Shown here: piece after piece, positions 1 through 64,000 of the stretch
Numbering within the stretch: the first letter of the stretch is position 1
How the letters are laid out: every line of letters begins with the position of its first letter
Origin: Luteimonas mephitis DSM 12574
GTDB taxonomy: Bacteria > Pseudomonadota > Gammaproteobacteria > Xanthomonadales > Xanthomonadaceae
Direction: 5' to 3'
Assembly: GCF_000422305.1 (NCBI RefSeq)
Contig: NZ_AULN01000012.1
Span: 62,001 to 126,000 of the forward strand
DNA length: 64,000 bases
Program-made: the position numbers and the translations under genes
The notes under the pieces: model-generated
What the model was told of the DNA's origin: nothing
Databases searched by the model: none
The model's input: the letters and a program-made list of their open reading frames with translations, nothing else

Positions 1-184
1 TTTTCGCGATGGTGAGCGTGCAGTCGTGCCGCATGTTGCCGACCGCGAGGCCCGTCCCCGCACACTTCACCACGGCGGCGTGCGCAGGCGCTTCGCAGCC
101 CGACGTTGCCAGCGCGAGCAACGCGGCGCCGATCCCGGCCAGCCACCGGCGTGTCGCTGCGGAACGTGCGATGGAGCGCGTCAT
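1..184 (-). CDS. Secreted or lipoprotein-like small protein, 3' end outside the window
   Basis: The gene starts at ATG 184 and runs off the left edge after about 61 codons, so its C-terminus is not visible. The N-terminus has arginines (RSAATRR) and a hydrophobic stretch ending LATSGC, a weak lipobox, so it is either a lipoprotein or an ordinary secreted protein. The start codon overlaps the stop of the upstream gene (ATGA at 181-184), which indicates translational coupling and places it last in the visible minus-strand operon. Its mature start (VKCAG...HDCTLTI) resembles the Cys pattern of the upstream 118-residue protein (VDCGA...VDCRIQ), so the two may be diverged tandem copies. I do not recognise a family. 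Confidence 0.6.
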   Translation of the reverse strand, partial: MTRSIARSAATRRWLAGIGAALLALATSGCEAPAHAAVVKCAGTGLAVGNMRHDCTLTIAK

Positions 185-537
185 TTCGAAGTGATCCCCA
201 GGCGCTCGACCTTGCCGGAGGTGGGCACGTCGCAAGCCGCCTGGTTGGAGAAGCCTGCGACCGGCATGTTCCGGATTCCTTCCGTCTCCCCGACGGCCAT
301 GTCGTGGCACGCCGAGCCGGTCATCCGGCCGCCGTTCTGGCAGGTGATCACCAGGTTCCAGCACGCTTCAAACGCTCCGGTGCCGCCGGTGCGCTGGATC
401 CTGCAGTCGACGCCATTGGGGCCGGGCGCGCCGCAGTCGACGCGGGCGGCATCGGGATTTGTGTTGATGGTGCACGCGGCGACCACCAGCGCGATGGAGA
501 CCGGGAGCAGCGCATGGAGGACGGCTTGCGGTTTCAT
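181..537 (-). CDS. Small Cys-rich lipoprotein, unknown function
   Basis: This is 118 residues from ATG 537. A hydrophobic N-terminal segment ends in a good lipobox (VVAAC, Cys at about residue 22), predicting an outer-membrane or periplasmic lipoprotein. The mature part has several cysteines (DCG, DCR, CW, TCQ, ACH, ACD), suggesting disulfide bonds outside the cytoplasm. It sits 49 nt after the preceding lipoprotein gene and overlaps the next by four bases, so it belongs to the operon that starts at 2582. An upstream in-frame extension to 678 is possible on paper but would bury the signal peptide, so I reject it. The family is not recognised. Confidence 0.65.
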   Translation of the reverse strand: MKPQAVLHALLPVSIALVVAACTINTNPDAARVDCGAPGPNGVDCRIQRTGGTGAFEACWNLVITCQNGGRMTGSACHDMAVGETEGIRNMPVAGFSNQAACDVPTSGKVERLGITSK

Positions 538-586
538 GGATGGATGCTCCGGGTCGCGTTCTTGCGGGTGCAGTGAAGAAGTGGAT

Positions 587-1366
587 TCAGTAGCCAAGGA
601 TGATGGCGGCGGAGTTCCGGGTCCTGGTGCCGGATTCGGGTTTGAAATCCAGCTGGAGTCCGGGCTGGAAATCGCCACGCGTGTCGCGGTCCTGGATCCT
701 CAGCGCGCGCGAGCCCTCATCGTTCTTCAGCACCGCGGTGACCTTGTAGCGTCCGATCGGGACGTCCTCGATCAGGCCGGCCTGCTTCCAGTAGTGGTCT
801 TCCAGCCGCAGGTGGAGGATTTTCCCTTGCGAGCCGTCGATCAGCGGGCCGATGGGCGTGAGGGTCAGCTCGATTTTTTCCAGGTCTTCGTGGAAGCCGA
901 GGTCGGTGTCCAGCTGGATGAGTCCGCCGTAGTAGCCGTACTCGTTCAAGGGCGTGCGCCCTTCCAGCTTCCACGTGAAGTTGCGCACGGCGCCCTCGTC
1001 GTCGAAGGAATCGCTCTTGTCCGGATGCAGTTCCAGGTTGTAGGTCTGCCCGTTGTAGTTCTTCTTGAAGGAGGCCTGTGCCATCCACGCGCCGGGTTGC
1101 GCCTTGATCCGGTAGGTGCCGTCTTCGCCGGTGGAGCCGTGGATGTAGGAGTTGTAGAACACGCTGTTGTCGAGCAGGATCTTCGCCCCGGCGATCGGCC
1201 GGCCCTGCGTGTCGACGACCTTGCCGGTGGCATAGCCTGCCTGTGCCTGTGCCTGTGCCTGTGCTTGCGCATCGCCGTGGCCCGTGCCCGCCTGTTGTTC
1301 GCAGCCGGACAGGGCCAGGGACGCCATGCACGCGAGGGCGAACATTGCCTTTTTCGGTGTGCCCAT
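587..1366 (-). CDS. Lipoprotein with carboxypeptidase-regulatory-like domain and AQ repeat
   Basis: This is 259 residues from ATG 1366; ATGs at 1390 and 1402 are in-frame alternatives, none with a clear Shine-Dalgarno site. The signal ends in a canonical lipobox (LALSGC, Cys about residue 22). Directly after it lies an Ala-Gln repeat encoded by CTGTGC hexamers. It is followed by a beta-sandwich of the carboxypeptidase regulatory-like type (GKVVDTQGRPIAGAKILL ... GEDGTYRI, about residues 45-90). The rest has no family I know. The predicted product is a surface or periplasmic lipoprotein. It lies about 40 nt downstream of the 2582 gene and is inferred to be in the same transcript. Confidence 0.7.
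   Translation of the reverse strand: MGTPKKAMFALACMASLALSGCEQQAGTGHGDAQAQAQAQAQAGYATGKVVDTQGRPIAGAKILLDNSVFYNSYIHGSTGEDGTYRIKAQPGAWMAQASFKKNYNGQTYNLELHPDKSDSFDDEGAVRNFTWKLEGRTPLNEYGYYGGLIQLDTDLGFHEDLEKIELTLTPIGPLIDGSQGKILHLRLEDHYWKQAGLIEDVPIGRYKVTAVLKNDEGSRALRIQDRDTRGDFQPGLQLDFKPESGTRTRNSAAIILGY
1235..1270 (-). repeat. CTGTGC hexanucleotide repeat coding for Ala-Gln
   Basis: Four perfect CTGTGC units (1241-1264 on the plus strand) flanked by degenerate ones encode an alternating Ala-Gln linker just behind the lipidated cysteine. Six-base units keep the frame, so slippage would change linker length, not switch the gene off. Confidence 0.8.
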
Positions 1367-1406
1367 GGACGGATGTTTCGAAGCCTGCATGGAGAAGGAC
1401 ATGCGG

Positions 1407-2582
1407 TCAGCGCCCGAACAGGCCGCGCAGCACGCCCTTCGCCGCATCCTTGGCGGTCGGCTTGGCGGCGTCCTGCGAAGCGCCGGGCGCGATGGCGCCA
1501 GCCGACGGCATCAGCATCGCGGTGGACTTGTTGCGCACGTGCACGCGCCAGCCCGGCTGGCTGATGGTGCGCTGGTTGCCGTAGGCGACCATCTGCACCA
1601 TCGGCGCGCCGCCGCTGCCGGCGAACACCTCGCGCGGCACCTGGCAGCTGCGCGCATCGGCGCCCAGCAGCGTGCGCTTGCCGGTCCACTGGGTGACGAG
1701 CTGTTCGGGGAGGAAGTCGATCAGCTCCGGCCCCGCGTAGCCGTCCTCGGAGCTGCTCCACATCACGATGGTGTTGCCGTCCATCGCGGTGGCATGGATG
1801 AAGTAGGCGCGGGCGCCGTCGACGCCGTTCCAGCGCAGCGCCATGCCCTGTTCGGCGCTGCCCGCGTTTTCGAGTTTCAGCTCGGGCAGGAAGTCGTGGT
1901 CGCGGCCGAGCTCGAACTGCATCGCGTCGGGCAGCCCGTCGCCGGAGACGCGGTGCGTGCCGACCAGCGATGCCTTCGCCGACACCGACTTGCGGCTCGA
2001 CTGGTTGGGCCACAGCGCGTGGGTGGGACCGGGATCGACGCCGTGCTGCGGCACGTTGCGCGGCGCCATGGTGCGGCCGCCCTGGATCGGCTTGCCGTTG
2101 CGGACCGTCAGCGTGTACTTGGCCGGCTGACCGGCGCGCACCTGTTCGCCGCAGCCCCAGTAGTAGTGGATCGTGTAGGGGCCGCCGTCGGCGAGGCCCT
2201 GGCCGCCGGCTGCCGAGCTCTCCGGCACCGCATGTGCCTGCTTGTGCTGCGGCGCCAGCAGGTCGATGCGATCACCCAGTCGCAGGCCATCGGGAATGGA
2301 TTGACTGGCCGGCGCGCCGGGACGGCGGCGGTTGTCCAGCGCCACGTCCAGGTATTTGCCGGGCATGCCCGGATGCCGGGCCTGGCCGTAGCTGGCGTTG
2401 CCGCCGGACATCGCCCCGGCCATGCGGCCGAGCGCGCCAATTCCCCCCATGCCGGGCATGGTGTGGGTGGCGACGTCGATGTAGAGGTCGGCCTGCACCG
2501 CCTGGGCGCTTGCGGGCACGGGCTGGGTTGCGGCGAGGGCGAGCGCCAGCGTCGAGGCGACGAGGGAAGAAGGACGATGCAT
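1407..2582 (-). CDS. Secreted protein of unknown function, first gene of the ECF-type promoter operon
   Basis: This is 391 residues from ATG 2582. It has a Sec signal with cleavage predicted near ASA-QA at about residue 27. The mature N-terminus holds a Gly/Met-rich patch (MPGMGGIGALGRMAGAMSGG). The C-terminal half contains beta-rich text (FIHATAMDGNTIVMWSSSE) and ends with an Ala/Lys-rich tail and a GLFGR terminus. I know no named domain. The start is preceded by a leader of about 60 nt containing a hairpin and a CTGTCAGT-N16-CGTG promoter, both shared with the adhesin gene at 4879. It is probably the first gene of an operon continuing to 1. Role in the envelope is inferred from the signal peptide and its neighbours only. 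Confidence 0.7.
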   Translation of the reverse strand: MHRPSSLVASTLALALAATQPVPASAQAVQADLYIDVATHTMPGMGGIGALGRMAGAMSGGNASYGQARHPGMPGKYLDVALDNRRRPGAPASQSIPDGLRLGDRIDLLAPQHKQAHAVPESSAAGGQGLADGGPYTIHYYWGCGEQVRAGQPAKYTLTVRNGKPIQGGRTMAPRNVPQHGVDPGPTHALWPNQSSRKSVSAKASLVGTHRVSGDGLPDAMQFELGRDHDFLPELKLENAGSAEQGMALRWNGVDGARAYFIHATAMDGNTIVMWSSSEDGYAGPELIDFLPEQLVTQWTGKRTLLGADARSCQVPREVFAGSGGAPMVQMVAYGNQRTISQPGWRVHVRNKSTAMLMPSAGAIAPGASQDAAKPTAKDAAKGVLRGLFGR

Positions 2583-2625
2583 GTTGAACCACCCGGATAG
2601 GGGGGTCGAACGGCGACCCGGCCGG

Positions 2626-2642
2626 GCCCGGTGGGTCCGGGC
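2626..2642 (-). promoter_or_regulatory. 5'-leader hairpin of the 2582 operon
   Basis: On the minus strand the sequence is GCCCGG-ACCCA-CCGGGC, a perfect 6-bp stem. It lies 8 nt after the CGTG box, that is, at the predicted 5' end of the transcript. The adhesin leader has the matching hairpin at 5011-5029 with compensatory changes in the stem. Confidence 0.6.
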
Positions 2643-2650
2643 ACCCCATC

Positions 2651-2678
2651 CACGAGATTTGGCGCCCGCAACTGACAG
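2651..2678 (-). promoter_or_regulatory. ECF-type promoter, CTGTCAGT-N16-CGTG (secreted operon)
   Basis: Minus strand: CTGTCAGT at 2678-2671, 16 nt, then CGTG at 2654-2651. The same two boxes with exactly the same spacing occur at 5037-5064 and 7779-7806, each upstream of a minus-strand gene of this cluster. The layout (upstream box, 16 nt, CGT-type downstream box) is that of ECF promoters. Assignment to the sigma factor at 10542-11111 is inferred. Confidence 0.65.
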
Positions 2679-2825
2679 GCGCCGGAGGACATTCGCACCC
2701 AGGCGCACTCGCTCCCGCCCCTGCGCAACGATTTCGCCGGCTCCGAAGCTCGCGGCCCAATGACACTCGCAGGCGGCATCCCGCCAACTCGCAAGTGCGG
2801 CGCTTCCCACCACGCGCGGAAGCGG

Positions 2826-2856
2826 AAACAAAAACGCCCCGGCCGAAGCCGGGGCG
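2826..2856 (-). terminator. Rho-independent terminator of the adhesin gene
   Basis: On the minus strand a GC-rich stem (CGCCCCGGC/GCCGGGGCG with a TTCG loop, 2835-2856) is followed by GTTTTTGTTT. It lies about 60 nt after the stop of the adhesin gene and separates it from the secreted operon, which has its own promoter. Confidence 0.85.
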
Positions 2857-2917
2857 CAGGGTCATCACGGGTTGTCGCCCGCTCGCCGTCCATGGCGGGC
2901 TGGCGCGGACCAACGCG

Positions 2918-4879
2918 TTACAGATCGATGCCGAAACCCACGCCGGCCGAACGATCGCTGCCGCTGAACGCGCCGCCCAGCGAGAACGACGCACGCCCGA
3001 TGCGCTTGCCGTAACCGATCGACAGGCCCTTCTCGCCGCCCTGGAAGCCGGCGCCGACCGCGATGCGGCCGCGCTCGCTCTGGGTGCCGGAGGCGTTGAT
3101 CGCCATGTTGAGCATCGCCGCGCTCATCGCGCCCATGCGGTCGATGCGACGGTCCTGGCGATCCATGCGGCGATCGACGTCATCGAAGCGGTCTTCGAGC
3201 GCGTCCAGGCGATCGTTCAGTCCGCCGGCATCGAAGCCGATCAGCTGCTGGATCGCGATGTCGGTGTACTCGTTGGCCTGGTTGAGCGTGGTGGTGTCGC
3301 CGGTGGCCATGTCGTCGCGGATCGCGTCCTCGCGGCCATCGGTATAGGCGTTGGCTTCGTTGAGGGTGTCGGCGTCGCCGGCGTTCGAGATCTCGGTGGA
3401 AATCCCGCGCACCTGGTCTTCGTTGAGGCCGTCCAGCCCGCTGCCGGCCGGGCCCTGCGGACCCTGCGGACCCGCGGGTCCCTGCGGACCCTGCGGACCC
3501 GCCGGACCCTGCGTGCCGCCGCCCGGCGGCAGCGCTTCGAGATCGGCAACGCGGCCATCGAGGCTCGACAGCGCGCCATCCACCGCGGCGAACGCATCGC
3601 CCACGTTGCCGTGGCTGCTGCCCTGGATCACGTACGTCGGCGCCGTCCACGCGCCATTGGTGAACGCCGCGCCGCCGCCGAAGTACGACGCCACGGTGCT
3701 GCCCATGTCGTACAGCTGCGACACGTTGACCGCGTCGGTGGCGGCGATGCCGGCGGCCACGTGGACCAGGCGGCGCTCGCTGTCGGTGTCGCCGAAGGAA
3801 ACCGTGTCGGCTTCGCTGGCCACCGACATGGCACCGATCGCCACCGAGTTGGTGGCATCCACCGTCACCAGCGCCTTGCCGCCGATCGCGACGCCACCGC
3901 TGGCGGTGAAGCCGGTCCCACCCTCGGCCAGCACCGAGGCGTCCCGGCCGATGGCGATGGCTTCATAACCGGTGGCCTTGGCATTCATGCCGATCGCAAG
4001 ACTCTGATGGCCGGCGGCCTTCGAGGCATAGCCGAAGGCGCTGCTGCGCAAGCCACTGGCGGTGTTCTCGTAGCCGAACGCAGTGCTCCGCTCGCCTTCG
4101 GCGGTGTTGTTGAAGCCGAAGGCGATGGCACCGGCGGCGGTCGCCTTGTTGCTCCCACCGAACGCGTTGGCCCCGTTGGCGGTGGCGCGGTTGCTCTGTC
4201 CGACGGCGTTCGCATTGTTGGCGGTGGCCTGGTTTCCGTAGCCGAATGCGCTGCTCTGCGTGCCCGTGACGGTGTTCCCGGACCCGAACGCGGATGAAGA
4301 TCCGCCGGAAGCCTCGTTGGAACCACCGAATGCATTGCTGTCACCGCCGCTTGCGGTGTTGCTGTGTCCGAATGCGGCGGCGTCCTGGCCGCTGGCGGTG
4401 TTCTGCCAGCCGAATGCGCTGGCGCTCTGGCCGGGACTCTTGTTGCTGATGCCGAAGGCGCTGCTGCTATTTCCTTGCGCGATGTTGAAGGTGCCGGTTG
4501 CGACGCTGTTCAGGGCCTCGGCCGCGTTCGAATGGCCGATTGCGGACGACTGCACGCCGCTGGCGATGTTGCCCTGGCCGACCGCGGTGCTGGTTTTGCC
4601 ACGTGCGATGTTGTGGTCGCCAACGGCGGTGCTGAATTCTCCGCTGGCGTTGTTGAATTCGCCATACGCGCTGGCATTGGCGGCGCAGGTGCTGTTGTCT
4701 TCACCGTGCTCGCTGCCTTGGTTGGTATCGACCGCGGGGGCTGGATCCCACTGCTGCGTGGTGGTGTTGAACACCATGCAGACGGGATCGGCGGCCTTGG
4801 CCGGCAGGGCGAGCACCAGGCCGAGCGCGAGTGCGAGCGGGGCGAGTCGGTTGGCGGCGGTGGTGATGGGGTGGTGCAT
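2918..4879 (-). CDS. Trimeric autotransporter adhesin (YadA-like) with collagen-like segment
   Basis: This is 653 residues from ATG 4879, chosen because GGAGAG lies 5-10 nt before it; an ATG at 4891 is also in frame. After a Sec signal ending near PAKA-AD there is a long YadA-type head of about 14-residue repeats (S-AFG-x-NTASG variants, about residues 50-340). A neck/stalk motif follows (AATDAVNVSQL), then a short collagen-like GPQGPQGPA tract (about residues 460-485), a coiled-coil stalk with DRRMDRQDRRID, and a C-terminal membrane anchor (ISMGYGKRIG-like, ending GFGIDL). Such proteins form trimers, insert the C-terminal barrel in the outer membrane and display the head for attachment. It is monocistronic, with its own ECF-type promoter and terminator. 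Confidence 0.92.
   Translation of the reverse strand: MHHPITTAANRLAPLALALGLVLALPAKAADPVCMVFNTTTQQWDPAPAVDTNQGSEHGEDNSTCAANASAYGEFNNASGEFSTAVGDHNIARGKTSTAVGQGNIASGVQSSAIGHSNAAEALNSVATGTFNIAQGNSSSAFGISNKSPGQSASAFGWQNTASGQDAAAFGHSNTASGGDSNAFGGSNEASGGSSSAFGSGNTVTGTQSSAFGYGNQATANNANAVGQSNRATANGANAFGGSNKATAAGAIAFGFNNTAEGERSTAFGYENTASGLRSSAFGYASKAAGHQSLAIGMNAKATGYEAIAIGRDASVLAEGGTGFTASGGVAIGGKALVTVDATNSVAIGAMSVASEADTVSFGDTDSERRLVHVAAGIAATDAVNVSQLYDMGSTVASYFGGGAAFTNGAWTAPTYVIQGSSHGNVGDAFAAVDGALSSLDGRVADLEALPPGGGTQGPAGPQGPQGPAGPQGPQGPAGSGLDGLNEDQVRGISTEISNAGDADTLNEANAYTDGREDAIRDDMATGDTTTLNQANEYTDIAIQQLIGFDAGGLNDRLDALEDRFDDVDRRMDRQDRRIDRMGAMSAAMLNMAINASGTQSERGRIAVGAGFQGGEKGLSIGYGKRIGRASFSLGGAFSGSDRSAGVGFGIDL
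3450..3515 (-). repeat. Collagen-like (Gly-Pro-Gln/Ala) coding repeat
   Basis: Near-identical CCTGCGGAC units (plus strand) encode GPAGPQGPQ triplets inside the adhesin stalk. The nucleotide repeats are nearly perfect, suggesting recent expansion. Confidence 0.8.
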
Positions 4880-5010
4880 GTGTCTCTCCATGTTGGATTG
4901 GCGTTCGACGCCTTGGGATCCGGCGACCGCAGCCCTGCCACCGCGGGCGACGGGCGCCCGACGGGGGAACGGGTAGCGGGAAGCGGCGGGCCGTCACGGT
5001 GGCCCGACCG

Positions 5011-5029
5011 GGTCCGGTGAATCCGGACC
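5011..5029 (-). promoter_or_regulatory. 5'-leader hairpin of the adhesin gene
   Basis: Minus strand: GGTCCGG-ATTCA-CCGGACC, a perfect 7-bp stem starting 7 nt after the CGTG box. It corresponds in place and in flanking sequence (CGGYCGGG follows in both) to the hairpin at 2626-2642, but the stem bases differ in a compensated way. Possible roles are mRNA stabilisation or a protein-binding site. Confidence 0.6.
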
Positions 5030-5036
5030 CTCCATA

Positions 5037-5064
5037 CACGACAGACGGAAGCGGGAACTGACAG
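5037..5064 (-). promoter_or_regulatory. ECF-type promoter, CTGTCAGT-N16-CGTG (adhesin)
   Basis: Minus strand: CTGTCAGT at 5064-5057 and CGTG at 5040-5037, spacer exactly 16 nt. The start codon of the adhesin at 4879 would leave a leader of about 150 nt. Confidence 0.65.
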
Positions 5065-5150
5065 CGCCGCGCGATGGGCGCTGCTGCCGCGAATGGCATG
5101 CGCGTGTGAATCGGCATGGCGCGGCCGGGGCGCCCCGGCCCTGGCAGCTG

Positions 5151-7769
5151 TCAGGGCAGTGCCAGGCAGTTCGCCTTGGTCGGGTTGGTGAAGCAGGCGG
5201 CAGCCGGGGGCAGATGCGCGAAATCCGCGGCCTCCGAGGCCAGCTCGGCTTCCGCCGTGGTATCGCCGGCACGCCGCGCCAGCAGCATCGACAGCATCCA
5301 CGGGCGCATCCAGTTGTTGTCCGGGCCGCGGTTGCCCGTCGCGCGCCGCAATGTCCCTGCAAGTGCCGCGGCCTCGTCCGTCATGCCGCGCGCGATCAGC
5401 ACTTCCGCCTGCGCCAGCGAGAAGTAGATCGAGTCGCCGGCCTTCGCTGAAGCCGGGCACCGGTCGAGCGCATGCTGTGCCCGTAACGCGTCGCCCTGGC
5501 GGAGGTGGATCGACGCGCGCAGGCCGCAGATGCTGCGGGTGACCGCGGTTCTCAGCTGGCTGTTCAGGGCCCGCAGCGACTGGCTGCGGTCGAGGTCCTC
5601 CAGCGCCCCGGCGTACTGGCCGAGCGACGCGCGCAGGATTCCGCGGTAACGCGCGCACTCCGCGGCATGGAGGTTCTTGCGTCCGATCGTGCGATCGATG
5701 TCGGCGCCCGCATCGTAGTGCCGCAAGGCTTGTTCGCGCTGGCCGCCGCGCAGGTGCAGGTGCGCGGCCAGCTGGCACTGGATCACGGCCGCGGCCTGGT
5801 GGGGCTGGTCGTAGACCGACTCGGCGATCCGTGCCGCCTGTTCCAGCATCTCGCCGGCGCGCTCGGCCTTGCCCGCCAGCAGGAACGTACCCGACGCATC
5901 GGCCAGCGCATAGGCGTATGCGCCGCTCATTTCACCGTCCAGCAAGCGGGTCAGGCGCAGCGACTCGTCCAGGACCGGCATCGTGCCGGCGCGATCGCGC
6001 CCCGCGTAGATCAGGGCCGATGCCAGGCCATCGAGGATGTCGCGGTGCAGGTGGGTGTCGCCGAACCCGGCGGCGATGGCATCGTCCAGCAACTCGCGCG
6101 ACATCGTTTCCGCGGCGGCCGGGTCGAGGTACGTGGTGGCCATCGCCAGGGCAAGCCTGGCATCGAGTCGGTTCCGTTGCGGAACACCGTCGGTTTCGCT
6201 GAGCGCCACAGCCTTGCGCGCGTGTTCCACCCCCAACTCCTGCCTGCCGGTGTTCCAGAACACCTCCGCCAGTTCCTGGTGCGCGCGCATCCGCTCGGCA
6301 ATGCTTCCGGGGCCGCGCCTTTCGAGCAGCTCCAGGGCAGTACGCAGGTCGTCTTCGGCCTGCCCGAACCGGCTCAGCTTCATGCGCGCGCCGCCGGTGA
6401 GGGTCAGGATATCGGCCGCCGCCAGCGCGTCGTTGGCAAGGGCCGGGGAGCGTGCGCGCCTGGAGCCTTCGTCGAGCAGGTCCAGCGCGCTGGGGACGTC
6501 GTTCGCCGAAGGCTGCGTGGACGCGAACACCTGCTGCAGGAAGTCGCGCACCAGGATCGCGCGCTGCGCCTGCACGCGCGCATTGTCCGCCTCGCGCCGC
6601 GCCGCGTCCGCCTGCCACAGCGTCGCGCCGATGCCTCCTGCAAGCGTTGCGACCAGCAGCACCGCCGCCGCCACGCCCAGCTTGTTGCGCCCCACGAACT
6701 TGCGCAGGCGATAGCCCAGCTTCGGCTTCTGCGCCAGAACCGGCTGGCCGCCGAGCCAGCGGCGCAGGTCGTCGGCCAGCGCTTCGGCCGATGAGTAGCG
6801 CCGTGCCGGTTCGGGGGCCAGCGCCTTCTGCAGCACGCGGTCGAGGTCGCTCTTCAGCGCGGCGTGGTGATGGTGATGGAGGTCGCCGATGTCGCGCACC
6901 AGCAGCGACGGACGGGTAGGCGTGGTGGCCTCGCCCGGCTCCGACTCGCGCGGGGCCTTGCCGCTGAGCAGCTTGTGCAGCAGCGCGCCGATGCCGTACA
7001 CGTCCATCGCCGTGCTCGATGCCGCTCCGAGCCGCTGTTCCGGCGCGGCATAGCCCGGCGTCAGCGCGCGCCAAAGCGTGTGGGTGCGCTCTTCGGTGGA
7101 GTCGGTGAACTGGCCGATGCCGAAGTCGAGCAGCCGCACGTGGCCGCCGGCTTCGACCAGCACGTTGGAGGGCTTCAGGTCGCGGTGGATCACCAGGCTG
7201 CGGTGGGCGTGGGCCACCGCGTCGCAGACCTGCAGGCAGAGGCCGACGACGGCGCGCGTGTCCAGTGCCTCGCGCTCGCACCAGTGGTCGATGCGCTCGC
7301 CTTCCACCAGCGGCATCGCCAGCCAGCAGGTGCCGTCGTCGGCGACGCCCGAGTCGACCAGCGCGGTGATGTTGGGGTGGTTGAGGCGCGCCAGGATCGC
7401 CGCTTCGCGCTTGAAGCGGTCGCGGCCGACCGCGCCCAGCGCGCCGAGGGTGAGGATCTTGATCGCCGCCTGCTGCCGCGCCATGCCCTGCTCGCGCCAG
7501 CCGCGATAGACCACTGCCATGCCGCCGCGGCCCAGTTCGGCGTCCAGGGTCCAGCCGCCGAACTGGTGGCCGATCAGGTTGCCGCCGAACGGATCAAGCG
7601 ATGCGCGCGGCTGCCGATGCGCGGCGATCAGCTGGTCGAGGTGCCGGCGCACCGGTTCGGCCAGTTCCTGCGCGGCGAGCCAGGCGTCGCGTTCGTTTTC
7701 GGGCAGGTCCAGCCAGTGGTCGAAGGCGGCGTCGGCCGCCTGCCAGTGGGAGAGGGTCTCAGGGTCCAT
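5151..7769 (-). CDS. Membrane Ser/Thr protein kinase with C-terminal helical-repeat sensor (kinase 1)
   Basis: This is 872 residues from ATG 7769; the paralogue begins with the same MD-ETL-HW motif, which fixes the start. The kinase domain has a Gly-loop GRGGMAVVYRG (80-90), VAIK-like AAIK (Lys104), HRDLKPSN (195-202), DFG (215-217) and a PGYAAPE activation-segment end (238-244), so it should be active. One transmembrane helix follows at about 365-384. The remaining roughly 490 residues are alpha-helical TPR-like repeats, which should face the periplasm and may sense a ligand or partner. It ends CFTNPTKANCLALP, like the paralogue. It lies 167 nt after the sigma-kinase 2 pair and has its own ECF-type promoter directly before the start. 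Likely task: phosphorylating the ECF43-like sigma factor. Confidence 0.9.
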   Translation of the reverse strand: MDPETLSHWQAADAAFDHWLDLPENERDAWLAAQELAEPVRRHLDQLIAAHRQPRASLDPFGGNLIGHQFGGWTLDAELGRGGMAVVYRGWREQGMARQQAAIKILTLGALGAVGRDRFKREAAILARLNHPNITALVDSGVADDGTCWLAMPLVEGERIDHWCEREALDTRAVVGLCLQVCDAVAHAHRSLVIHRDLKPSNVLVEAGGHVRLLDFGIGQFTDSTEERTHTLWRALTPGYAAPEQRLGAASSTAMDVYGIGALLHKLLSGKAPRESEPGEATTPTRPSLLVRDIGDLHHHHHAALKSDLDRVLQKALAPEPARRYSSAEALADDLRRWLGGQPVLAQKPKLGYRLRKFVGRNKLGVAAAVLLVATLAGGIGATLWQADAARREADNARVQAQRAILVRDFLQQVFASTQPSANDVPSALDLLDEGSRRARSPALANDALAAADILTLTGGARMKLSRFGQAEDDLRTALELLERRGPGSIAERMRAHQELAEVFWNTGRQELGVEHARKAVALSETDGVPQRNRLDARLALAMATTYLDPAAAETMSRELLDDAIAAGFGDTHLHRDILDGLASALIYAGRDRAGTMPVLDESLRLTRLLDGEMSGAYAYALADASGTFLLAGKAERAGEMLEQAARIAESVYDQPHQAAAVIQCQLAAHLHLRGGQREQALRHYDAGADIDRTIGRKNLHAAECARYRGILRASLGQYAGALEDLDRSQSLRALNSQLRTAVTRSICGLRASIHLRQGDALRAQHALDRCPASAKAGDSIYFSLAQAEVLIARGMTDEAAALAGTLRRATGNRGPDNNWMRPWMLSMLLARRAGDTTAEAELASEAADFAHLPPAAACFTNPTKANCLALP
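7286..7571 (-). repeat. Gene-conversion-like tract shared with 10069-10354
   Basis: Over 286 bp the kinase 1 and kinase 2 genes differ at only two positions (7511 and 7550) with no indels, whereas both flanks diverge strongly, also at third codon positions. The tract codes the N-lobe of the kinase domain (Gly-loop through to the hinge region). Confidence 0.75.
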
Positions 7770-7778
7770 TTCGCTTCC

Positions 7779-7806
7779 CACGATTTTCGGCGCCGGGGAC
7801 TGACAG
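7779..7806 (-). promoter_or_regulatory. ECF-type promoter, CTGTCAGT-N16-CGTG (kinase 1)
   Basis: Minus strand: CTGTCAGT at 7806-7799 and CGTG at 7782-7779. The CGTG box ends only 9 nt before the ATG at 7769, so a transcript starting the usual 5-8 nt downstream would be leaderless or almost so. If the local sigma factor reads it, this is a feedback loop raising kinase 1. Confidence 0.6.
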
Positions 7807-7936
7807 CACGCGCTGTCGAAAGAAGGCGGTTGCCGGTCGCGCCGGAACATGCGAGGTCGGCAGCGGATCGTTGCTGCAGCAGCTGCGTGGCGTGCGTCCT
7901 GCATGGATCGCAGGCCCTGCACACAGCGACGCCGGA

Positions 7937-10552
7937 CTAGGGGACGGCCAGGCAGTTCGTTTCATCGGGCTTGGCCAGGCAATGCGAAAGAAATGAGTTG
8001 TCGCCAAGGTCGCCAAGGTCGCCGAGCTCGGCGGCGAGCCGCGTCTGTGCCGACGTATCACCCGCGTTGCGGGCCAGCAGCAGCGACAGCATCCACGGCC
8101 GCATCCACTGGGTACGTGTGATATCGGCTTCGCGCGGCCAGCGTTGGCGAATGGCAGCGGCCAGCATGGTGGCTTCGCGGATTTCGCCGCGCGCGAAATG
8201 CAGCTCCGCCTGGGCCTGCATGCGCATGATTGCCTTCGGTGCGCCTTCGGCCTGTGGGCACTGGGCGAGCGTGCGTTCCGCTTCGTCCACCGCCCCCAGC
8301 CGGATCTGGGTCGTGGCCAGCAGGCCGCAGGTGTCGTAGCCCTGCTTGGTGCCGCGGTAGTCGAGCTGTTCGAGGATCTGCCAGGCCCGTTCCAGGTTCG
8401 CGAGCGCGATGTCGAGTTTGCCAACGCTCAGATGGGCATGGCCGCTCATCCGGAAGCACGACTCGATTTCCTGCTGGTTGTTCGGGAGCTGCGCGTAGAT
8501 CCCGTCGGCCACCGAATAGTATTCCAGCGACTCGGCGTTGCGCCCGGTGTAGTAGTGGTAGCCGCCGGCGGCGCAGTAGGCGAGGGCCTTCGTCGAGTGC
8601 GGCTTCCGGTAGATGCGGTCGGCGGTCTTGATCGCCTCGAAGGCGACCTGCCGCGCGAGTTCGTCTTCGCCGACGGTCAGGAACACGACGACGTTGTTCG
8701 CGAGCGTATGCACGTACCGGCCGCTGTCGGGCCCATCCACCAGGCGCGACAGACGCAGGATTTCCTCCGCGTGCATGGCGTGCTGCTGCATGTTGTCGCG
8801 ATCCATCGCGAACGTCTGGTCGCGCAGCCCGGTGAGCGCATCGAGGTGCAGTCCGGTGTCCTGCAGCCCGTACCGGTGGATCGCTCCGATGACGGCCTCG
8901 AACTCGGCGCGGGAGGCGTGCGGATCGCTGAAGGAAAGCGCACGGCCGAGCCTGATCCTGGCGTTGAGGTAGGTCGCGACGTCGCCGTTTCCTGCCAGGG
9001 CCCGCGCCCCGAGTTCCACCGCCCGGCGGCCATGCGCGATCGCCGCGTCTGTCCTGCCGGTTTCGCGCATCACGCCACTCAGGCCGGCTTCGATGCGCGA
9101 GCGTTCCAGGTGGGCCGCCGAGCCGCTCGCGGACAGCAGCTCGCCTGCCTGCGTCAGGTCGGCCAGCGCCTTGTCCAGGTCGTCCAGCGCGATCCTCGCG
9201 TTGCCGGTGAGCATCAGGATGTCCGCGGCGGCGAGCGGGTCAGTTTCCAGGATGTTCGAGCGCGCGCGGCGCGCGCCTTCGTCGAGCAGTTCGATCGCGG
9301 TCGGCACCGCGCCCGCCGCAGGCTCGGTGGAAGTGAACACGTGCGCGAGGAAGTCGCGCACCACGACCGCGCGCTGGGCCTCGCGGCGGGCTTCGCCGGC
9401 CTGCCACAGCGTCGCGCCGATGCCGGCGCACAGGCTCGCGGCCAGCAGCACGCCCGCGGTCACGCCGACCCTGTTGCGGGCGACGAACTTGCGCACCCGG
9501 TAGCCGAGCTTCGGGCGCTGCGCCAGCACCGGCTGGCCGCCCAGCCAGCGGCGCAGGTCGTCGGCGAGGGCCTCGGCCGTGGGGTAGCGATGCTCCGGCT
9601 CCTCGGCAAGGGCCTTGAGCAGCACGCGGTCCAGGTCGTTCTTCAGCGGAGCATAGTGACGGTGGTAGGCGTCGCCGGCGCTTCGCACCAGCGCGGAGGG
9701 TCGGGTGGTGCCGGTGTTCTCGTGGGCGGCATGCGGCGTGCGCCCGGTCAGCAACCGGTGCAGCAGGGCGCCCAGGCCGTAGACGTCGATCGCGGTGCTC
9801 GGCGGTGCGCCGTGCAGTTGTTCGGGCGCGGCGTAGCCTACGGTCAAGGCGCGCCACATCGTCTGCGTTTGTTCGTCCTCGTTATCGGCGAACTGGCCGA
9901 TGCCGAAGTCGAGCAGGCGCGCGTGGCCGTCGGCGTCCACCAGCACGTTGGAGGGCTTGATGTCGCGGTGGATCACCAGGTTGCGATGCGCGCAGGCGAC
10001 CGCGGCGCAGACCTGCAGGTACAGCCGGACGATCGCGCGCGCGTCGGGCGAGTTCGATTCGCACCAGCGGTCGATGCGCTCGCCTTCCACCAGCGGCATC
10101 GCCAGCCAGCAGGTGCCGTCGTCGGCGACGCCCGAGTCGACCAGCGCGGTGATGTTGGGGTGGTTGAGGCGCGCCAGGATCGCCGCTTCGCGCTTGAAGC
10201 GGTCGCGGCCGACCGCGCCCAGCGCGCCGAGGGTGAGGATCTTGATCGCCGCCTGCTGCCGCGCCATGCCCTGCTCGCGCCAGCCGCGATAGATCACTGC
10301 CATGCCGCCGCGGCCCAGTTCGGCGTCCAGGGCCCAGCCGCCGAACTGGTGGCCGGCGAGGTTGCCGCCGAACGGATCGAGTGCCGCGCGCGGGCGGCGG
10401 TGCGCGGCCACGAGTTGGCCGAGCCGCTGCCGCACCGGTTCGATCAGCGCCTGCGCGGCGAGCCAGGCCTCGCGCCCGGCTTCGGGGAGGTCCAGCCATT
10501 GGTCGAACAGGGCGTCGGCGGCGCGCCAGTGCGCCAGGGTTTCAGCGTCCAT
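7937..10552 (-). CDS. Membrane Ser/Thr protein kinase with C-terminal helical-repeat sensor (kinase 2)
   Basis: This is 871 residues from ATG 10552 (a GTG at 10558 is also in frame). The architecture equals kinase 1: Gly-loop GRGGMAVIYRG, AAIK, HRDIKPSN, DFGIGQF, GYAAPE, one transmembrane helix (TAGVLLAASLCAGIGATLW), then TPR-like helices ending CLAKPDETNCLAVP. The start overlaps the 3' end of the sigma factor gene by 11 bases, so translation is coupled; this is the dedicated partner kinase by position. Its kinase domain shares a nearly identical 286-bp DNA tract with kinase 1, while the sensor halves have diverged, consistent with two inputs feeding one sigma factor. Confidence 0.9.
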   Translation of the reverse strand: MDAETLAHWRAADALFDQWLDLPEAGREAWLAAQALIEPVRQRLGQLVAAHRRPRAALDPFGGNLAGHQFGGWALDAELGRGGMAVIYRGWREQGMARQQAAIKILTLGALGAVGRDRFKREAAILARLNHPNITALVDSGVADDGTCWLAMPLVEGERIDRWCESNSPDARAIVRLYLQVCAAVACAHRNLVIHRDIKPSNVLVDADGHARLLDFGIGQFADNEDEQTQTMWRALTVGYAAPEQLHGAPPSTAIDVYGLGALLHRLLTGRTPHAAHENTGTTRPSALVRSAGDAYHRHYAPLKNDLDRVLLKALAEEPEHRYPTAEALADDLRRWLGGQPVLAQRPKLGYRVRKFVARNRVGVTAGVLLAASLCAGIGATLWQAGEARREAQRAVVVRDFLAHVFTSTEPAAGAVPTAIELLDEGARRARSNILETDPLAAADILMLTGNARIALDDLDKALADLTQAGELLSASGSAAHLERSRIEAGLSGVMRETGRTDAAIAHGRRAVELGARALAGNGDVATYLNARIRLGRALSFSDPHASRAEFEAVIGAIHRYGLQDTGLHLDALTGLRDQTFAMDRDNMQQHAMHAEEILRLSRLVDGPDSGRYVHTLANNVVVFLTVGEDELARQVAFEAIKTADRIYRKPHSTKALAYCAAGGYHYYTGRNAESLEYYSVADGIYAQLPNNQQEIESCFRMSGHAHLSVGKLDIALANLERAWQILEQLDYRGTKQGYDTCGLLATTQIRLGAVDEAERTLAQCPQAEGAPKAIMRMQAQAELHFARGEIREATMLAAAIRQRWPREADITRTQWMRPWMLSLLLARNAGDTSAQTRLAAELGDLGDLGDNSFLSHCLAKPDETNCLAVP

Positions 10553-11111
10553 CACCACCGTCGTCGTCGAGCATCGCCTGCAGGAACGCGCGCGCGCGCT
10601 CCCATTCGCGATACACGGTGCGCTCTGAGATCTCGAGCAACTGCGCGATCTCGGCGAACTCCATGCCGGCGAAGTAGCGCAGTTCGACGATCTGGCGGCG
10701 CTGCGGGCTGATCGCTTCCAGCGCGGTCAGGCCCTGGTCGAGCATCAGCACGCTGGTCATCTGCGCGTCCGCGTCCGGGATCTGGTCGTCTAGGCTGACC
10801 ATCACCTGGTCGCCGCCGCGCTTGCCGGCGGCGCGCTGGCGCGCGTGTTCGACCAGGATCCAGCGCATCGCCTTGGCCGAGGCGGCGAAGAAATGGTTGC
10901 GATCGGCCAGCGACAGCGGCGTGCCCTGGCTGATCCGCAGGAACAGCTCGTGCACCAGCACGGTAGGGGTGAACGTCGATTCGCGGCCGTACATGCGCGA
11001 GTTGGCGAGGCGACGCAGCTCGGGATACAGCGCCTCGAACACGGCCGCCATCTGTGCCGGCTCGCCGTCGCGGGCAAGTGCGAGCAATCTGGTGATGTCG
11101 GCTTCCGCCAT
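10542..11111 (-). CDS. ECF43-like RNA polymerase sigma factor (Sigma70_ECF / TIGR02999 type)
   Basis: This is 189 residues from ATG 11111, with a good Shine-Dalgarno AGGGGAAG. Region 2 spans about residues 25-90 (YPELRRLANSRM ... HFFAASAKAMRWILVEHARQ) and region 4 about residues 130-180 (RRQIVELRYFAGMEFAEIAQLL, then ERTVYREW as recognition helix). Where ordinary ECF factors carry the acidic D-x-E-D of region 2.2 before LVQETFLR, this protein has TPTVLVHELFLR (Thr48, Thr50). In the ECF43 factor EcfP of Vibrio parahaemolyticus such a threonine is phosphorylated by PknT to supply the missing charge; in Xanthomonas citri EcfK works with PknS. No anti-sigma gene is present; two kinases follow instead. 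It probably directs the CTGTCAGT-N16-CGTG promoters of this cluster. Confidence 0.9.
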   Translation of the reverse strand: MAEADITRLLALARDGEPAQMAAVFEALYPELRRLANSRMYGRESTFTPTVLVHELFLRISQGTPLSLADRNHFFAASAKAMRWILVEHARQRAAGKRGGDQVMVSLDDQIPDADAQMTSVLMLDQGLTALEAISPQRRQIVELRYFAGMEFAEIAQLLEISERTVYREWERARAFLQAMLDDDGGDGR

Positions 11112-11339
11112 TTCCCGCTTCCCCTGGTCCGATTCCTCCGGACACGCAGCCGTTGACGCTACCAGCCCCCCCGGACGGAGACAATCCGGGCGCGTCCGGA
11201 GCGCGGCGAATGCGGCCGCCACGCGCCGTGGCCGCAGCGGCCGCCGCGTTGCGTTGCGCCCTGAATGAAGCCTGGTTGCCGGGGGTGCGGGAAAGGCCAT
11301 GCCGGGGCAGGCCGGCCCGTGGAGTTCCGCCGGTGCCGC

Positions 11340-11870
11340 GAATGCCGGTTTGGCGGCGATGAGCCGGCGCCCGTTCCTGGCTGAGCTGCTGGTAGTGCAG
11401 AGCGTCCGTCCGCCGAGCGGCAACCTGGATGCCTGAAAGCGCGTTCATCCAGGGCAGCTCTTTTCAGCGCGCGCGGTTCGGAAGCCGACGATCGCAGCGC
11501 CATTGATCACTACTGCAAGGCGGTCGAACTTGACCGCGCCGTGCCGCTGCCTATGCCGGACTGGCGATGGCCCGGGGAGGCCTGGCGCCCCGGCTGCTGG
11601 GCGATACGCAGCGGCAGGGAGAATACGTGCGGGCGCGCGCCGCGATCGCATCCGCGCTGGCATCGATCCGACCTCGCAGCAGCGCACAGCGCGCGCGCCT
11701 ATCTGCTGACCTACGCGGATGTCGACTCGAAGGGTGCCTAGGCAGCCGCACGGCGCGCGCTGGAACCGGCGGCGAACAATGGCGTGGCGCAGGGACGCCG
11801 GCACACGAGCCGCTGCGCGAGTTCCCGCAGCACGATGTCCGACGACAGCAGCGGCTGACGGCGGCGGGAT
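11340..11870 (+). pseudogene. Decayed fragment of a TPR-repeat regulator
   Basis: No intact frame exists, but reading across frames gives a continuous TPR-like text: SVRPPSGNLDA, then AFIQGSSFQRAR, EADDRSAIDHYCKAVELDRA, AAAYAGLAMARG, LLGDTQRQGEYVRARAAI, IDPTSQQ, AHSARAYLLTYADVDSKGA and ARRALEPAANNGVAQG. These need at least four frameshifts and two stops (TGA near 11435, TAG near 11740). The style matches the C-terminal TPR half of winged-helix/adenylate-cyclase-type regulators. The N-terminal part is missing. It lies between the sigma factor and the murG-like gene; the rest of 11112-11933 shows nothing else coding. Confidence 0.6.
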
Positions 11871-11933
11871 GTTTTCTGGCTGCTGCGTGGACGCCTCGCT
11901 ATAGTCGCGGCTCGACTTCCACGCGATGGATCC

Positions 11934-13064
11934 ATGGCGAACCCCCAGGCCGTCGGGCCAACCCCGTCCACAACGATTGGCCTTGCCGCCGGCGGCACCG
12001 GCGGTCATTTGTTCCCGGCCGAAGCGCTGGCGCGCGAGCTGCAGCGGCGCGGCCACGGCGTGGTGATCTACACCGAGCGGCGCGGCGCGCAGTACGCGAA
12101 GGCGCTGGAAGGCATCCCGCACCTGGTGCTGCCGGCGCGCAGCCTGGCAGGCGGCATCGGGGGCAAGCTGGCGGCGGCGTTCGTGATCCTGCGCGCGACG
12201 CTGCAGGCGCGGCGCGACATGAAGCGTCGCGGCGTCGCGCTGCTGGTCGGGTTCGGCGGCTACCCGAGCTTCGCGCCCGCGGTCGCGGCGAAAAGCCTGA
12301 AGCTGCCGCTGCTGCTGCACGAACAGGCCACGCGCCTGAGCATGGCCAACCGCCAGCTGCTGGGGTACGCCGACGCGCTGGCGACCTCTTTCCCCGCCGT
12401 TGCCGGCGCCGACGGCATCGACCCGGCGCGCATCACCGAGACCGGCAACCCGGTGCGCGCCGGGATCCTCGCCGCGCGCGGCGACTACCCGGCGCTGTCG
12501 GCGCAGACGCCGATCGAGCTGCTGGTGGTCGGCGGCAGCCAGAGCGCGCGGGTGTTCGGCGAAGTCGTGCCGCCGGCGCTGCTGGCGCTGCCCGCGGATA
12601 TCCGCAGCCGCCTGCGCGTGGCGCTGCAGTACAAAGGCGACGATGCCGATGCGATCGCCGCGCGCCTGCGCGAAGCCGGCATCGCTGCCGACGTGCGCCC
12701 GTTCTTCGACGACATGGGCGCGCGCCTGCGCGCCGCGCACCTGGTGATCACCCGCGCCGGCGCCACCACCGCGGCCGACCTGCTGACCGTCGGCCGCCCG
12801 GCGATCTTCGTGCCGATCCCGCAAGGCGGTGCGCGCGAGGAGCAGCGTCGCAATGCCGACACGCTGGCCGAGGCCGGCGTGGGCTGGTGCGTGCCGGAGC
12901 CGGAGCTGACCGCGGAAAAGCTTTCGAAACTGCTGGGCGAACTGTTCGCCTCGGCGATCAAGCTGCCGCAGGCGGCCGCGGTGGCCGCATCGATGGGCCG
13001 GCCGCGGGCGGCGATCAACCTTGCCGACCTGGTGGAGCGGGTGCTGGCGCAGCGCGCGCGATGA
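11934..13064 (+). CDS. MurG-like UDP-GlcNAc:lipid I transferase, alphaproteobacterial-looking paralogue
   Basis: This is 376 residues from ATG 11934; TATAGT at 11900-11905 may be the -10 box. MurG adds GlcNAc to undecaprenyl-PP-MurNAc-pentapeptide (lipid I) at the inner face of the membrane. Visible motifs are AAGGTGGHLFPAEALA (residues 18-33), the FGGYPSFAP and LLHEQ segments of the N-domain, and VVGGSQSARVFGEVVP opening the C-domain, with TRAGATTAADL near the donor site. GGHLFPAEALA and the RRGAQYA context resemble alphaproteobacterial MurG more than the GGHIFPGLAVA form usual in gammaproteobacteria. No other mur, fts or ddl genes lie nearby, so the normal murG is presumably in the dcw cluster elsewhere and this is a second, probably acquired copy. 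Lipid I as substrate is not assured. Confidence 0.8.
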   Translation: MANPQAVGPTPSTTIGLAAGGTGGHLFPAEALARELQRRGHGVVIYTERRGAQYAKALEGIPHLVLPARSLAGGIGGKLAAAFVILRATLQARRDMKRRGVALLVGFGGYPSFAPAVAAKSLKLPLLLHEQATRLSMANRQLLGYADALATSFPAVAGADGIDPARITETGNPVRAGILAARGDYPALSAQTPIELLVVGGSQSARVFGEVVPPALLALPADIRSRLRVALQYKGDDADAIAARLREAGIAADVRPFFDDMGARLRAAHLVITRAGATTAADLLTVGRPAIFVPIPQGGAREEQRRNADTLAEAGVGWCVPEPELTAEKLSKLLGELFASAIKLPQAAAVAASMGRPRAAINLADLVERVLAQRAR

Positions 13065-13157
13065 AATTCATGCTTGCGGCCATGCAGCAGCGCGCGACCA
13101 CCCGCTGTTCCCTTCCCTTGGAGTGGAGGCCCGCGGCCCCGGCTTCGGAGTGAATCG

Positions 13158-14774
13158 ATGACAACCCGAGACAGCGACATCCTCATCATCGGCGGCGGCC
13201 ACAACGGGCTGGTCTGTGCCGCCTACCTTGCCGGCGCAGGGCTGCAGGTGCGGGTGCTGGAGCGGCGCGGCATCGTCGGCGGTGCCGCGGTGACCGAGGA
13301 ATTCTTGCCAGGCTTCCGCAACTCCAGCGCCAGCTACACCGTCAGCCTGCTCAACCCCAGGGTCATCGCCGACCTGCGACTGGCCGAACACGGCCTGCGC
13401 GTGGTCGAGCGGCCGTACGCGAACTTCCTGCCGCTGCCCGACGGCCGCGCGTTCCGCCTCGGCGGCGAGCGCACGCACGATGAAGTCGCGCAGTGGTCGT
13501 CGCGCGACGCGCAGCGGCTGCCGGCGTACTACGCGATGCTCGAGCGCGTGGTCGTCGTGCTGCGCGAACTGATGCTGCGCACGCCGCCCAACGTCAGCGA
13601 TCGCTTCGTGCTCGCCGACTGGCTGGGCTCGCTGTCGGTGGCCAAGCAGCTGAAGCACCTCGACATGCGCGGCCGCCGCGACCTGCTCGACCTGTTCACC
13701 AAGTCGGCCGGCGAGATGCTCGACCACTGGTTCGAATCCGAACCGCTGAAGGCGGTGCTGGGCTGGGATTCGGTGGTCGGCAACTTCGCCAGTCCGTACA
13801 CGCCCGGCAGCGCCTACGTGCTGCTGCACCACGTGTTCGGCGAGGTCAACGGGAAGTCCGGCGCATGGGGCCACGCGATCGGCGGCATGGGGGCGATCAG
13901 CGAAGCCATCGCCAGGGAATGCGCGGCGCGCGGCGTCGTGGTCGAAACCGATGCCGAAGTGGCGCGGCTGCTGGTCGAAGGCGGCAAGTCGGTCGGCGTG
14001 GCGCTGGCGGACGGCCGGGAGTTCCGCGCCGCTGCCGTCGTCTCCAACCTCAACCCCAAGCTGCTGTACACGAAGCTGGTCGAACCCGGCGTGCTCGACG
14101 ATGACACCGCGCAGCGGATCGAACGCTACCGCTGCGGTTCGGGCACGTTTCGCATGAACGTCGCGCTGTCGGAGCTGCCGGACTTCAGCGCCGCGCCGGG
14201 GACGCAGCTGCAGCCGCACCACCAGAGCGGAATCCTGGTCGGGCACTCGCTGCGCTATTTCGAGCAGGCGTATTTCGATGCGAAGTCGAAGGAGCACAAT
14301 CCCGGCTGGTCGCGCGCGCCGATCGTGGAACTGGTGATCTCCTCGACGCTCGACGACACCCTCGCGCCGCCCGGCCAGCATGTCGCCAGCCTGTTCTGCC
14401 AGCACGTGCATCCGGACGTCGACGGCGGCTGGGATGCGCATCGCGACACCGTGGCCAACCTGATGATCGACACCGTCGATGCCTGCGCGCCGAATTTCCG
14501 CCGCAGCGTGCTGGGCTACAAGGCACTGACGCCGCTGGACCTGGAACGCACCTTCGGGCTGGTGGGCGGCGACATCTTCCACGGCTCGCTCGGCCTCGAC
14601 CAGTTGTTCAGCGCGCGCCCGCTGCTGGGCCAGGGCAACTATCGCGGCGCGCTCGGCAACCTCTACCTGTGCGGATCCGGTACCCACCCCGGTGGTGGCG
14701 TGACCGGCCTGCCGGGCCGCAATGCCGCGCGGGAAATCCTGCGCGACCTCAAGCGCGGCCCGAGGCCTTCGTAG
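13158..14774 (+). CDS. FAD-dependent oxidoreductase, PYROXD2/phytoene-desaturase-like
   Basis: This is 538 residues from ATG 13158, with GGAGTG upstream. The N-terminus is a dinucleotide fold (ILIIGGGHNGLVCAAYLAGAG, about residues 8-28, ending in an acidic residue ...VLERRG), followed by the GGAAVTEEFLPGF motif typical of the phytoene dehydrogenase/PYROXD2 family. The C-terminus has the second FAD contact (NLYLCGSGTHPGGGVTGLPG, about residues 495-515). The carotenoid enzymes of this family desaturate; PYROXD2-like ones have no defined substrate. It follows the murG-like gene by 93 nt and precedes a second flavoprotein, so the three may be one functional unit. A specific substrate cannot be given. 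Confidence 0.85.
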   Translation: MTTRDSDILIIGGGHNGLVCAAYLAGAGLQVRVLERRGIVGGAAVTEEFLPGFRNSSASYTVSLLNPRVIADLRLAEHGLRVVERPYANFLPLPDGRAFRLGGERTHDEVAQWSSRDAQRLPAYYAMLERVVVVLRELMLRTPPNVSDRFVLADWLGSLSVAKQLKHLDMRGRRDLLDLFTKSAGEMLDHWFESEPLKAVLGWDSVVGNFASPYTPGSAYVLLHHVFGEVNGKSGAWGHAIGGMGAISEAIARECAARGVVVETDAEVARLLVEGGKSVGVALADGREFRAAAVVSNLNPKLLYTKLVEPGVLDDDTAQRIERYRCGSGTFRMNVALSELPDFSAAPGTQLQPHHQSGILVGHSLRYFEQAYFDAKSKEHNPGWSRAPIVELVISSTLDDTLAPPGQHVASLFCQHVHPDVDGGWDAHRDTVANLMIDTVDACAPNFRRSVLGYKALTPLDLERTFGLVGGDIFHGSLGLDQLFSARPLLGQGNYRGALGNLYLCGSGTHPGGGVTGLPGRNAAREILRDLKRGPRPS

Positions 14775-14997
14775 GTCGCTGCTGCACTCCCGACGTCCGT
14801 CATCCTGCCGCAAGTTGCGGACAGGAAGCGACGGAAGTCGCGACGCTTTTATCGTGGCGTCATCGCGACGTCCGTTGCTTCCACGCCACCAGGCAGTCCG
14901 GCGCGCCGGGGATGCAGCGGCGGCCTGCGCGCAGCCAATGGCCGCTGTCCGACGGTTTCCGCGATACAGGTTGAAACCCTTGTCGCGAGGATCACCG

Positions 14998-16578
14998 ATG
15001 GGCCGCACGCCGCTGTTCCACCTGCTGCAACGCGCTGCGCGCATCGCGCGCGCAGCCACGCATGATGCGGCGCCGCTCGACGAGTTCTACGCGCGCGGCT
15101 GCGAACAGCGCGCCGATCATTCGCGCCGGCGCTTCCTGCAGGCGGCCGGCGCGGGGCTGCTGCTGGCCGGCTGCGGCAGCCTGCCGAAGCCGCTCATGCC
15201 CGCGGGCGACGAGGTGGCCATCGTCGGCGCCGGCATTGCCGGGCTCACCGCCGCGTGGCGCCTGCGCCAGCAGGGCGTGCGGGTGCGCGTGTTCGAGGCG
15301 CAGAACCGCATCGGCGGGCGCATGCTCAGCCTGCGCAACCACTTCCCGGACGACCAGGTGATCGAGCTGGGCGGCGAGCTGATCGACAGCGACCATGTCC
15401 GCATCCGCACGCTCGCAGCCGAACTCGGGCTGGTGCTGGACGACCTGCTTGAAGGCGATGCCGACCATGACACCTGGTTTTTCGACGGTCGCGCGATATC
15501 CGAACGCGAGATCGTCGAGGCCTTCGTCCCGGTCGTCGCGGCGATCGAGCGCGACCTCGCCACCCTTGGCGACGGCGACATCCTGCACGACGACCACCAG
15601 GGGGCCGACGCGCTCGACGCGCTGTCGATCGCGCAGTGGCTCGACCGCAACGGCGTGTCGGGCTGGCTGCGCAAGCTGATCGACGTCGCCTACACCACCG
15701 AGATGGGGCTGGAGACCGACCGGCAGTCGGCGCTGAACTTCCTCACCTTCATCGGCACCGACGACAAGGACCGCTTTGCCGTGTTCGGCAGCAGCGACGA
15801 GCGCTTCCACGTGCGCGGCGGCAACGACCTGGTCGTGCACGGACTGGGCGCGAAACTGGCCGATGCGGTCGAAACCGGCAGCGTGCTGGAAGCGGTGCGT
15901 GGCGACGCATCGGGTTACACCTTGACGTTCCGCCGCGACGGCGCGACCCGTGACGTGGCCGCGCGGCAGGTCATCCTCGCGCTGCCTTTCACCCTGCTGC
16001 GCAAGGTGCGGGTCGACGTGGCGCTGCCACCGCTGAAACGCCAGGCCATCGACACGCTCGCCTACGGCACCAATGCGAAGCTGATGATCGGCTACGACCG
16101 CCGGGTCTGGCGCGCGCAGGGTGCCAACGGCGCGTCCTTCAGCGACCTGGTGTTCCAGAGCACCTGGGAGACCACCCGCAAGCAGCCGGGTGCCGGCGGC
16201 GTGCTGACCAACTTCACGGGCGGCCGCCACGGCGTCGAGATCGGGCAGGGCACGCCGAAACAGCAGGCCGATGCCGCCACCGCCGCGATCGACCGGATGT
16301 TTCCTGGCGCAGCGGCGGCACGCGCTGGCGCGCGCGAGGTGCGCATGCACTGGCCATCGAACCCTTGGGTGCTGGGCAGCTATGCGTGCCTGGGTCCGGG
16401 CGACTGGACCGGCCTGCGCGGCGCGATGGGCCAATCGGTCGGCGGGCTGCACTTTGCCGGCGAGCACTGCGCGCTCGACACCCAGGGATTCATGGAAGGC
16501 GGCTGCGAATCGGGCGAGACCGCGGCGACGGCGGTGCTGCGCGCACTGCGTTCCGTGGACGCACGCCGTGCCGCCTGA
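14998..16578 (+). CDS. Flavin monoamine oxidase family protein with Tat-type signal
   Basis: This is 526 residues from ATG 14998, with GCGAGG before it. An N-terminal stretch of about 40 residues precedes a twin-arginine motif (SRRRFLQAAGAG) and a lipobox-like LLAGC, so export in folded form with FAD and perhaps lipid anchoring is likely. The FAD fold follows (VAIVGAGIAGLTAAWRL, about residue 75) with FEAQNRIGGRM. The C-terminal FAD motif is GGLHFAGEHCA...QGFMEGG (about residues 480-500). Members oxidise amines or amino acids to imines with H2O2 release. The last gene of the murG-like cluster, closed by the terminator at 16681-16715. The Tat signal starting after about 40 residues is unusual. 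Confidence 0.85.
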   Translation: MGRTPLFHLLQRAARIARAATHDAAPLDEFYARGCEQRADHSRRRFLQAAGAGLLLAGCGSLPKPLMPAGDEVAIVGAGIAGLTAAWRLRQQGVRVRVFEAQNRIGGRMLSLRNHFPDDQVIELGGELIDSDHVRIRTLAAELGLVLDDLLEGDADHDTWFFDGRAISEREIVEAFVPVVAAIERDLATLGDGDILHDDHQGADALDALSIAQWLDRNGVSGWLRKLIDVAYTTEMGLETDRQSALNFLTFIGTDDKDRFAVFGSSDERFHVRGGNDLVVHGLGAKLADAVETGSVLEAVRGDASGYTLTFRRDGATRDVAARQVILALPFTLLRKVRVDVALPPLKRQAIDTLAYGTNAKLMIGYDRRVWRAQGANGASFSDLVFQSTWETTRKQPGAGGVLTNFTGGRHGVEIGQGTPKQQADAATAAIDRMFPGAAAARAGAREVRMHWPSNPWVLGSYACLGPGDWTGLRGAMGQSVGGLHFAGEHCALDTQGFMEGGCESGETAATAVLRALRSVDARRAA

Positions 16579-16680
16579 GCCCGATTCCTGAACCGGCCAG
16601 TCCTCTTTTGCACTGCAGCGTGCAATGGCACTAACAATTCCTTCACGATCGACCTGCACCCGACGTGGGGGAGGGAGCAA

Positions 16681-16715
16681 AAGCCCGAAGCGGTTCGCCG
16701 CTCCGGGCTTTTTTT
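16681..16715 (+). terminator. Rho-independent terminator after the amine oxidase gene
   Basis: AAGCCCG/CGGGCTT plus an inner AGCGG-TTCG-CCGCT stem followed by TTTTTTT. It ends only 23 nt before the start of glnE, so glnE needs a promoter inside or just after the stem, or depends on read-through. Confidence 0.85.
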
Positions 16716-16738
16716 ATGTCCGGTGCCACAATCGCGGC

Positions 16739-19600
16739 GTGAACGATCCCGCCCTCCCTCCAGCCATCCCCGACGATCCCGCCATTGAGCGTGCCTTGGC
16801 CCGGTTCGCGCCCGAGGTGCTGGCCGATCCGGGGCTGCGCGCGAAGCTGGCCCGGGTCGCGCTGGCCAGTGATTTCGCCATCGCCGTGCTGGCGCGCCAT
16901 CCGGAGCTTCTGGCGCGGCTGGCCGCCGGCGACGGCGCCGATCCGCTGCCGCCGCCGCGGCTCGAGGCCGACAGCCGCGCCGACTGGCCCGCGCTGCTGC
17001 GTCGCCATCGCACGGCCGGTTCGGCGCGGCTGGTCTGGCGCGACGTGCTCGGGCTGGACGACGTCGACGCCACCCTCGCCGGCAGCACCGCGCTGGCCGA
17101 GCAGTGCCTGCAGGTCGCGCTGGCGGCGCTGGAGCACGACTTCGCCGCGCGCCACGGCGTGGTCCGCGACCGAGATGGCAACCCGCAGCGGCTGGTGGTG
17201 TTCGGCCTCGGCAAGCTCGGCGGCGGTGAGCTCAACTTCAGCTCCGACATCGACCTGGTCTATGCCTACGCCGACGATGGCGAAAGCGATGGCCCGCGCC
17301 CGCTCGCGGCCGAGGCGTACTTCGCCCGGCTCGGGCAGCAGCTGGCGAAGCTGCTCGACGAGGTGACCGCGGACGGCTTCTGCCACCGGGTCGACCTGCG
17401 GCTGCGGCCGTTCGGCAACGCCGGCCGCGTCGCCCTGTCGTTCGCGGCGATGGAGCAGTACTTCCAGCGCGAGGGCCGCGACTGGGAGCGCTATGCGTGG
17501 CAGAAGGCGCGGCCGGTGGCCGGCGACATCGCCGCCGGGGAAGCGTTCCTGGAGACGCTGCGGCCATTCGTCTACCGCCGCTACCTCGACTTCGGCGCGC
17601 TCGACGGCCTGCGCGCGATGAAGGCGGCGATCGCGGCCGAGGTCGCGCGCAAGGACCTGGCCGACGACATCAAGCGCGGGCCCGGCGGCATCCGCGAGAT
17701 CGAGTTCCTGGCCCAGGCGCTGCAGCTGATCCACGGCGGCCGCGACGCGACCCTCCGCAGCCGCAGCCTGATGCGCGCGCTGCACGCGCTGTGCGAGGCC
17801 AATCATCTGTCGGTCGAAACCCGCGACATGCTGGTGGCTGCGTACCGCCATCTGCGGCGGCTGGAGAACCGGCTGCAGATGCTGCGCGATGCGCAGACCC
17901 ATGCATTGCCGGAGGATCCCTCCGATCGCGCGCGCATCGCCACCGCGCTTGGCCACGCCGACTGGCCGACGCTGCGCACTCAGCTCGACGGCGTGCGCGT
18001 GCAGGTGGCCGACGAGTTCGCCGCGCTGCTCGCACCGCGCCGGCGCAAGCCCGATGCCGGCGGACTGGCCGCCTACTGGCAGGCGCTGCCCGACGGTGGC
18101 GACGCGGCGGCGCTGGCCGATGCCGGTTACGCCGATCCCGCGGCGGCGGACACCGCGCTGCGCGACTTCGTGCGCACGCCGGGCGTGCGCGACCTGTCCG
18201 ACGGCGCGCGCGCGCGCCTGGATCGCGTGGTGCCAGTGCTGGTGCAGGCCGCGGGCAGCGCGATCGATTCGCAGCTGGTGCTGCGGCGGCTGCTGGCGCT
18301 GCTGCACAACATCCTGCGCCGCGCGAGCTACCTGGCCCTGCTCGACGAACAGCCAGCGGCGCTGTCGCGGCTGGTCAATGCGGTGGTGCGCAGCGCGTTC
18401 CTCGCCGAACGCGTGGCGACGCTGCCGCTGCTGCTCGACGAACTGCTCGACGCGCGCGTTGCCGGCCCCTTGCCCGAGCGCGACGCGTTCGCCCCGCAGT
18501 GCGCGCAGGCGCTGGCCCATGACGACACCGAAACCGCGCTGATGGTGCTCAACGAGACCCGCCAGGCGCTGAGTTTCCGCATCGCGCTGGCCACCCTCGA
18601 CGGCCGCCAGCACGCACGCGACAGCGCCCGCCAGCTCGCATGGCTGGCCGATGCGGTGCTCGGCGTGGTGCTGCAGCTGGCGCTGCGCGAGATGCGCCGC
18701 GCCCACGGCGACATCGCCGGCGCGCGTTTCGGCATCGTCGGCTACGGCAGCCTCGGCGGCGAGGAACTGGGCTTCGGTTCCGATCTCGACCTGGTGTTCC
18801 TCTACGACGCCTCGCCCGTCGGCGGCGGGGACCTGCAGTCCAACGGTGCCCGTGCGCTGGACGCGCCGCGCTGGTTTGCGCGGCTGGCGCAGAAGATCGT
18901 GTCCCTGCTCGGGACCGTCACCGCCGCCGGGCGCCTGTACGACATCGACGTGCGCCTGCGCCCGGACGGCGGCAAGGGCCTGCTGGTGTCGACGCTGTCG
19001 AGCTACGACGACTACCAGCGCCACCGCGCCTGGACCTGGGAACACCAGGCGCTGGTGCGTGCGCGCTTCGTTGCCGGCGATGCGTCACTGGGCGATGCCT
19101 GGCGCGCGATCCGCGACGACACCCTCGGCCGCCCGCGCGGCGGCGCTGCGCTGCGCGAGGACGTCGACGCGATGCGCCGGCGCATGCGCGCCGAGCTCGA
19201 CCGCAGCGATGCCGTCGGCTTCGACCTGAAGCAGGGCGAGGGCGGGCTGGTCGACCTTGAGTTCCTGCTCCAGTACCTGGTCCTGCGCGATGCCGCGCAG
19301 TCGCCGCTGCTGCTGGTCCCGCGCGACACGCCGGGCCTGGTCGATGCGTGCGCCGCGGCTGGCGCGCTGGACGAAGACACCGCAGCCGCACTGCGTGAAG
19401 CCCACGGCGTGCTGCTCGCCGCCGGGCTGGACTGCACGCTCGACCGCCGCCGCCGCTGGGTGGTGGAAAACGATGCCGTCGCCGCCGCGCGCGCCGCGGT
19501 GCGCGCGGGCGTGCGCAGCGCGGGCCTGGTGTTCGACGAGCGCCGCGCCACGCCGCGCGAGGAAACCAGCGAGATGCGCCGCCTGCGCGACGCGCGTTGA
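16739..19600 (+). CDS. glnE: Bifunctional glutamine synthetase adenylyltransferase/deadenylyltransferase
   Basis: This is 953 residues from GTG 16739, the usual length for GlnE. The enzyme adenylylates glutamine synthetase when nitrogen is ample and removes the AMP when it is scarce, under PII control. Both nucleotidyltransferase domains are visible: [22 protein letters not shown] around residue 156 (deadenylylase) and [20 protein letters not shown] around residue 668 (adenylylase), each with the GG...D-x-D metal-binding pattern. The region between is the helical linker with [14 protein letters not shown] and the [10 protein letters not shown] motif. Upstream ATG-led extensions would run into the terminator at 16681-16715 and are rejected. 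It is transcribed alone; no glnA or glnB is in the window. Confidence 0.95.
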
Positions 19601-20182
19601 ATGCGAATTTCGTGTCGCGATCGATCGTGCAATGGTGGCGACAGCTGCGAACTGGATCCGTGGGAGCGGCTTCAGCCGCAAGCTCCGAACCGTGCCTCGC
19701 GAAAGCCACTGCATCACCGCTTGCGCAAGGATGACGATGCAAGGACGTAGCGTCTCATCGAGCGCTTTCGACCTTGCAGGAGCGGCTTCATCCGCGAGCT
19801 CTCGGACCGCACCGCGCGAAGACCTCGTAGGGCGGAACCCGCGCAGCGGATTCCGCCGCATGTCTTTCGGGTCGCATCGTTCGATCCGCATCCGGCGGAA
19901 TCGCCTGCGGCGGTTCCGCCCTACGTGGAGCGATGTGCGGGCGTGACGGTTCACTTGGCGCCCGATCTCGTGGGAGCGGCTTCATCCGCGAGCTCCTGGA
20001 CTGCACCCCACCGAGCCACTGGATCTCCGCTGACCAAGCGTTCGTCTGTTGAAAGCCGCGGGAATGACGATGCGTGGGCGCTTCGCCCCGCCGCGAGCGC
20101 TGTGTGTGTTCCGCCGCCGGGCATCACGCGGCAACCGCCATGACGGCGTATAACCACGCACGCCTCCCACGGTGAGATCGCC
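19601..20182 (+). repeat. Intergenic cluster of REP palindromes
   Basis: The gap holds three copies of the GGAGCGGCTTC(A/T)GCCGC/TCCGCGAGCTC repeat (19660-19686, 19775-19805, 19970-19996). It also holds a pair of inverted GTAGGGCGGAA...CCGCC units (19828-19860 and 19885-19924). Nothing else coding was seen. Confidence 0.8.
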
Positions 20183-21475
20183 ATGCGCCGCATGCTGCCG
20201 GTCATCGCAGGTATTGCCCTGTTCTCCGCCGGCTGCGAGCGTGCTGCCGTGACCGTCGACGGCGTGAATGCGCAGGCCACCAATGCGGCAACGGCTGCCC
20301 ATGCCGGCCGCGGAATGCCGGGCGCCGCCGGCACGGCCGTCGACCCGCGCCCGGCGAGCACCCCGGGCACGGGAGCGACCGCTACTGCCGTTCCCCCGCC
20401 CACCGGCGGCCGGCTGCCGGCGCTGCGCGTTCCGGCGCAGCCTTTCGTCAAGACCGAGTTCGCGCGCTTCGACGAGCCGTGGGCGATGACCTTCCTGCCC
20501 GACGGCCGCCTGCTGGTCACCGAGAAGCGCGGCCGCTTGCGCCTGTTCGATCCGGCCAGCCGGCAGGTGGGCGAGATCGTCGGCGTGCCGGCGGTCGACT
20601 ACGGCGGGCAGGGCGGCTTCGGCGACGTGGTGCTGCATCCGCAGTTCGCCAGCAACCATCTGGTCTACCTGAGCTACGTCGAAGCGGGCAGCGGCGACAC
20701 CCGCGGCGCCGCGGTGGCGCGCGCGACGCTGACCCTCGACGCCGGCACGGGCGGCAGCCTGTCCAACCTGCAGGTGGTCTGGCGGCAGGTGCCCAAGGTC
20801 AATGGCACCGCGCACTACAGCCATCGCATTGCGTTCGACGGATCCGGCAAGCTGTGGATCAGTTCCGGCGAGCGCCAGCAGATGACGCCGGCGCAGGACA
20901 TGCAGTCGAACCTGGGCAAGATCGTGCGGCTCAACGCCGACGGCAGCGTGCCGGCCGACAACCCCTTCGTCGCCCAAGGCGGCATCGCCGCGCAGGTGTG
21001 GACGCTGGGCCACCGCAACGTGCTGGGGCTGGCCTTCGACGCCGCCGGCAGGCTGTGGGAACACGAGATGGGGCCGAAGGGCGGCGACGAACTCAACCTG
21101 GTCGAGCGCGGCGCCAACTACGGCTGGCCGATCGTCTCCAACGGCGACCACTACGACGGTACCCCGATCCCCGACCACGACACCCGCCCGGAATTCAACG
21201 CGCCCGAAGCGTGGTGGACGCCGGTGATCGCGCCGGCGGGCTTCGTCATCTATTCCGGGTCGATGTTCCCGTACTTCCGCGGCGACGGCTTCATCGGCGG
21301 CCTGGCTTCGCAGGCGCTGGTGCGGATCCGCTTCGACGGCGTGCAGGCGAGCGAAGCGGCGCGCTACGACATGGGCCAGCGCATCCGCGAGGTGGAGCAG
21401 GGGCCGGACGGCGCGATCTGGCTGCTGGAGGACGGCACCGGCGCCAGGCTGCTGAAGCTGACACCCGTGTTGTAG
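20183..21475 (+). CDS. PQQ-dependent soluble aldose dehydrogenase-like lipoprotein (YliI/Asd family)
   Basis: This is 430 residues from ATG 20183. The signal ends LFSAGC, a lipobox with Cys at about residue 18. A roughly 55-residue Ala/Thr/Pro linker follows. The six-bladed beta-propeller of the GSDH family covers the rest: [38 protein letters not shown], the catalytic-His segment [54 protein letters not shown] and [13 protein letters not shown]. Members bind Ca and PQQ and oxidise aldose sugars in the periplasm, giving electrons to the respiratory chain. No pqq synthesis genes are in view. The TAG stop is formed by the first bases of a REP palindrome. Confidence 0.9.
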
Positions 21476-21537
21476 GAGCGCCCCATGGGCGCGATGCCTT
21501 ACCGGGGAAAGCAACCGCGCCCATGGGGCGCTCCTAC
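21472..21537. repeat. GTAGGAGCGCCCCATGGGCGCGAT palindromic REP, copy A
   Basis: A long inverted repeat between two convergent genes. Its two arms supply the TAG stop codons of both (21473-21475 plus strand, 21534-21536 minus strand). It may also act as a bidirectional terminator. Copy B is at 39145-39209. Confidence 0.9.
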
Positions 21538-22487
21538 AGGCGGTTTCGGATCTCGGCGGCCACGCGCGTAGTTTCGCGCAGCGGTTCGACGTCGAACGGC
21601 GCGAGCGTGGCATCCATTGCGCGGATGCGTCCGCGAGCCAGCAATGCATCGAGGAAGCGGCGTGGCCGCCCGTGCACGCGGCCGGGGTCGAATACGAACA
21701 CCGGTGCGTGCGTCGCGCAGGCTTCGGAAATCATGTTCACCGAATCGGGCGAGCAGGCGATGCGGTCGGCCCAGCCCAGCAGGCCGGGGTAGGGATTGGG
21801 GCCGTCGGCTTCGTCGCGCCAGGCCAGGCCGGGTGTGTCGCGGTAGCGCTCGCGCAGCGCATCGCATACGTCCACCGGCGTGCGGCGCGATGCGGTGGCG
21901 AGTACGCTGCCGCCGTCGCGCGCCAGCGCGGCATCGAGCATCGTCGCCATGGCCTCGAACGCGGCGCGGTCGAAGCGCGCATGCGCGCTGCCTCCGCCGA
22001 GCAGCAGCGCGGTGCGCGGGCCGGGCAGGGATCCAAGGGCGGCGAAGCGCGCGCGCGCGCCAGCCAGCCAGGCGTCGTCGACCGGGTTCAGGCTGCCGAG
22101 GGTGGTGATGACGTTGGCGCCTGACAGGTCGTCGTGCAGCGGCGCGACGACCAGGTCCCAGTGCGCCGGGTCGATGCGTGGATCGAGGATCTGCACGGTC
22201 GCCACGCCGTGCGCGCGCAGCAGGCGCGTGGCCAGCGCGGCCTGGCGGCCACAGCCGACGGCCAGCGCGGGAGGCGCTGCCAGCAGGCGCCCGAAATCAT
22301 CCCCGAAGGCGAACTGGCTGCCCGGCAACCGGCGCGGAGCCAGCCACCGCCAGGGCGCGCGTGGCGCCAGCAGGCAGCGCGCGTGGTCGCCTTCGGCCAG
22401 CGCCGCGGCCAGCGCATCGGCCTGCCGGACGTTGCCGGCGCGCCCGTCGCTGATGGCGCATGAATGTGCGTAATCGATCAAAAACAA
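21534..22487 (-). CDS. ELM1/DUF1022-type nucleotide-sugar-fold protein
   Basis: Up to 317 residues. The first codon of the frame is TTG 22487; a second TTG at 22481 has a better-placed AGGA and may be the true start, giving MIDYAHSCAISDGR. The ISDGRAGNVRQADALAAAL motif is the hallmark of the mitochondrial-fission ELM1-like family (PF06258). Bacterial members have a GT-B-like fold, seen here in TALLLGGGSAHARFD and DSVNMISEACATHAPVFVFDP. In bacteria the function is unproven, but the genes often lie near lipopolysaccharide genes and may encode glycosyltransferases. Transcribed alone, convergent with the sugar dehydrogenase. Confidence 0.8.
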   Translation of the reverse strand: MFLIDYAHSCAISDGRAGNVRQADALAAALAEGDHARCLLAPRAPWRWLAPRRLPGSQFAFGDDFGRLLAAPPALAVGCGRQAALATRLLRAHGVATVQILDPRIDPAHWDLVVAPLHDDLSGANVITTLGSLNPVDDAWLAGARARFAALGSLPGPRTALLLGGGSAHARFDRAAFEAMATMLDAALARDGGSVLATASRRTPVDVCDALRERYRDTPGLAWRDEADGPNPYPGLLGWADRIACSPDSVNMISEACATHAPVFVFDPGRVHGRPRRFLDALLARGRIRAMDATLAPFDVEPLRETTRVAAEIRNRL

Positions 22488-22617
22488 TCCTGTTGTTCTG
22501 AATTTGCACGCAATATGTTCCGGGCATAGGGCTTTCCCGTCACCCGCGGAACTCTACACTGGCACCCTCGACGCGTTACCCGCGTCATTTTTTTGAACCG
22601 CACACGCAAGGAGCCCC

Positions 22618-23208
22618 ATGTCCGCCGCCCTCCCCGACGCCGCCCTCGACCAGCTGTTCCGCACCGCCCGCACCTACAACGCCTTCGGCGGGGAGGTCAG
22701 CGACGAGACCCTGCACCGGCTCTACGACCTGGTGAAGTTCGGTCCCACCGAGGCCAACACCACGCCGGCGCGGTTCGTGTTCGTCAAGTCGAAGGCGGCC
22801 AAGGAGAAGCTCGGCCCGGCGCTGTCGGAGGGCAACTTCGCCAAGACCATGGCCGCCCCGGTGACGGTGATCGTCGGCTACGACATGCGCTTCCACGACA
22901 AGCTGCCCTACCTGTTCCCGCACACCGACGCGAAGTCCTGGTTCGAAGGTTCGCCGGAAGAGCGCATGTACCGCGTGGCCCTGCGCAGCTCCAGCCTGCA
23001 GGGCGCGTACCTGATCATGGCCGCGCGCGCGCTGGGCCTGGACACCGGGCCGATGTCCGGTTTCGACACCGACAAGGTCGACGAGGCGTTCTTCAAGGGC
23101 ACCGCGATCAAGTCGAACTTCCTGGTCAACCTCGGCCATGGCGACCCGGCCAGCATCTTCGACCGCTCGCCGCGCCTGGGCTTCGACGAAGCCGCACGCA
23201 TCGAGTAG
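22618..23208 (+). CDS. RutE/HadB-like malonic semialdehyde reductase (nitroreductase fold)
   Basis: This is 196 residues from ATG 22618, with a strong AAGGAG. The RutE group of the nitroreductase family reduces malonic semialdehyde to 3-hydroxypropionate using FMN and NAD(P)H, in pyrimidine nitrogen catabolism. Matching features are [36 protein letters not shown], the Ala-rich FMN region [22 protein letters not shown] and the GHGDP tail. No other rut genes are present, so it probably serves as a general aldehyde or quinone reductase. It lies just upstream of the YceI gene, 67 nt apart. Confidence 0.85.
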
Positions 23209-23275
23209 CCGTCGCCGCGCGGCCCGCCCGAAGGCCGCCACCTTTCCATTGCAACCCACATTCCGGAGATTCCCC

Positions 23276-23863
23276 ATGAAACGCCTCGCCCTTGCCGCCG
23301 CGCTCTCGCTGTTCGCCGCTTCGGCCTTCGCCGCACCGGTGACCTACAAGCTCGACCCCAACCACACCGACGTGATCGCGCAGTGGAACCACTTCGGCTT
23401 CTCCAACCCGTCGGCGCACTTCGGCCAGGCCGACGGCACGCTGGTGTACGACGCCGACGACGTTGCCGCCTCGAGCGTGCAGGTCACGCTGCCGCTGGCC
23501 GGCCTCAACGCCTTCGTGCCTGACCTCACCGAACACCTGCTTGGCGCCGATTTTTTCGACTCGGCGAAATTCCCGGCCGCGACCTTCAAGAGCACCAGGG
23601 TCGAAGCCGCGGGCGAGGGCAAGCTGAAGGTGACCGGCGACCTGACCATCAAGGACAAGACCAGGCCGGTGGTGCTGGACGTGACGCTCAACAAGGCCGC
23701 CGTGCAGCCGATGGCGCAGCGCGAGGCGATCGGCTTCGACGCCACCACGACGATCAAGCGCAGCGATTTCGACGTCGCCAGCTACGTGCCCAACGTCAGC
23801 GATGAAGTGAAGCTGCGCATCACCACCGAGGCCGTCGTGCCCAAGGCCGAAGCGGCGCAGTAA
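23276..23863 (+). CDS. YceI-family periplasmic lipid-binding protein
   Basis: This is 195 residues from ATG 23276, with CGGAG before it. A Sec signal (cleavage near AFA-AP, residue 20) precedes the YceI lipocalin-like barrel: YKLDPNHTDVIAQWNHFGFSN, HLLGADFFDSAKFPAATFKS, VTGDLTIKDKTRPVVLDV. These proteins bind isoprenoid or other amphiphilic ligands in the periplasm and are often induced by high pH or envelope stress. The gene is followed by a strong terminator. Confidence 0.92.
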   Translation: MKRLALAAALSLFAASAFAAPVTYKLDPNHTDVIAQWNHFGFSNPSAHFGQADGTLVYDADDVAASSVQVTLPLAGLNAFVPDLTEHLLGADFFDSAKFPAATFKSTRVEAAGEGKLKVTGDLTIKDKTRPVVLDVTLNKAAVQPMAQREAIGFDATTTIKRSDFDVASYVPNVSDEVKLRITTEAVVPKAEAAQ

Positions 23864-23887
23864 CCAGCCGGGGCACGCCCGGCATCG

Positions 23888-23921
23888 CCGCCGCGCCCGC
23901 AACGGCGCGGCGGTTTCGTTT
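23888..23921 (+). terminator. Rho-independent terminator after the YceI gene
   Basis: CCGCCGCGCC-CGCAAC-GGCGCGGCGG, a perfect 10-bp stem, then TTTCGTTT. Confidence 0.85.
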
Positions 23922-23946
23922 CCGCCTTGCAACAGGAGCATCCATC

Positions 23947-24657
23947 ATGCAGGTCCTGCGCGCCGCCGCCGACCGCGGCCAGGTCAAGACCGGCTGGCTC
24001 GACAGCCGCCACACGTTTTCATTCGGCCACTTCCACGATCCGTCGTGGATGGGCTGGGGTCCGCTGCGGGTGATCAACGAAGACCGGGTCGCGCCCGGCG
24101 CGGGCTTCCCGCCGCACGGCCACGCCAACATGGAGATCCTGAGCTACGTGCTCGACGGCGCGCTCGCGCACCGCGACGACAATGGCGGCGAAGGCGTGCT
24201 GCAACCAGGTGAGCTGCAGTGGATGGGTGCCGGCCACGGCATCGAGCACAGCGAGTTCAACGCTTCGAAGGATGCGCCGGTGCACTTCCTGCAGATCTGG
24301 ATCCAGCCCGATCGCGTCAACGCGCCGCCCGCGCATGCGCAGAAGGGCTTCGATCCGCAGGCGCGGCGCGGCCGTTGGGCGACGCTGGCCTCGCCCGATG
24401 GCGCCGATGGCAGCCTCGCCATCCGCCAGCAGGCGTGGCTGCAAGGCGTGCGCCTGGGCGAAGGCGAAACCGCTGCGTTCGCGCTGCGTCCGGATCGGCG
24501 CTACTGGCTGCACCTGGCGCAGGGCGCCGCCGAAGTCGACGGCCATGCGCTGGTGGCGGGCGACGCGATCGGCTACGTGGACGAATCAGGCGAGCTGCAC
24601 CTCGAAGGCGCGGCTGGCGACGTCGCCGACGTGCTCCTGTTCGACCTGCCGGCCTGA
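23947..24657 (+). CDS. Pirin-family bicupin protein (YhhW-like)
   Basis: This is 236 residues from ATG 23947, with AACAGGAG upstream. Pirin motifs are present: FSFGHFHDPSWMGWGPLRVINEDRV, the metal-binding PPHGHANMEILSYVLDG (two His and Glu), and WMGAGHGIEHSEFN (His, Glu, His). Bacterial pirins such as YhhW can act as quercetinases or as regulators of pyruvate metabolism. Monocistronic, after the YceI terminator. Confidence 0.92.
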   Translation: MQVLRAAADRGQVKTGWLDSRHTFSFGHFHDPSWMGWGPLRVINEDRVAPGAGFPPHGHANMEILSYVLDGALAHRDDNGGEGVLQPGELQWMGAGHGIEHSEFNASKDAPVHFLQIWIQPDRVNAPPAHAQKGFDPQARRGRWATLASPDGADGSLAIRQQAWLQGVRLGEGETAAFALRPDRRYWLHLAQGAAEVDGHALVAGDAIGYVDESGELHLEGAAGDVADVLLFDLPA

Positions 24658-24707
24658 AGATTCGGCGATCAGCCCCAACTCGGAGGCTCCGGCCTTCGGC
24701 GGCTTCA

Positions 24708-24846
24708 TTTCTTTTGATGGGCGTCAAAAGAAACGGAAGCAAGGAAGAACGCTTGCCCTTACGGCGCTCACCGGGCGATTCACTGGCGCAGGGATTTTTC
24801 TGATCGCCCCCCTGCCACATGGAAAAGCGGCGCACATCCATGTGCG
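24708..24846. repeat. Interspersed element, hairpin plus CGCACATCCATGTGCG, copy 1
   Basis: Begins with TTTCTTTTGA-TGGGCG-TCAAAAGAAA (24708-24733) and ends with the palindrome at 24831-24846. A sister copy with the same two ends is at 27997-28140. The rest of the 24658-25059 gap has no other recognisable feature. Confidence 0.65.
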
Positions 24847-25059
24847 TCGCCCCCGGGTCTGCCGGCATTGGCTGGGCGGCTGGTTTCCGGCAGCAGGAGC
24901 AGGGGCAGGCGTCGGGGTCGGGGCAAGAGCGGGCGCCCGGCGCGATTGCGCCGGCTGGCTTGGGGATTCGCCCCCGCCGGGCCGGTGGAGCGGGGGAGCG
25001 GGCCGGCTTGGCCCCGCCTTGGTAAACTGCGGGCATCCCGCATTCCAGTCTCCTCCGCC

Positions 25060-25260
25060 ATGACCGCAGCCAACGCCACGCCCGCGCAAGCCAATGCCCA
25101 GAAGCGCTACGAGGTGCATCGCGCCGACCTGCCGCTGAGTTGCCCGCTGCCGTCGATGGGGCTGTGGAACTCGCATCCGCGCGTCTACCTGCCGATCGAG
25201 ACCGAGGGCGGCGAGTCCGACTGCCCGTACTGCGGCGCGCATTTCGTGCTGGTCGACTGA
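25060..25260 (+). CDS. Small zinc-finger domain protein (PF10276 type)
   Basis: This is 66 residues from ATG 25060. The C-terminal CPYCG-x-HFVL knuckle plus an earlier Cys/His (LSCPLP, NSHPR) is the zinc-binding pattern of the family whose eukaryotic relative is the NDUFS6 subunit of complex I. In Xanthomonadaceae it commonly precedes this glycosyltransferase locus. Cytosolic; exact role unknown. The next gene starts 31 nt downstream. Confidence 0.85.
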   Translation: MTAANATPAQANAQKRYEVHRADLPLSCPLPSMGLWNSHPRVYLPIETEGGESDCPYCGAHFVLVD

Positions 25261-25291
25261 GGCCGACGGCGCGCGCCCGGCCCGCCCGGAC

Positions 25292-26431
25292 ATGCCCGGT
25301 GCGCTGACCGTCGTGCAACTGCTGCCGGCGCTGGAGTCCGGCGGCGTCGAACGCTCCACCCTCGAGATCGCCGACGCGCTGGTGCGCGCGGGGCATCGTG
25401 CGATCGTTGTTTCCGCCGGCGGACGGCTGGTGCCGAGGCTGCTCGAAACCGGCGCCGAGCACGTCGCGCTCGACATCGGCCGCAAGTCGCTGGCGACGCT
25501 GGGCCAGGTGCGTCCGCTGCGCGAACTGCTGGCGCGCGAAGGGGTCGACATCGTGCACGCGCGCTCGCGGCTGCCGGCGTGGATCGGCTGGCGCGCGCTG
25601 CGCGGCATGCCCGGCGCACGGCGCCCGCGCTTCATGACCACCGTGCACGGGCTCAACTCGCCCTCGCGCTACAGCGCGGTGATGACGCACGGCGAGCGCG
25701 TGGTCTGCGTCTCCGATACGGTGCGCGACTACGTGCTGCGGCACTATCCGCGCACCGATCCCGCGAAACTCCGGGTGGTTCCGCGCGGCATCGACCCGGA
25801 AGCCTTCCCGTCCGCGCCGTGGCCGGACCGCATTGCACGCATTGGCGTGTCGGCGCCGTATCCGCGGCTCGGCGGCGACGGCCCGCTGCTGCTGCTGCCA
25901 GGGCGCGGCACCCGTCTGAAAGGCCATGCCGACGCGCTGGTCCTGCTTGCGCGACTGCGCGGCGATGGCCTCGATGCGCGACTGTGGATGCCCGGTGCGC
26001 GCGATCCGGCGCGCGCGGATTACGTCGCTGAACTCGAATCGCGTGCCGCCGCACTCGGCATCGCCGACGCGCTGGCGATCACGCCGCCGACGGCCGCCAT
26101 CGCCAATGCCTACGCCGCCAGCGACCTGGTGTTGCAGCTGTCGCGCAAGCCCGAAGCATTCGGCCGCACCGTGATCGAGGCGCTGTCGGTCGGGCGCCCG
26201 GTGCTGGGATGGGCGCACGGCGGTGTCGGCGAACTGCTTCGCGAACTGCAGCCGGCCGGCGCGGTCGTGCCGTTCGACATGGACGCGCTGCATGCCGGCG
26301 CGCGCGCGCTGCTTGGCGATGCTGCGCAGCGCGCCGTGCTTCACGCTACGATGCCGCCCCTGGTCGCGCGCTACTCGCTGCAGGCCATGCAGCAGTCCAC
26401 GCTCGCCGTCTACCGGGAACTGGCCCCATGA
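25292..26431 (+). CDS. GT4-family glycosyltransferase, lipopolysaccharide core type
   Basis: This is 379 residues from ATG 25292. GT-B fold: N-domain VVQLLPALESGGVERSTLEIA (the GGVER acceptor-loop motif), and C-domain with LLLLPGRGTRLKGHADAL and the donor-site LSRKPEAFGRTVIEALSVGRPV (about residues 285-305), the E-x7-E motif of retaining GT4 enzymes. It probably adds a sugar to the LPS core at the cytoplasmic membrane face. Its stop overlaps the start of the O-antigen ligase-like gene (ATGA, 26428-26431), so the two are coupled. Confidence 0.88.
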   Translation: MPGALTVVQLLPALESGGVERSTLEIADALVRAGHRAIVVSAGGRLVPRLLETGAEHVALDIGRKSLATLGQVRPLRELLAREGVDIVHARSRLPAWIGWRALRGMPGARRPRFMTTVHGLNSPSRYSAVMTHGERVVCVSDTVRDYVLRHYPRTDPAKLRVVPRGIDPEAFPSAPWPDRIARIGVSAPYPRLGGDGPLLLLPGRGTRLKGHADALVLLARLRGDGLDARLWMPGARDPARADYVAELESRAAALGIADALAITPPTAAIANAYAASDLVLQLSRKPEAFGRTVIEALSVGRPVLGWAHGGVGELLRELQPAGAVVPFDMDALHAGARALLGDAAQRAVLHATMPPLVARYSLQAMQQSTLAVYRELAP

Positions 26432-27777
26432 CCCATCCGACCGCAGATGCCATCGGCACCGCAACAACGGCACCGCGCAGCGGCTGGCGCTGGGCGCCGT
26501 ACTGGGTGCTGGCGTTCGTCGCGCTGTGGCCGGCGCCGGGCATCGCCGAGGGCGTGCTGGTGCTCGGCGCGCTGGCGGCGATCTTCAAGCTGCTGGCCAC
26601 CCGCTTCCGCGGCGGCACCGAGCTGCTCAGCGGCCCGGCGTGGGCACTGACCAGCGCGCTGTTCTTCGCCTACTGGCTGCCGCAGCTGCTGTCGGCATTC
26701 GACGCGGTCGATGCCAGGCACGCGTTCTACAAGGCCGCCACCGCGCTGCGCTACCTGCCGTTCCTGTGGCTGGTCGCGGCGGCGGTGGCCGACAGGCACG
26801 GCCGCCGCATCACCTTCGGCGGCCTGGCGATCATCGCCGGCGCGTGGACGCTGGACGCGCTGCTGCAGGCGCTGTCCGGGACCAGCCCGCTGTTCTGGGG
26901 ACTGGATGCGCTCAAGCAGCTGATCGAACACCGGCCGATGTGCAGCGCCGAGGAAGTCGCGGCGGTCGACCGCCTCAGCGGCATCCTCGGGCCGTGCAAC
27001 CTCAAGCTCGGCATCGTGCTGGCCAGCCTGTCGCCGTTCGTGCTGTACGTCGCCGGACGTCGCTTCGGCAGCGTCGGCTGGATCGTTGCCGCGGCGCTGG
27101 TCGGGGTGGTCATCCTGCTCGGCGGCGCGCGCGCGTCGTGGATCACGTATGCGCTGGTGCTGCTGTTCTCCGGCTGGCGCCTGCTGGGCTGGAAGAAGCT
27201 GGCGGGCGTGTTCGTGTTCGGCGGTGCGTTGCTGCTGGTGCTGGCGCTGACCGTGCCGCAGGTGCGCGACCGCGTCGAACGCACGGCGCAGGCGCTGACC
27301 GCCGACGAGACCGGGCTGGACAGTGCGCTGTCGGGGCGCGGCCGGATCTGGGGCGCGGCGCTGTGCATGGCGCGCGAGCATCCGGTCAACGGCGTGGGTG
27401 CGCGCAGCTTCCGCGAAGCATTCCCGGCCTGCGACCCGGAGCCGGAACAGATCCCGGCCTGGGGTTCGGGCCCGGCCTTCCACGCGCACCAGATCGTGCT
27501 GGAGATCCTCAGCGAAACCGGCCTGATCGGCCTGCTGCTGTGGCTGTCGGGCGCTGCGCTGGCGTGGCGCGCATGGCGATTCGCCGACGATGGCGCGCGC
27601 GACCGGGCGCGGCCGGCGATGCTGGCGCTGGCGGTCACGGTGTTCCCGTTCAACACGCACCTGGCGTTCTATTCGACGTTCTGGGGTGGGCTGACGCTGC
27701 TGCTGGCGGCGCTGTTCGCGGGCAGTTTGCTGGCGCGTGCGGAGCCGCCGCCGGGCGAAGTTCCCGCGGCGCAGTGA
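26428..27777 (+). CDS. O-antigen ligase-like polytopic membrane protein (Wzy_C)
   Basis: This is 449 residues from ATG 26428, overlapping the glycosyltransferase gene by four bases. It has about 10-12 membrane helices and a large periplasmic loop between about residues 300 and 365 (SGRGRIWGAALCMAREHPVNGVG ... HAHQIVLEILSETGLIGL). The SGR-x-WGAAL and HAHN-like segments are those of WaaL/Wzy_C proteins, which join O-polysaccharide to lipid A-core in the periplasm. A role in LPS assembly fits the adjoining lpxL and waaA genes. Confidence 0.88.
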   Translation: MTHPTADAIGTATTAPRSGWRWAPYWVLAFVALWPAPGIAEGVLVLGALAAIFKLLATRFRGGTELLSGPAWALTSALFFAYWLPQLLSAFDAVDARHAFYKAATALRYLPFLWLVAAAVADRHGRRITFGGLAIIAGAWTLDALLQALSGTSPLFWGLDALKQLIEHRPMCSAEEVAAVDRLSGILGPCNLKLGIVLASLSPFVLYVAGRRFGSVGWIVAAALVGVVILLGGARASWITYALVLLFSGWRLLGWKKLAGVFVFGGALLLVLALTVPQVRDRVERTAQALTADETGLDSALSGRGRIWGAALCMAREHPVNGVGARSFREAFPACDPEPEQIPAWGSGPAFHAHQIVLEILSETGLIGLLLWLSGAALAWRAWRFADDGARDRARPAMLALAVTVFPFNTHLAFYSTFWGGLTLLLAALFAGSLLARAEPPPGEVPAAQ

Positions 27778-27996
27778 GTCGCGCAGGCATTTCTTCCGTT
27801 TGCTGAAGGCCAATCGGCCAGCCGTTTCACCGCTTGCCAGGACAATTGGCTGCGCCGTTGGTCGGGGCTACGCCCCAAGCGCGCTCTTCGCGTTGCCGCC
27901 GCGGATTCGTCGCAGGGCGGGTCTTGACCTGCCGGCCGTTCCCGTTTCGCCGACATCAAGATCAAGAGCTTTCGCGCCGTGACGGCGCGAGCCACC

Positions 27997-28140
27997 TTTC
28001 TTTGCTTGTGCAAAGAAACCTGGCGCAAAGAAACACACCCCGCCTGCGCGCCCGACGCTGCGCGTCGCGTCCGCGGAGCCGGCGGGATTTTCCGAGGGGG
28101 CATCCTGCCCCCGCGGAAAACGCCGCACATCCATGTGCGG
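27997..28140. repeat. Interspersed element, hairpin plus CACATCCATGTG, copy 2
   Basis: Starts with TTTCTTTGC-TTGT-GCAAAGAAA (27997-28018) and ends with CCGCACATCCATGTGCGG (28123-28140), as in copy 1 at 24708. The interior is diverged. Confidence 0.65.
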
Positions 28141-28194
28141 CGCCCTGCGGGTCTGATCCGCCGGCCCCGCCGCTACGGAGGGGCCCCGAAGATC

Positions 28195-28272
28195 AACATC
28201 AACATCAACGGCAACAGCAACAGCAACAGCAACAGCAACATCAACATCAACGGCAACGGCAACGGCAACGGC
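28195..28272. repeat. Array of thirteen AACNNC hexamers
   Basis: Order of units: AACATC x2, AACGGC, AACAGC x4, AACATC x2, AACGGC x4. It lies in the gap between two convergent genes and is not part of a credible gene. Confidence 0.9.
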
Positions 28273-28287
28273 ACCAATCGTCGCCCC

Positions 28288-28405
28288 TGTAGGAGCGGCG
28301 GAAGCCGCGAGCTCTTGATCTTGATCTTGTAGGAGCGGCTTCAGCCGCGAGCTCTGGGCGACTTGGCGAAGATCAGGAACTCGCGGCTGAAGCCGCTCCT
28401 GCAAG
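28288..28405. repeat. Three GTAGGAGCGGCTTCAGCCGCGAGCTC REPs
   Basis: Two direct copies (28289-28315, 28328-28355) and one inverted copy (28379-28403), the last two forming a large hairpin just after lpxL. The whole 27778-28413 gap consists of repeats; no gene was seen. Confidence 0.85.
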
Positions 28406-28413
28406 GGCGCCGG

Positions 28414-29328
28414 CTAGGCGTACGGCGAGACGCCGTCCGGCGTGCGCTTGAAGCGCCTGTGGATCCACAGGTACTGCGCGGGCGCGGCGCGGGCCATGGT
28501 TTCGATGCCGGCCATGACGCGGGCGGTGTCGACGGTGGCGTCCTTCGAGGGGAAATCGTCGAAGGCTGGCCACAGTTTCAGGGTGTAGCCGCCGTCGGCG
28601 CGGCGCGCGTGCTGGAAGAGCACGACCGCCGCGCCGGACATGCGCGCGAGCTGGTGGGTGGAGGTCAGGCTGTGCGCAGGCCGCCCGAAGAACGGGACGT
28701 AGACGCTGTCGCCGCGGCTGGGATCCTGGTCGGGCGCGTACCACAGCAGGCCGCCGCGCTTGAGGTGCTTCACCGCGCCGCGCACGTCCTGCTTCGGGAA
28801 CATCGCCGCGGCATAGCGCGCGCGGCCGCGACGCACGGCCCATTCCATCGCCGGCTGCGCGTGCGGGCGATACATGCCGGCGAGCGGGATGTGGTCGCAC
28901 ATCAGTCGGCCGCAGACTTCCAGCGTGGTGAAGTGGCCGGAGACGACGATCACGCCGCGGCCGTCGGCGCGCGCGGCCTCGATGTGCTCCAGGCCTTCCA
29001 CCACGAGGCCGCGGCGCAGCGACGCGACCGATCCCCACCACGCGCGTGCGAACTCGAACAGGCCGATCGCCAGCGACCGGAAGTGTTCGCGCAGCAGTTC
29101 GTCGCGCGCCGCTGCATCGAGCTTCGGGAAGCACAGTTCGAGATTGCGTTGCGCGATCCGGCGGCGCTCGCCCAGCAGCGTGCACAGCAGCGCGCCCAGC
29201 GGCCGGCCGAGCGCGCGCTGCCACGACCACGGCAGCCGCGCGAGCAGCGCCATCGCGCCGATGCCCAGCCACGTCGGCCAGTGGCGCGGGCCGAGTGGAG
29301 GCGGGCCGATGTCGGGAGTTGCGCTCAT
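28414..29328 (-). CDS. lpxL: Lipid A acyltransferase (LpxL/HtrB family)
   Basis: This is 304 residues from ATG 29328. A membrane-anchoring N-terminus (WPTWLGIGAMALLARLP) precedes the acyltransferase core. The catalytic H-x4-E is in VSGHFTTLEVCG (about residue 130), and DQDPSRGDSVYVPFFG and the terminal LWIHRRFKRTP are typical of HtrB. The enzyme adds a secondary acyl chain to Kdo2-lipid IVA from acyl-ACP at the inner membrane. It is divergent from waaA, which makes its acceptor. Which acyl chain is transferred cannot be told. Confidence 0.9.
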   Translation of the reverse strand: MSATPDIGPPPLGPRHWPTWLGIGAMALLARLPWSWQRALGRPLGALLCTLLGERRRIAQRNLELCFPKLDAAARDELLREHFRSLAIGLFEFARAWWGSVASLRRGLVVEGLEHIEAARADGRGVIVVSGHFTTLEVCGRLMCDHIPLAGMYRPHAQPAMEWAVRRGRARYAAAMFPKQDVRGAVKHLKRGGLLWYAPDQDPSRGDSVYVPFFGRPAHSLTSTHQLARMSGAAVVLFQHARRADGGYTLKLWPAFDDFPSKDATVDTARVMAGIETMARAAPAQYLWIHRRFKRTPDGVSPYA

Positions 29329-29567
29329 GCCGCGATTCTACCGGTGGCGAGCAGCGGCCCGGCCGGCCATGCAGCGGCCGCTTCCGCAGGCCCGGCTTCA
29401 ATAACGGGCCTGATCCACGGATGAGTGGAATTCCGTTGGCGCTGCGCGAATGCGGCTCCGGTGCGATGCACAACCCGGCATTCGACCGTGGCAATGGAAA
29501 ACCGGCGCTTGCGAAGGATGACGATCAATCAGAATCCCGAATCCCGAATCCCCGCTATCCTTCCCGG

Positions 29568-30866
29568 ATGCGGAACGACCCGATCGAACACCTGCTGCGC
29601 GCCCTGTATTCGGCCGCGCTGTACCTGCTGGTGCCGGTCACGGTGTATCACCTGATCTGGCGCGGTTTCCGCCAGCCCGAATACTTCCAGCGATGGAACG
29701 AGCGCTACGCCGCGTACGGCGCGCAGGGGCACCACGAAACCGTGTGGATCCACGCGGTCTCGGTGGGCGAGGTTGGCGCGGCAGCGCCGCTGATCAACGC
29801 CCTGCTGCGCGAACGGCCGGACCTGCGCCTGCTGGTCAGCACGATCACGCCCACCGGTTCGTCGCGCGCGCGCGCGCTGTGGGGCGACCGCGTCGAACAC
29901 GTCTACCTGCCCTACGACCTGTCCGGCGCGGTGCGTCGCTTCCTCAGGCACTACCGGCCGCGGCTGGGCCTGATCGTGGAAACCGAGCTGTGGCCGAACC
30001 TGCTGTTCTGCTGCCGCGACCAGGGCATTCCGGTCTACATCGTCAATGCGCGCCTGTCCGAGCGATCGCTGCGCGGCTATCGGGTGCTGCGGGCGCTGGT
30101 CGGGCGCGCATTGCGCACGCTGCGCGCAGTCGCCGCGCAGTCGCGCCGCGATGGCGAGCGCTTCGTGCGCCTGGGCGCCGACCGCGATGCGGTGGTGGTC
30201 ACCGGCAACCTGAAGTTCGACATCGCGATGGACCCGCGCTGGCAGGCGTCGGCGGCCACGTTCCGCGAGCATGCGGGCACGCGTCCGGCGTGGATCGCCG
30301 CCAGCACGCATCCCGAAGAGGAGGCGGCGGTGGTCGCGATCCACCGGCGCCTGCGCGAACGCTGGCCCGACCTGCTGCTGCTGTGGGCGCCGCGCCATCC
30401 CGAGCGCTTCCGGCCGGTGTCGCAGGCTGCGATCGACGCCGGCTGGCGCGTGGCCACGCGCCGGCTGACCCGCTGGCCGGACCGCGACGACGCGGTGTTC
30501 GTGATCGACACGCTTGGCGAGCTGATGGATTTCTACGCCTGCGCGCAGGTCGCCTTCGTCGGCGGCAGCCTGCAGGACATCGGCGGCCACAACATGCTCG
30601 AGCCGGCGGCGGTGGGGACCGCGGTGGTCACCGGGCCGCACCTGCACAACTTCGCCGACATCGCCCGGCAGCTGCGCAGCGTCGATGCGCTGTGCGTGGG
30701 CGAGGATGCCGACGCGGTGGGCGATGCGATCGAGGCGCTGCTCGCCGACGGCGCGCGCCGCACCGCGATGACCGCGGCCGGCATGGCGCTGGTGATGCAG
30801 GGACGCGGCGCGCTGGCACGCACGCTCGAGCTGGTTGGCCGGGACCTGCCGCGCAAGCCGGCCTGA
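29568..30866 (+). CDS. waaA: 3-deoxy-D-manno-octulosonic acid (Kdo) transferase
   Basis: This is 432 residues from ATG 29568. It attaches Kdo from CMP-Kdo to lipid IVA. An N-terminal membrane helix (LYSAALYLLVPVTVYHLIWRG) anchors it. Family signatures: WIHAVSVGEVGAAAPLI with the catalytic Glu, TPTGSSRARALWGDRVEHVYLPYDL, ETELWPNLL, NARLSERSLRGY and GGSLQDIGGHNMLEPAAVGTAV. Upstream there are GAATCCC direct repeats (29530-29550) that may hold regulatory sites; longer in-frame starts are rejected because they lie in that repetitive DNA. Confidence 0.95.
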   Translation: MRNDPIEHLLRALYSAALYLLVPVTVYHLIWRGFRQPEYFQRWNERYAAYGAQGHHETVWIHAVSVGEVGAAAPLINALLRERPDLRLLVSTITPTGSSRARALWGDRVEHVYLPYDLSGAVRRFLRHYRPRLGLIVETELWPNLLFCCRDQGIPVYIVNARLSERSLRGYRVLRALVGRALRTLRAVAAQSRRDGERFVRLGADRDAVVVTGNLKFDIAMDPRWQASAATFREHAGTRPAWIAASTHPEEEAAVVAIHRRLRERWPDLLLLWAPRHPERFRPVSQAAIDAGWRVATRRLTRWPDRDDAVFVIDTLGELMDFYACAQVAFVGGSLQDIGGHNMLEPAAVGTAVVTGPHLHNFADIARQLRSVDALCVGEDADAVGDAIEALLADGARRTAMTAAGMALVMQGRGALARTLELVGRDLPRKPA

Positions 30867-30946
30867 ACGGGTTTGCGCCGCCCGGGGCGCCAGGAACGCG
30901 ACGGCTCGGCATGGCCGGGCCGCGGAGGCAGTCGATGGAGGCGGGC

Positions 30947-32338
30947 TTACCGGGCCTGCGGGTCGCCCGGCTGCATTGCCGACTCGGTTGAAAGCTGTGC
31001 GTTGGCATCGACGGTGAGCAGGCGGTTGACGTCCTGCACGTCGGCGTAATCCAGAGAGCCGGCCGACTGGTCGAGCAGCAGCCGGTTCTGCAGGTAGTTG
31101 TACTTGGCGATCGCGTAGGCCTGGCGCGCGTTGAACAGGTTCTGCTGGTTGATCAGCACGTCCAGCACGGTGCGCGTGCCGACTTCCAGGCCGACCTGCG
31201 ATGCATCGTAGGCGGCTTCGGCAGAGACCACCGCCAGCCGCCGCGCCTCGATCTCGCTGATGCCGGCCACCAGGGTCTGGTACGAGTTGCGGGTGTTGCG
31301 CTCCACGGCGCGCTTCTGCTGCTCGAACTGGTCCTGGCGGATGTCGCGGTTGGCGATCGCCTCGCGCACGCGCGACTGGGTGGCGCCACCGGAGAAGATC
31401 GGCACGGTCAGCGTCAGGCCGATGCCGCGGCTTTCGCCCGCGCGCGTCGTTGATGTGGGATCGGTGGGATCGGGGATGAACTCCGGCCCGCCCCAGCTGT
31501 CTCGGTTGCCGTAGGTAGCACCGAAGCTCAGCGTCGGATAGTGCCCGCCGCGCGCGGACGAGACGCCCTGCTCGGCAGATTTGACCTGGTACTCGCTCGA
31601 CTTGAGCGAGGGGTTGTTCTCCATGGCCGAGGCGACCCAGGTGTCGGCGTCCCCACCCGCCGGCAGCTCGGGACGGAAGTCGTCCGGCAGGCCCTTGAGG
31701 TTGCCGATCCGGGTGCCGGTGATCTCGGTCAGCGCCTGGTAGGCATCGGCCAGCGCGTTGCGCTGGGCGATGGTGTTGGCGCGGGCGCTGTCGTACTGGG
31801 CGCGCGCCTCGTGCACGTCGGTGATCGGCGCCAGGCCCACTTCAAGGCGCTTGTCGGCGTAGTCGAACTGGCGCTTGAGCGCGGTCTCGGCGGCCTCGGC
31901 GGCGGCCAGCGTCTCGATCGCCACCAGCACGTTGAAGTAGGCGGCGGAGGTGCGGGTGATCAGCGAATCACCGGCGGCTTCCAGGTCGTAGTCGGCCGCG
32001 TGGCTGAGCGCATTCTGCGCGCGCACGTTGGCGAAGCTGCTCCAGTTGAAAACCGTCTGGTCGAGGTTGGCGCTGTAACTGCGCGTGGTCGGGTCCGAGT
32101 AGTCCTGGCCGGCCACGTGCGAGCGCGACAGCGAGGCGCTGCCGTTGATCTGCGGCAGCAACTGGGCACGCGCCTGCACCGCGCCTTCCTTCTGCGCGAG
32201 GCGGCCGGACTCGGCCGCTGCAAGCTGCGGGTCGCCGGTGCGGGCGAGCTCGTACGTCTGCAGCAGGTCTTCGGCGAATGCCGAGGCGGGCAGCAGGGCG
32301 GCCAGGGCGAGCGCGAGGGCGAGGGGGCGGCGGCTCAT
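30947..32338 (-). CDS. tolC: TolC-family outer-membrane efflux and type I secretion channel
   Basis: This is 463 residues from ATG 32338, with AAGGAACTCC before it. Sec signal (cleavage near AFA-ED), then two outer-membrane efflux repeats of coiled helices and strands: DLLQTYELARTGDPQL at the start, and YPTLSFGATYGNRDSW with GIGLTLTVPIFSGGATQSRV opening the second half. TolC trimers form the exit duct for RND pumps and type I secretion; the RTX protein at 59346 is a possible client. It is followed on the same strand from pcm with a 46-nt gap, the conserved xanthomonad order. Confidence 0.95.
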   Translation of the reverse strand: MSRRPLALALALAALLPASAFAEDLLQTYELARTGDPQLAAAESGRLAQKEGAVQARAQLLPQINGSASLSRSHVAGQDYSDPTTRSYSANLDQTVFNWSSFANVRAQNALSHAADYDLEAAGDSLITRTSAAYFNVLVAIETLAAAEAAETALKRQFDYADKRLEVGLAPITDVHEARAQYDSARANTIAQRNALADAYQALTEITGTRIGNLKGLPDDFRPELPAGGDADTWVASAMENNPSLKSSEYQVKSAEQGVSSARGGHYPTLSFGATYGNRDSWGGPEFIPDPTDPTSTTRAGESRGIGLTLTVPIFSGGATQSRVREAIANRDIRQDQFEQQKRAVERNTRNSYQTLVAGISEIEARRLAVVSAEAAYDASQVGLEVGTRTVLDVLINQQNLFNARQAYAIAKYNYLQNRLLLDQSAGSLDYADVQDVNRLLTVDANAQLSTESAMQPGDPQAR

Positions 32339-32384
32339 GCGGAGTTCCTTGGGATCAGGGCACTTGGCTTCAGCGCAAGTGGTT

Positions 32385-33035
32385 TCAGAAGACGAAGGCC
32401 GGCACCGGGGCCGCGCCGACGAGGTAAGTGAGGTCGGTCTCGAACAACGATTCAGTGCGGATGCCGTTGACATCCTGGCGCAGCAGCGCCGCATCCAGCA
32501 CCGGCGGGTTGCCGCGGACCACGAACATGCGCCCACCGGGACGCAGCCACTGCAGGAAACGTGACGGCACCGCGGCGACGGCGCCGGTGACGCAGATCGC
32601 GTCGAAGCGCCGATCGGTGTCCCACGCCATCGCGTCGGCCACTTCCACCGCGACGTTGGCGATGCCCTGCGCCTGCAGGCGGGCGCGCGCGAGGTCGACG
32701 AAGTCGGCGTGGCGCTCGAGGCTGACCACGTCGCGCGCCAGCATGCCCAGGCATGCGGACAGGAAGCCGCTGCCGGTGCCGATCTCCAGCACCTCGTCGC
32801 CGGGGTCGAGTTCCAGCGCCTGCAGCGCGCGGCCTTCGACGACGGGCTTCATCATGCGTTCGCCGTGGCCGAGCGGCAGTTCGATGTCGGCATAGGCGAG
32901 CGCGCGGTGGGTCTCGGACACGAACGCCTCGCGGGGCAGCCGGACCAGCACGTCCAGGACGCGCACGTCGAGCACGTCCCAGGGACGCACCTGCTGTTCC
33001 ACCATCGTTTCGCGGGCCTTGGTGTAGTCCATCAT
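32385..33035 (-). CDS. pcm: Protein-L-isoaspartate O-methyltransferase
   Basis: This is 216 residues from ATG 33035 (a second Met follows directly). It repairs isoaspartyl residues by SAM-dependent methylation. The SAM site VLEIGTGSGFLSACL (about residues 82-96) and VVSLERHADFVDLARARL follow a helical N-terminus with the VEQQVRPWDV motif of the Xanthomonas-type short form. Upstream of tolC in one probable transcript. Confidence 0.92.
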   Translation of the reverse strand: MMDYTKARETMVEQQVRPWDVLDVRVLDVLVRLPREAFVSETHRALAYADIELPLGHGERMMKPVVEGRALQALELDPGDEVLEIGTGSGFLSACLGMLARDVVSLERHADFVDLARARLQAQGIANVAVEVADAMAWDTDRRFDAICVTGAVAAVPSRFLQWLRPGGRMFVVRGNPPVLDAALLRQDVNGIRTESLFETDLTYLVGAAPVPAFVF

Positions 33036-33193
33036 CGCTGCTCTTCTCTTTAGGGGAGTGGTGCGGTCAGCCCACCATTTTAACCGTGTTTGACCCCTGT
33101 CCCCGCATCAGCGGGCAGGAAGCAGGATGGCTGTTGCAGCACAGCAGCACGCAGTGCCGGAAGTCACCGAGACCGCCGGCACCGTGCGCATGG

Positions 33194-33874
33194 TCACGCG
33201 CGGGCGCCGTCCTTCGCGTGGTGGGCGTAGGCGCGCAGGAACATGTCCACCGCCGCGGCGAGATGCTCTTCCACCGGACGGGCCCCCTTGAGGCAGCCGA
33301 ACACCAGCCGCGCGTGCGCCTCGCCCTTGAGCAGGGCAAAGAACTGCGATGCGGCAAGCGGGACATCGGCGATGTCGAGTTCGCCGGCATCGACGCGCTT
33401 TTGCAGCAGCGCCGCGAAGACCGCCTGGATGCGCTCGGGGCCGGCTTGCCAGAAGATCGCCGGCAGCGGCGAACCGGTGATCTGCGGAGTGCACATGATG
33501 CGATGGCCGGCGACGGCCTCGGGCGAGCTGACCATCGCGAAGAAGGCATGCGCGATCGTCAGCAGGCGCTCGCGCAGCGGCATCTCGGGCGCCGCTTCGA
33601 ACAGGGCGTCAGGCAGCTGGGTTTCGCAGTGCGACTTGACCGCGGCCGCGAACAGCGCCTCCTTGTCGCCGAAATGGCTGTAGACGGTGAGCTTGGACAC
33701 GCCGGCCTCGGCGGCGATCTGGTCCATGCTGGTGCGGTCGAATCCGTGCACGGTGAACATGCGCTTGGCAGCCTCGAGGATCGCCGCGCCCTTGGCGAGA
33801 TCCTTGGGGCGACCGGGGCTGGCGTGCCTGACAGGCGCTGCGGCGCCGGGCTTGCGGGCGGGGGGAACTGACAT
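33194..33874 (-). CDS. TetR/AcrR-family transcriptional repressor
   Basis: This is 226 residues from ATG 33874. The N-terminal DNA-binding domain (about residues 28-75) has ILEAAKRMFTVHGFDRTSMDQIA and the helix-turn-helix AGVSKLTVYSHFGDKEALF. The C-terminal ligand domain matches TetR_C-type efflux regulators. Position just upstream of pcm-tolC suggests control of tolC and of itself. An operator-like palindrome sits at 33886-33900. Confidence 0.92.
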   Translation of the reverse strand: MSVPPARKPGAAAPVRHASPGRPKDLAKGAAILEAAKRMFTVHGFDRTSMDQIAAEAGVSKLTVYSHFGDKEALFAAAVKSHCETQLPDALFEAAPEMPLRERLLTIAHAFFAMVSSPEAVAGHRIMCTPQITGSPLPAIFWQAGPERIQAVFAALLQKRVDAGELDIADVPLAASQFFALLKGEAHARLVFGCLKGARPVEEHLAAAVDMFLRAYAHHAKDGARA

Positions 33875-33885
33875 GGCCTAATACT

Positions 33886-33900
33886 AGACCAATCGGTTCT
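33886..33900. promoter_or_regulatory. Probable TetR operator
   Basis: AGACCAATCGGTTCT, an imperfect inverted repeat with ACC/GGT arms, typical of AcrR-like sites. It lies 11 nt before the tetR start in the divergent region shared with the gltD-like gene. Confidence 0.5.
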
Positions 33901-34071
33901 GTATTTACAGGCGTGGCACCGCCGCCGTTGCCGGCGGTTCCGGTTCGGCGGGCAAGGTCGTGGCCTCGCCGGCCCCTTCCACCGCGGCGCGCATTGCGCG
34001 CTAGACTCGAACCGGCGAGCGTTGGCCGGCGTGTCCGGCCTGCCCGCGGGATGTGCCAGCGAGATTTGCCG

Positions 34072-34110
34072 CAGGATTCCCCGGCAGGATTTCCCAGCAG
34101 GATTCCCCAG
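34072..34110 (+). repeat. Three tandem 13-bp repeats, CAGGATTYCCC(A/G)G
   Basis: Three direct units end 18 nt before the GTG start of the gltD-like gene, close to its Shine-Dalgarno site. Possible regulatory repeats or slippage product. Confidence 0.75.
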
Positions 34111-34128
34111 CAGAATCGGAGCGCAGCG

Positions 34129-35967
34129 GTGGAACCGACCGATATCCGCAACCCCGACACCTTCCACAAGGTCGTCGACTGCCAGTGGGCCTGCCCGGCG
34201 CATACGCCGGTTCCCGAATACATCCGCCTGATCGCCGCCGGCCGCCACGCCGATGCCTACATGGTGAACTGGCACTCCAACGTCTTCCCCGGAATCCTCG
34301 GCCGCACCTGCGACCGCCCCTGCGAGCCCGCCTGCCGGCGCGGCCGGGTGGAGGAGAACAACGGCCCCGAGTCGATGCGAGACAAGCCCGAGCCGGTGGC
34401 GATCTGCCGGCTCAAGCGCGTCGCCGCCGACCACAAGGGCGACGTGCGCGCGCGGATGCCCAAACCCGCCGCGCAGCCAAACGGAAAACGCATCGCCTGC
34501 GTCGGCGCCGGGCCGTCGTCGCTGACCGTCGCCCGCGACCTCGCACCGCTGGGCTACCAGGTCACCGTGTTCGAAGCCGACCCGAAGGCCGGCGGCTTCA
34601 TGCGTACCCAGGTGCCGCGGTTCCGTCTGCCCGAGGAAGTGATCGACGAGGAGTGCGGCTACATCCTCGACCTGGGCGTGGAGTTCGTCGGCGGCCGTCG
34701 CATCGATTCGATGAAGGCGCTGCTGGGCGAGGGCTTTGATGCGGTCTTCGTCGGCAGCGGGGCGCCGCGCGGGCGCGACCTCGACCTGCCCGGGCGCAAG
34801 GAGGGTGCCGCCAGCATCCACGTCGGCCTCGACTGGCTGGCCAACGTCTACTTCGGCCACGTCACCAGGATCGGCAAGCGCGCGCTGGTGCTCGGCGGCG
34901 GCAACACCGCGATGGACTGCTGCCGCTCCGCGCGCCGGCTCGGCGGCACCGACGTCAAGGTGCTGGTGCGCTCCGGCTTCGACGAGATGAAGGCCAGCCC
35001 GTGGGAGAAGGAGGACGCGATGCACGAGGGCATCCCGATCCTCGACTATCGCGTGCCCAAGGCCTTCGTCCACGCCAGCGGCCGGCTCACCGGCATGACC
35101 TTCGAACGCGTGCGTGCCGAGTACGACGAGCGTGGCCGGCGCAAGCTGGTGCCCACCGGCGAGCCGGACGAATTCCATCCCTGCGACGAGGTGCTGATCG
35201 CGGTCGGGCAGGAGAACGCCTTCCCCTGGATCGAGCGCGACGCCGGGATCGAGTTCGGCGAGTGGGACATGCCGGTGGTCGACAGGGTCACCCACCAGTC
35301 CTCGCTGCCGCACGTGCTGTTCGGCGGCGATGCCGCGTTCGGACCGAAGAACATCATCTGGGCGGTCGCGCACGGCCACGCCGCGGCGATCAGCATCGAC
35401 AAGCTGCTGCACGGCGAGGACCCGCGCGAGCGCCCCGACCCGATGGTGCGGCTCGAATCGCAAAAAATGGGCATCCACGAGTGGAGCTACGACAACGCCG
35501 TCTCGCCCGACGAGCGTTACGCGGTGCCGTGGGCGGAGGCGGCGAAGAAGCTCGACAGCATCAGCACCGAGGTCGAACTGGGCTTCGACGCCGCCACCGC
35601 GTGGAAGGAAACCCAGCGCTGCCTCAACTGCGACGTGCAGACCGTGTTCACCCGCGACAAGTGCATCGAATGCGACGCCTGCGTCGACATCTGCCCGACC
35701 GACTGCATCACCTTCACCCGCAACGGCGACGAGGCCGACCTGCGCACCCGGCTGACCGCGCCGGCGCTGAACCTCGAACAGGATCTTTACGTGTCCGAAC
35801 CGCTGAAGACGATGCGGGTGATGGTCAAGGACGAGGACGTCTGCCTGCACTGCAGCCTGTGCGCCGAGCGCTGCCCGACCGGGGCCTGGGACATGCAGAA
35901 GTTCCTGCTGCTCGAAACGCACGCCGGGTCCGGCTGCCGCAGCAAGAAGCGCCGGGAGGCGGCATGA
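34129..35967 (+). CDS. GltD-like NAD(P)H oxidoreductase with ferredoxin domain, partner of the 2-oxoacid oxidoreductase
   Basis: This is 612 residues from GTG 34129 with GGAG at the right distance; upstream ATGs at 34051 lie in or before the repeats. The N-terminal iron-sulfur motif (CQWACPAHTPVPEY, CDRPCEPACRRG) is as in GltD. The FAD site is CVGAGPSSLTVARDLA (about 125) and the NAD(P)H site VLGGGNTAMDCCRSARRLG (about 258). Two [4Fe-4S] ferredoxin motifs follow near residues 515 and 570 (CIECDACVDICPTDC and CLHCSLCAERCPTG). It most likely moves electrons between NAD(P)H and the ferredoxin-type oxidoreductase encoded next, not glutamate synthase, since no gltB is present. It is coupled to korA through a 20-codon frame. 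Confidence 0.88.
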   Translation: MEPTDIRNPDTFHKVVDCQWACPAHTPVPEYIRLIAAGRHADAYMVNWHSNVFPGILGRTCDRPCEPACRRGRVEENNGPESMRDKPEPVAICRLKRVAADHKGDVRARMPKPAAQPNGKRIACVGAGPSSLTVARDLAPLGYQVTVFEADPKAGGFMRTQVPRFRLPEEVIDEECGYILDLGVEFVGGRRIDSMKALLGEGFDAVFVGSGAPRGRDLDLPGRKEGAASIHVGLDWLANVYFGHVTRIGKRALVLGGGNTAMDCCRSARRLGGTDVKVLVRSGFDEMKASPWEKEDAMHEGIPILDYRVPKAFVHASGRLTGMTFERVRAEYDERGRRKLVPTGEPDEFHPCDEVLIAVGQENAFPWIERDAGIEFGEWDMPVVDRVTHQSSLPHVLFGGDAAFGPKNIIWAVAHGHAAAISIDKLLHGEDPRERPDPMVRLESQKMGIHEWSYDNAVSPDERYAVPWAEAAKKLDSISTEVELGFDAATAWKETQRCLNCDVQTVFTRDKCIECDACVDICPTDCITFTRNGDEADLRTRLTAPALNLEQDLYVSEPLKTMRVMVKDEDVCLHCSLCAERCPTGAWDMQKFLLLETHAGSGCRSKKRREAA

Positions 35968-36026
35968 ACGTCGAAGAGGCCGTGCCGGCTTTTCGCCAGG
36001 TTGTTCGCGCCGGGGGCGTCGCATGA
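35964..36026 (+). CDS. 20-codon linker frame between gltD-like gene and korA
   Basis: ATG 35964 overlaps the preceding stop (ATGA 35964-35967), and its TGA overlaps the korA start (ATGA 36023-36026). The peptide begins MNVEEAVPAF and ends GGVA. It may simply carry ribosomes from one gene to the next. A stable product is not claimed. Confidence 0.4.
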   Translation: MNVEEAVPAFRQVVRAGGVA

Positions 36027-37876
36027 CCCCCGTCCATGCGCCGCTCCAGTCCACCAACGATTTCGTCGTCAAGTTCGCCAACGTCAACGGTTCCGGCTCC
36101 GCCTCCGCCAACGAGCTGTTCGCCAAGGCCATCCTGCGCATGGGCGTGCCGGTCAGTCCGCGCAACATTTTCCCGTCCAACATCCAGGGCCTGCCTACGT
36201 GGTACGAGGTGCGCGTGTCCGAGCGCGGCTGGCTCGGCCGCCGCGGCGGCGTCGACCTGATGGTGGCGATGAATCCGCAGACCTGGGACGTCGACGTCGC
36301 CGAGATCGAGCCGGGCGGCTACCTGTTCTACGACAACAGCAAGCCGATGCCGAAGTCGAAGTTCCGCGATGACGTCACCATCGTCGGCGTCCCGCTGACG
36401 CAGATCTGCAACGCGACCTACGACGATCCGCGCCAGCGCCAGCTGTTCAAGAACATCATGTACGTCGGCGCGCTGAGCGCGCTGCTGGAGGTCGATCCGG
36501 CGGTGATTGAAACGCTGATCGGCGAGCAGTACCGGACCAAGCCGAAGCTGCTGGCGCCGAACGTCGAGGCGCTGCACCTGGGACGCAGCTGGGTCATGGA
36601 GCACCTGCCGCACCCGATCGGGCTGCGCGTGCGCAAGGCCGATGCCGTCGGCCACCGTATCTTCGTCGAAGGCAATGCCGCCGCGGCGCTTGGCTGCGTG
36701 TACGGCGGGGCCACCGTCTGCGCGTGGTATCCGATCACGCCATCGTCGTCGCTGGCCGAGGCCTTCCAGAAGTACTGCCAGAAGTACCGCGTCGACGACG
36801 CCGGCAGGGCGCGCTTCGCGGTGATCCAGGCCGAGGACGAGATCGCGTCGATCGGCATGGTGGTCGGCGCCGGCTGGAACGGCGCGCGCGCCTTCACCAC
36901 CACCTCGGGGCCGGGCGTGTCGCTGATGAACGAGTTCATCGGCCTGGCGTACTTCGCCGAGATCCCGGTGACGATCCTCAACGTGCAGCGCGGCGGGCCC
37001 TCGACCGGCATGCCCACGCGCACCCAGCAGTCCGACGTGCTGGCCTGCGCCTATGCCTCGCACGGCGATACGAAGCACGTGCTGCTGTTCCCGGAAGACC
37101 CGCGCGAATGCTTCGAGTTCGCGGCGGCCGCGTTCGATCTCGCCGACCGGCTGCAGACGCCGGTGTTCGTGATGAGCGACCTGGACATCGGCATGAACCA
37201 GCGGCTGTGCGCGCCGTTCGCGTGGGACGACGCGCGCACCTATGACCGCGGCAAGGTGATGACCGCCGAACAGCTCGACAGCGGCCGCGAGTTCGCGCGC
37301 TACAAGGACGTCGACGGCGACGGCATTCCCTGGCGCACCTGGCCGGGCACGCATCCGGACAGGGGCGCGTACTTCACCCGCGGCACCTCGCGCAATCCGC
37401 AGGCGCAGTACTCCGAGCGCGGCGCGGATTACGTCTACAACATGCAGCGGCTGCTGCAGAAGTTCGAGACCGCGAAGTCGCTGGTGCCGCAGCCCGTTGC
37501 GTCGCAGTCCGAGGTGCCGGCCCGGCACGGCGCGATCTTCTACGGTTCCACCAGCCCGGCGATGGCCGAAGCAGTCGAACACCTGCAGGCCGTCGGCATC
37601 GCCATCGACACGCTGCGCATCCGCGCGTTCCCGTTCCCGGAATCGGTGCGCGACTTCATCGATGCGCACGACGCGGTGTTCGTGGTCGAGCAGAACCGCG
37701 ACGGCCAGCTGCGTTCGCTGCTGGTCAACGAATTCGGCATCGATCCGGCGCGGCTGGTCGCGGTGCTGCACTACGACGGCACGCCGATCACGGCGCGCTT
37801 CATCGCCGGGGCGGTCAAGGAGCGCATCGCTGTTTCCTTCTCCCTCCGGGAGAAGGTGGCGCAAAGCGCCGGATGA
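36023..37876 (+). CDS. korA: 2-oxoacid:acceptor oxidoreductase, fused gamma-alpha subunit
   Basis: This is 617 residues from ATG 36023. The N-terminal third is the gamma domain (FANVNGSGSASANELFAKAILRMG). The alpha domain follows (GNAAAALGCVYGGATVCAWYPITPSSSLAEAF, about residues 215-245, and QAEDEIASIGMVVGAGWNGARAFTTTSGPG), then the C-terminal transketolase-like part. With KorB it decarboxylates 2-oxoglutarate or another 2-oxoacid to the acyl-CoA, passing electrons to ferredoxin. The substrate is not decided by sequence alone. The last dozen residues (SFSLREKVAQSAG) are read from an interspersed repeat. Confidence 0.88.
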   Translation: MTPVHAPLQSTNDFVVKFANVNGSGSASANELFAKAILRMGVPVSPRNIFPSNIQGLPTWYEVRVSERGWLGRRGGVDLMVAMNPQTWDVDVAEIEPGGYLFYDNSKPMPKSKFRDDVTIVGVPLTQICNATYDDPRQRQLFKNIMYVGALSALLEVDPAVIETLIGEQYRTKPKLLAPNVEALHLGRSWVMEHLPHPIGLRVRKADAVGHRIFVEGNAAAALGCVYGGATVCAWYPITPSSSLAEAFQKYCQKYRVDDAGRARFAVIQAEDEIASIGMVVGAGWNGARAFTTTSGPGVSLMNEFIGLAYFAEIPVTILNVQRGGPSTGMPTRTQQSDVLACAYASHGDTKHVLLFPEDPRECFEFAAAAFDLADRLQTPVFVMSDLDIGMNQRLCAPFAWDDARTYDRGKVMTAEQLDSGREFARYKDVDGDGIPWRTWPGTHPDRGAYFTRGTSRNPQAQYSERGADYVYNMQRLLQKFETAKSLVPQPVASQSEVPARHGAIFYGSTSPAMAEAVEHLQAVGIAIDTLRIRAFPFPESVRDFIDAHDAVFVVEQNRDGQLRSLLVNEFGIDPARLVAVLHYDGTPITARFIAGAVKERIAVSFSLREKVAQSAG

Positions 37877-38048
37877 GGGCAGGCAATGACTGGCCGACCA
37901 ACCTTCATCGCGAACGGAAAGTCCGTTCCCTCATCCGCCCTTCGGGCACCTCGCTCCGCGCCCCGGCCTGGGCGCCAGCGCCCAGGCGTTCATCGTCGCG
38001 CGGACCAGTGGTCCGCAAAAACTTCTCTTCACCCCAGAGGGAGAAGGG
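37836..38048. repeat. Interspersed CCTTCTCCCTCCGGGAGAAGG / CCCTCATCCGCCCTTCGGGC repeats
   Basis: A palindrome at 37836-37856, an imperfect inverted unit at 37857-37878, and inverse-type units at 37928-37950 and 38027-38047. They fill the korA-korB junction and provide the korA stop codon. A related unit stands at 61308-61333. Confidence 0.7.
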
Positions 38049-38067
38049 AACAGCACGAGCCAAGCCC

Positions 38068-39123
38068 ATGACCTACCTCGCCAAGCCAAAGCTCCACCAC
38101 CCTTCGCTCGGCTGCAACGCGATCGGCTTCACCCGCCGCGACTACGAGGGCAAGATCAGCACCCTGTGCGCGGGCTGCGGGCACGACTCGATCTCGGCGG
38201 CGATCATCCAGGCCTGCTGGGAACTCGACATCCAGCCACACCGCGTCGCCAAGCTCTCGGGCATCGGCTGCAGTTCGAAGACGCCGGACTACTTCCTCGG
38301 CCAGTCGCACGGCTTCAACACCGTGCACGGGCGCATGCCGTCGGTGCTGACCGGCGCCAGCCTCGCCAACCGCGAGCTGATCTACCTCGGCGTGTCCGGC
38401 GACGGCGATTCGGCGTCGATCGGCATCGGCCAGTTCGTGCATGCGATCCGCCGCGGCGTCGACATGGTCTACATCGTCGAGAACAACGGCGTGTACGGGC
38501 TGACCAAGGGCCAGTTCTCGGCCACCGCCGACCAGGGCTCGGTGTCGAAGAAGGGCGTGGCCAACACCGACACTCCGCTGGACATGGTGACGATGGCGCT
38601 GCAGCTCGGTGCCAGCTACGTAGCGCGCGGATTCTCCGGTGACAAGTCGCAGCTGGTGCCGCTGATCAAGGGCGCGCTGTCGCACCGCGGCGCCGCCTTC
38701 CTCGACGTGATCAGTCCCTGCGTGGCCTTCAACAACCACGCCGGCAGCACCAAGAGCTACGACTACGTGCGCGAGCACAACGACGCTGTCAACCAGCTCG
38801 ACGTGATGCTGCCGCGCGCCGAGATCGTGGTCGACTACGAAGCGGGTGAAACCATCGACGTCGAGCAGCACGACGGCTCGGTCCTGCGCCTGCGGAAGCT
38901 GGACGCCGACTACGATCCGCGCGACCGGATCGCGGCGATGAACCTGATCCAGCAGCGCCACGCGCGCGGCGAAGTGGTGACCGGCCTGCTGTACGTCGAT
39001 GCCGCGGCCGGCGACCTGCATGGCCACATCAACACGGTGCCGGCGCCGCTGAACTCGCTTGGCGTGGACGAGTTGAACCCGGGCGCAGCGGCACTGGAAA
39101 AGATCAACGCCGCTTTGCGCTGA
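38068..39123 (+). CDS. korB: 2-oxoacid:acceptor oxidoreductase, TPP-binding beta subunit
   Basis: This is 351 residues from ATG 38068. The N-terminal LCAGCGHDSISAAI motif and cysteines near GIGCSSKTP can hold the [4Fe-4S] cluster. The thiamine diphosphate motif is GVSGDGDSASIGIGQFVHAIRR...VENNGVYGLTKGQ (about residues 110-150). SPCVAFNNH follows. Partner of the alpha subunit upstream; the intergenic stretch is repeats only, so the two are probably still one transcript. Confidence 0.9.
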   Translation: MTYLAKPKLHHPSLGCNAIGFTRRDYEGKISTLCAGCGHDSISAAIIQACWELDIQPHRVAKLSGIGCSSKTPDYFLGQSHGFNTVHGRMPSVLTGASLANRELIYLGVSGDGDSASIGIGQFVHAIRRGVDMVYIVENNGVYGLTKGQFSATADQGSVSKKGVANTDTPLDMVTMALQLGASYVARGFSGDKSQLVPLIKGALSHRGAAFLDVISPCVAFNNHAGSTKSYDYVREHNDAVNQLDVMLPRAEIVVDYEAGETIDVEQHDGSVLRLRKLDADYDPRDRIAAMNLIQQRHARGEVVTGLLYVDAAAGDLHGHINTVPAPLNSLGVDELNPGAAALEKINAALR

Positions 39124-39144
39124 AGCGTCGAGTCGGTCGATCCC

Positions 39145-39209
39145 GTAGGAGCGCCCCATGGGCGCGATGCGTTCTCGGTAAAGCCATCGCGCCCATGGGG
39201 CGCTCCTAC
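39145..39209. repeat. GTAGGAGCGCCCCATGGGCGCGAT palindromic REP, copy B
   Basis: Same arms as copy A (21472-21537), loop diverged. It lies between convergent korB and thrB and probably helps terminate both. Confidence 0.9.
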
Positions 39210-39250
39210 GGGGCCAATGCAGGTCAATGGTCCGCGTGCTGCGCACGGGA

Positions 39251-40198
39251 TCAACCCGTTTCGAGCACCTCCGCACGCGGCCCCGCCACCGGCGAGACGT
39301 ACGCGCGCGAGTCGAAGCCGGCGGCCGCGAAACCTGCGCGCATGGCCGGCGCGGCGGCTTCGGCCTGCGCCTTCGATTCGAACCATGCAAACACGCTCGG
39401 CCCGGCGCCGGAAATGCTTGCCCCCAGCGCCCCATGGTCCAGCGCCGCGGCCTTCACCGCCGCGAAGCCGGGAATCAGCGGAGCGCGTCGCGGCTCGACC
39501 AGCAGGTCGCGCAGGCCTTCGCGGATCAGGCCGGCATCACCGCGCTGCAGGCCGGTAAGGAACAGCGCCAGGCAGGCGCTCTGCTGCACGACCTGCGGCA
39601 GAGCGTACGGGTCGGCCAGCACTTCGCGGGCGCGCCGGGTTTCCAGCACCTGGTCGGGATGCACCACCACGCAGTGCAGCCAGTCGGGCGAATCCAGCCG
39701 GATCATGCGCTGCGCGGTGGCCATCACCACGCCGCCGAGCAGCATCGGCGCGACGTTGTCGCCCTGGCGGCTGCGGCTGGACACGGCTTCGCCGTCGATC
39801 GCGAACGGATACAGCGCCTCGCGCGGCAGCGGCGCGTCGAGCAGCGCGTTCGCCGCCACCAGCGCGGCCACGCACGAGGCCGCGGAGCCGCCGAGGCCGG
39901 CGCCCACCGGGATGCCCTTCTCAAGCTCCAGTTCGAAGCCGAACGCGAGGCCGAGCGCGGCGTGCAGCGACGCGACGGCCCGCCCGGCGGTGTTGCGCTC
40001 GATGTCCAGCGGAATCACGTCCAGGCCCGGCGCATCGCCGCCGATCGCCGCGACCCGGACCCGCGGGACGTCGATGCGCCGGACCCGGACGATGTCGCGC
40101 GGGCCCGCGATGCTGTGCCCGAGAAGGTCGAAGCCGACGCCGATGTTGCCCACGCCTGCGGGCGCGAAGGCGCGGGCGAAGTCGTTGCAAGCCTTCAT
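39251..40198 (-). CDS. thrB: Homoserine kinase (GHMP family)
   Basis: This is 315 residues from ATG 40198. It phosphorylates homoserine to O-phosphohomoserine in threonine synthesis. The GHMP ATP loop [21 protein letters not shown] (about residues 93-112), the N-terminal [16 protein letters not shown] and the C-terminal [15 protein letters not shown] motifs are all present. Xanthomonads usually keep thrA, thrB and thrC together; here thrB stands alone, which is worth noting but does not change the call. The gap 40199-40565 shows no gene. Confidence 0.93.
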
Positions 40199-40565
40199 GC
40201 GCGGAGGCTGCGCGCGATGGACGCGGGATTTCCAGCGACGGGGGGCGGAGCTACCGGCATCGGTTTTCCTGGGAGGGCAAGGCGCTGCAGGCGCGCGGTG
40301 CGCATTCTCACGCGATTCGCGCGCTCGCGTCAGCTTTCGCCCCTGGGCGGAAGCCGGTCGCCGGTCAGCGGAAGTGGCCATCGCACCTGTCGCCAGCCAG
40401 TCCAGCGCCTTGCGAGCGCGTCCTTCAGTGCGCGCAAGATGCGCGCCGCCCGGCACCGCTGGCCGGTCGACGCCCCGGGGCCCGCGCCGCAGCGCGGCGG
40501 CTCCATCGGCAGGGTTGCCGGTCGAACTGGCCTCCCGCTTCGCATCGTGATCCAATGGCCGTTGA

Positions 40566-42633
<2,068 letters not shown>

Positions 42634-42763
42634 GGCGGCCTTCGACCAGGGCCGACGGGCAGCGACGGCGTCAGCCGGCGTTCACCGGTGGTTGGCCTTT
42701 GCTCACGCCGGAAGCCGGGCAGGGCGTGCTAGCGTTCGCCCATCACCGAACGGAGGTGTCGTC

Positions 42764-43366
42764 ATGAAAGCTTCGCATCGATTCGGCGCCTGGCTGCTGG
42801 CAGCCTGCGCGCTCGCGCTGCTCGCCGGCTGCGCGACCGGCCCGCGGGTCAGTACCGACGCGGATCCCCGGGCCGACTTCTCGCGCTATCGCACCTGGGC
42901 TTTCTACCAGCCGATCGCGATGGAGCAGTCGGGTTACTCGACCTTCCTCACCGAGCGCATCCGCGACGACGTGCGCCGCGAGATGGAAGCGCGCGGTTAC
43001 GCCTACGACGAGGCGTCGCCCGACCTGCGGGTGAACTTCCAGGGCATCGTGCAGGAAAAGACCAACGTCTACAGCGTGCCAAGGACCGACTTCCAGTACT
43101 TCTACAGCTATCGCCATCGCGCCTACTACGCAGTGCCGTACTGGTACGACGAAGCGCAGGTGAGCCGGTACACCGAGGGCACGCTGACGGTCGACCTGGT
43201 CGACGCGGCGCGCAACCACCTGGTCTGGACCGGAGCGGCGATCGGGCGGGTGACGCGCAAGGCGCCGGAGGAACGGGCGGCGGATGTCGATCGCGCCATC
43301 GCGGAAATCTTCATGCGCTATCCGTTCCGCGCCGGAAGTCGCGCAGGCAGCCTCCCCGCACAATGA
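42764..43366 (+). CDS. DUF4136-type lipoprotein
   Basis: This is 200 residues from ATG 42764, with a good CGGAGGTG. A lipobox (ALLAGC, Cys about residue 23) is followed by the DUF4136 opening DPRADFSRYRTWAFYQP and the LTVDLVDAARNHLVWTGAA strand. An outer-membrane lipoprotein of unknown task. The ion-channel-like gene begins 13 nt later. Confidence 0.88.
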   Translation: MKASHRFGAWLLAACALALLAGCATGPRVSTDADPRADFSRYRTWAFYQPIAMEQSGYSTFLTERIRDDVRREMEARGYAYDEASPDLRVNFQGIVQEKTNVYSVPRTDFQYFYSYRHRAYYAVPYWYDEAQVSRYTEGTLTVDLVDAARNHLVWTGAAIGRVTRKAPEERAADVDRAIAEIFMRYPFRAGSRAGSLPAQ

Positions 43367-43379
43367 GGCAAGTGCCGCG

Positions 43380-44069
43380 ATGAACTGGGCGCCACCGCTC
43401 CTGGCGCCGTGGCGCCTGGCCCGCGGCCTGCGCAAGCACCCGTCGGCCATCCTGCTGGCCGTGCAGATGCTGGGCATCCTGTCTTACCCGCTGATGGAGG
43501 ACACCGGCGTCGGTCGCGCGCTGTTCGGCGCGATGAGCATCGCGGTGCTGTCGCTGGTTTTGTGGGTGATCAACCGGGCGTCCGCGCACTGGGTGGCGTG
43601 GCTGCTCGCGGTGCCGGCGGTGGCGATGTCGCTGCTGGCGAACTTCGTCGGCATGCCGATGCTGCTGCCCTGGGCGCATGCCTTCGAGTCGGTCCTCTAC
43701 TTCTACGCCGTCGCGGGGCTGATCCGCTACATGCTCGGCGACATGCGCGTGACCACCGACGAACTGGTCGCGGCGGCCACCACCTTCACCCTGATGGCGT
43801 GGGCGTTCGCCTATGCGTTCTCGGCATGCCAGGCGTGGGTGCCGGGCAGTTTCAGCGATGTCGCCGTCCCGCCGCAGCCGCGGACGTGGATGGAGCTGCT
43901 GTTCCTGAGCTTCAGCACGCTGTCGGGCGTGGGCCTGAGCGACATCGTGCCGCTCTCGCCGCTGGCGCGCGCGTTGACGATGCTGGCGATGTTTTCCGGC
44001 GTGATGTACATCGCCATCGCCGTCTCGCGGCTGATTGCGCTGACGGTGATCCGGCAGCAGCAGCGCTGA
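43380..44069 (+). CDS. Ion-channel-like membrane protein with degenerate selectivity filter
   Basis: This is 229 residues from ATG 43380. It has about six hydrophobic helices, the last pair forming an Ion_trans_2-type pore (WMELLFLSFSTLSGVGLSDIVPLSP). Where potassium channels have TxGYGD, this has SGVGLSD: the tyrosine is lost and one residue inserted. It may be a non-selective channel or a non-channel relative. It probably shares a transcript with the DUF4136 lipoprotein. Confidence 0.7.
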   Translation: MNWAPPLLAPWRLARGLRKHPSAILLAVQMLGILSYPLMEDTGVGRALFGAMSIAVLSLVLWVINRASAHWVAWLLAVPAVAMSLLANFVGMPMLLPWAHAFESVLYFYAVAGLIRYMLGDMRVTTDELVAAATTFTLMAWAFAYAFSACQAWVPGSFSDVAVPPQPRTWMELLFLSFSTLSGVGLSDIVPLSPLARALTMLAMFSGVMYIAIAVSRLIALTVIRQQQR

Positions 44070-44208
44070 ACCCGGGTCGGTGCCGGCCCTGGCCGGCTTC
44101 CGCTGCAACGGCCAGGGGCGCGCACCGTTCCGCGTACGCCTGGCCTGCCCCGGGAAAGAGCAGGCGCGCGAGGCTGAAGCCGGAGTCGCGCCCGTCGGAG
44201 CGGACGAT

Positions 44209-44595
44209 TCAGGGACGCGCGCGCCGTGCGACTTCGGCAACCGTTTGCGGGGTGACCCGCCACTGGTCCGGGTCCTCGTAGGCGAAGACCACCGAAGCCT
44301 TGCCGGTGGCCTTGTCGAGCCTCACCACGCAGGCGCGCCACGCGTCCCGCCCCTCGACGCGGGTCGCCGCGCGCAGGGCGTCGATGCGGTCCTCGAGCTC
44401 GGGCGCTGCGGGCGTCGCCGGTTGCCCCGGCTCCTCGCCGACGTAGCGAAATCCGTTGAGCGTCGAGATGCCTTCGCCGTACCAGGCCACCAGCGCGTAC
44501 TTGTCCCACGGCTGTGCGGCGACCTTGCGGTCGCCGGCGATCATGCGGCCGATCTCGACGACCAGTGCATTGAGGATCGGTGCATCCTTGTCCAT
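44209..44595 (-). CDS. YezG/DUF600-like immunity protein
   Basis: This is 128 residues from ATG 44595, with GAGG 11-14 nt upstream; TTG 44607 would add four residues. Acidic, with GRMIAGDRKVAAQPWDKYALVAWYGEGISTLNGFRYVG at the centre, in the style of the YezG family that neutralises YeeF-type NS2 endonucleases. It follows the nuclease toxin gene on the same strand by about 24 nt, as expected of an immunity gene. Cytosolic. Confidence 0.65.
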   Translation of the reverse strand: MDKDAPILNALVVEIGRMIAGDRKVAAQPWDKYALVAWYGEGISTLNGFRYVGEEPGQPATPAAPELEDRIDALRAATRVEGRDAWRACVVRLDKATGKASVVFAYEDPDQWRVTPQTVAEVARRARP

Positions 44596-44619
44596 CGGGT
44601 TGAACAACCTCGTGCTGCG

Positions 44620-45471
44620 TCAGGCGTTGGCCATGTCCGCGCGCGGCACCCGGTCGAACTGCTGGCCGGCTTCGTTGCGGAACGTGACGCGCTGATCGTA
44701 CACGACGCGCCCGTCGGCCGGATCGGTCACTTCGTACGACACTCGCACCTTGTCCGGGCGATCCTGGTTGGCCGGCGTCAGCTCGACGGTGATGTGCACG
44801 TCCTTGCCGCTGTCGACCCAGTCGGCCCACTCGTTCTCGAGCTTCTTGTAGGCGCTGACGTTGAAGTTGCCGTTCTGCGGGAACAGGTTCTTCAGCCCCT
44901 GGTCCTTGACGAAGCGATGGCCGATGACGTGGCCGCCCTGGTCGCCGTCGATGCCGCGGTCAGCGGATTCGCGCTGCGCGCGGGTTTCGGCGGAACTGCG
45001 ATCGATGCCGCTGAAGACCTCGCTCAGGTCGGCTTCGGCGCGGATCGGGCGGCCTTCGCTGTCGTTGGTCCAGGTGACGGTGTTGTCGCCGATGTGCGCG
45101 GTGGTCGTGGTGGAAATGCCGGGCGCGCCGGCATGGCCCTGCGGCACGGGATCGTCGTCGGCCGCGCGCAGCGCGCCGGCCAGGCGCCCGCGCTGCGGCG
45201 CGACGTCCAGTATCGCCGGTGCCTCCGCCAGCGCGTCGTCCAGGGCGTGCAGGGAGTCTCGCTGCGCAGGCACGGCGAGTGCCGCCAACGCGCGGTCGTC
45301 CAGCGCGTCGACCAGGCCACGCGCGAGCGCCGGCCGCTCGACGCAGGGCGATTCACGCAGCAGGCGCGAGATGCCCGGGCCATCCGTGACGGCGGGGGCC
45401 GCCTGCATGGCATCCGGCGCGTCGGCGCGGGTCGCCACATGCGGCGTGCAGTCGCGAACCGGATCGAACAT
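44620..45471 (-). CDS. DNA/RNA non-specific endonuclease toxin (Endonuclea_NS_2 type)
   Basis: This is 283 residues from ATG 45471. The N-terminal 115 residues are Ala/Asp/Leu-rich helices with no signal peptide (RALAALAVPAQRDSLHALDDAL) and no domain I recognise; they may serve delivery. The C-terminal nuclease has the catalytic GGHVIGHRF (about residue 160) and LFPQNGNFNVSAYKKLENEW, the NS2 family pattern. It cleaves nucleic acid in a target cell; the immunity protein is encoded next. How it is delivered is not visible. A motif shared with the other effectors lies at 45532-45545. Confidence 0.82.
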   Translation of the reverse strand: MFDPVRDCTPHVATRADAPDAMQAAPAVTDGPGISRLLRESPCVERPALARGLVDALDDRALAALAVPAQRDSLHALDDALAEAPAILDVAPQRGRLAGALRAADDDPVPQGHAGAPGISTTTTAHIGDNTVTWTNDSEGRPIRAEADLSEVFSGIDRSSAETRAQRESADRGIDGDQGGHVIGHRFVKDQGLKNLFPQNGNFNVSAYKKLENEWADWVDSGKDVHITVELTPANQDRPDKVRVSYEVTDPADGRVVYDQRVTFRNEAGQQFDRVPRADMANA

Positions 45472-45531
45472 GCCCAAGCCTCGTGCGAACGATGCGGCAA
45501 GTGTGGATGCCGCTGCGCGCGCGCGATATCC

Positions 45532-45545
45532 GGGGCTGACCCTAG
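45532..45545 (-). promoter_or_regulatory. Shared effector motif, CTAGGGTCAGCCCC
   Basis: On the minus strand, 60 nt before the nuclease start. Related motifs occur before the RNase A-like toxin (58434-58447) and the M91 protease (59271-59284) at 65 and 61 nt. Confidence 0.5.
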
Positions 45546-45687
45546 ATGCAGGATCGCCGCCGCCGCAGGCCGCGGCGGCTGCCGCCAGACGCGGCACACA
45601 TCGGCGGCAAGCCGCGCCATCCGGCAAGCAGGCCTCCGGTGCCATCGTGGCAGGGCGCCGTATCGCGCGATCGACGGGGAACACATC

Positions 45688-48534
45688 ATGGAACGCAAGC
45701 TGCTGGCCACCGCCATCTGCGCCGCGCTCGCCTTCGCGGCCAGTGACGGTGCCCACGCGCAGGAGGCTCCCGTGCAGGCCGCCCCCGCGCAACAGGACGC
45801 GTCGCCAGCCGATGCGGCGGACGCGGCCACCGACCTGGACGCCATCGTGGTCACCGGCTCGCGCATCCCGCGCGCGCAGATCGAAACCGCCTCGCCGGTG
45901 GTGACCATCACCTCCGAGGACATCCAGCGCCAGGGCTTCCGCAACGTGTCCGACGTGCTGCGCGCGCAGCCGCTGTCGACCGGCGCGGTGCAGGACAACC
46001 AGTTCGCCGGGTTCACCGCGACCGCGACCACCATCAGCCTGCTCGGGCTGTCGCCGAGCTTCACCCTGATCCTGCTCGACGGCCGGCCGCTGGCCGACTA
46101 CCCGCTGCTCTACAACGGCCAGAGCAACTTCACCGACCTGACCAGCATCCCGACCGCGATGGTGGACCGGATCGACATCCTGCCCGGCAACCAGTCGTCG
46201 ATCTACGGCTCCGCGGCGATCGCCGGTGTGGTCAACATCATTCTCAAGAAGCGCATCGACGGCATCCAGCTCAACGCCCGCGTCGGCGGCTACAGCGACG
46301 GCGGCGGCGACAACGAGCGCCTGCAGCTCACCGGCGGCAAGCAGTGGGACCAGCTGGGCATCACCTGGGGGCTGCAATACAGCCACCAGGACCCGATCTA
46401 CATGCACGAGCGCGACTACACCGACACCACCGACGACAACCCCAACCCGAACCTGCGCTACGGCAGCCGCACCTTCATCATCCTCAACGGGATCACCGGC
46501 CTCTACGACGATCCGGGCGACCGATGCGATGACGTGGCGCACCTGTTCGGCGGCACCACGTTCAAGGACTTCCGCCCCGGGCGCGGCGACTTCTGCGGCA
46601 GCCGCGCCCAGCCCGGCTACGCGACGTTGCTCAACGAGGAGAAGGGGCTCTCGGGCTACTTCAACGGCAGCTTCGCGCTCAACGCGACCACGGACCTCTA
46701 TGCCACCGTGCTGGTCGGCCGGAACAAGGCGAAGAACGACAGCGGTTCGCGCTTCTGGGTGCCCGACTACAACGGCAGCCACCAGAACTACGTCTGGAAC
46801 GACACCGAGCAGACGCTGGAAACCTACCAGCGCATCTTCGCACCCGAGGAAATGCCCGAGGAGGCGCGCTTCTACGAGGCGGATTCGGATTCGTACAGCG
46901 CCGCGTTCGGCATCAAGGGCGCGCTGGGCGAGTCCGACTGGGACTACGACGCCTACTACAGCCGCTCGGGCTACGAGGTCACGTCCGACCAGCTGTGGCC
47001 GCTGGTGGAGCCGATGGAGGAATTCTTCCGCAGCCAGTTCATGGGTCCGCAGCTGGGCACCTACTACGGTTACCCGGTGTATGCGCCCGACAAGGACGCG
47101 ATGTACCAGGCGGTGACGCCCGAACAGTTCCGCGCCTTCTCCGGCAACATCCACAACGTCTCGCGCACCTGGACCCAGAACCTCAACGTGCAGGTGGTCA
47201 ACGCCAGCCTGTTTGGGCTGCCGGCCGGCGACGTGGGCGTCGCGGCGGTGCTCCAGGCCGGCAACCAGTTCTGGGACAACCCGATCGACGCGCGCGTGCA
47301 GGGTGGCGACTTCTTCGGCATCAACGGCACCAGCGGACGCGGCAAGCGCGAAAGCCAGGCATTGGGGCTGGAGTTCACCGTGCCGCTGTTCCAGATGCTG
47401 ACCGCGGACGTGGCGCTGCGCTACGACCGTTACCGCAACGTCGATGCCGGCTCCGACTCGGCGCCGACCTACAAGGTCGGGCTGGAGTTCCGGCCCACCG
47501 ATACCCTGCTGCTGCGCGGCAACGTCGCCACGGCATTCCGCGCGCCGGACATGGGTTACATCTTCACCGGTGGCAACGGCTTCTTCTCGAGCGAGACCGA
47601 CTTCTACAAGTGCGAGATCGATCCGGACAACTGCAATCTCTACACCGGGCTGTCGGTGGAGGCCAACCAGGTCGGCAACCCGGACCTCAAGTCGATCACG
47701 GCCGATTCCTACGGCTTCGGCATCGTCTGGGCACCGGGCAGCGACTTCGACCTGCACGTCGACTACTACAACGTCGGCATCGACGACGAGGTGGTGCCGC
47801 AGTCGACCACCCAGACCCTGTTCGACGAGAACGAATGCCGGCAGGGGCGGCTGGACATCAACTCCACGCGCTGCCAGGACGCGCTGGCGCGCGTGATCCG
47901 CACCGCGGTCAATCCCGGCAACCCGCAGCTGAGCGAGAACGTCGACCTGCTGATCGTCAAGGGCATCAACATCGCCGAGGAAAACGTGTCGGGCATCACC
48001 GCCGGCGGCAACTGGCGCTTCGACGCCGACCGCGCCGGGCGCTTCAATCTCGGGCTCGAGTACAACCTGACCCTGGAGCATGAAACCCGCAGCTCGCCCG
48101 ACAGCCCCGCGCTCGACCTGTTCAGCAGCGGGCAGCTGCTGTCGGCCGAGTTCAAGAGCATCGTCACCGGCGACATCGGCTGGGAACTCGGCCGCTGGTC
48201 GGCCAACCTGCATGGCGTGCGCTACGGTTCGCTGCCCAACTACGCCAGGCAGTTCACCAGCGATCCGGAAAATCCGTACGTCACCTCCAATGGCGTCGGT
48301 CCGGGCACGATCCGGCCCTGGATGCTCTACAACCTGAGCGTGGACTACGCCATCACCGACAGCAGCACGCTGAGCCTGATCGTCAACAACGTGCGCAACT
48401 CGCGGCCGCCCAGGGACCCGAGCTACGACGGCTCGCAGGGTTTCGCGCCGCCGTACTACAACATCTTCGCCTACAACGGTTACGGGCGATCGCTGTGGCT
48501 GGAGTACCGGATCGACTTCGGCGCGGATGATTGA
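45688..48534 (+). CDS. TonB-dependent outer-membrane receptor 1
   Basis: This is 948 residues from ATG 45688, with GGGGAAC upstream. Sec signal (cleavage near AHA-QE), a TonB-box-like DLDAIVVTGSRIP, the plug domain (about residues 60-180, including ILLDGRPLADYPLLYNG and SSIYGSAAIAGVVNIILKK) and a large beta-barrel ending GRSLWLEYRIDF with a C-terminal aromatic. It imports a large scarce nutrient using TonB energy; the ligand is unknown. It is of the big xanthomonad/Caulobacter class often used for carbohydrates or peptides. A much longer in-frame reading from 44080 crosses the nuclease genes and is rejected. Divergent from the toxin gene. Confidence 0.93.
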   Translation: MERKLLATAICAALAFAASDGAHAQEAPVQAAPAQQDASPADAADAATDLDAIVVTGSRIPRAQIETASPVVTITSEDIQRQGFRNVSDVLRAQPLSTGAVQDNQFAGFTATATTISLLGLSPSFTLILLDGRPLADYPLLYNGQSNFTDLTSIPTAMVDRIDILPGNQSSIYGSAAIAGVVNIILKKRIDGIQLNARVGGYSDGGGDNERLQLTGGKQWDQLGITWGLQYSHQDPIYMHERDYTDTTDDNPNPNLRYGSRTFIILNGITGLYDDPGDRCDDVAHLFGGTTFKDFRPGRGDFCGSRAQPGYATLLNEEKGLSGYFNGSFALNATTDLYATVLVGRNKAKNDSGSRFWVPDYNGSHQNYVWNDTEQTLETYQRIFAPEEMPEEARFYEADSDSYSAAFGIKGALGESDWDYDAYYSRSGYEVTSDQLWPLVEPMEEFFRSQFMGPQLGTYYGYPVYAPDKDAMYQAVTPEQFRAFSGNIHNVSRTWTQNLNVQVVNASLFGLPAGDVGVAAVLQAGNQFWDNPIDARVQGGDFFGINGTSGRGKRESQALGLEFTVPLFQMLTADVALRYDRYRNVDAGSDSAPTYKVGLEFRPTDTLLLRGNVATAFRAPDMGYIFTGGNGFFSSETDFYKCEIDPDNCNLYTGLSVEANQVGNPDLKSITADSYGFGIVWAPGSDFDLHVDYYNVGIDDEVVPQSTTQTLFDENECRQGRLDINSTRCQDALARVIRTAVNPGNPQLSENVDLLIVKGINIAEENVSGITAGGNWRFDADRAGRFNLGLEYNLTLEHETRSSPDSPALDLFSSGQLLSAEFKSIVTGDIGWELGRWSANLHGVRYGSLPNYARQFTSDPENPYVTSNGVGPGTIRPWMLYNLSVDYAITDSSTLSLIVNNVRNSRPPRDPSYDGSQGFAPPYYNIFAYNGYGRSLWLEYRIDFGADD

Positions 48535-48757
48535 GGCGCCTGGCGGGCCTAGGGAGCGGTCCACCACGACCCACCGGCAAGCGGCGCCCTGCTGGCGTCG
48601 GTGCCGTCGATCGCCGGCGGTGCATTGGAACTGCGGTTGCCCGTGCTTACGGATGCGCCGCGGTGGATGCCGTGGCTGCATCCTGCCGCCCTTGTGGCCG
48701 TGGCGCCGTTCGCGTGGCGCCGGCGGGACGGCGACAGGTCGCGCAGACGGGCAGCGC

Positions 48758-50335
48758 TCAGCCCGGTTCGACGAGCGCGCGCAGCGGCGCGAGCTGGCGT
48801 TCGTAGCGCCGCCATTCGCCGATCCCGCGGGCATGGATCGGCTGGCGCACCTGCGCGGCACTGAGCGTCGCCACCGCGCTGGTGTTGCGGCGGGTGTCAC
48901 CGCAGCCGGGCTCGAAAGGCAGCCCGCAGAAGTCGAACACGCGCCGCGCCGCGGCCTCGCTGTCGCGCACCAGCAGCTCGTACGGCAGGTCGAGCACGGC
49001 GCCGGGCATGGCTGCGTGCCAGTGCGCCATCAGCCGCCGGTACTGGCGGTGGTGGCGGGCCAGCGAGTCGAACCCGTAGCTGTAGTGGTAGGCACTGCCG
49101 AACATGGCGCGATAGTTGGAGAAACACACATCCATCGGCGCGCGCGAAACGTGCACGATCCGCGCCTGCGGCAGGGCGCGGTGGATGAAGCCCAGCAGCA
49201 TGAAGTTGGGCGGCAGCTTGTCGATGAAGAAGTCGCGGCCCTGGGCCCGCCAGCGGGTCTGCGCGAGATAGCGCTGGCCCAGCAGGGCGTGGTCGATGCC
49301 GTCGCTGGCCTGCAGCAGGGCGTGGTCGAGCAGGCCGTGGCCGTGGCGGTCGGCGCACCAGCGCAACTGCCGCGGGAAGTCGTCGAGCTCGCCCGCGGCG
49401 GCCATCCGCGAGTGGTTGCCGAGCACGCGCTCGAGCAGCGTGGTGCCCGAGCGCGGCAGGCCGACGACGAAGACCGGCGCAGGCCCGGGCGCGGGCGCGG
49501 CCACGTTCGCCAGCTCGGCGGCACCGCTGCGAGCGACGAGCGCGTCGAACAGCGCCGCCTCGGCGCCACTGTCACAGGGCGGCAGGCGCGCGGCCATGGT
49601 CGCGTTGGCAAGCTGCAGTGCCTCCCAGGCCGGCGCGCGATCGTCGAGGTCGTCGAGTTCCTTGTGCAGCGCGAAGGCGATCGCGGCGTGGTCCTCCGAG
49701 CCGGCCGGCGCCTGCCGCAGGCGTGCGCGCAGGGCGTCGACGTGGTTCGCGCCGGGGCGCTGGCGGCGGATCCGCGCCAGACTCAGCGAGGCGCGGCCGA
49801 GGGTCGCGCCCTGGCGCAGGCAGGCTTCCATCTCCGCCTCCGCTTCGTCGAGGCGGCCGTTGAACTGCAGCTGCAGGGCGCGGTAGTAGCGGAAGTCCGG
49901 ATCGGCGTGGCCGAGCGCGCGCGCCCGCTCCATCAGCGCCAGCGCCCTGGGGTGCTCGCCCAGTCCCTGGTGGACGTGCGCGAGCGCAACCAGCACGGCG
50001 CCGGAGCGGGTCGAGGCGACCGCCGGATGCGCCAGGCAGGCGCGCGCGGCATTGGTTTCGCCGAGCGCCGACAGCGCCTGCGCGACCCGGCAGGCCAGGG
50101 CGGCGTCGTCGCCGATCGTGCCAGCCGCGCGCCGGGTCTGCTCGCAGGCCTCGCGCAGCCGGCCCTGCGCGAGCAGGGTAGCGGCGCACATCAGCCGCGC
50201 TGGCACCAGCGCGGGATGGCGCTCGAGCAGCCGCACGAACGCGCGCTGCGCTTCGGCGTAGCGGCCGTCGTGCAGGTGCAGTCGGGCCTGCTGCCAGAGC
50301 GCGCGGTCTGCGATTGCCTGCGGGGATGACGCCAT
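48758..50335 (-). CDS. TPR-repeat sulfotransferase
   Basis: This is 525 residues from ATG 50335, with GAGGTGA. About 240 residues of TPR helices (ALWQQARLHLHDGRYAEAQRAF at the start) precede a PAPS-dependent sulfotransferase domain. Its 5'-phosphosulfate loop is VVGLPRSGTTLLERVLGNHS (about residue 290), with IVHVSRAPMDVCFSNYRAMF as the 3'-phosphate site. Such enzymes often lie beside TonB-dependent receptors, as here, and may sulfate a peptide or sugar made or taken up by the cell. Cytosolic; substrate unknown. The 48535-48757 gap shows no gene. Confidence 0.88.
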   Translation of the reverse strand: MASSPQAIADRALWQQARLHLHDGRYAEAQRAFVRLLERHPALVPARLMCAATLLAQGRLREACEQTRRAAGTIGDDAALACRVAQALSALGETNAARACLAHPAVASTRSGAVLVALAHVHQGLGEHPRALALMERARALGHADPDFRYYRALQLQFNGRLDEAEAEMEACLRQGATLGRASLSLARIRRQRPGANHVDALRARLRQAPAGSEDHAAIAFALHKELDDLDDRAPAWEALQLANATMAARLPPCDSGAEAALFDALVARSGAAELANVAAPAPGPAPVFVVGLPRSGTTLLERVLGNHSRMAAAGELDDFPRQLRWCADRHGHGLLDHALLQASDGIDHALLGQRYLAQTRWRAQGRDFFIDKLPPNFMLLGFIHRALPQARIVHVSRAPMDVCFSNYRAMFGSAYHYSYGFDSLARHHRQYRRLMAHWHAAMPGAVLDLPYELLVRDSEAAARRVFDFCGLPFEPGCGDTRRNTSAVATLSAAQVRQPIHARGIGEWRRYERQLAPLRALVEPG

Positions 50336-50693
50336 CCGGTCACCTCGTGGGCCGGCACCGCGGCTCGTGCCGCCGCCTGGCGCATGGTCGCCCAGGCGGC
50401 GCCGGGCGTGGGCGCGCCCGGCCACAGCCGCCAAGCGCGGCACAGCGGCGTGGCCAATGGCAGGCCCTGTCGCCAAGCTGTACACAAGCGCGGACCAAGA
50501 CGAATGTCATATGCGCGGCCCGGTGATTCAGGGGATGCTTGGCGCAAGCGTCGGGCCCGGCCCGGCGGTGGTGTCGCCATCGGGGGCGGTCGCCGCGACC
50601 CGCGGCGAGGCCGTCGCGCAGGTCGCGGGTCGCGGCGATGCACAGGCAGTTGCGAGCGTGTCCTTCCTCGAACCACGGACGACGTATCCCGAA

Positions 50694-53069
50694 ATGCTCG
50701 ACCAGCACCGCAACCTGAGCGTGCCCCAGTCCGACTTCCTTCGGGTCGGGGAGTGCGTGCTCGACCTGCCGCGGCGCGAGGTGGATGCCCCGTGCCGGGC
50801 GCAGCCGATGCGGATCACGCCCAAGGCGCAGCAGGTGCTGATGGTGCTGGTGGCGCACCGCGGGCGCGTGCTCAGCCGCGAGGCGCTGATCGAATGGGTC
50901 TGGCCCGACACGCTGCCCACCGATGACGTGCTGACGCAGGCCATCGCGCAGCTGCGCAAGGCTTTCTGCGACGACCGGGAAGCGCCGCGCTACGTGGAGA
51001 CCATCGCCAAGGGCGGCTACCGGCTGCAGGCCGACATCGAATGGCTTCCGGAGGCACCGGCGCGCGCGTTCGGCGCGGGCCAGGCAACCTCGGGCAGCGC
51101 CGCGCAGGTCGTGGCGCCGCAGGCCGTCGCGTTACCCGGCGACACGCCGGCCCCGGCCACGACTTCGGCAGCGGTGTTGCCGGCGTCCGGGGCGGAGGCT
51201 TCCGCGGCCGCGACCGTCCCCCTTGCTGCGCCACTTCTGAGCGGACGCGCGCGCCGCCCCGCCCCGCTTGCGATCGGCGTCGCTGCGGTCGCGCTGATTC
51301 TCGTCGGCGTCTTCGGCTGGCGCGGCCAGCGGCCGACGCCCGATCCTGCCGCGTCGTCGCCGGCGGCTCGCCAGGCGCGTCCGGGGGTGCCGGCGGAGCG
51401 GGTCGAAGACGCAACTGCTCCGCTCGACTTCCAGCGCATCACCTCCTCGCCCGGGGGCGAAGGCTGGCCCAGCCTGTCGCCCGATGGTGGCCAGGTGGTC
51501 TACAGCGCGGGCGCCCAGGCCGGATCGGCGCGCCTGATGGTGCAGGCGACCGCGCCGGTGCCGCCGCGCGAACTCACCCCGGCGGTCGATGGCCGCGTCG
51601 ACATGATGGCGGTGTGGTCGCCCGACGGCCGCCAGATCGCCTTCGTCCGCGACGAGGGCAAGGCCGGCTGCGCGGTATTGCTGATTCCTTCGACCGGAGG
51701 AGCGCCGCGCACCGTCGGCAAGTGCCATGTCGACCTGATGCCGGCGCTGGGCTGGCATCCCGACAGTGCCCACATCATTGCCGCGGGAGTGGGCGCCACC
51801 CGGGCTGCAGCCACCGGTTTCCAGGTGCTCGACCTGGCGACCGGCCAGTGGACGCCGCTGCCCTACGACAAGGCCGATACCGACGTCGACATGTCGCCGG
51901 TCTATTCGCCCGACGGTCGCTGGATCGCCTTCCAGCGCAACATCTCGCTGTCGGACCTGTGGCGCATGCCGGCCGCGGGCGGCACGCCGGAGCGGCTCAC
52001 GCGGCTGCGGGTCAACATCCATGGCCTGGCGTGGACCCACGATGCGAAGGCCATCGTGTTCGGCGGCTACCGCGACCACCTGGTCAAGCTGATGCGCCTC
52101 GACCTGGACAGCCGCCGGATCGAGGAGCTGGGAAGCCTCGAAGGGCATGCCAGCTCGCCGAGCACCTCCACCGCGGCGCAGTCGCTGGCCTTCGTGCTCA
52201 GCGATCCGCAGTCGCGCATGTATTCGCTGCAGGTCGGGTCGACCGGAAGCGCGGCGGCGAAGCCGGAGCCGCTGTTCCCCTCCAGCGGCCAGGACCTGCT
52301 GCCCGCGGTGTCGCCCGATGGGCGCCAGATCGCTTTCCTGTCCGACCGCTCGCAGCGTGACGCGCTGTGGTGGGCCGAGCTTGGCCGGCCCGAGTCGCTG
52401 CGCCTGCTCGAAGGACTGGTGCCGATGGCACGCTACGCGCCGGTCTGGTCCGCCGACAGCCGACGCCTGCTGGTGGCCGGGCGCGCGCCGGGCGACGAGC
52501 GGCAGGCAATCTTCGAGATCGATCCGGCCTCGGCCCGGGTGGACCGCCTGCCGGTGCCGGCCGACAACCCGATCCGCGCCGAGTACCTGCCCGATCCCAA
52601 CCGCCTGCTGGTGGTGGCCGACGCCGGCGGCGGGCGGCTGGCGCTCATCCTGTACGACCGCGGCGCGCGTCCGTGGCGCGCGCTGGCGACGCTCGACGAC
52701 GTGGTCTTCGCCAAGGCCGATCCGGTACGCGGGCGGGTGCTGTTCACCCGGCCGGCGAGCGATGGCCTGTGGCAGGCGGGGCTGGACCTTGCCGGGCCGC
52801 GGCAGGTCGCGTCGCGGCCGGGCGGCGGTGCGCCCAGCAGCCGGCGTCTCGTGCTGGAAGCCGGCGGGCCCTGGCTCGCCGACTCCGATGCCGACTGCGG
52901 CCTGCGCCGCGTCGACCTGGAGCCCAGCGTCAAGCCCGGCCCGTGCCTGCACCCCGGCGCGCTGGCCGCCGACAGCGTCAGCTACAACGCGGTGCACCGG
53001 CGGCTGTACTTCTCGACCCAGGAAGCCGAGAAGTCGGACATCGGCTGGATGCAGCTGGCGCGCCGCTGA
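50694..53069 (+). CDS. Membrane winged-helix regulator with PD40/TolB propeller (CadC-like)
   Basis: This is 791 residues from ATG 50694; earlier in-frame ATGs (50511) would add a low-complexity stretch. The N-terminal OmpR-type winged helix (about residues 15-120: RITPKAQQVLMVLVAHRGRVLSREALIEWVWPDT ... YVETIAKGGYRLQ) is followed by an Ala/Pro linker, one membrane helix (PLAIGVAAVALILVGVFGW, near 195) and a periplasmic beta-propeller of PD40 repeats (WPSLSPDGGQVVYSAG, AVWSPDGRQIAFVRD, PVYSPDGRWIAFQRN). It binds DNA while sensing something outside the membrane. It is divergent from the sulfotransferase and upstream of the AraC/receptor pair. Confidence 0.9.
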   Translation: MLDQHRNLSVPQSDFLRVGECVLDLPRREVDAPCRAQPMRITPKAQQVLMVLVAHRGRVLSREALIEWVWPDTLPTDDVLTQAIAQLRKAFCDDREAPRYVETIAKGGYRLQADIEWLPEAPARAFGAGQATSGSAAQVVAPQAVALPGDTPAPATTSAAVLPASGAEASAAATVPLAAPLLSGRARRPAPLAIGVAAVALILVGVFGWRGQRPTPDPAASSPAARQARPGVPAERVEDATAPLDFQRITSSPGGEGWPSLSPDGGQVVYSAGAQAGSARLMVQATAPVPPRELTPAVDGRVDMMAVWSPDGRQIAFVRDEGKAGCAVLLIPSTGGAPRTVGKCHVDLMPALGWHPDSAHIIAAGVGATRAAATGFQVLDLATGQWTPLPYDKADTDVDMSPVYSPDGRWIAFQRNISLSDLWRMPAAGGTPERLTRLRVNIHGLAWTHDAKAIVFGGYRDHLVKLMRLDLDSRRIEELGSLEGHASSPSTSTAAQSLAFVLSDPQSRMYSLQVGSTGSAAAKPEPLFPSSGQDLLPAVSPDGRQIAFLSDRSQRDALWWAELGRPESLRLLEGLVPMARYAPVWSADSRRLLVAGRAPGDERQAIFEIDPASARVDRLPVPADNPIRAEYLPDPNRLLVVADAGGGRLALILYDRGARPWRALATLDDVVFAKADPVRGRVLFTRPASDGLWQAGLDLAGPRQVASRPGGGAPSSRRLVLEAGGPWLADSDADCGLRRVDLEPSVKPGPCLHPGALAADSVSYNAVHRRLYFSTQEAEKSDIGWMQLARR

Positions 53070-53424
53070 GCGAGGCGCGCTCGGGCCCTGCAGCAGCAAG
53101 GCGGGGGGCGGGATCCTGAACCCGGGCGCTTCAGGCCGGACGCCGGCGCTCAAACGGCAGGCGCGCACGCGTCGTGCCCCCGGCTCGTGCGTGATCGTTC
53201 CATGCACGGCTGCGCCGTGGTGGTCCGCTCGGCGCCCGTGACCGCGTCCGCTGCCCGCGCTGCCGCGCGCCAGCGCTTCGTGGCCTGCCACCGGACACCG
53301 TGACTTTCGGAAGAACCTCGCCTGCAACGGAGCGATTTCGGCAAGAAATCGGCTTTATTTCCTGACCGCATCGACCAACTGCGTCAAACCTTTGCCATTC
53401 CCTGGCAAAAGACGGAGTTCGATC
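53070..53424 (+). promoter_or_regulatory. araC upstream region with two inverted repeats
   Basis: CGATTTC-GGCAA-GAAATCG (53333-53351), followed by GCTTTATTT, could end the PD40 regulator transcript. TTTGCCA-TTCCC-TGGCAAA (53391-53409) is a perfect 7-bp repeat 15 nt before the araC start, a candidate autoregulatory operator. Nothing coding was seen in the gap. Confidence 0.55.
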
Positions 53425-54354
53425 ATGCAAGCACCACTGCTCTGGGCAGATCGCGGGCAATCGCTCGCGTTCGACTGCGAGGCGGGCGTCCATGGCACCC
53501 ACTGGCTCGGCGTGTCGCGGCTGGCCAACTTCAGGCTGCGCGCCCCGCTGTTCTCGGTGTGGCTGCAGGTGCGTGGCAGCGCCAGTTTCGAGGCGCGCGA
53601 AGGCAGCTTCCGGCTCGACGCCGGCGACTGGATCGCGTTCGAACGCGATTCGCTGCCGGAACTGCAGGCCGGTCGCACCGGCCTCACCCTTGGCCTGCTG
53701 CTGTCGCAGGACGTGCTGCGCATCCTCGTCCAGTCGCGCGGCTGCGGCCTGTTCGCCGGGCGCGGCAGCATCCCGCGCGGCGAACGCGCGCTGACCCTGC
53801 GGCTGTGGCGGCAGGCGATGCGCGGCAACGACGGCCCGGGCGCCGCAACGCCGGGCATCGGCGACCACATCCGCCGCATGCAGCCGTTGCTGATGCAGCT
53901 GAGCGTGCTGCAGGGCGAGCTGGCCGCACGCCTGGGTCGCTGCCCGGGGCGCTCGCACACGCGCAAGCGCCAGATATTCGGCCGCCTGCAGCGTGCGCGG
54001 CTGTTCCTGGAAGGACACCGCCACCGCGTGGTCACGCTCACCGAGCTGGCCGAGCTGACCAGCTTCTCGAACTGGTACCTGTCCAAGACCTTCCACAGCA
54101 TCTACGACGAGTGCCCGCAGGCGGCCTCGCAGCGCGTGCGGCTGCAGCACGCCTGCGAACTGCTGGCCACCACCTCGCTGGTGATCGGGGAGGTCGGCGT
54201 GGCCTGCGGTTTCGAGAACGCCTGCAGTTTTTCCCGTGCTTTCCGCGGCTACACCGGCATGACCGCGTCCGAGTACCGCGCCCGCGCCGGCCTGCCAAGC
54301 CCGGCAAATCCGCCGGCGGCGCGCGGCAAAGCGGCGGCGCGTGCCTACTCGTAA
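53425..54354 (+). CDS. AraC-family transcriptional regulator
   Basis: This is 309 residues from ATG 53425, with GGAG upstream. The N-terminal part is a cupin-like sensor; the C-terminal two helix-turn-helix units span about residues 195-290 (VVTLTELAELTSFSNWYLSKTFHSIY and IGEVGVACGFENACSFSRAFRGYTGMTASEYRA). It probably activates the receptor gene 46 nt downstream in response to the imported compound. The gap to that gene is short and may hold the operator. Confidence 0.93.
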   Translation: MQAPLLWADRGQSLAFDCEAGVHGTHWLGVSRLANFRLRAPLFSVWLQVRGSASFEAREGSFRLDAGDWIAFERDSLPELQAGRTGLTLGLLLSQDVLRILVQSRGCGLFAGRGSIPRGERALTLRLWRQAMRGNDGPGAATPGIGDHIRRMQPLLMQLSVLQGELAARLGRCPGRSHTRKRQIFGRLQRARLFLEGHRHRVVTLTELAELTSFSNWYLSKTFHSIYDECPQAASQRVRLQHACELLATTSLVIGEVGVACGFENACSFSRAFRGYTGMTASEYRARAGLPSPANPPAARGKAAARAYS

Positions 54355-54400
54355 TTTGTGACTGGCGTTAACACGACGATAACGAATCCCTGGAGACCAC

Positions 54401-57205
54401 ATGAACTACCCCCGTTCCATGCGCCTGCGCCGCGGTTTGCTGCCGGTCGCCGTCGCCCTTGCCCTCGTGCCCACGTTCGCCGCCGCGCAGGAATCCCCCG
54501 CCGATGCGCCGGCGCAGGAAGACGCCACCACGCTCGACCGGATCGTGGTGACCGGTTCCAACATCCCGCGCACGAGCACCGAAACCGCGTCGCCCGTGCA
54601 GGTGATCAGCCGGCAGGAAATCGAGCGCACCGGGCGCACCACCATCGGTGATTTCCTGCAGACGCTCACGGTCGACGGCGCCGGCTCGATCCCCAAGAGC
54701 TTCGGCAGCGGCTTCGCCAGCGGTTCGGCGGGCGTGTCGTTGCGCGGCCTGGGCGCCGGCGCGACCCTGGTCCTGCTCAACGGTCGCCGCCTGGCGCCGT
54801 ACGGCCTGGCCGACGACGGCCAGAAGGTCTTCACCGACCTGAGCGTGATCCCGATGGAAGCGGTGGAGCGGGTCGAAGTGCTCAAGGACGGCGCGTCGTC
54901 GATCTACGGCTCCGACGCGATCGCCGGCGTGGTCAACATCATCCTGCGCAAGGATTTCACCGGCGCGATCGTCAAGGGCAGCTACGGCACCTCCGCCGAG
55001 GGCGACGGCAACGACCGCAAGGGTTCGCTGACCATCGGCACCGGCGACCTGGCCGACGGCGGCTTCAACGCCTTCCTCAACGTCGAAGGCGGCAAGACCG
55101 ACGGCATCATGGTGCGCGACCGCCACGACCGGAAGTGGATCGGCACCGGCGACATCCGGCCGTGGGGATACGACATCATCAGCTATGGCGGCCTCGCCGG
55201 CGCCATCACCAACGGCGGTCGTTCGGCCGGCAACTCGCCGGTCGGCAACTTCCAGCGCGCCGACGGCACCTGGGCCTCGCTTGATCCGGGCAGCTGCGCC
55301 GCGCTGTCGAACGTCGCCGACCAGGCCTCGTCCGGCGGCGGCTGCCTGTGGGACCCCAGCCAGCTGTCGGCGATGACGCCGACGCAGAGCTACATCAACC
55401 TGTTCACGCGCGGCACGTTCGCCATCAACGACGCCAGCGAGCTGTACTTCGAGCTGGGCTACACCGACAAGAACAGCGACTGGAGCACCACGCCCAGCGG
55501 CGTGTCCGGCGTGTCGGGTTACCCGGGCGGCGTGATCAACAGCAGCTCCGGGGCCAACGCGACCATCCTTGGCGCGCTGCACCCGGACAATCCCTTCGGC
55601 ATCGACGGGCGCCTGCGCTATTCGCCGTTCGCCAGCGTCGGCACCCGCCGCACGCACGTGGACAACCAGTTCATGCGCGCGCTGGTCGGCGCCAAGGGCA
55701 CGATGGGCGAGTGGAGCTACGACGTCGGTTACCTGCACTCGGAAACCGACCTGTCCAGCACCCGCAACGGTTACCTGCGTTACAGCGTGTTGCAGGCGGT
55801 GCTGACCGATCCGGACAATCCGTACGGCGGCTGGCTGCGACTGGGTGCGAATGCGGACCAGACCCCGGCCTCCGTGCTGGCCGCGCTCTCGCCGACCATC
55901 GGCGCGGACGCGGAAACCAGCCTCGATGCGCTCAACTTCAACTTCAGCCGCTCGCTGGCCGAACTGCGCGGCGGCGACCTGGGCCTGGCGTTGGGCGGCG
56001 AGTACCGGCGACAGGAGGCGCGGCTGGATCCGGTCACGTACACCGACGTCGGCGACATCATCGGGCTTGGTTATTCGGCCTATGACGGCGACCAGACCGT
56101 CGCGGCCGCCTATGCCGAACTCTCGGCGCCGGTGCTGGAGAGCCTGGAGCTGTCGGGCGCGCTGCGCATGGACAGCTACAAGGGCGGCGACACCGCGACC
56201 ACGCCGAAGGTGGGCATCAAGTGGACGCCTGCGCAGTGGCTGTCGGTGCGCGGCACCTATGCCGAAGGCTTCCGCGCGCCCAACCCGGCCGAGACCGCCG
56301 GCTCTTCGGTCGGCTATGCGACCGCGACCGACCTGGTGCGCTGCCCCGACGGCGAAACACCGATCGCGCCGGGCATCCCGTGCCAGTCCACGGTGGCCTT
56401 CGCCAGCCGGCCGAACCCGGACCTGAAGCCGGAGGAATCGAAGAGCTACAGCGTCGGCATCGTGCTGCAGCCCACCGACAGCACCTCGCTCACCCTCGAC
56501 GCCTGGCGGATCAAGCGCACCAACGAGATCACCCAGGAAGCCCCGGCCGTGGCGATCGCGCAGGGAGATTTCGTCCGCGGCGACGACCTGGTGAACGGCA
56601 TCCCCGGCACCGGAACGCTGCTGGCGGTCACCGGTGACTACGTCAACTCCAACTCCACCACGGTCGAAGGCGTGGACCTCGACGCCCGGCAGCGCTTCGC
56701 GGTGGGGGCCGGCCAGCTGACCCTCGATCTGCAGTGGAGCCATATCCGCAAGTACGTGCTGATCGATACCAGCGGCACGGAATACGATTTCGCCGGGACC
56801 CACGGCAACTGCAACGTCTCCAACTGCATCGGCACGCCGAAGGACCGGATCAACCTCGGCGCGACCTGGGAAATGTCGAACTGGAGCGTGAGCGCGGTGG
56901 CCAACTACCGCGGCAGCTTCGACAACGTCCTGCCCGAGAGCGGCAGCAGCGGCTGCGCGGCCACGTTCGCGAACGACGACGATGCACCCGGCGGCTGCGA
57001 GATCCCGTCGTTCTACAGCATCGACCTGTCGGGCAGCTGGAAACCGACCGAGGCGATCGAGGTGTTCGGTTCGGTGCAGAACCTCACCGACCGGATCGCG
57101 CCGCTCGACCCCACCACCTACGGCGCGTTGAACTACAACCCGCTGGACGTGGCCGGTGCGATCGGTCGCTACTACACGGTCGGGATCCGCTACAGCTTCC
57201 AGTAA
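54401..57205 (+). CDS. TonB-dependent outer-membrane receptor 2
   Basis: This is 934 residues from ATG 54401, with TGGAG. Sec signal (cleavage near AAA-QE), DRIVVTGSNIP as TonB-box-like segment, plug (LVLLNGRRLAPYGLADDGQ, KDGASSIYGSDAIAGVVNIILRKDF) and barrel ending GIRYSFQ. Ligand unknown. It belongs to the same class as the receptor at 45688 but the barrels differ clearly. Controlled probably by the AraC regulator just upstream. Confidence 0.93.
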   Translation: MNYPRSMRLRRGLLPVAVALALVPTFAAAQESPADAPAQEDATTLDRIVVTGSNIPRTSTETASPVQVISRQEIERTGRTTIGDFLQTLTVDGAGSIPKSFGSGFASGSAGVSLRGLGAGATLVLLNGRRLAPYGLADDGQKVFTDLSVIPMEAVERVEVLKDGASSIYGSDAIAGVVNIILRKDFTGAIVKGSYGTSAEGDGNDRKGSLTIGTGDLADGGFNAFLNVEGGKTDGIMVRDRHDRKWIGTGDIRPWGYDIISYGGLAGAITNGGRSAGNSPVGNFQRADGTWASLDPGSCAALSNVADQASSGGGCLWDPSQLSAMTPTQSYINLFTRGTFAINDASELYFELGYTDKNSDWSTTPSGVSGVSGYPGGVINSSSGANATILGALHPDNPFGIDGRLRYSPFASVGTRRTHVDNQFMRALVGAKGTMGEWSYDVGYLHSETDLSSTRNGYLRYSVLQAVLTDPDNPYGGWLRLGANADQTPASVLAALSPTIGADAETSLDALNFNFSRSLAELRGGDLGLALGGEYRRQEARLDPVTYTDVGDIIGLGYSAYDGDQTVAAAYAELSAPVLESLELSGALRMDSYKGGDTATTPKVGIKWTPAQWLSVRGTYAEGFRAPNPAETAGSSVGYATATDLVRCPDGETPIAPGIPCQSTVAFASRPNPDLKPEESKSYSVGIVLQPTDSTSLTLDAWRIKRTNEITQEAPAVAIAQGDFVRGDDLVNGIPGTGTLLAVTGDYVNSNSTTVEGVDLDARQRFAVGAGQLTLDLQWSHIRKYVLIDTSGTEYDFAGTHGNCNVSNCIGTPKDRINLGATWEMSNWSVSAVANYRGSFDNVLPESGSSGCAATFANDDDAPGGCEIPSFYSIDLSGSWKPTEAIEVFGSVQNLTDRIAPLDPTTYGALNYNPLDVAGAIGRYYTVGIRYSFQ

Positions 57206-57233
57206 CCGCGCGCCGTTCGCGGCATGCACGCAG

Positions 57234-57256
57234 CGCCGGCCCGTCATGGGCCGGCG
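57234..57256. terminator. Terminator-like hairpin after receptor 2
   Basis: CGCCGGCCC-GTCAT-GGGCCGGCG, a 9-bp stem followed by TTCGCGTTT. It lies between the receptor and the convergent immunity gene. Confidence 0.7.
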
Positions 57257-57310
57257 TTCGCGTTTCCAGCGCGTGCCCGACTCCCATGCCGCGGTGACGC
57301 GGCGTTGCGC

Positions 57311-57595
57311 TCAGGCGAAGCGTTCGCGCAGCATCGCCAGCCAGTCGCGCCAGCTGCTGCCTTCGCGCGTCGGATCGTATTCGCAGCCGAGCGAGCGCAT
57401 CCGCTCGCCGAGCGCGCCTTCGTCGAGTTCCTGCGCAGACAGCCGCGCGAGATCGTCGCGCACCGCGGCGATCTCTTCGTCGGCCTCGCTGTCGAGGAAG
57501 TACGACACCACGGCGTCAGGCGCATCGTGTTCGACGCGCCAGTCCTGGTGGAAGTACGCGGAGAGAAAGTTCTCCAGCGCCGGGAAATCGCTCAT
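57311..57595 (-). CDS. CdiI-like immunity protein
   Basis: This is 94 residues from ATG 57595. The LENFLSAYFHQDW motif at the N-terminus is typical of contact-dependent-inhibition immunity proteins of the CdiI_2 class, followed by acidic helices. It directly follows the RNase A-like toxin gene by 20 nt and should block that toxin in the producer's cytoplasm. Confidence 0.85.
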   Translation of the reverse strand: MSDFPALENFLSAYFHQDWRVEHDAPDAVVSYFLDSEADEEIAAVRDDLARLSAQELDEGALGERMRSLGCEYDPTREGSSWRDWLAMLRERFA

Positions 57596-57615
57596 GCGGT
57601 GCGTGCTCGCTCGGT

Positions 57616-58368
57616 TCAGGGCGTGGTCGGATAGCCGGTCACGATTCTATAGCCGATGCCCAGCGCGTTCGAACGCTCCAGCACCAGCTTCACCGAGAAC
57701 ACGTCTTCGGCCCGGCTCTCGCCGCGCTTGACCGAAATGCCGGTGCTGGCATCGAAATGCGCGTCGAGCACCAGGCGGTTGCCGCCCTTGCCGTCGACCC
57801 AGGCATCGATCCTGCCCTGGTTCTCGACGATGGTTTGCGCGATGAAATGCTCGGCAGCCGGCAGGTCGCGGAAGCTCGACGATGCACTGATGTTCTCGCG
57901 CCGCAGGCGGTCGACCAGATCCTGCTCGCTCTTGCCGACGTGGCGTTCGATCAGGTGGCTGCCGGCGTCTTCGTGTGCTTCCAGCCCGCCGCCGGGCACC
58001 TCGGTGGCGCCGTCGGGCGGATCGATCGGGCCAAGATGCGCGTCGAGTGCCTGCTGAGTGGATTCGACCGCGTCGCGTTCGACCCGCGACAGCTGGTCGG
58101 TGGAAAACTCGCCCAGCGCATCGCGGATGCGGCCGAGCAGCGGATCGAGCTGTTCGGCGAAGGTCGGGTCGGCCTGCGCCAGCGCGATCGCGTCGCCGGT
58201 CTGGTCGAGGAAATCCAGAAGCTTTCCGCTGTCGGCCAGGTCCTGCAGGTGTGCGCCCAGGTCGCCATCGGACGCCGCCGCGGCCATCGCGTTCGCGCGC
58301 ACCGGCGCGATGCCGCCGTCGTGCCATGAGCTTGCGTTGAAGCCGAAATCCGCGCACACGCCATCCAT
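57616..58368 (-). CDS. Bacterial RNase A-like toxin (CdiA-CT RNase A family)
   Basis: This is 250 residues from ATG 58368, with AGGAGG 8 nt away. The N-terminal half is helical and has no signal peptide. The C-terminal toxin starts near GGLEAHEDAGSHLIERHVGKSEQDL (about residues 128-150; the His-rich HE..GSH...HVG pattern carries the catalytic His) and continues with SASSSFRDLPAAEHFIAQ, IDAWVDGKG and YRIVTGYP. It is free-standing, not the tip of a CdiA. It should cut RNA in rival cells. Its ribosome site is inside a strong hairpin (58376-58405). Confidence 0.85.
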   Translation of the reverse strand: MDGVCADFGFNASSWHDGGIAPVRANAMAAAASDGDLGAHLQDLADSGKLLDFLDQTGDAIALAQADPTFAEQLDPLLGRIRDALGEFSTDQLSRVERDAVESTQQALDAHLGPIDPPDGATEVPGGGLEAHEDAGSHLIERHVGKSEQDLVDRLRRENISASSSFRDLPAAEHFIAQTIVENQGRIDAWVDGKGGNRLVLDAHFDASTGISVKRGESRAEDVFSVKLVLERSNALGIGYRIVTGYPTTP

Positions 58369-58375
58369 CGATCCT

Positions 58376-58405
58376 GCCTCCTGCCATCCGGGAATGGCAG
58401 GAGGC
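58376..58405 (-). promoter_or_regulatory. Hairpin covering the Shine-Dalgarno of the RNase A-like toxin
   Basis: On the minus strand GCCTCCTGCCAT-TCCCGG-ATGGCAGGAGGC is a perfect 12-bp stem. The AGGAGG ribosome site is in the 3' arm, so folding would hide it. It begins 8 nt before the start codon. Confidence 0.75.
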
Positions 58406-58433
58406 TAGGGGCTGGCAGCGGGTGCGGACAGCT

Positions 58434-58447
58434 GGTGTCGGCCCTAG
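58434..58447 (-). promoter_or_regulatory. Shared effector motif, CTAGGGCCGACACC
   Basis: 65 nt before the RNase A-like toxin start, related to the motifs at 45532 and 59271; the next bases AGCT also match the M91 copy. Confidence 0.45.
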
Positions 58448-58478
58448 GGCGATGCCGGAATCGTCACGGACGCGCCCT

Positions 58479-58557
58479 TGCAGGAGCGGCTTCAGCCGCG
58501 AGCTTTTCGCTACGCGGCAAGGAACCAAAAGCTCGCGGCCGAAGCCGCTCCTGCAGG
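58479..58557. repeat. Inverted pair of GCAGGAGCGGCTTCAGCCGCGAGCT REPs
   Basis: Two copies face each other around a 30-nt centre, forming a large hairpin between ppa and the toxin gene; it may end the ppa transcript. Confidence 0.85.
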
Positions 58558-58586
58558 GTGCGAGGGGAGCGGCCGGCCGTGCGAAC

Positions 58587-59135
58587 TCAGAAGTTCCGCT
58601 TGTCCGGCAGCGCCGCGTAGCGCTCGATCGCGTCCAGCAGCACCTGCTTGGCCTCGGCCGCACCGCCCCAGCCGTCGAGCTTGACCCACTTGCCCTTCTC
58701 CAGGTCCTTGTAGTGCTCGAAAAAGTGGCCGATGCGCTCGAGCCAGTGCGGGCTGACCTTGGAAATGTCGTCGATGTGGGTGTAGCCGGCGAAGACCTTG
58801 TCGACCGGCACCGCCAGCAGCTTCTCGTCGCCGCCGGCCTCGTCGCTCATCCGCAGCACGCCGACCGGGCGGCAGCGGATCACCGAGCCGGGGATCAGCG
58901 GCAGCGGCAGGATCACCAGCACGTCGGCCGGGTCGCCGTCGCCGCAGATCGTGCGCGGGATGTAGCCGTAGTTGCACGGGTAGCGCATCGGCGTGGACAG
59001 GATGCGGTCGACGAAGATCGCCCCGCTTTCCTTGTCGACCTCGTACTTGACCGGCTCGGCGTCCTTCGGGATCTCGATGACGACGTTGATTTCTTCGGGG
59101 ACGTTGCTGCCGGTGGGGACGTGGTCGAGGCCCAT
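58587..59135 (-). CDS. ppa: Soluble inorganic pyrophosphatase
   Basis: This is 182 residues from ATG 59135. Family I enzyme splitting pyrophosphate with Mg. Active-site segments: EIPKDAEPVKYEVDKESGAIFVDR, YPCNYGYIPRTICGDGDPADVLV (the D-x-D-P-x-D metal site, about residues 66-71) and HFFEHYKDLEKGKWVK. A membrane H+-pyrophosphatase is encoded 2.2 kb away. Confidence 0.96.
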   Translation of the reverse strand: MGLDHVPTGSNVPEEINVVIEIPKDAEPVKYEVDKESGAIFVDRILSTPMRYPCNYGYIPRTICGDGDPADVLVILPLPLIPGSVIRCRPVGVLRMSDEAGGDEKLLAVPVDKVFAGYTHIDDISKVSPHWLERIGHFFEHYKDLEKGKWVKLDGWGGAAEAKQVLLDAIERYAALPDKRNF

Positions 59136-59270
59136 GGGGTGGGGTTCCTGGGAAAGGGGCGGCGCGGCGCGGGCCGGCGGCCTGGGTGGGGAAACGTGCG
59201 GGGAAGCGGGTGGAAACGCGCGAAGGCGTGGATTTTACGCCGCTCGGTGCTGCGATGCAGCATCGGCGGC

Positions 59271-59284
59271 CTCGGGTCTGCCCC
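59271..59284 (+). promoter_or_regulatory. Shared effector motif, CTCGGGTCTGCCCC
   Basis: 61 nt before the M91 protease start. Followed by AGCT, as in the RNase A-like toxin copy. Confidence 0.5.
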
Positions 59285-59345
59285 AGCTTGGACCGTTCCA
59301 TACCCGGGCGTACATATACGGCTCCGTATCCAGTCCGAGACGCCC

Positions 59346-60905
59346 ATGACCGTCCAGATCGAACCCCGCCTGCCAGATACCGCTGCCCAGCAGGCCAGTG
59401 TCTGGAACCAGCCCGGCCGGACCGCGCTGTTCAATCCGGCAGCCGAAGGCCCGCGCGAAATCGACACGGTCGGCACCGCGCAGGTGGCCGCCAACGAGCG
59501 CCGCGGCGATGCCACCCAGATCGACGGCGACGCCACCAACGCCGGCACCCGCGTGCAGACGCAGAGCGAAACCGGGCAGCCGCTGTTCATCGACAAGCTG
59601 GGCAACACCGCGCAGGTCGAGATCACCCGCGAGCGCACCGGCGAACTCGACCAGCGCTCCGGGCAGTACTACGTGCTGGCCGACCAGCTGGTGTTCAAGA
59701 CCGGCAACAGCGACGACCAGGTCAAGGTCACCCAGGGCGAAAACGGCCAGCTGAGCTTCGACGTCAATGGCGAGCAGTACGACGTCAGCCTCGCGCAGGG
59801 CCAGCAGCTCACCGTGCGCACCGGCGACGGCAACGACAGCATCGAGATCGACCCGTCGGTGAAGGTCAACTTCATCATCGAAGCGGGCAACGGCGACGAC
59901 ACCATCCAGGGCGGCGCCGGCAACGACCGCATCGACGGCGGCGCGGGCAACGACCACATCGACACCGGTGGCGGCTTCAACTACGCGTCCGGCGGTGCGG
60001 GCGACGACACCATCACCGGCGGCGACGAAAACAACACCCTGTACGGCGGCGACGGCAACGACGCCATCACCGGCGGCAAGGGCAACGACTACATCGAAGG
60101 CGGTGCGGGAGACGACGTCATCGTGGCCACCGCGGGCAAGAACGTGCTGTCCGGCGGCCTGGGCGACGACACCATCACCGCCAGCGGCAACGGCGATCGC
60201 ATCTACACAGGCGGCGGCACGAATACCGTCGGCAACATCGGTGCCGACGGCCTGGTGTACGCCGCCGGTATCGGCGACAAGCTGACCGGCGCGGCCGACG
60301 CGGACCCGAACGTGGTCAACGTGGTGCTCAACAGCGATGCGGGCCTCAAGGGCGTGAAGGTGGAAGGCTCGGAAGCCTTCGTGCAGCGGGTCGAGGCCGA
60401 CATCGAAATGCTGCGCAGCTCGCCGAACGGGCAGAAGATGCTGGCCGAGTTCGACAAGGCCGCGGCCAAGGGCAACGTGGTCACCATCCGCGAGCTGCAG
60501 AACGTCGACAACGGCTACGCGCAGAGCGTCGGCGGCTCGGACATCCGCAATGGCCAGCCGGGCAGGTCCGGCCCGGTTGATATTTCCTACAACCCGGCGT
60601 TCGCCATTCCCGAGCTGCCGGTGCCGTCGGTGACCCTGTTCCACGAGATGTCGCACGCCTACAACGGCGTCAACGGCACCTTCCTGCCGGGCACCTACAC
60701 CGGGCCGGGGCCGGACAGCCCCAACCCCGCGGCCGGCTTTGAAATCCCCAACGCCGAGCGCCAGGCGGTCGGGCTCGAGACCACGGCCACGCCGTACGAC
60801 TTCGGTGACGGCTCCGGCCCGATCACCCACAACCCGACCGCGCTGTCCGAGAACGGGTTGCGCGCAGAGATGGGACTGGAATTGCGGCCGAGCTACGCGA
60901 TCTGA
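59346..60905 (+). CDS. M91 (NleD-like) zinc metalloprotease with RTX repeats
   Basis: This is 519 residues from ATG 59346. No Sec signal. About residues 160-310 hold RTX nonapeptides (GNGDDTIQGGAGNDRIDGG and further copies), calcium-binding beta-rolls. The C-terminal domain has the zinc site HEMSHAYN (about residue 435) in a PSVTLFHEMSHAYNGVNG context with a downstream PNAERQAVGLE, the M91 pattern. NleD of enteropathogenic E. coli, the type protein, is a type III effector cutting host MAP kinases. Here the RTX region suggests type I export or a folding switch. No hlyBD genes are adjacent. A shared motif lies upstream. Confidence 0.82.
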   Translation: MTVQIEPRLPDTAAQQASVWNQPGRTALFNPAAEGPREIDTVGTAQVAANERRGDATQIDGDATNAGTRVQTQSETGQPLFIDKLGNTAQVEITRERTGELDQRSGQYYVLADQLVFKTGNSDDQVKVTQGENGQLSFDVNGEQYDVSLAQGQQLTVRTGDGNDSIEIDPSVKVNFIIEAGNGDDTIQGGAGNDRIDGGAGNDHIDTGGGFNYASGGAGDDTITGGDENNTLYGGDGNDAITGGKGNDYIEGGAGDDVIVATAGKNVLSGGLGDDTITASGNGDRIYTGGGTNTVGNIGADGLVYAAGIGDKLTGAADADPNVVNVVLNSDAGLKGVKVEGSEAFVQRVEADIEMLRSSPNGQKMLAEFDKAAAKGNVVTIRELQNVDNGYAQSVGGSDIRNGQPGRSGPVDISYNPAFAIPELPVPSVTLFHEMSHAYNGVNGTFLPGTYTGPGPDSPNPAAGFEIPNAERQAVGLETTATPYDFGDGSGPITHNPTALSENGLRAEMGLELRPSYAI

Positions 60906-60950
60906 CGCGAGGCCATGGAACAGGGATAAGGAGGCACAGGGAAGGGGGCA

Positions 60951-60980
60951 AACGGCGGCCAGCAATGGTCGCCGTTTTTT
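60951..60980 (+). terminator. Terminator after the M91 protease gene
   Basis: AACGGCG ... CGCCGTT with inner CCA/TGG pairing, then TTTTTT. Confidence 0.8.
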
Positions 60981-61178
60981 GTTGCCTGCTGATTGCCCGC
61001 TGCAGGGCCCGGAGCGTGGAGCTCTGGCGGTAGTGTCGGCGCGCCATGGAAGGCGCGAGCCGGGGCAGGATGCCTCCGGGGCAAGGAGCGGTCTCCGGCC
61101 CTAAAGGCACGGAGCCCCATCGGGGCCTGCACGAGTGCCTGATCATGCGTCTCCCTCCGGGGAGGGAAGACCATGAGA

Positions 61179-61202
61179 AAGGCCCCGCGTGTGCGGGGCC
61201 TT
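61179..61202 (-). terminator. Hairpin, probable hppA terminator
   Basis: AAGGCCCCGC-GTGT-GCGGGGCCTT, a perfect 10-bp stem; on the minus strand it is followed by TCTCAT. It lies beyond the duplicated hppA tail. Confidence 0.65.
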
Positions 61203-61230
61203 CCGAGGGTGACGACGCTGACGTGGCCGG

Positions 61231-61280
61231 TTACAGCAGCGGCACCAGCAGCACTGCGACGATATTGATGATCTTGATCG
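61231..61280 (-). repeat. Duplicated 3' end of hppA
   Basis: About 50 bp repeat the last codons of hppA (61362-61411) with a few changes, still reading IKIINIVA...LL-VPLL and a stop. The copies are separated by a CTCTCCCGCAAGCGGGAGAG palindrome (61311-61330). Confidence 0.8.
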
Positions 61281-61361
61281 GCGCCTGCGGCGCGCCCTCA
61301 CCCCGTTCCCCTCTCCCGCAAGCGGGAGAGGGGCGATCGTGCCGTGCAGGTCGGGCTTCGG

Positions 61362-63425
<2,064 letters not shown>

Positions 63426-63613
63426 GAATTTCCTCCCCGGAAATGTTGCGGTTGAAACAACAGCGGAACTATCGCATAGCGTCGGGAGACTGGATGTTGC
63501 AGTGCGGGAAGGCCCGGGATGGCTTCAACCGGTGCCGACGCGTCCGTGAGCGCCGATTCAGCCACCCCGTGACAGCCTTGGCGCCCTGTTCCGAGGAATC
63601 CAACGGGAATCCC

Positions 63614-64000
63614 ATGCGCCTGATCGCTCCCCTCATGCTCCTTGCCGCGCTGCCGGCGTTCGCCGCCGACCCGGTGCCCGAGATCACCCGCCCGGCCGCG
63701 ACCCCGCAGGCCAACGGCGTGGTCCACACCCTGCGCCAGATTCCCGAAGCCTGCGCCCGCATCGAGGGTGCGTTCACCGGGCAGGCGGCCGAGCCCTACA
63801 AGTTCGCCGTGGTCCGCACCAGCCAGAACTGCCAGCCGCGCGCGCGCTTCGTCGATGCCGCGAAGGCCAGGCCATCCGAAGCCTCGGGCTGGAAGTTCAA
63901 CGACCTGATCCGCGTCCCCAGCGCCGCCTGCCCGTCGCAGCAGGCGGTGGTCCGCATCTGGCGCAAGCCGGTGGAGGTCGGCCAGGAGCGCGACGGCCAG
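63614..64000 (+). CDS. Secreted protein of unknown function, truncated by the window end
   Basis: This is 129 visible codons from ATG 63614, continuing past the edge. Sec signal (MRLIAPLMLLAALPAFA-AD). The mature part has paired cysteines (EACARIEG, NCQPRARF, AACPSQQ) and beta-like text (AVVRIWRKPVEVGQE). I do not recognise a domain. Divergent from hppA. Confidence 0.7.
   Translation, partial: MRLIAPLMLLAALPAFAADPVPEITRPAATPQANGVVHTLRQIPEACARIEGAFTGQAAEPYKFAVVRTSQNCQPRARFVDAAKARPSEASGWKFNDLIRVPSAACPSQQAVVRIWRKPVEVGQERDGQ

Follow-up and report, generated by a model that had tools for sequence, protein, structure and literature searches.

A sigma factor with two membrane sensor kinases seems to activate adjoining surface-protein genes in Luteimonas mephitis

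A 64,000-nt stretch of the Luteimonas mephitis DSM 12574 genome (the window) holds a repeated two-box element, CTGTCAGT-N16-CGTG, close to the genes of an ECF sigma factor and two kinases. Is this element a promoter, and which sigma factor would read it? An earlier note on this DNA had described three copies on the minus strand and no other in the window. An exact pattern search of both strands recovered these three copies and no more:

7779..7806, minus strand: candidate promoter before kinase 1 (pattern match; predicted +1 near 7770, from the other copies)
5037..5064, minus strand: candidate promoter before the adhesin gene (pattern match; predicted +1 near 5028)
2651..2678, minus strand: candidate promoter before the secreted protein operon (pattern match; predicted +1 near 2642)

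All three copies are intergenic. The distance from CGTG to the ATG is 9 bases for kinase 1, 145 for the adhesin and 68 for the secreted protein. Conservation runs past the boxes to about CTGTCAGTTnCCGnCnCCnGATCTCGTGGATGG, a point missed by the earlier note. The element has the two boxes, the fixed spacing and the position upstream of several genes that mark an ECF-type promoter.

By chance, a mean of 0.01 matches is expected in the window, and three matches were reached in 0 of 100 dinucleotide shuffles. The genome-wide search that the earlier note had proposed was run on all 3.42 Mb (3,416,011 bases). The three window copies were the sole exact matches in the genome, compared to about 0.34 predicted genome-wide from the base composition of the window alone, and the reversed pattern gave 0 matches. 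Relaxing the pattern to TGTCAGT-N14..18-CGTG gave eight sites, the three local copies and five elsewhere. When the pattern was extended to CGTGGATGG with up to 3 mismatches, seven genome sites were found, compared to two for the reversed control; the local copies had 0, 1 and 3 mismatches and the four others had 2-3. Chance or coding-DNA matches were ruled out as the source of the element by the shuffles, the genome search and the reversed controls.

The genes of the locus are as follows:

10542..11111, minus strand: ECF sigma factor P0001, 189 aa, the proposed promoter reader (PF07638 and TIGR02999 above curated cut-offs)
7937..10552, minus strand: kinase 2, P0002, 871 aa, a Hanks-type receptor kinase (PF00069 and TPR models)
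5151..7769, minus strand: kinase 1, P0003, 872 aa, a diverged tandem duplicate of kinase 2
2918..4891, minus strand: YadA-type trimeric autotransporter adhesin P0004, 657 aa (PF05658, PF05662)
1407..2582, minus strand: secreted protein P0005, 391 aa, a frequent neighbour of this sigma factor (56-71% identity to eight relatives)
587..1402, minus strand: lipoprotein P0006 with a CarboxypepD_reg domain (PF13620; lipobox by eye)
181..537, minus strand: small lipoprotein-like ORF P0007 (lipobox by eye), a possible third member of the secreted protein operon

P0001 scored 161.3 bits with PF07638 (cut-off 21.1) and 174 bits with TIGR02999 (cut-off 126.15), general models that presumably cover ECF43, rather than with an ECF43-specific one. 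A search of the PDB at E 0.001 gave no solved relative. Region 2.2 of P0001 reads TPTV where ordinary ECF sigma factors have an acidic, DAED-type motif, and it holds a conserved Thr; T50 does not vary among the 23 aligned relatives. Replacement of the acidic motif together with a conserved Thr has been reported as the mark of kinase-linked ECF43 sigma factors (PMC13147305, PMC8999054, PMC8103513). By the published motif, not the EcfK sequence, T50 and S106 were set opposite T51 and T106, the phospho-sites reported for Xanthomonas citri EcfK (PMC13147305). Four of the 23 aligned sigma factors have N, A, Q or H opposite T106.

The sigma gene and the gene of kinase 2 share 11 bases, and kinase 1 comes next. 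Kinase 2 has a kinase domain, a membrane segment (by eye) and a TPR-like C-terminal part (weak TPR models). Its best PDB match, over residues 8-337, is 9EED_A; 9EED is X. citri PknS, reported as the kinase phosphorylating EcfK (PMC13147305). Both Luteimonas kinases carry a GxGGM loop, HRDxKPSN and DFG motifs, an N-terminal extension and predicted periplasmic TPRs, as in PknS-like kinases, with the topology read by eye. They are 55% identical in amino acids and have an exact run of 225 nt in common. Judged by these features, the P0001 system would be of a known kind, a phosphorylation-activated ECF43 sigma factor with a Hanks-type kinase.

The element accompanies this sigma factor in other genomes. 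At 14 of 14 loci with this sigma factor (71-100% identity), it lies downstream of the sigma-kinase pair in the form CTGTCAG-N17-CGTK; the exact 12 bases are present at 13 of these loci, and L009 has CGTT. The elements at these loci precede genes for exported proteins, with the exception of the kinase-1 copy in the window. Of 29 distinct copies, 28 do so (12 P0005-like, 9 YadA and 7 lipoproteins). The phrase "three unrelated genes" of the earlier note does not hold in full, as every one except kinase 1 codes for an exported protein. P0005 itself matched no Pfam or NCBIfam family at E 0.001.

Among 27 distinct copies, several positions outside the selecting pattern were also kept: a G (26/27) and a T (24/27) in the spacer, the T (26/27) and a G (25/27) of the GATGG after CGTG, and a purine at the ninth base after CGTG (25/27). 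Five of the 27 copies were picked by eye on their flanks, and without them the counts are 21/22, 19/22, 21/22, 20/22 and 20/22, respectively.

In a sample of 395 genomes of the family, the motif was found in 11 of 11 genomes with a sigma ortholog, compared to 26 of 384 others. The Fisher p of about 1e-12 ignores kinship and is optimistic because relatives are not independent. The reversed control had matches in about 43 of the 395 genomes (hand count). In G047, whose assembly is 81% complete, two motif copies were found and the sigma factor was not detected. All 21 exact copies in the 11 ortholog genomes lie within about 8.2 kb of the sigma factor and none lies away from the locus, so the predicted regulon is a local one, as the earlier note had put it.

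Two of the three window copies run into a common twin-hairpin leader, also missed earlier:

4984..5031, minus strand: leader of the adhesin transcript, twin hairpin (MFE z -2.97)
2599..2645, minus strand: leader of the secreted protein operon, twin hairpin (MFE z only -1.55)

Both match the R1 model in a genome search (56.9 bits, E 1.2e-6 for the adhesin; 63.4 bits, E 8.2e-8 for the secreted protein), and both belong to that model's own alignment. Folding a longer stretch gives a lowest-energy structure without the second hairpin of the secreted protein leader. The two hairpins are conserved across genes and species and covary through compensatory changes. They lie near the predicted +1, and whether they are 5'-terminal depends on that start. 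The twin hairpin probably shields the 5' end of the mRNA from decay. It is possible, at distinctly lower probability, that the leader is instead a regulated RNA element, such as a thermometer, a protein- or ligand-binding leader or an attenuator. Two covarying hairpins across genes and species would fit such an element, as would the L005 copy (about 16,300), in which a hairpin is followed by a terminator-like T run. However, no such T run was seen by eye in the other 14 aligned copies, the loops are variable, and no sequestration of a ribosome site was evident by eye. The leader also had no Rfam match at gathering scores in window positions 1-12000, and 12 of the 27 promoter copies were left out of the alignment since no twin hairpin was evident in them by eye. 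The kinase-1 copy has no twin-hairpin leader and almost no room for one, as its predicted +1 is one base before the ATG. This suggests that the kinase 1 message is leaderless, with feedback.

The sigma factor and the motif are physically linked and, therefore, their co-occurrence could be co-inheritance. The motif could be the site of another regulator, or be read by another TIGR02999 sigma factor, while the adjacent one only travels along. The genome does hold three further TIGR02999 sigma factors above the cut-off (38-45% identity), and linkage at one locus cannot by itself tell co-inheritance from recognition. We consider this explanation improbable. No motif copy lies near the other three sigma factors, and two boxes set a constant 16 nt apart, the second a CGT -10, are the typical form of an ECF promoter, which counts against another regulator. 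The sister sigma factors (57-65% identity) also speak against it. A diverged element at the same spacing, 8-227 nt past the kinase stop, was found at 12 of 15 of their loci, using a pattern chosen after looking at the loci. Such a changed -10 in the equivalent position, seen beside most sister sigma factors, is expected if the sigma factor is the reader.

The sister form was not found by pattern at L097 and L104, and neither form was found at L098 (sigma 63-65%), where relatives of P0005 and P0006 are present. Further weak variants were seen by eye at L098, L126 and L128 and were not counted. More distant loci (46-61% identity) had been held out: 16 were taken, and 13 had a usable kinase end (L131, L133 and L134 were dropped). 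Of these 13, one carried the sister pattern, fixed beforehand, on the same strand and no more than 300 nt from the kinase stop. A weight matrix was then built, after that result was seen, with the earlier loci alone (ten sequences) as training set; for 5 of the 13, its best site ranked among the top few windows of 300 nt.

Conservation of the leader as an N-terminal or leader peptide, rather than as RNA, is very unlikely. Several copies do have an in-frame ATG one base past CGTG, opening a Pro/Gly-rich frame joined to the secreted protein. The predicted +1 is downstream of that ATG, and a signal peptide, read by eye, begins at the later ATG. The leader differs in length by one or two bases in L006, L007, L008, L012, L013 and L044, which would shift the frame, and a leader peptide was therefore rejected. 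That the three copies are functionless remnants of a recent intergenic block duplication is hardly credible: two copies do have a leader in common and the tandem-duplicated kinases share 225 nt without a mismatch, but the 16-nt spacers differ among the window copies while the boxes are identical, the boxes (the selecting pattern) and a few spacer positions are fixed in 27 copies from many species while the flanks drift, and the leader hairpins vary by compensation.

The best reading, supported by the comparisons above, is that the three elements would all serve as promoters for the adjacent sigma factor. The earlier note had named the sigma factor encoded at 10542-11111, and this claim is largely supported by confinement to the locus, the 11 of 11 ortholog genomes and the sister counterpart, with recognition itself as the predicted step. 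From the presence, confinement, conservation and gene context of the elements, and the covariation of the leaders, we infer the following model, which we hold with good confidence as a whole. One or both membrane kinases would respond to a signal through their periplasmic TPR-like part and bring about phosphorylation of P0001. The likeliest site is T50, in a region 2.2 that lacks the acidic core-binding motif; S106 in the linker may be a second one. Phosphorylated P0001 would join RNA polymerase and recognise CTGTCAGT-N16-CGTGGATGG as the -35 and -10 of the adhesin gene, the secreted protein/lipoprotein operon and kinase 1. Transcription of kinase 1, probably from a leaderless message, would close a positive loop. 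The adhesin and secreted protein transcripts would start at, or a base or two from, the stable twin hairpin, a putative stabilising leader.

ECF41-type promoters have a TGTCA-type -35, a CGT-type -10 and 16-nt spacing, the same as the element here. ECF41 sigma factors have a C-terminal regulatory domain, and the 189-aa P0001 is without such extra length; a fused regulatory domain is reported for ECF41 (PMC3426412). In arrangement, the locus resembles X. citri EcfK/PknS (PMC13147305). There, too, the sigma factor adjoins a Ser/Thr kinase that spans the membrane and has an N-terminal extension and periplasmic TPRs, and region 2.2 has lost its acidic motif; P0001 has Thr or Ser at the positions set opposite the EcfK phospho-sites. 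EcfK controls a type VI secretion system and keeps one negative charge (QATE), and the available part of that report gives no EcfK promoter sequence (PMC13147305). P0001, by contrast, has TPTV, and its linked genes encode a YadA-type adhesin, P0005 and lipoproteins. Vibrio parahaemolyticus EcfP/PknT is likewise a phosphorylation-activated ECF43 sigma factor with a neighbouring kinase; its regulon is polymyxin resistance, and the available parts of the reports describe no adhesin cassette (PMC8999054, PMC8103513). The leader resembles the mRNA-stabilising 5' stem-loops of recA and vacA, where a stable hairpin lies in the 5' leader (PMC7509114). This likeness is one of hairpin form and predicted position. 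Another 5'-terminal stem-loop that stabilises its mRNA is that of ompA. Unlike EcfK/PknS, the Luteimonas locus has two kinases, one of them behind a candidate promoter. Among the matches listed from literature titles and abstract openings, a source covering few subscription papers, a kinase-linked ECF sigma factor with a YadA regulon was not found, nor was TGTCAGT among those listed for "ECF sigma".

To our knowledge, kinase-linked ECF sigma factors are recognised mainly by gene neighbourhood, and target promoters are known for few of them. At this locus, sequence comparison yields the promoter directly, finds it nowhere else in the genome and points to a regulon made up of the adhesin, the secreted protein and the lipoproteins; this opens the signal, the phospho-sites and the pairing of sigma factor and promoter to direct testing. 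A possibly orthogonal, phosphorylation-gated promoter pair is also on offer. In L. mephitis, the sigma factor, together with the two membrane sensor kinases, seems to activate the adjoining surface-protein genes and one of the kinases. More tentatively, each sigma-kinase cassette of the family may have its own promoter dialect, co-diverged with its sigma factor, which would give several insulated, phospho-switched surface-protein regulons per cell; the window cassette would add a new class of twin-hairpin leader and a second, self-induced kinase from a leaderless message. The sister dialects provide a natural series for sigma-promoter co-evolution.

The element CTGTCAGT-N16-CGTG was searched for as an exact pattern across the whole window. 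Three matches were found, all on the minus strand and all intergenic:

7779-7806, minus strand: promoter copy before kinase 1 (P0003), whose ATG is at 7769
5037-5064, minus strand: promoter copy before the YadA-type adhesin (P0004), whose ATG is at 4891
2651-2678, minus strand: promoter copy before the secreted protein/lipoprotein operon (P0005 and P0006), with the P0005 ATG at 2582

These are the three places named in the earlier note, and none of 100 shuffles of the window reached three matches. Its observation that the window holds no other copy was also correct and extends to the genome: in the 3.42 Mb assembly the exact pattern finds the same three sites and no others, and the reversed pattern has no match. 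A looser form, TGTCAGT-N14..18-CGTG, adds five sites elsewhere in the genome. Allowing up to three mismatches in the extended pattern yields seven sites, including the three local copies, compared with two for its control.

The sigma factor (P0001; 10542-11111) has matches to PF07638 and TIGR02999 that exceed the cut-offs, and kinases 1 and 2 both match PF00069. Since the kinases are 55% identical as proteins, and their genes (5151-10552) are ~80% identical over the first 1.4 kb of DNA with a 225-nt exact run, they resemble a tandem duplication in which one part was homogenised recently. Such an exact run within ~80% identical DNA would be a sign of gene conversion. The adhesin matches the YadA head and stalk, and P0006 matches CarboxypepD_reg. 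P0005 (1407-2582), for which no match was found in Pfam or NCBIfam at E 0.001, is a member of a secreted family, likewise without a match in either, that often neighbours this sigma.

Of 395 family genomes sampled evenly, 37 contain an exact motif match and 11 encode a sigma ortholog at ≥72% identity, the next best match being ≤65%. All 11 ortholog genomes carry the motif, and their 21 exact copies lie within ~8.2 kb of the sigma gene, downstream and on its strand (Fisher p ~1e-12 for the association, relatedness ignored). Matches also occur in 26 of the 384 remaining genomes, with just one copy in 24 of these. This is no more than chance, because the reversed control matches in ~43 of the 395 genomes (hand count of the table). 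In G047, an 81% complete assembly with no sigma detected, two copies stand before relatives of P0005 and YadA. With this co-occurrence and proximity, the attribution of the three copies to a common sigma factor, most simply the one encoded at 10542-11111, as made in the earlier note, is the best interpretation.

A query of genome contigs with the sigma factor yielded 10 relatives, from Luteimonas (7), Rhodanobacter, Lysobacter and Pseudoxanthomonas. The promoter element is present in all 10, in L009 with CGTT instead of CGTG. Seven of these loci are also within the 395-genome sample (identical promoter stretches), so the two counts overlap. Together with the window and genomes G133, G312 and G087, there are 14 sigma-bearing loci; each has at least one copy of CTGTCAG-N17-CGTK, and 13 have the exact 12 bases. 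When 27 distinct copies, part of them from near-identical species (L006, L008), were aligned by position, a longer consensus of ~CTGTCAGTTnCCGnCnCCnGATCTCGTGGATGG emerged. Because the boxes selected the copies, only conserved positions outside them are independent evidence: G (26/27), T (24/27) and C (22/27) in the spacer, and T (26/27) and G (25/27) in GATGG. Five copies (L029, L041, L048 and L044 twice) were chosen by eye on their flanks and later confirmed by gene context; leaving them out gives 21/22, 19/22, 19/22, 21/22 and 20/22, respectively. A plausible +1 lies nine bases past CGTG, where 25 of the 27 copies (20 of 22 without the eye-picked five) have a purine.

Adding L092 at 8044 and L094 at 5338 gives 29 distinct copies. 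They are followed by P0005 relatives (12), YadA relatives (9), lipoproteins (7: one P0006 relative and six others with a lipobox by eye) and, once, kinase 1. In 28 of the 29, the gene that follows thus encodes an exported protein. An extra, weaker site in L010, TGTCAGC-N16-CGTT between sigma and kinase, was left out of the counts.

The exact motif is absent from 15 loci with sister sigmas, 57-65% identical to P0001. After the kinase, the DNA of these loci holds a related element, TGKC followed at equal spacing by CGGAT or CGTAT. With this pattern, chosen after looking, a same-strand site lies 8-227 nt past the kinase stop in 12 of the 15 loci; L097, L098 and L104 have no such site after the stop. 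The pattern also matches elsewhere in six loci, extra matches fall between sigma and kinase in L105, L107 and L108, and a YadA relative is downstream in seven of the 15. Two genomes carry both types, with differing -10 boxes: G072 (the L004 sequence and L095) and G087 (L092 and L121). Support is weak among 13 held-out, more distant loci: the pattern, fixed beforehand, was found in one, and a weight matrix, built once that result was known, supported five. On this partly post hoc evidence, the promoter form seems to drift in step with its sigma, in keeping with the sigma being its reader.

L102, L105 and L109 also have sister-type, promoter-like sites upstream of the sigma gene. These stand on both strands at ~4 kb ahead of the kinase stop, or ~5.5 kb in L105, and suggest divergent transcription that may be self-regulated. 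L119 (G054) has a sister sigma and then two kinase genes in direct succession, like the window. In L. mephitis itself, another sigma-kinase pair lies near a YadA adhesin gene (L135, G000:C3:248000-260400); identities to the window's proteins are 44% (sigma), 33% (kinase) and 38% (adhesin). An opposite-strand ORF, thymidine kinase-like by eye, lies in between, and no copy of the window's promoter was found in this locus.

A two-hairpin leader follows the adhesin and secreted-protein copies and 13 look-alike copies; the remaining 12 of the 27, kinase 1 included, show no twin hairpin evident by eye and are outside the alignment. In the 15-sequence alignment, 96.1% of cells pair and four of 12 pairs have both-sided changes. 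The covariation score was reached by none of 500 shuffles and by no slid structure; the counts of pairs with change and of pair types were matched by 23 and 22 of 500 shuffles. RNAalifold, predicting freely on the same alignment, recovered both hairpins. In a genome search with a limit of E 1, the leader model found only the two window leaders, among 150 scored of 8,399 first-look candidates; against 31 loci, it recovered its own 15 alignment members plus two matches near E 1. Folded singly, the adhesin leader is more stable than shuffles (z -2.97) and the secreted-protein leader weakly so (z -1.55). Speaking against the structure, window 2678, L005 14364 and L044 2970, as 74-nt single folds, have a lowest-energy fold that departs partly or wholly from the twin hairpin. 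Rfam gave no leader match at gathering scores. Stabilisation of a message by a 5' hairpin is a known effect (PMC7509114), and our preferred reading is that the leader would act in this way. One leader copy, at L005 ~16284-16330, ends in a hairpin and T run, like an intrinsic terminator or attenuator.

At kinase 1, the gap from CGTG to the ATG is only nine bases, so that the promoter copy abuts the coding sequence, and the +1 predicted from the other copies is the base just before the ATG. The message would either be leaderless, or kinase 1 would be translated mainly from sigma-kinase 2 read-through via GGAAG before the ATG. Where a single kinase was detected between sigma and promoter in the relatives, a surface gene follows the promoter, so a duplicated kinase that landed behind a pre-existing promoter would be the simplest history.

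P0001 has TPTV in place of the acidic residues of ordinary ECF sigmas. All 23 aligned members share T50. At position 106, the 14 close members have S (six), D/E (four) or one of N, A, Q and H (four), and the nine sister members have T (eight) or E (one). PknS is reported to phosphorylate X. citri EcfK at T51 and T106 (PMC13147305); T50/S106 were set opposite these via the published motif and position, not EcfK's sequence. The best PDB relative of the kinase is 9EED, which is PknS. Two features are added here, the twin-hairpin leader and a putatively self-induced second kinase, neither of which appears in the parts of the literature searched. The locus is best read as a new local regulon within a known kind of signalling system, that of ECF43 sigmas activated by Hanks-type kinase phosphorylation.
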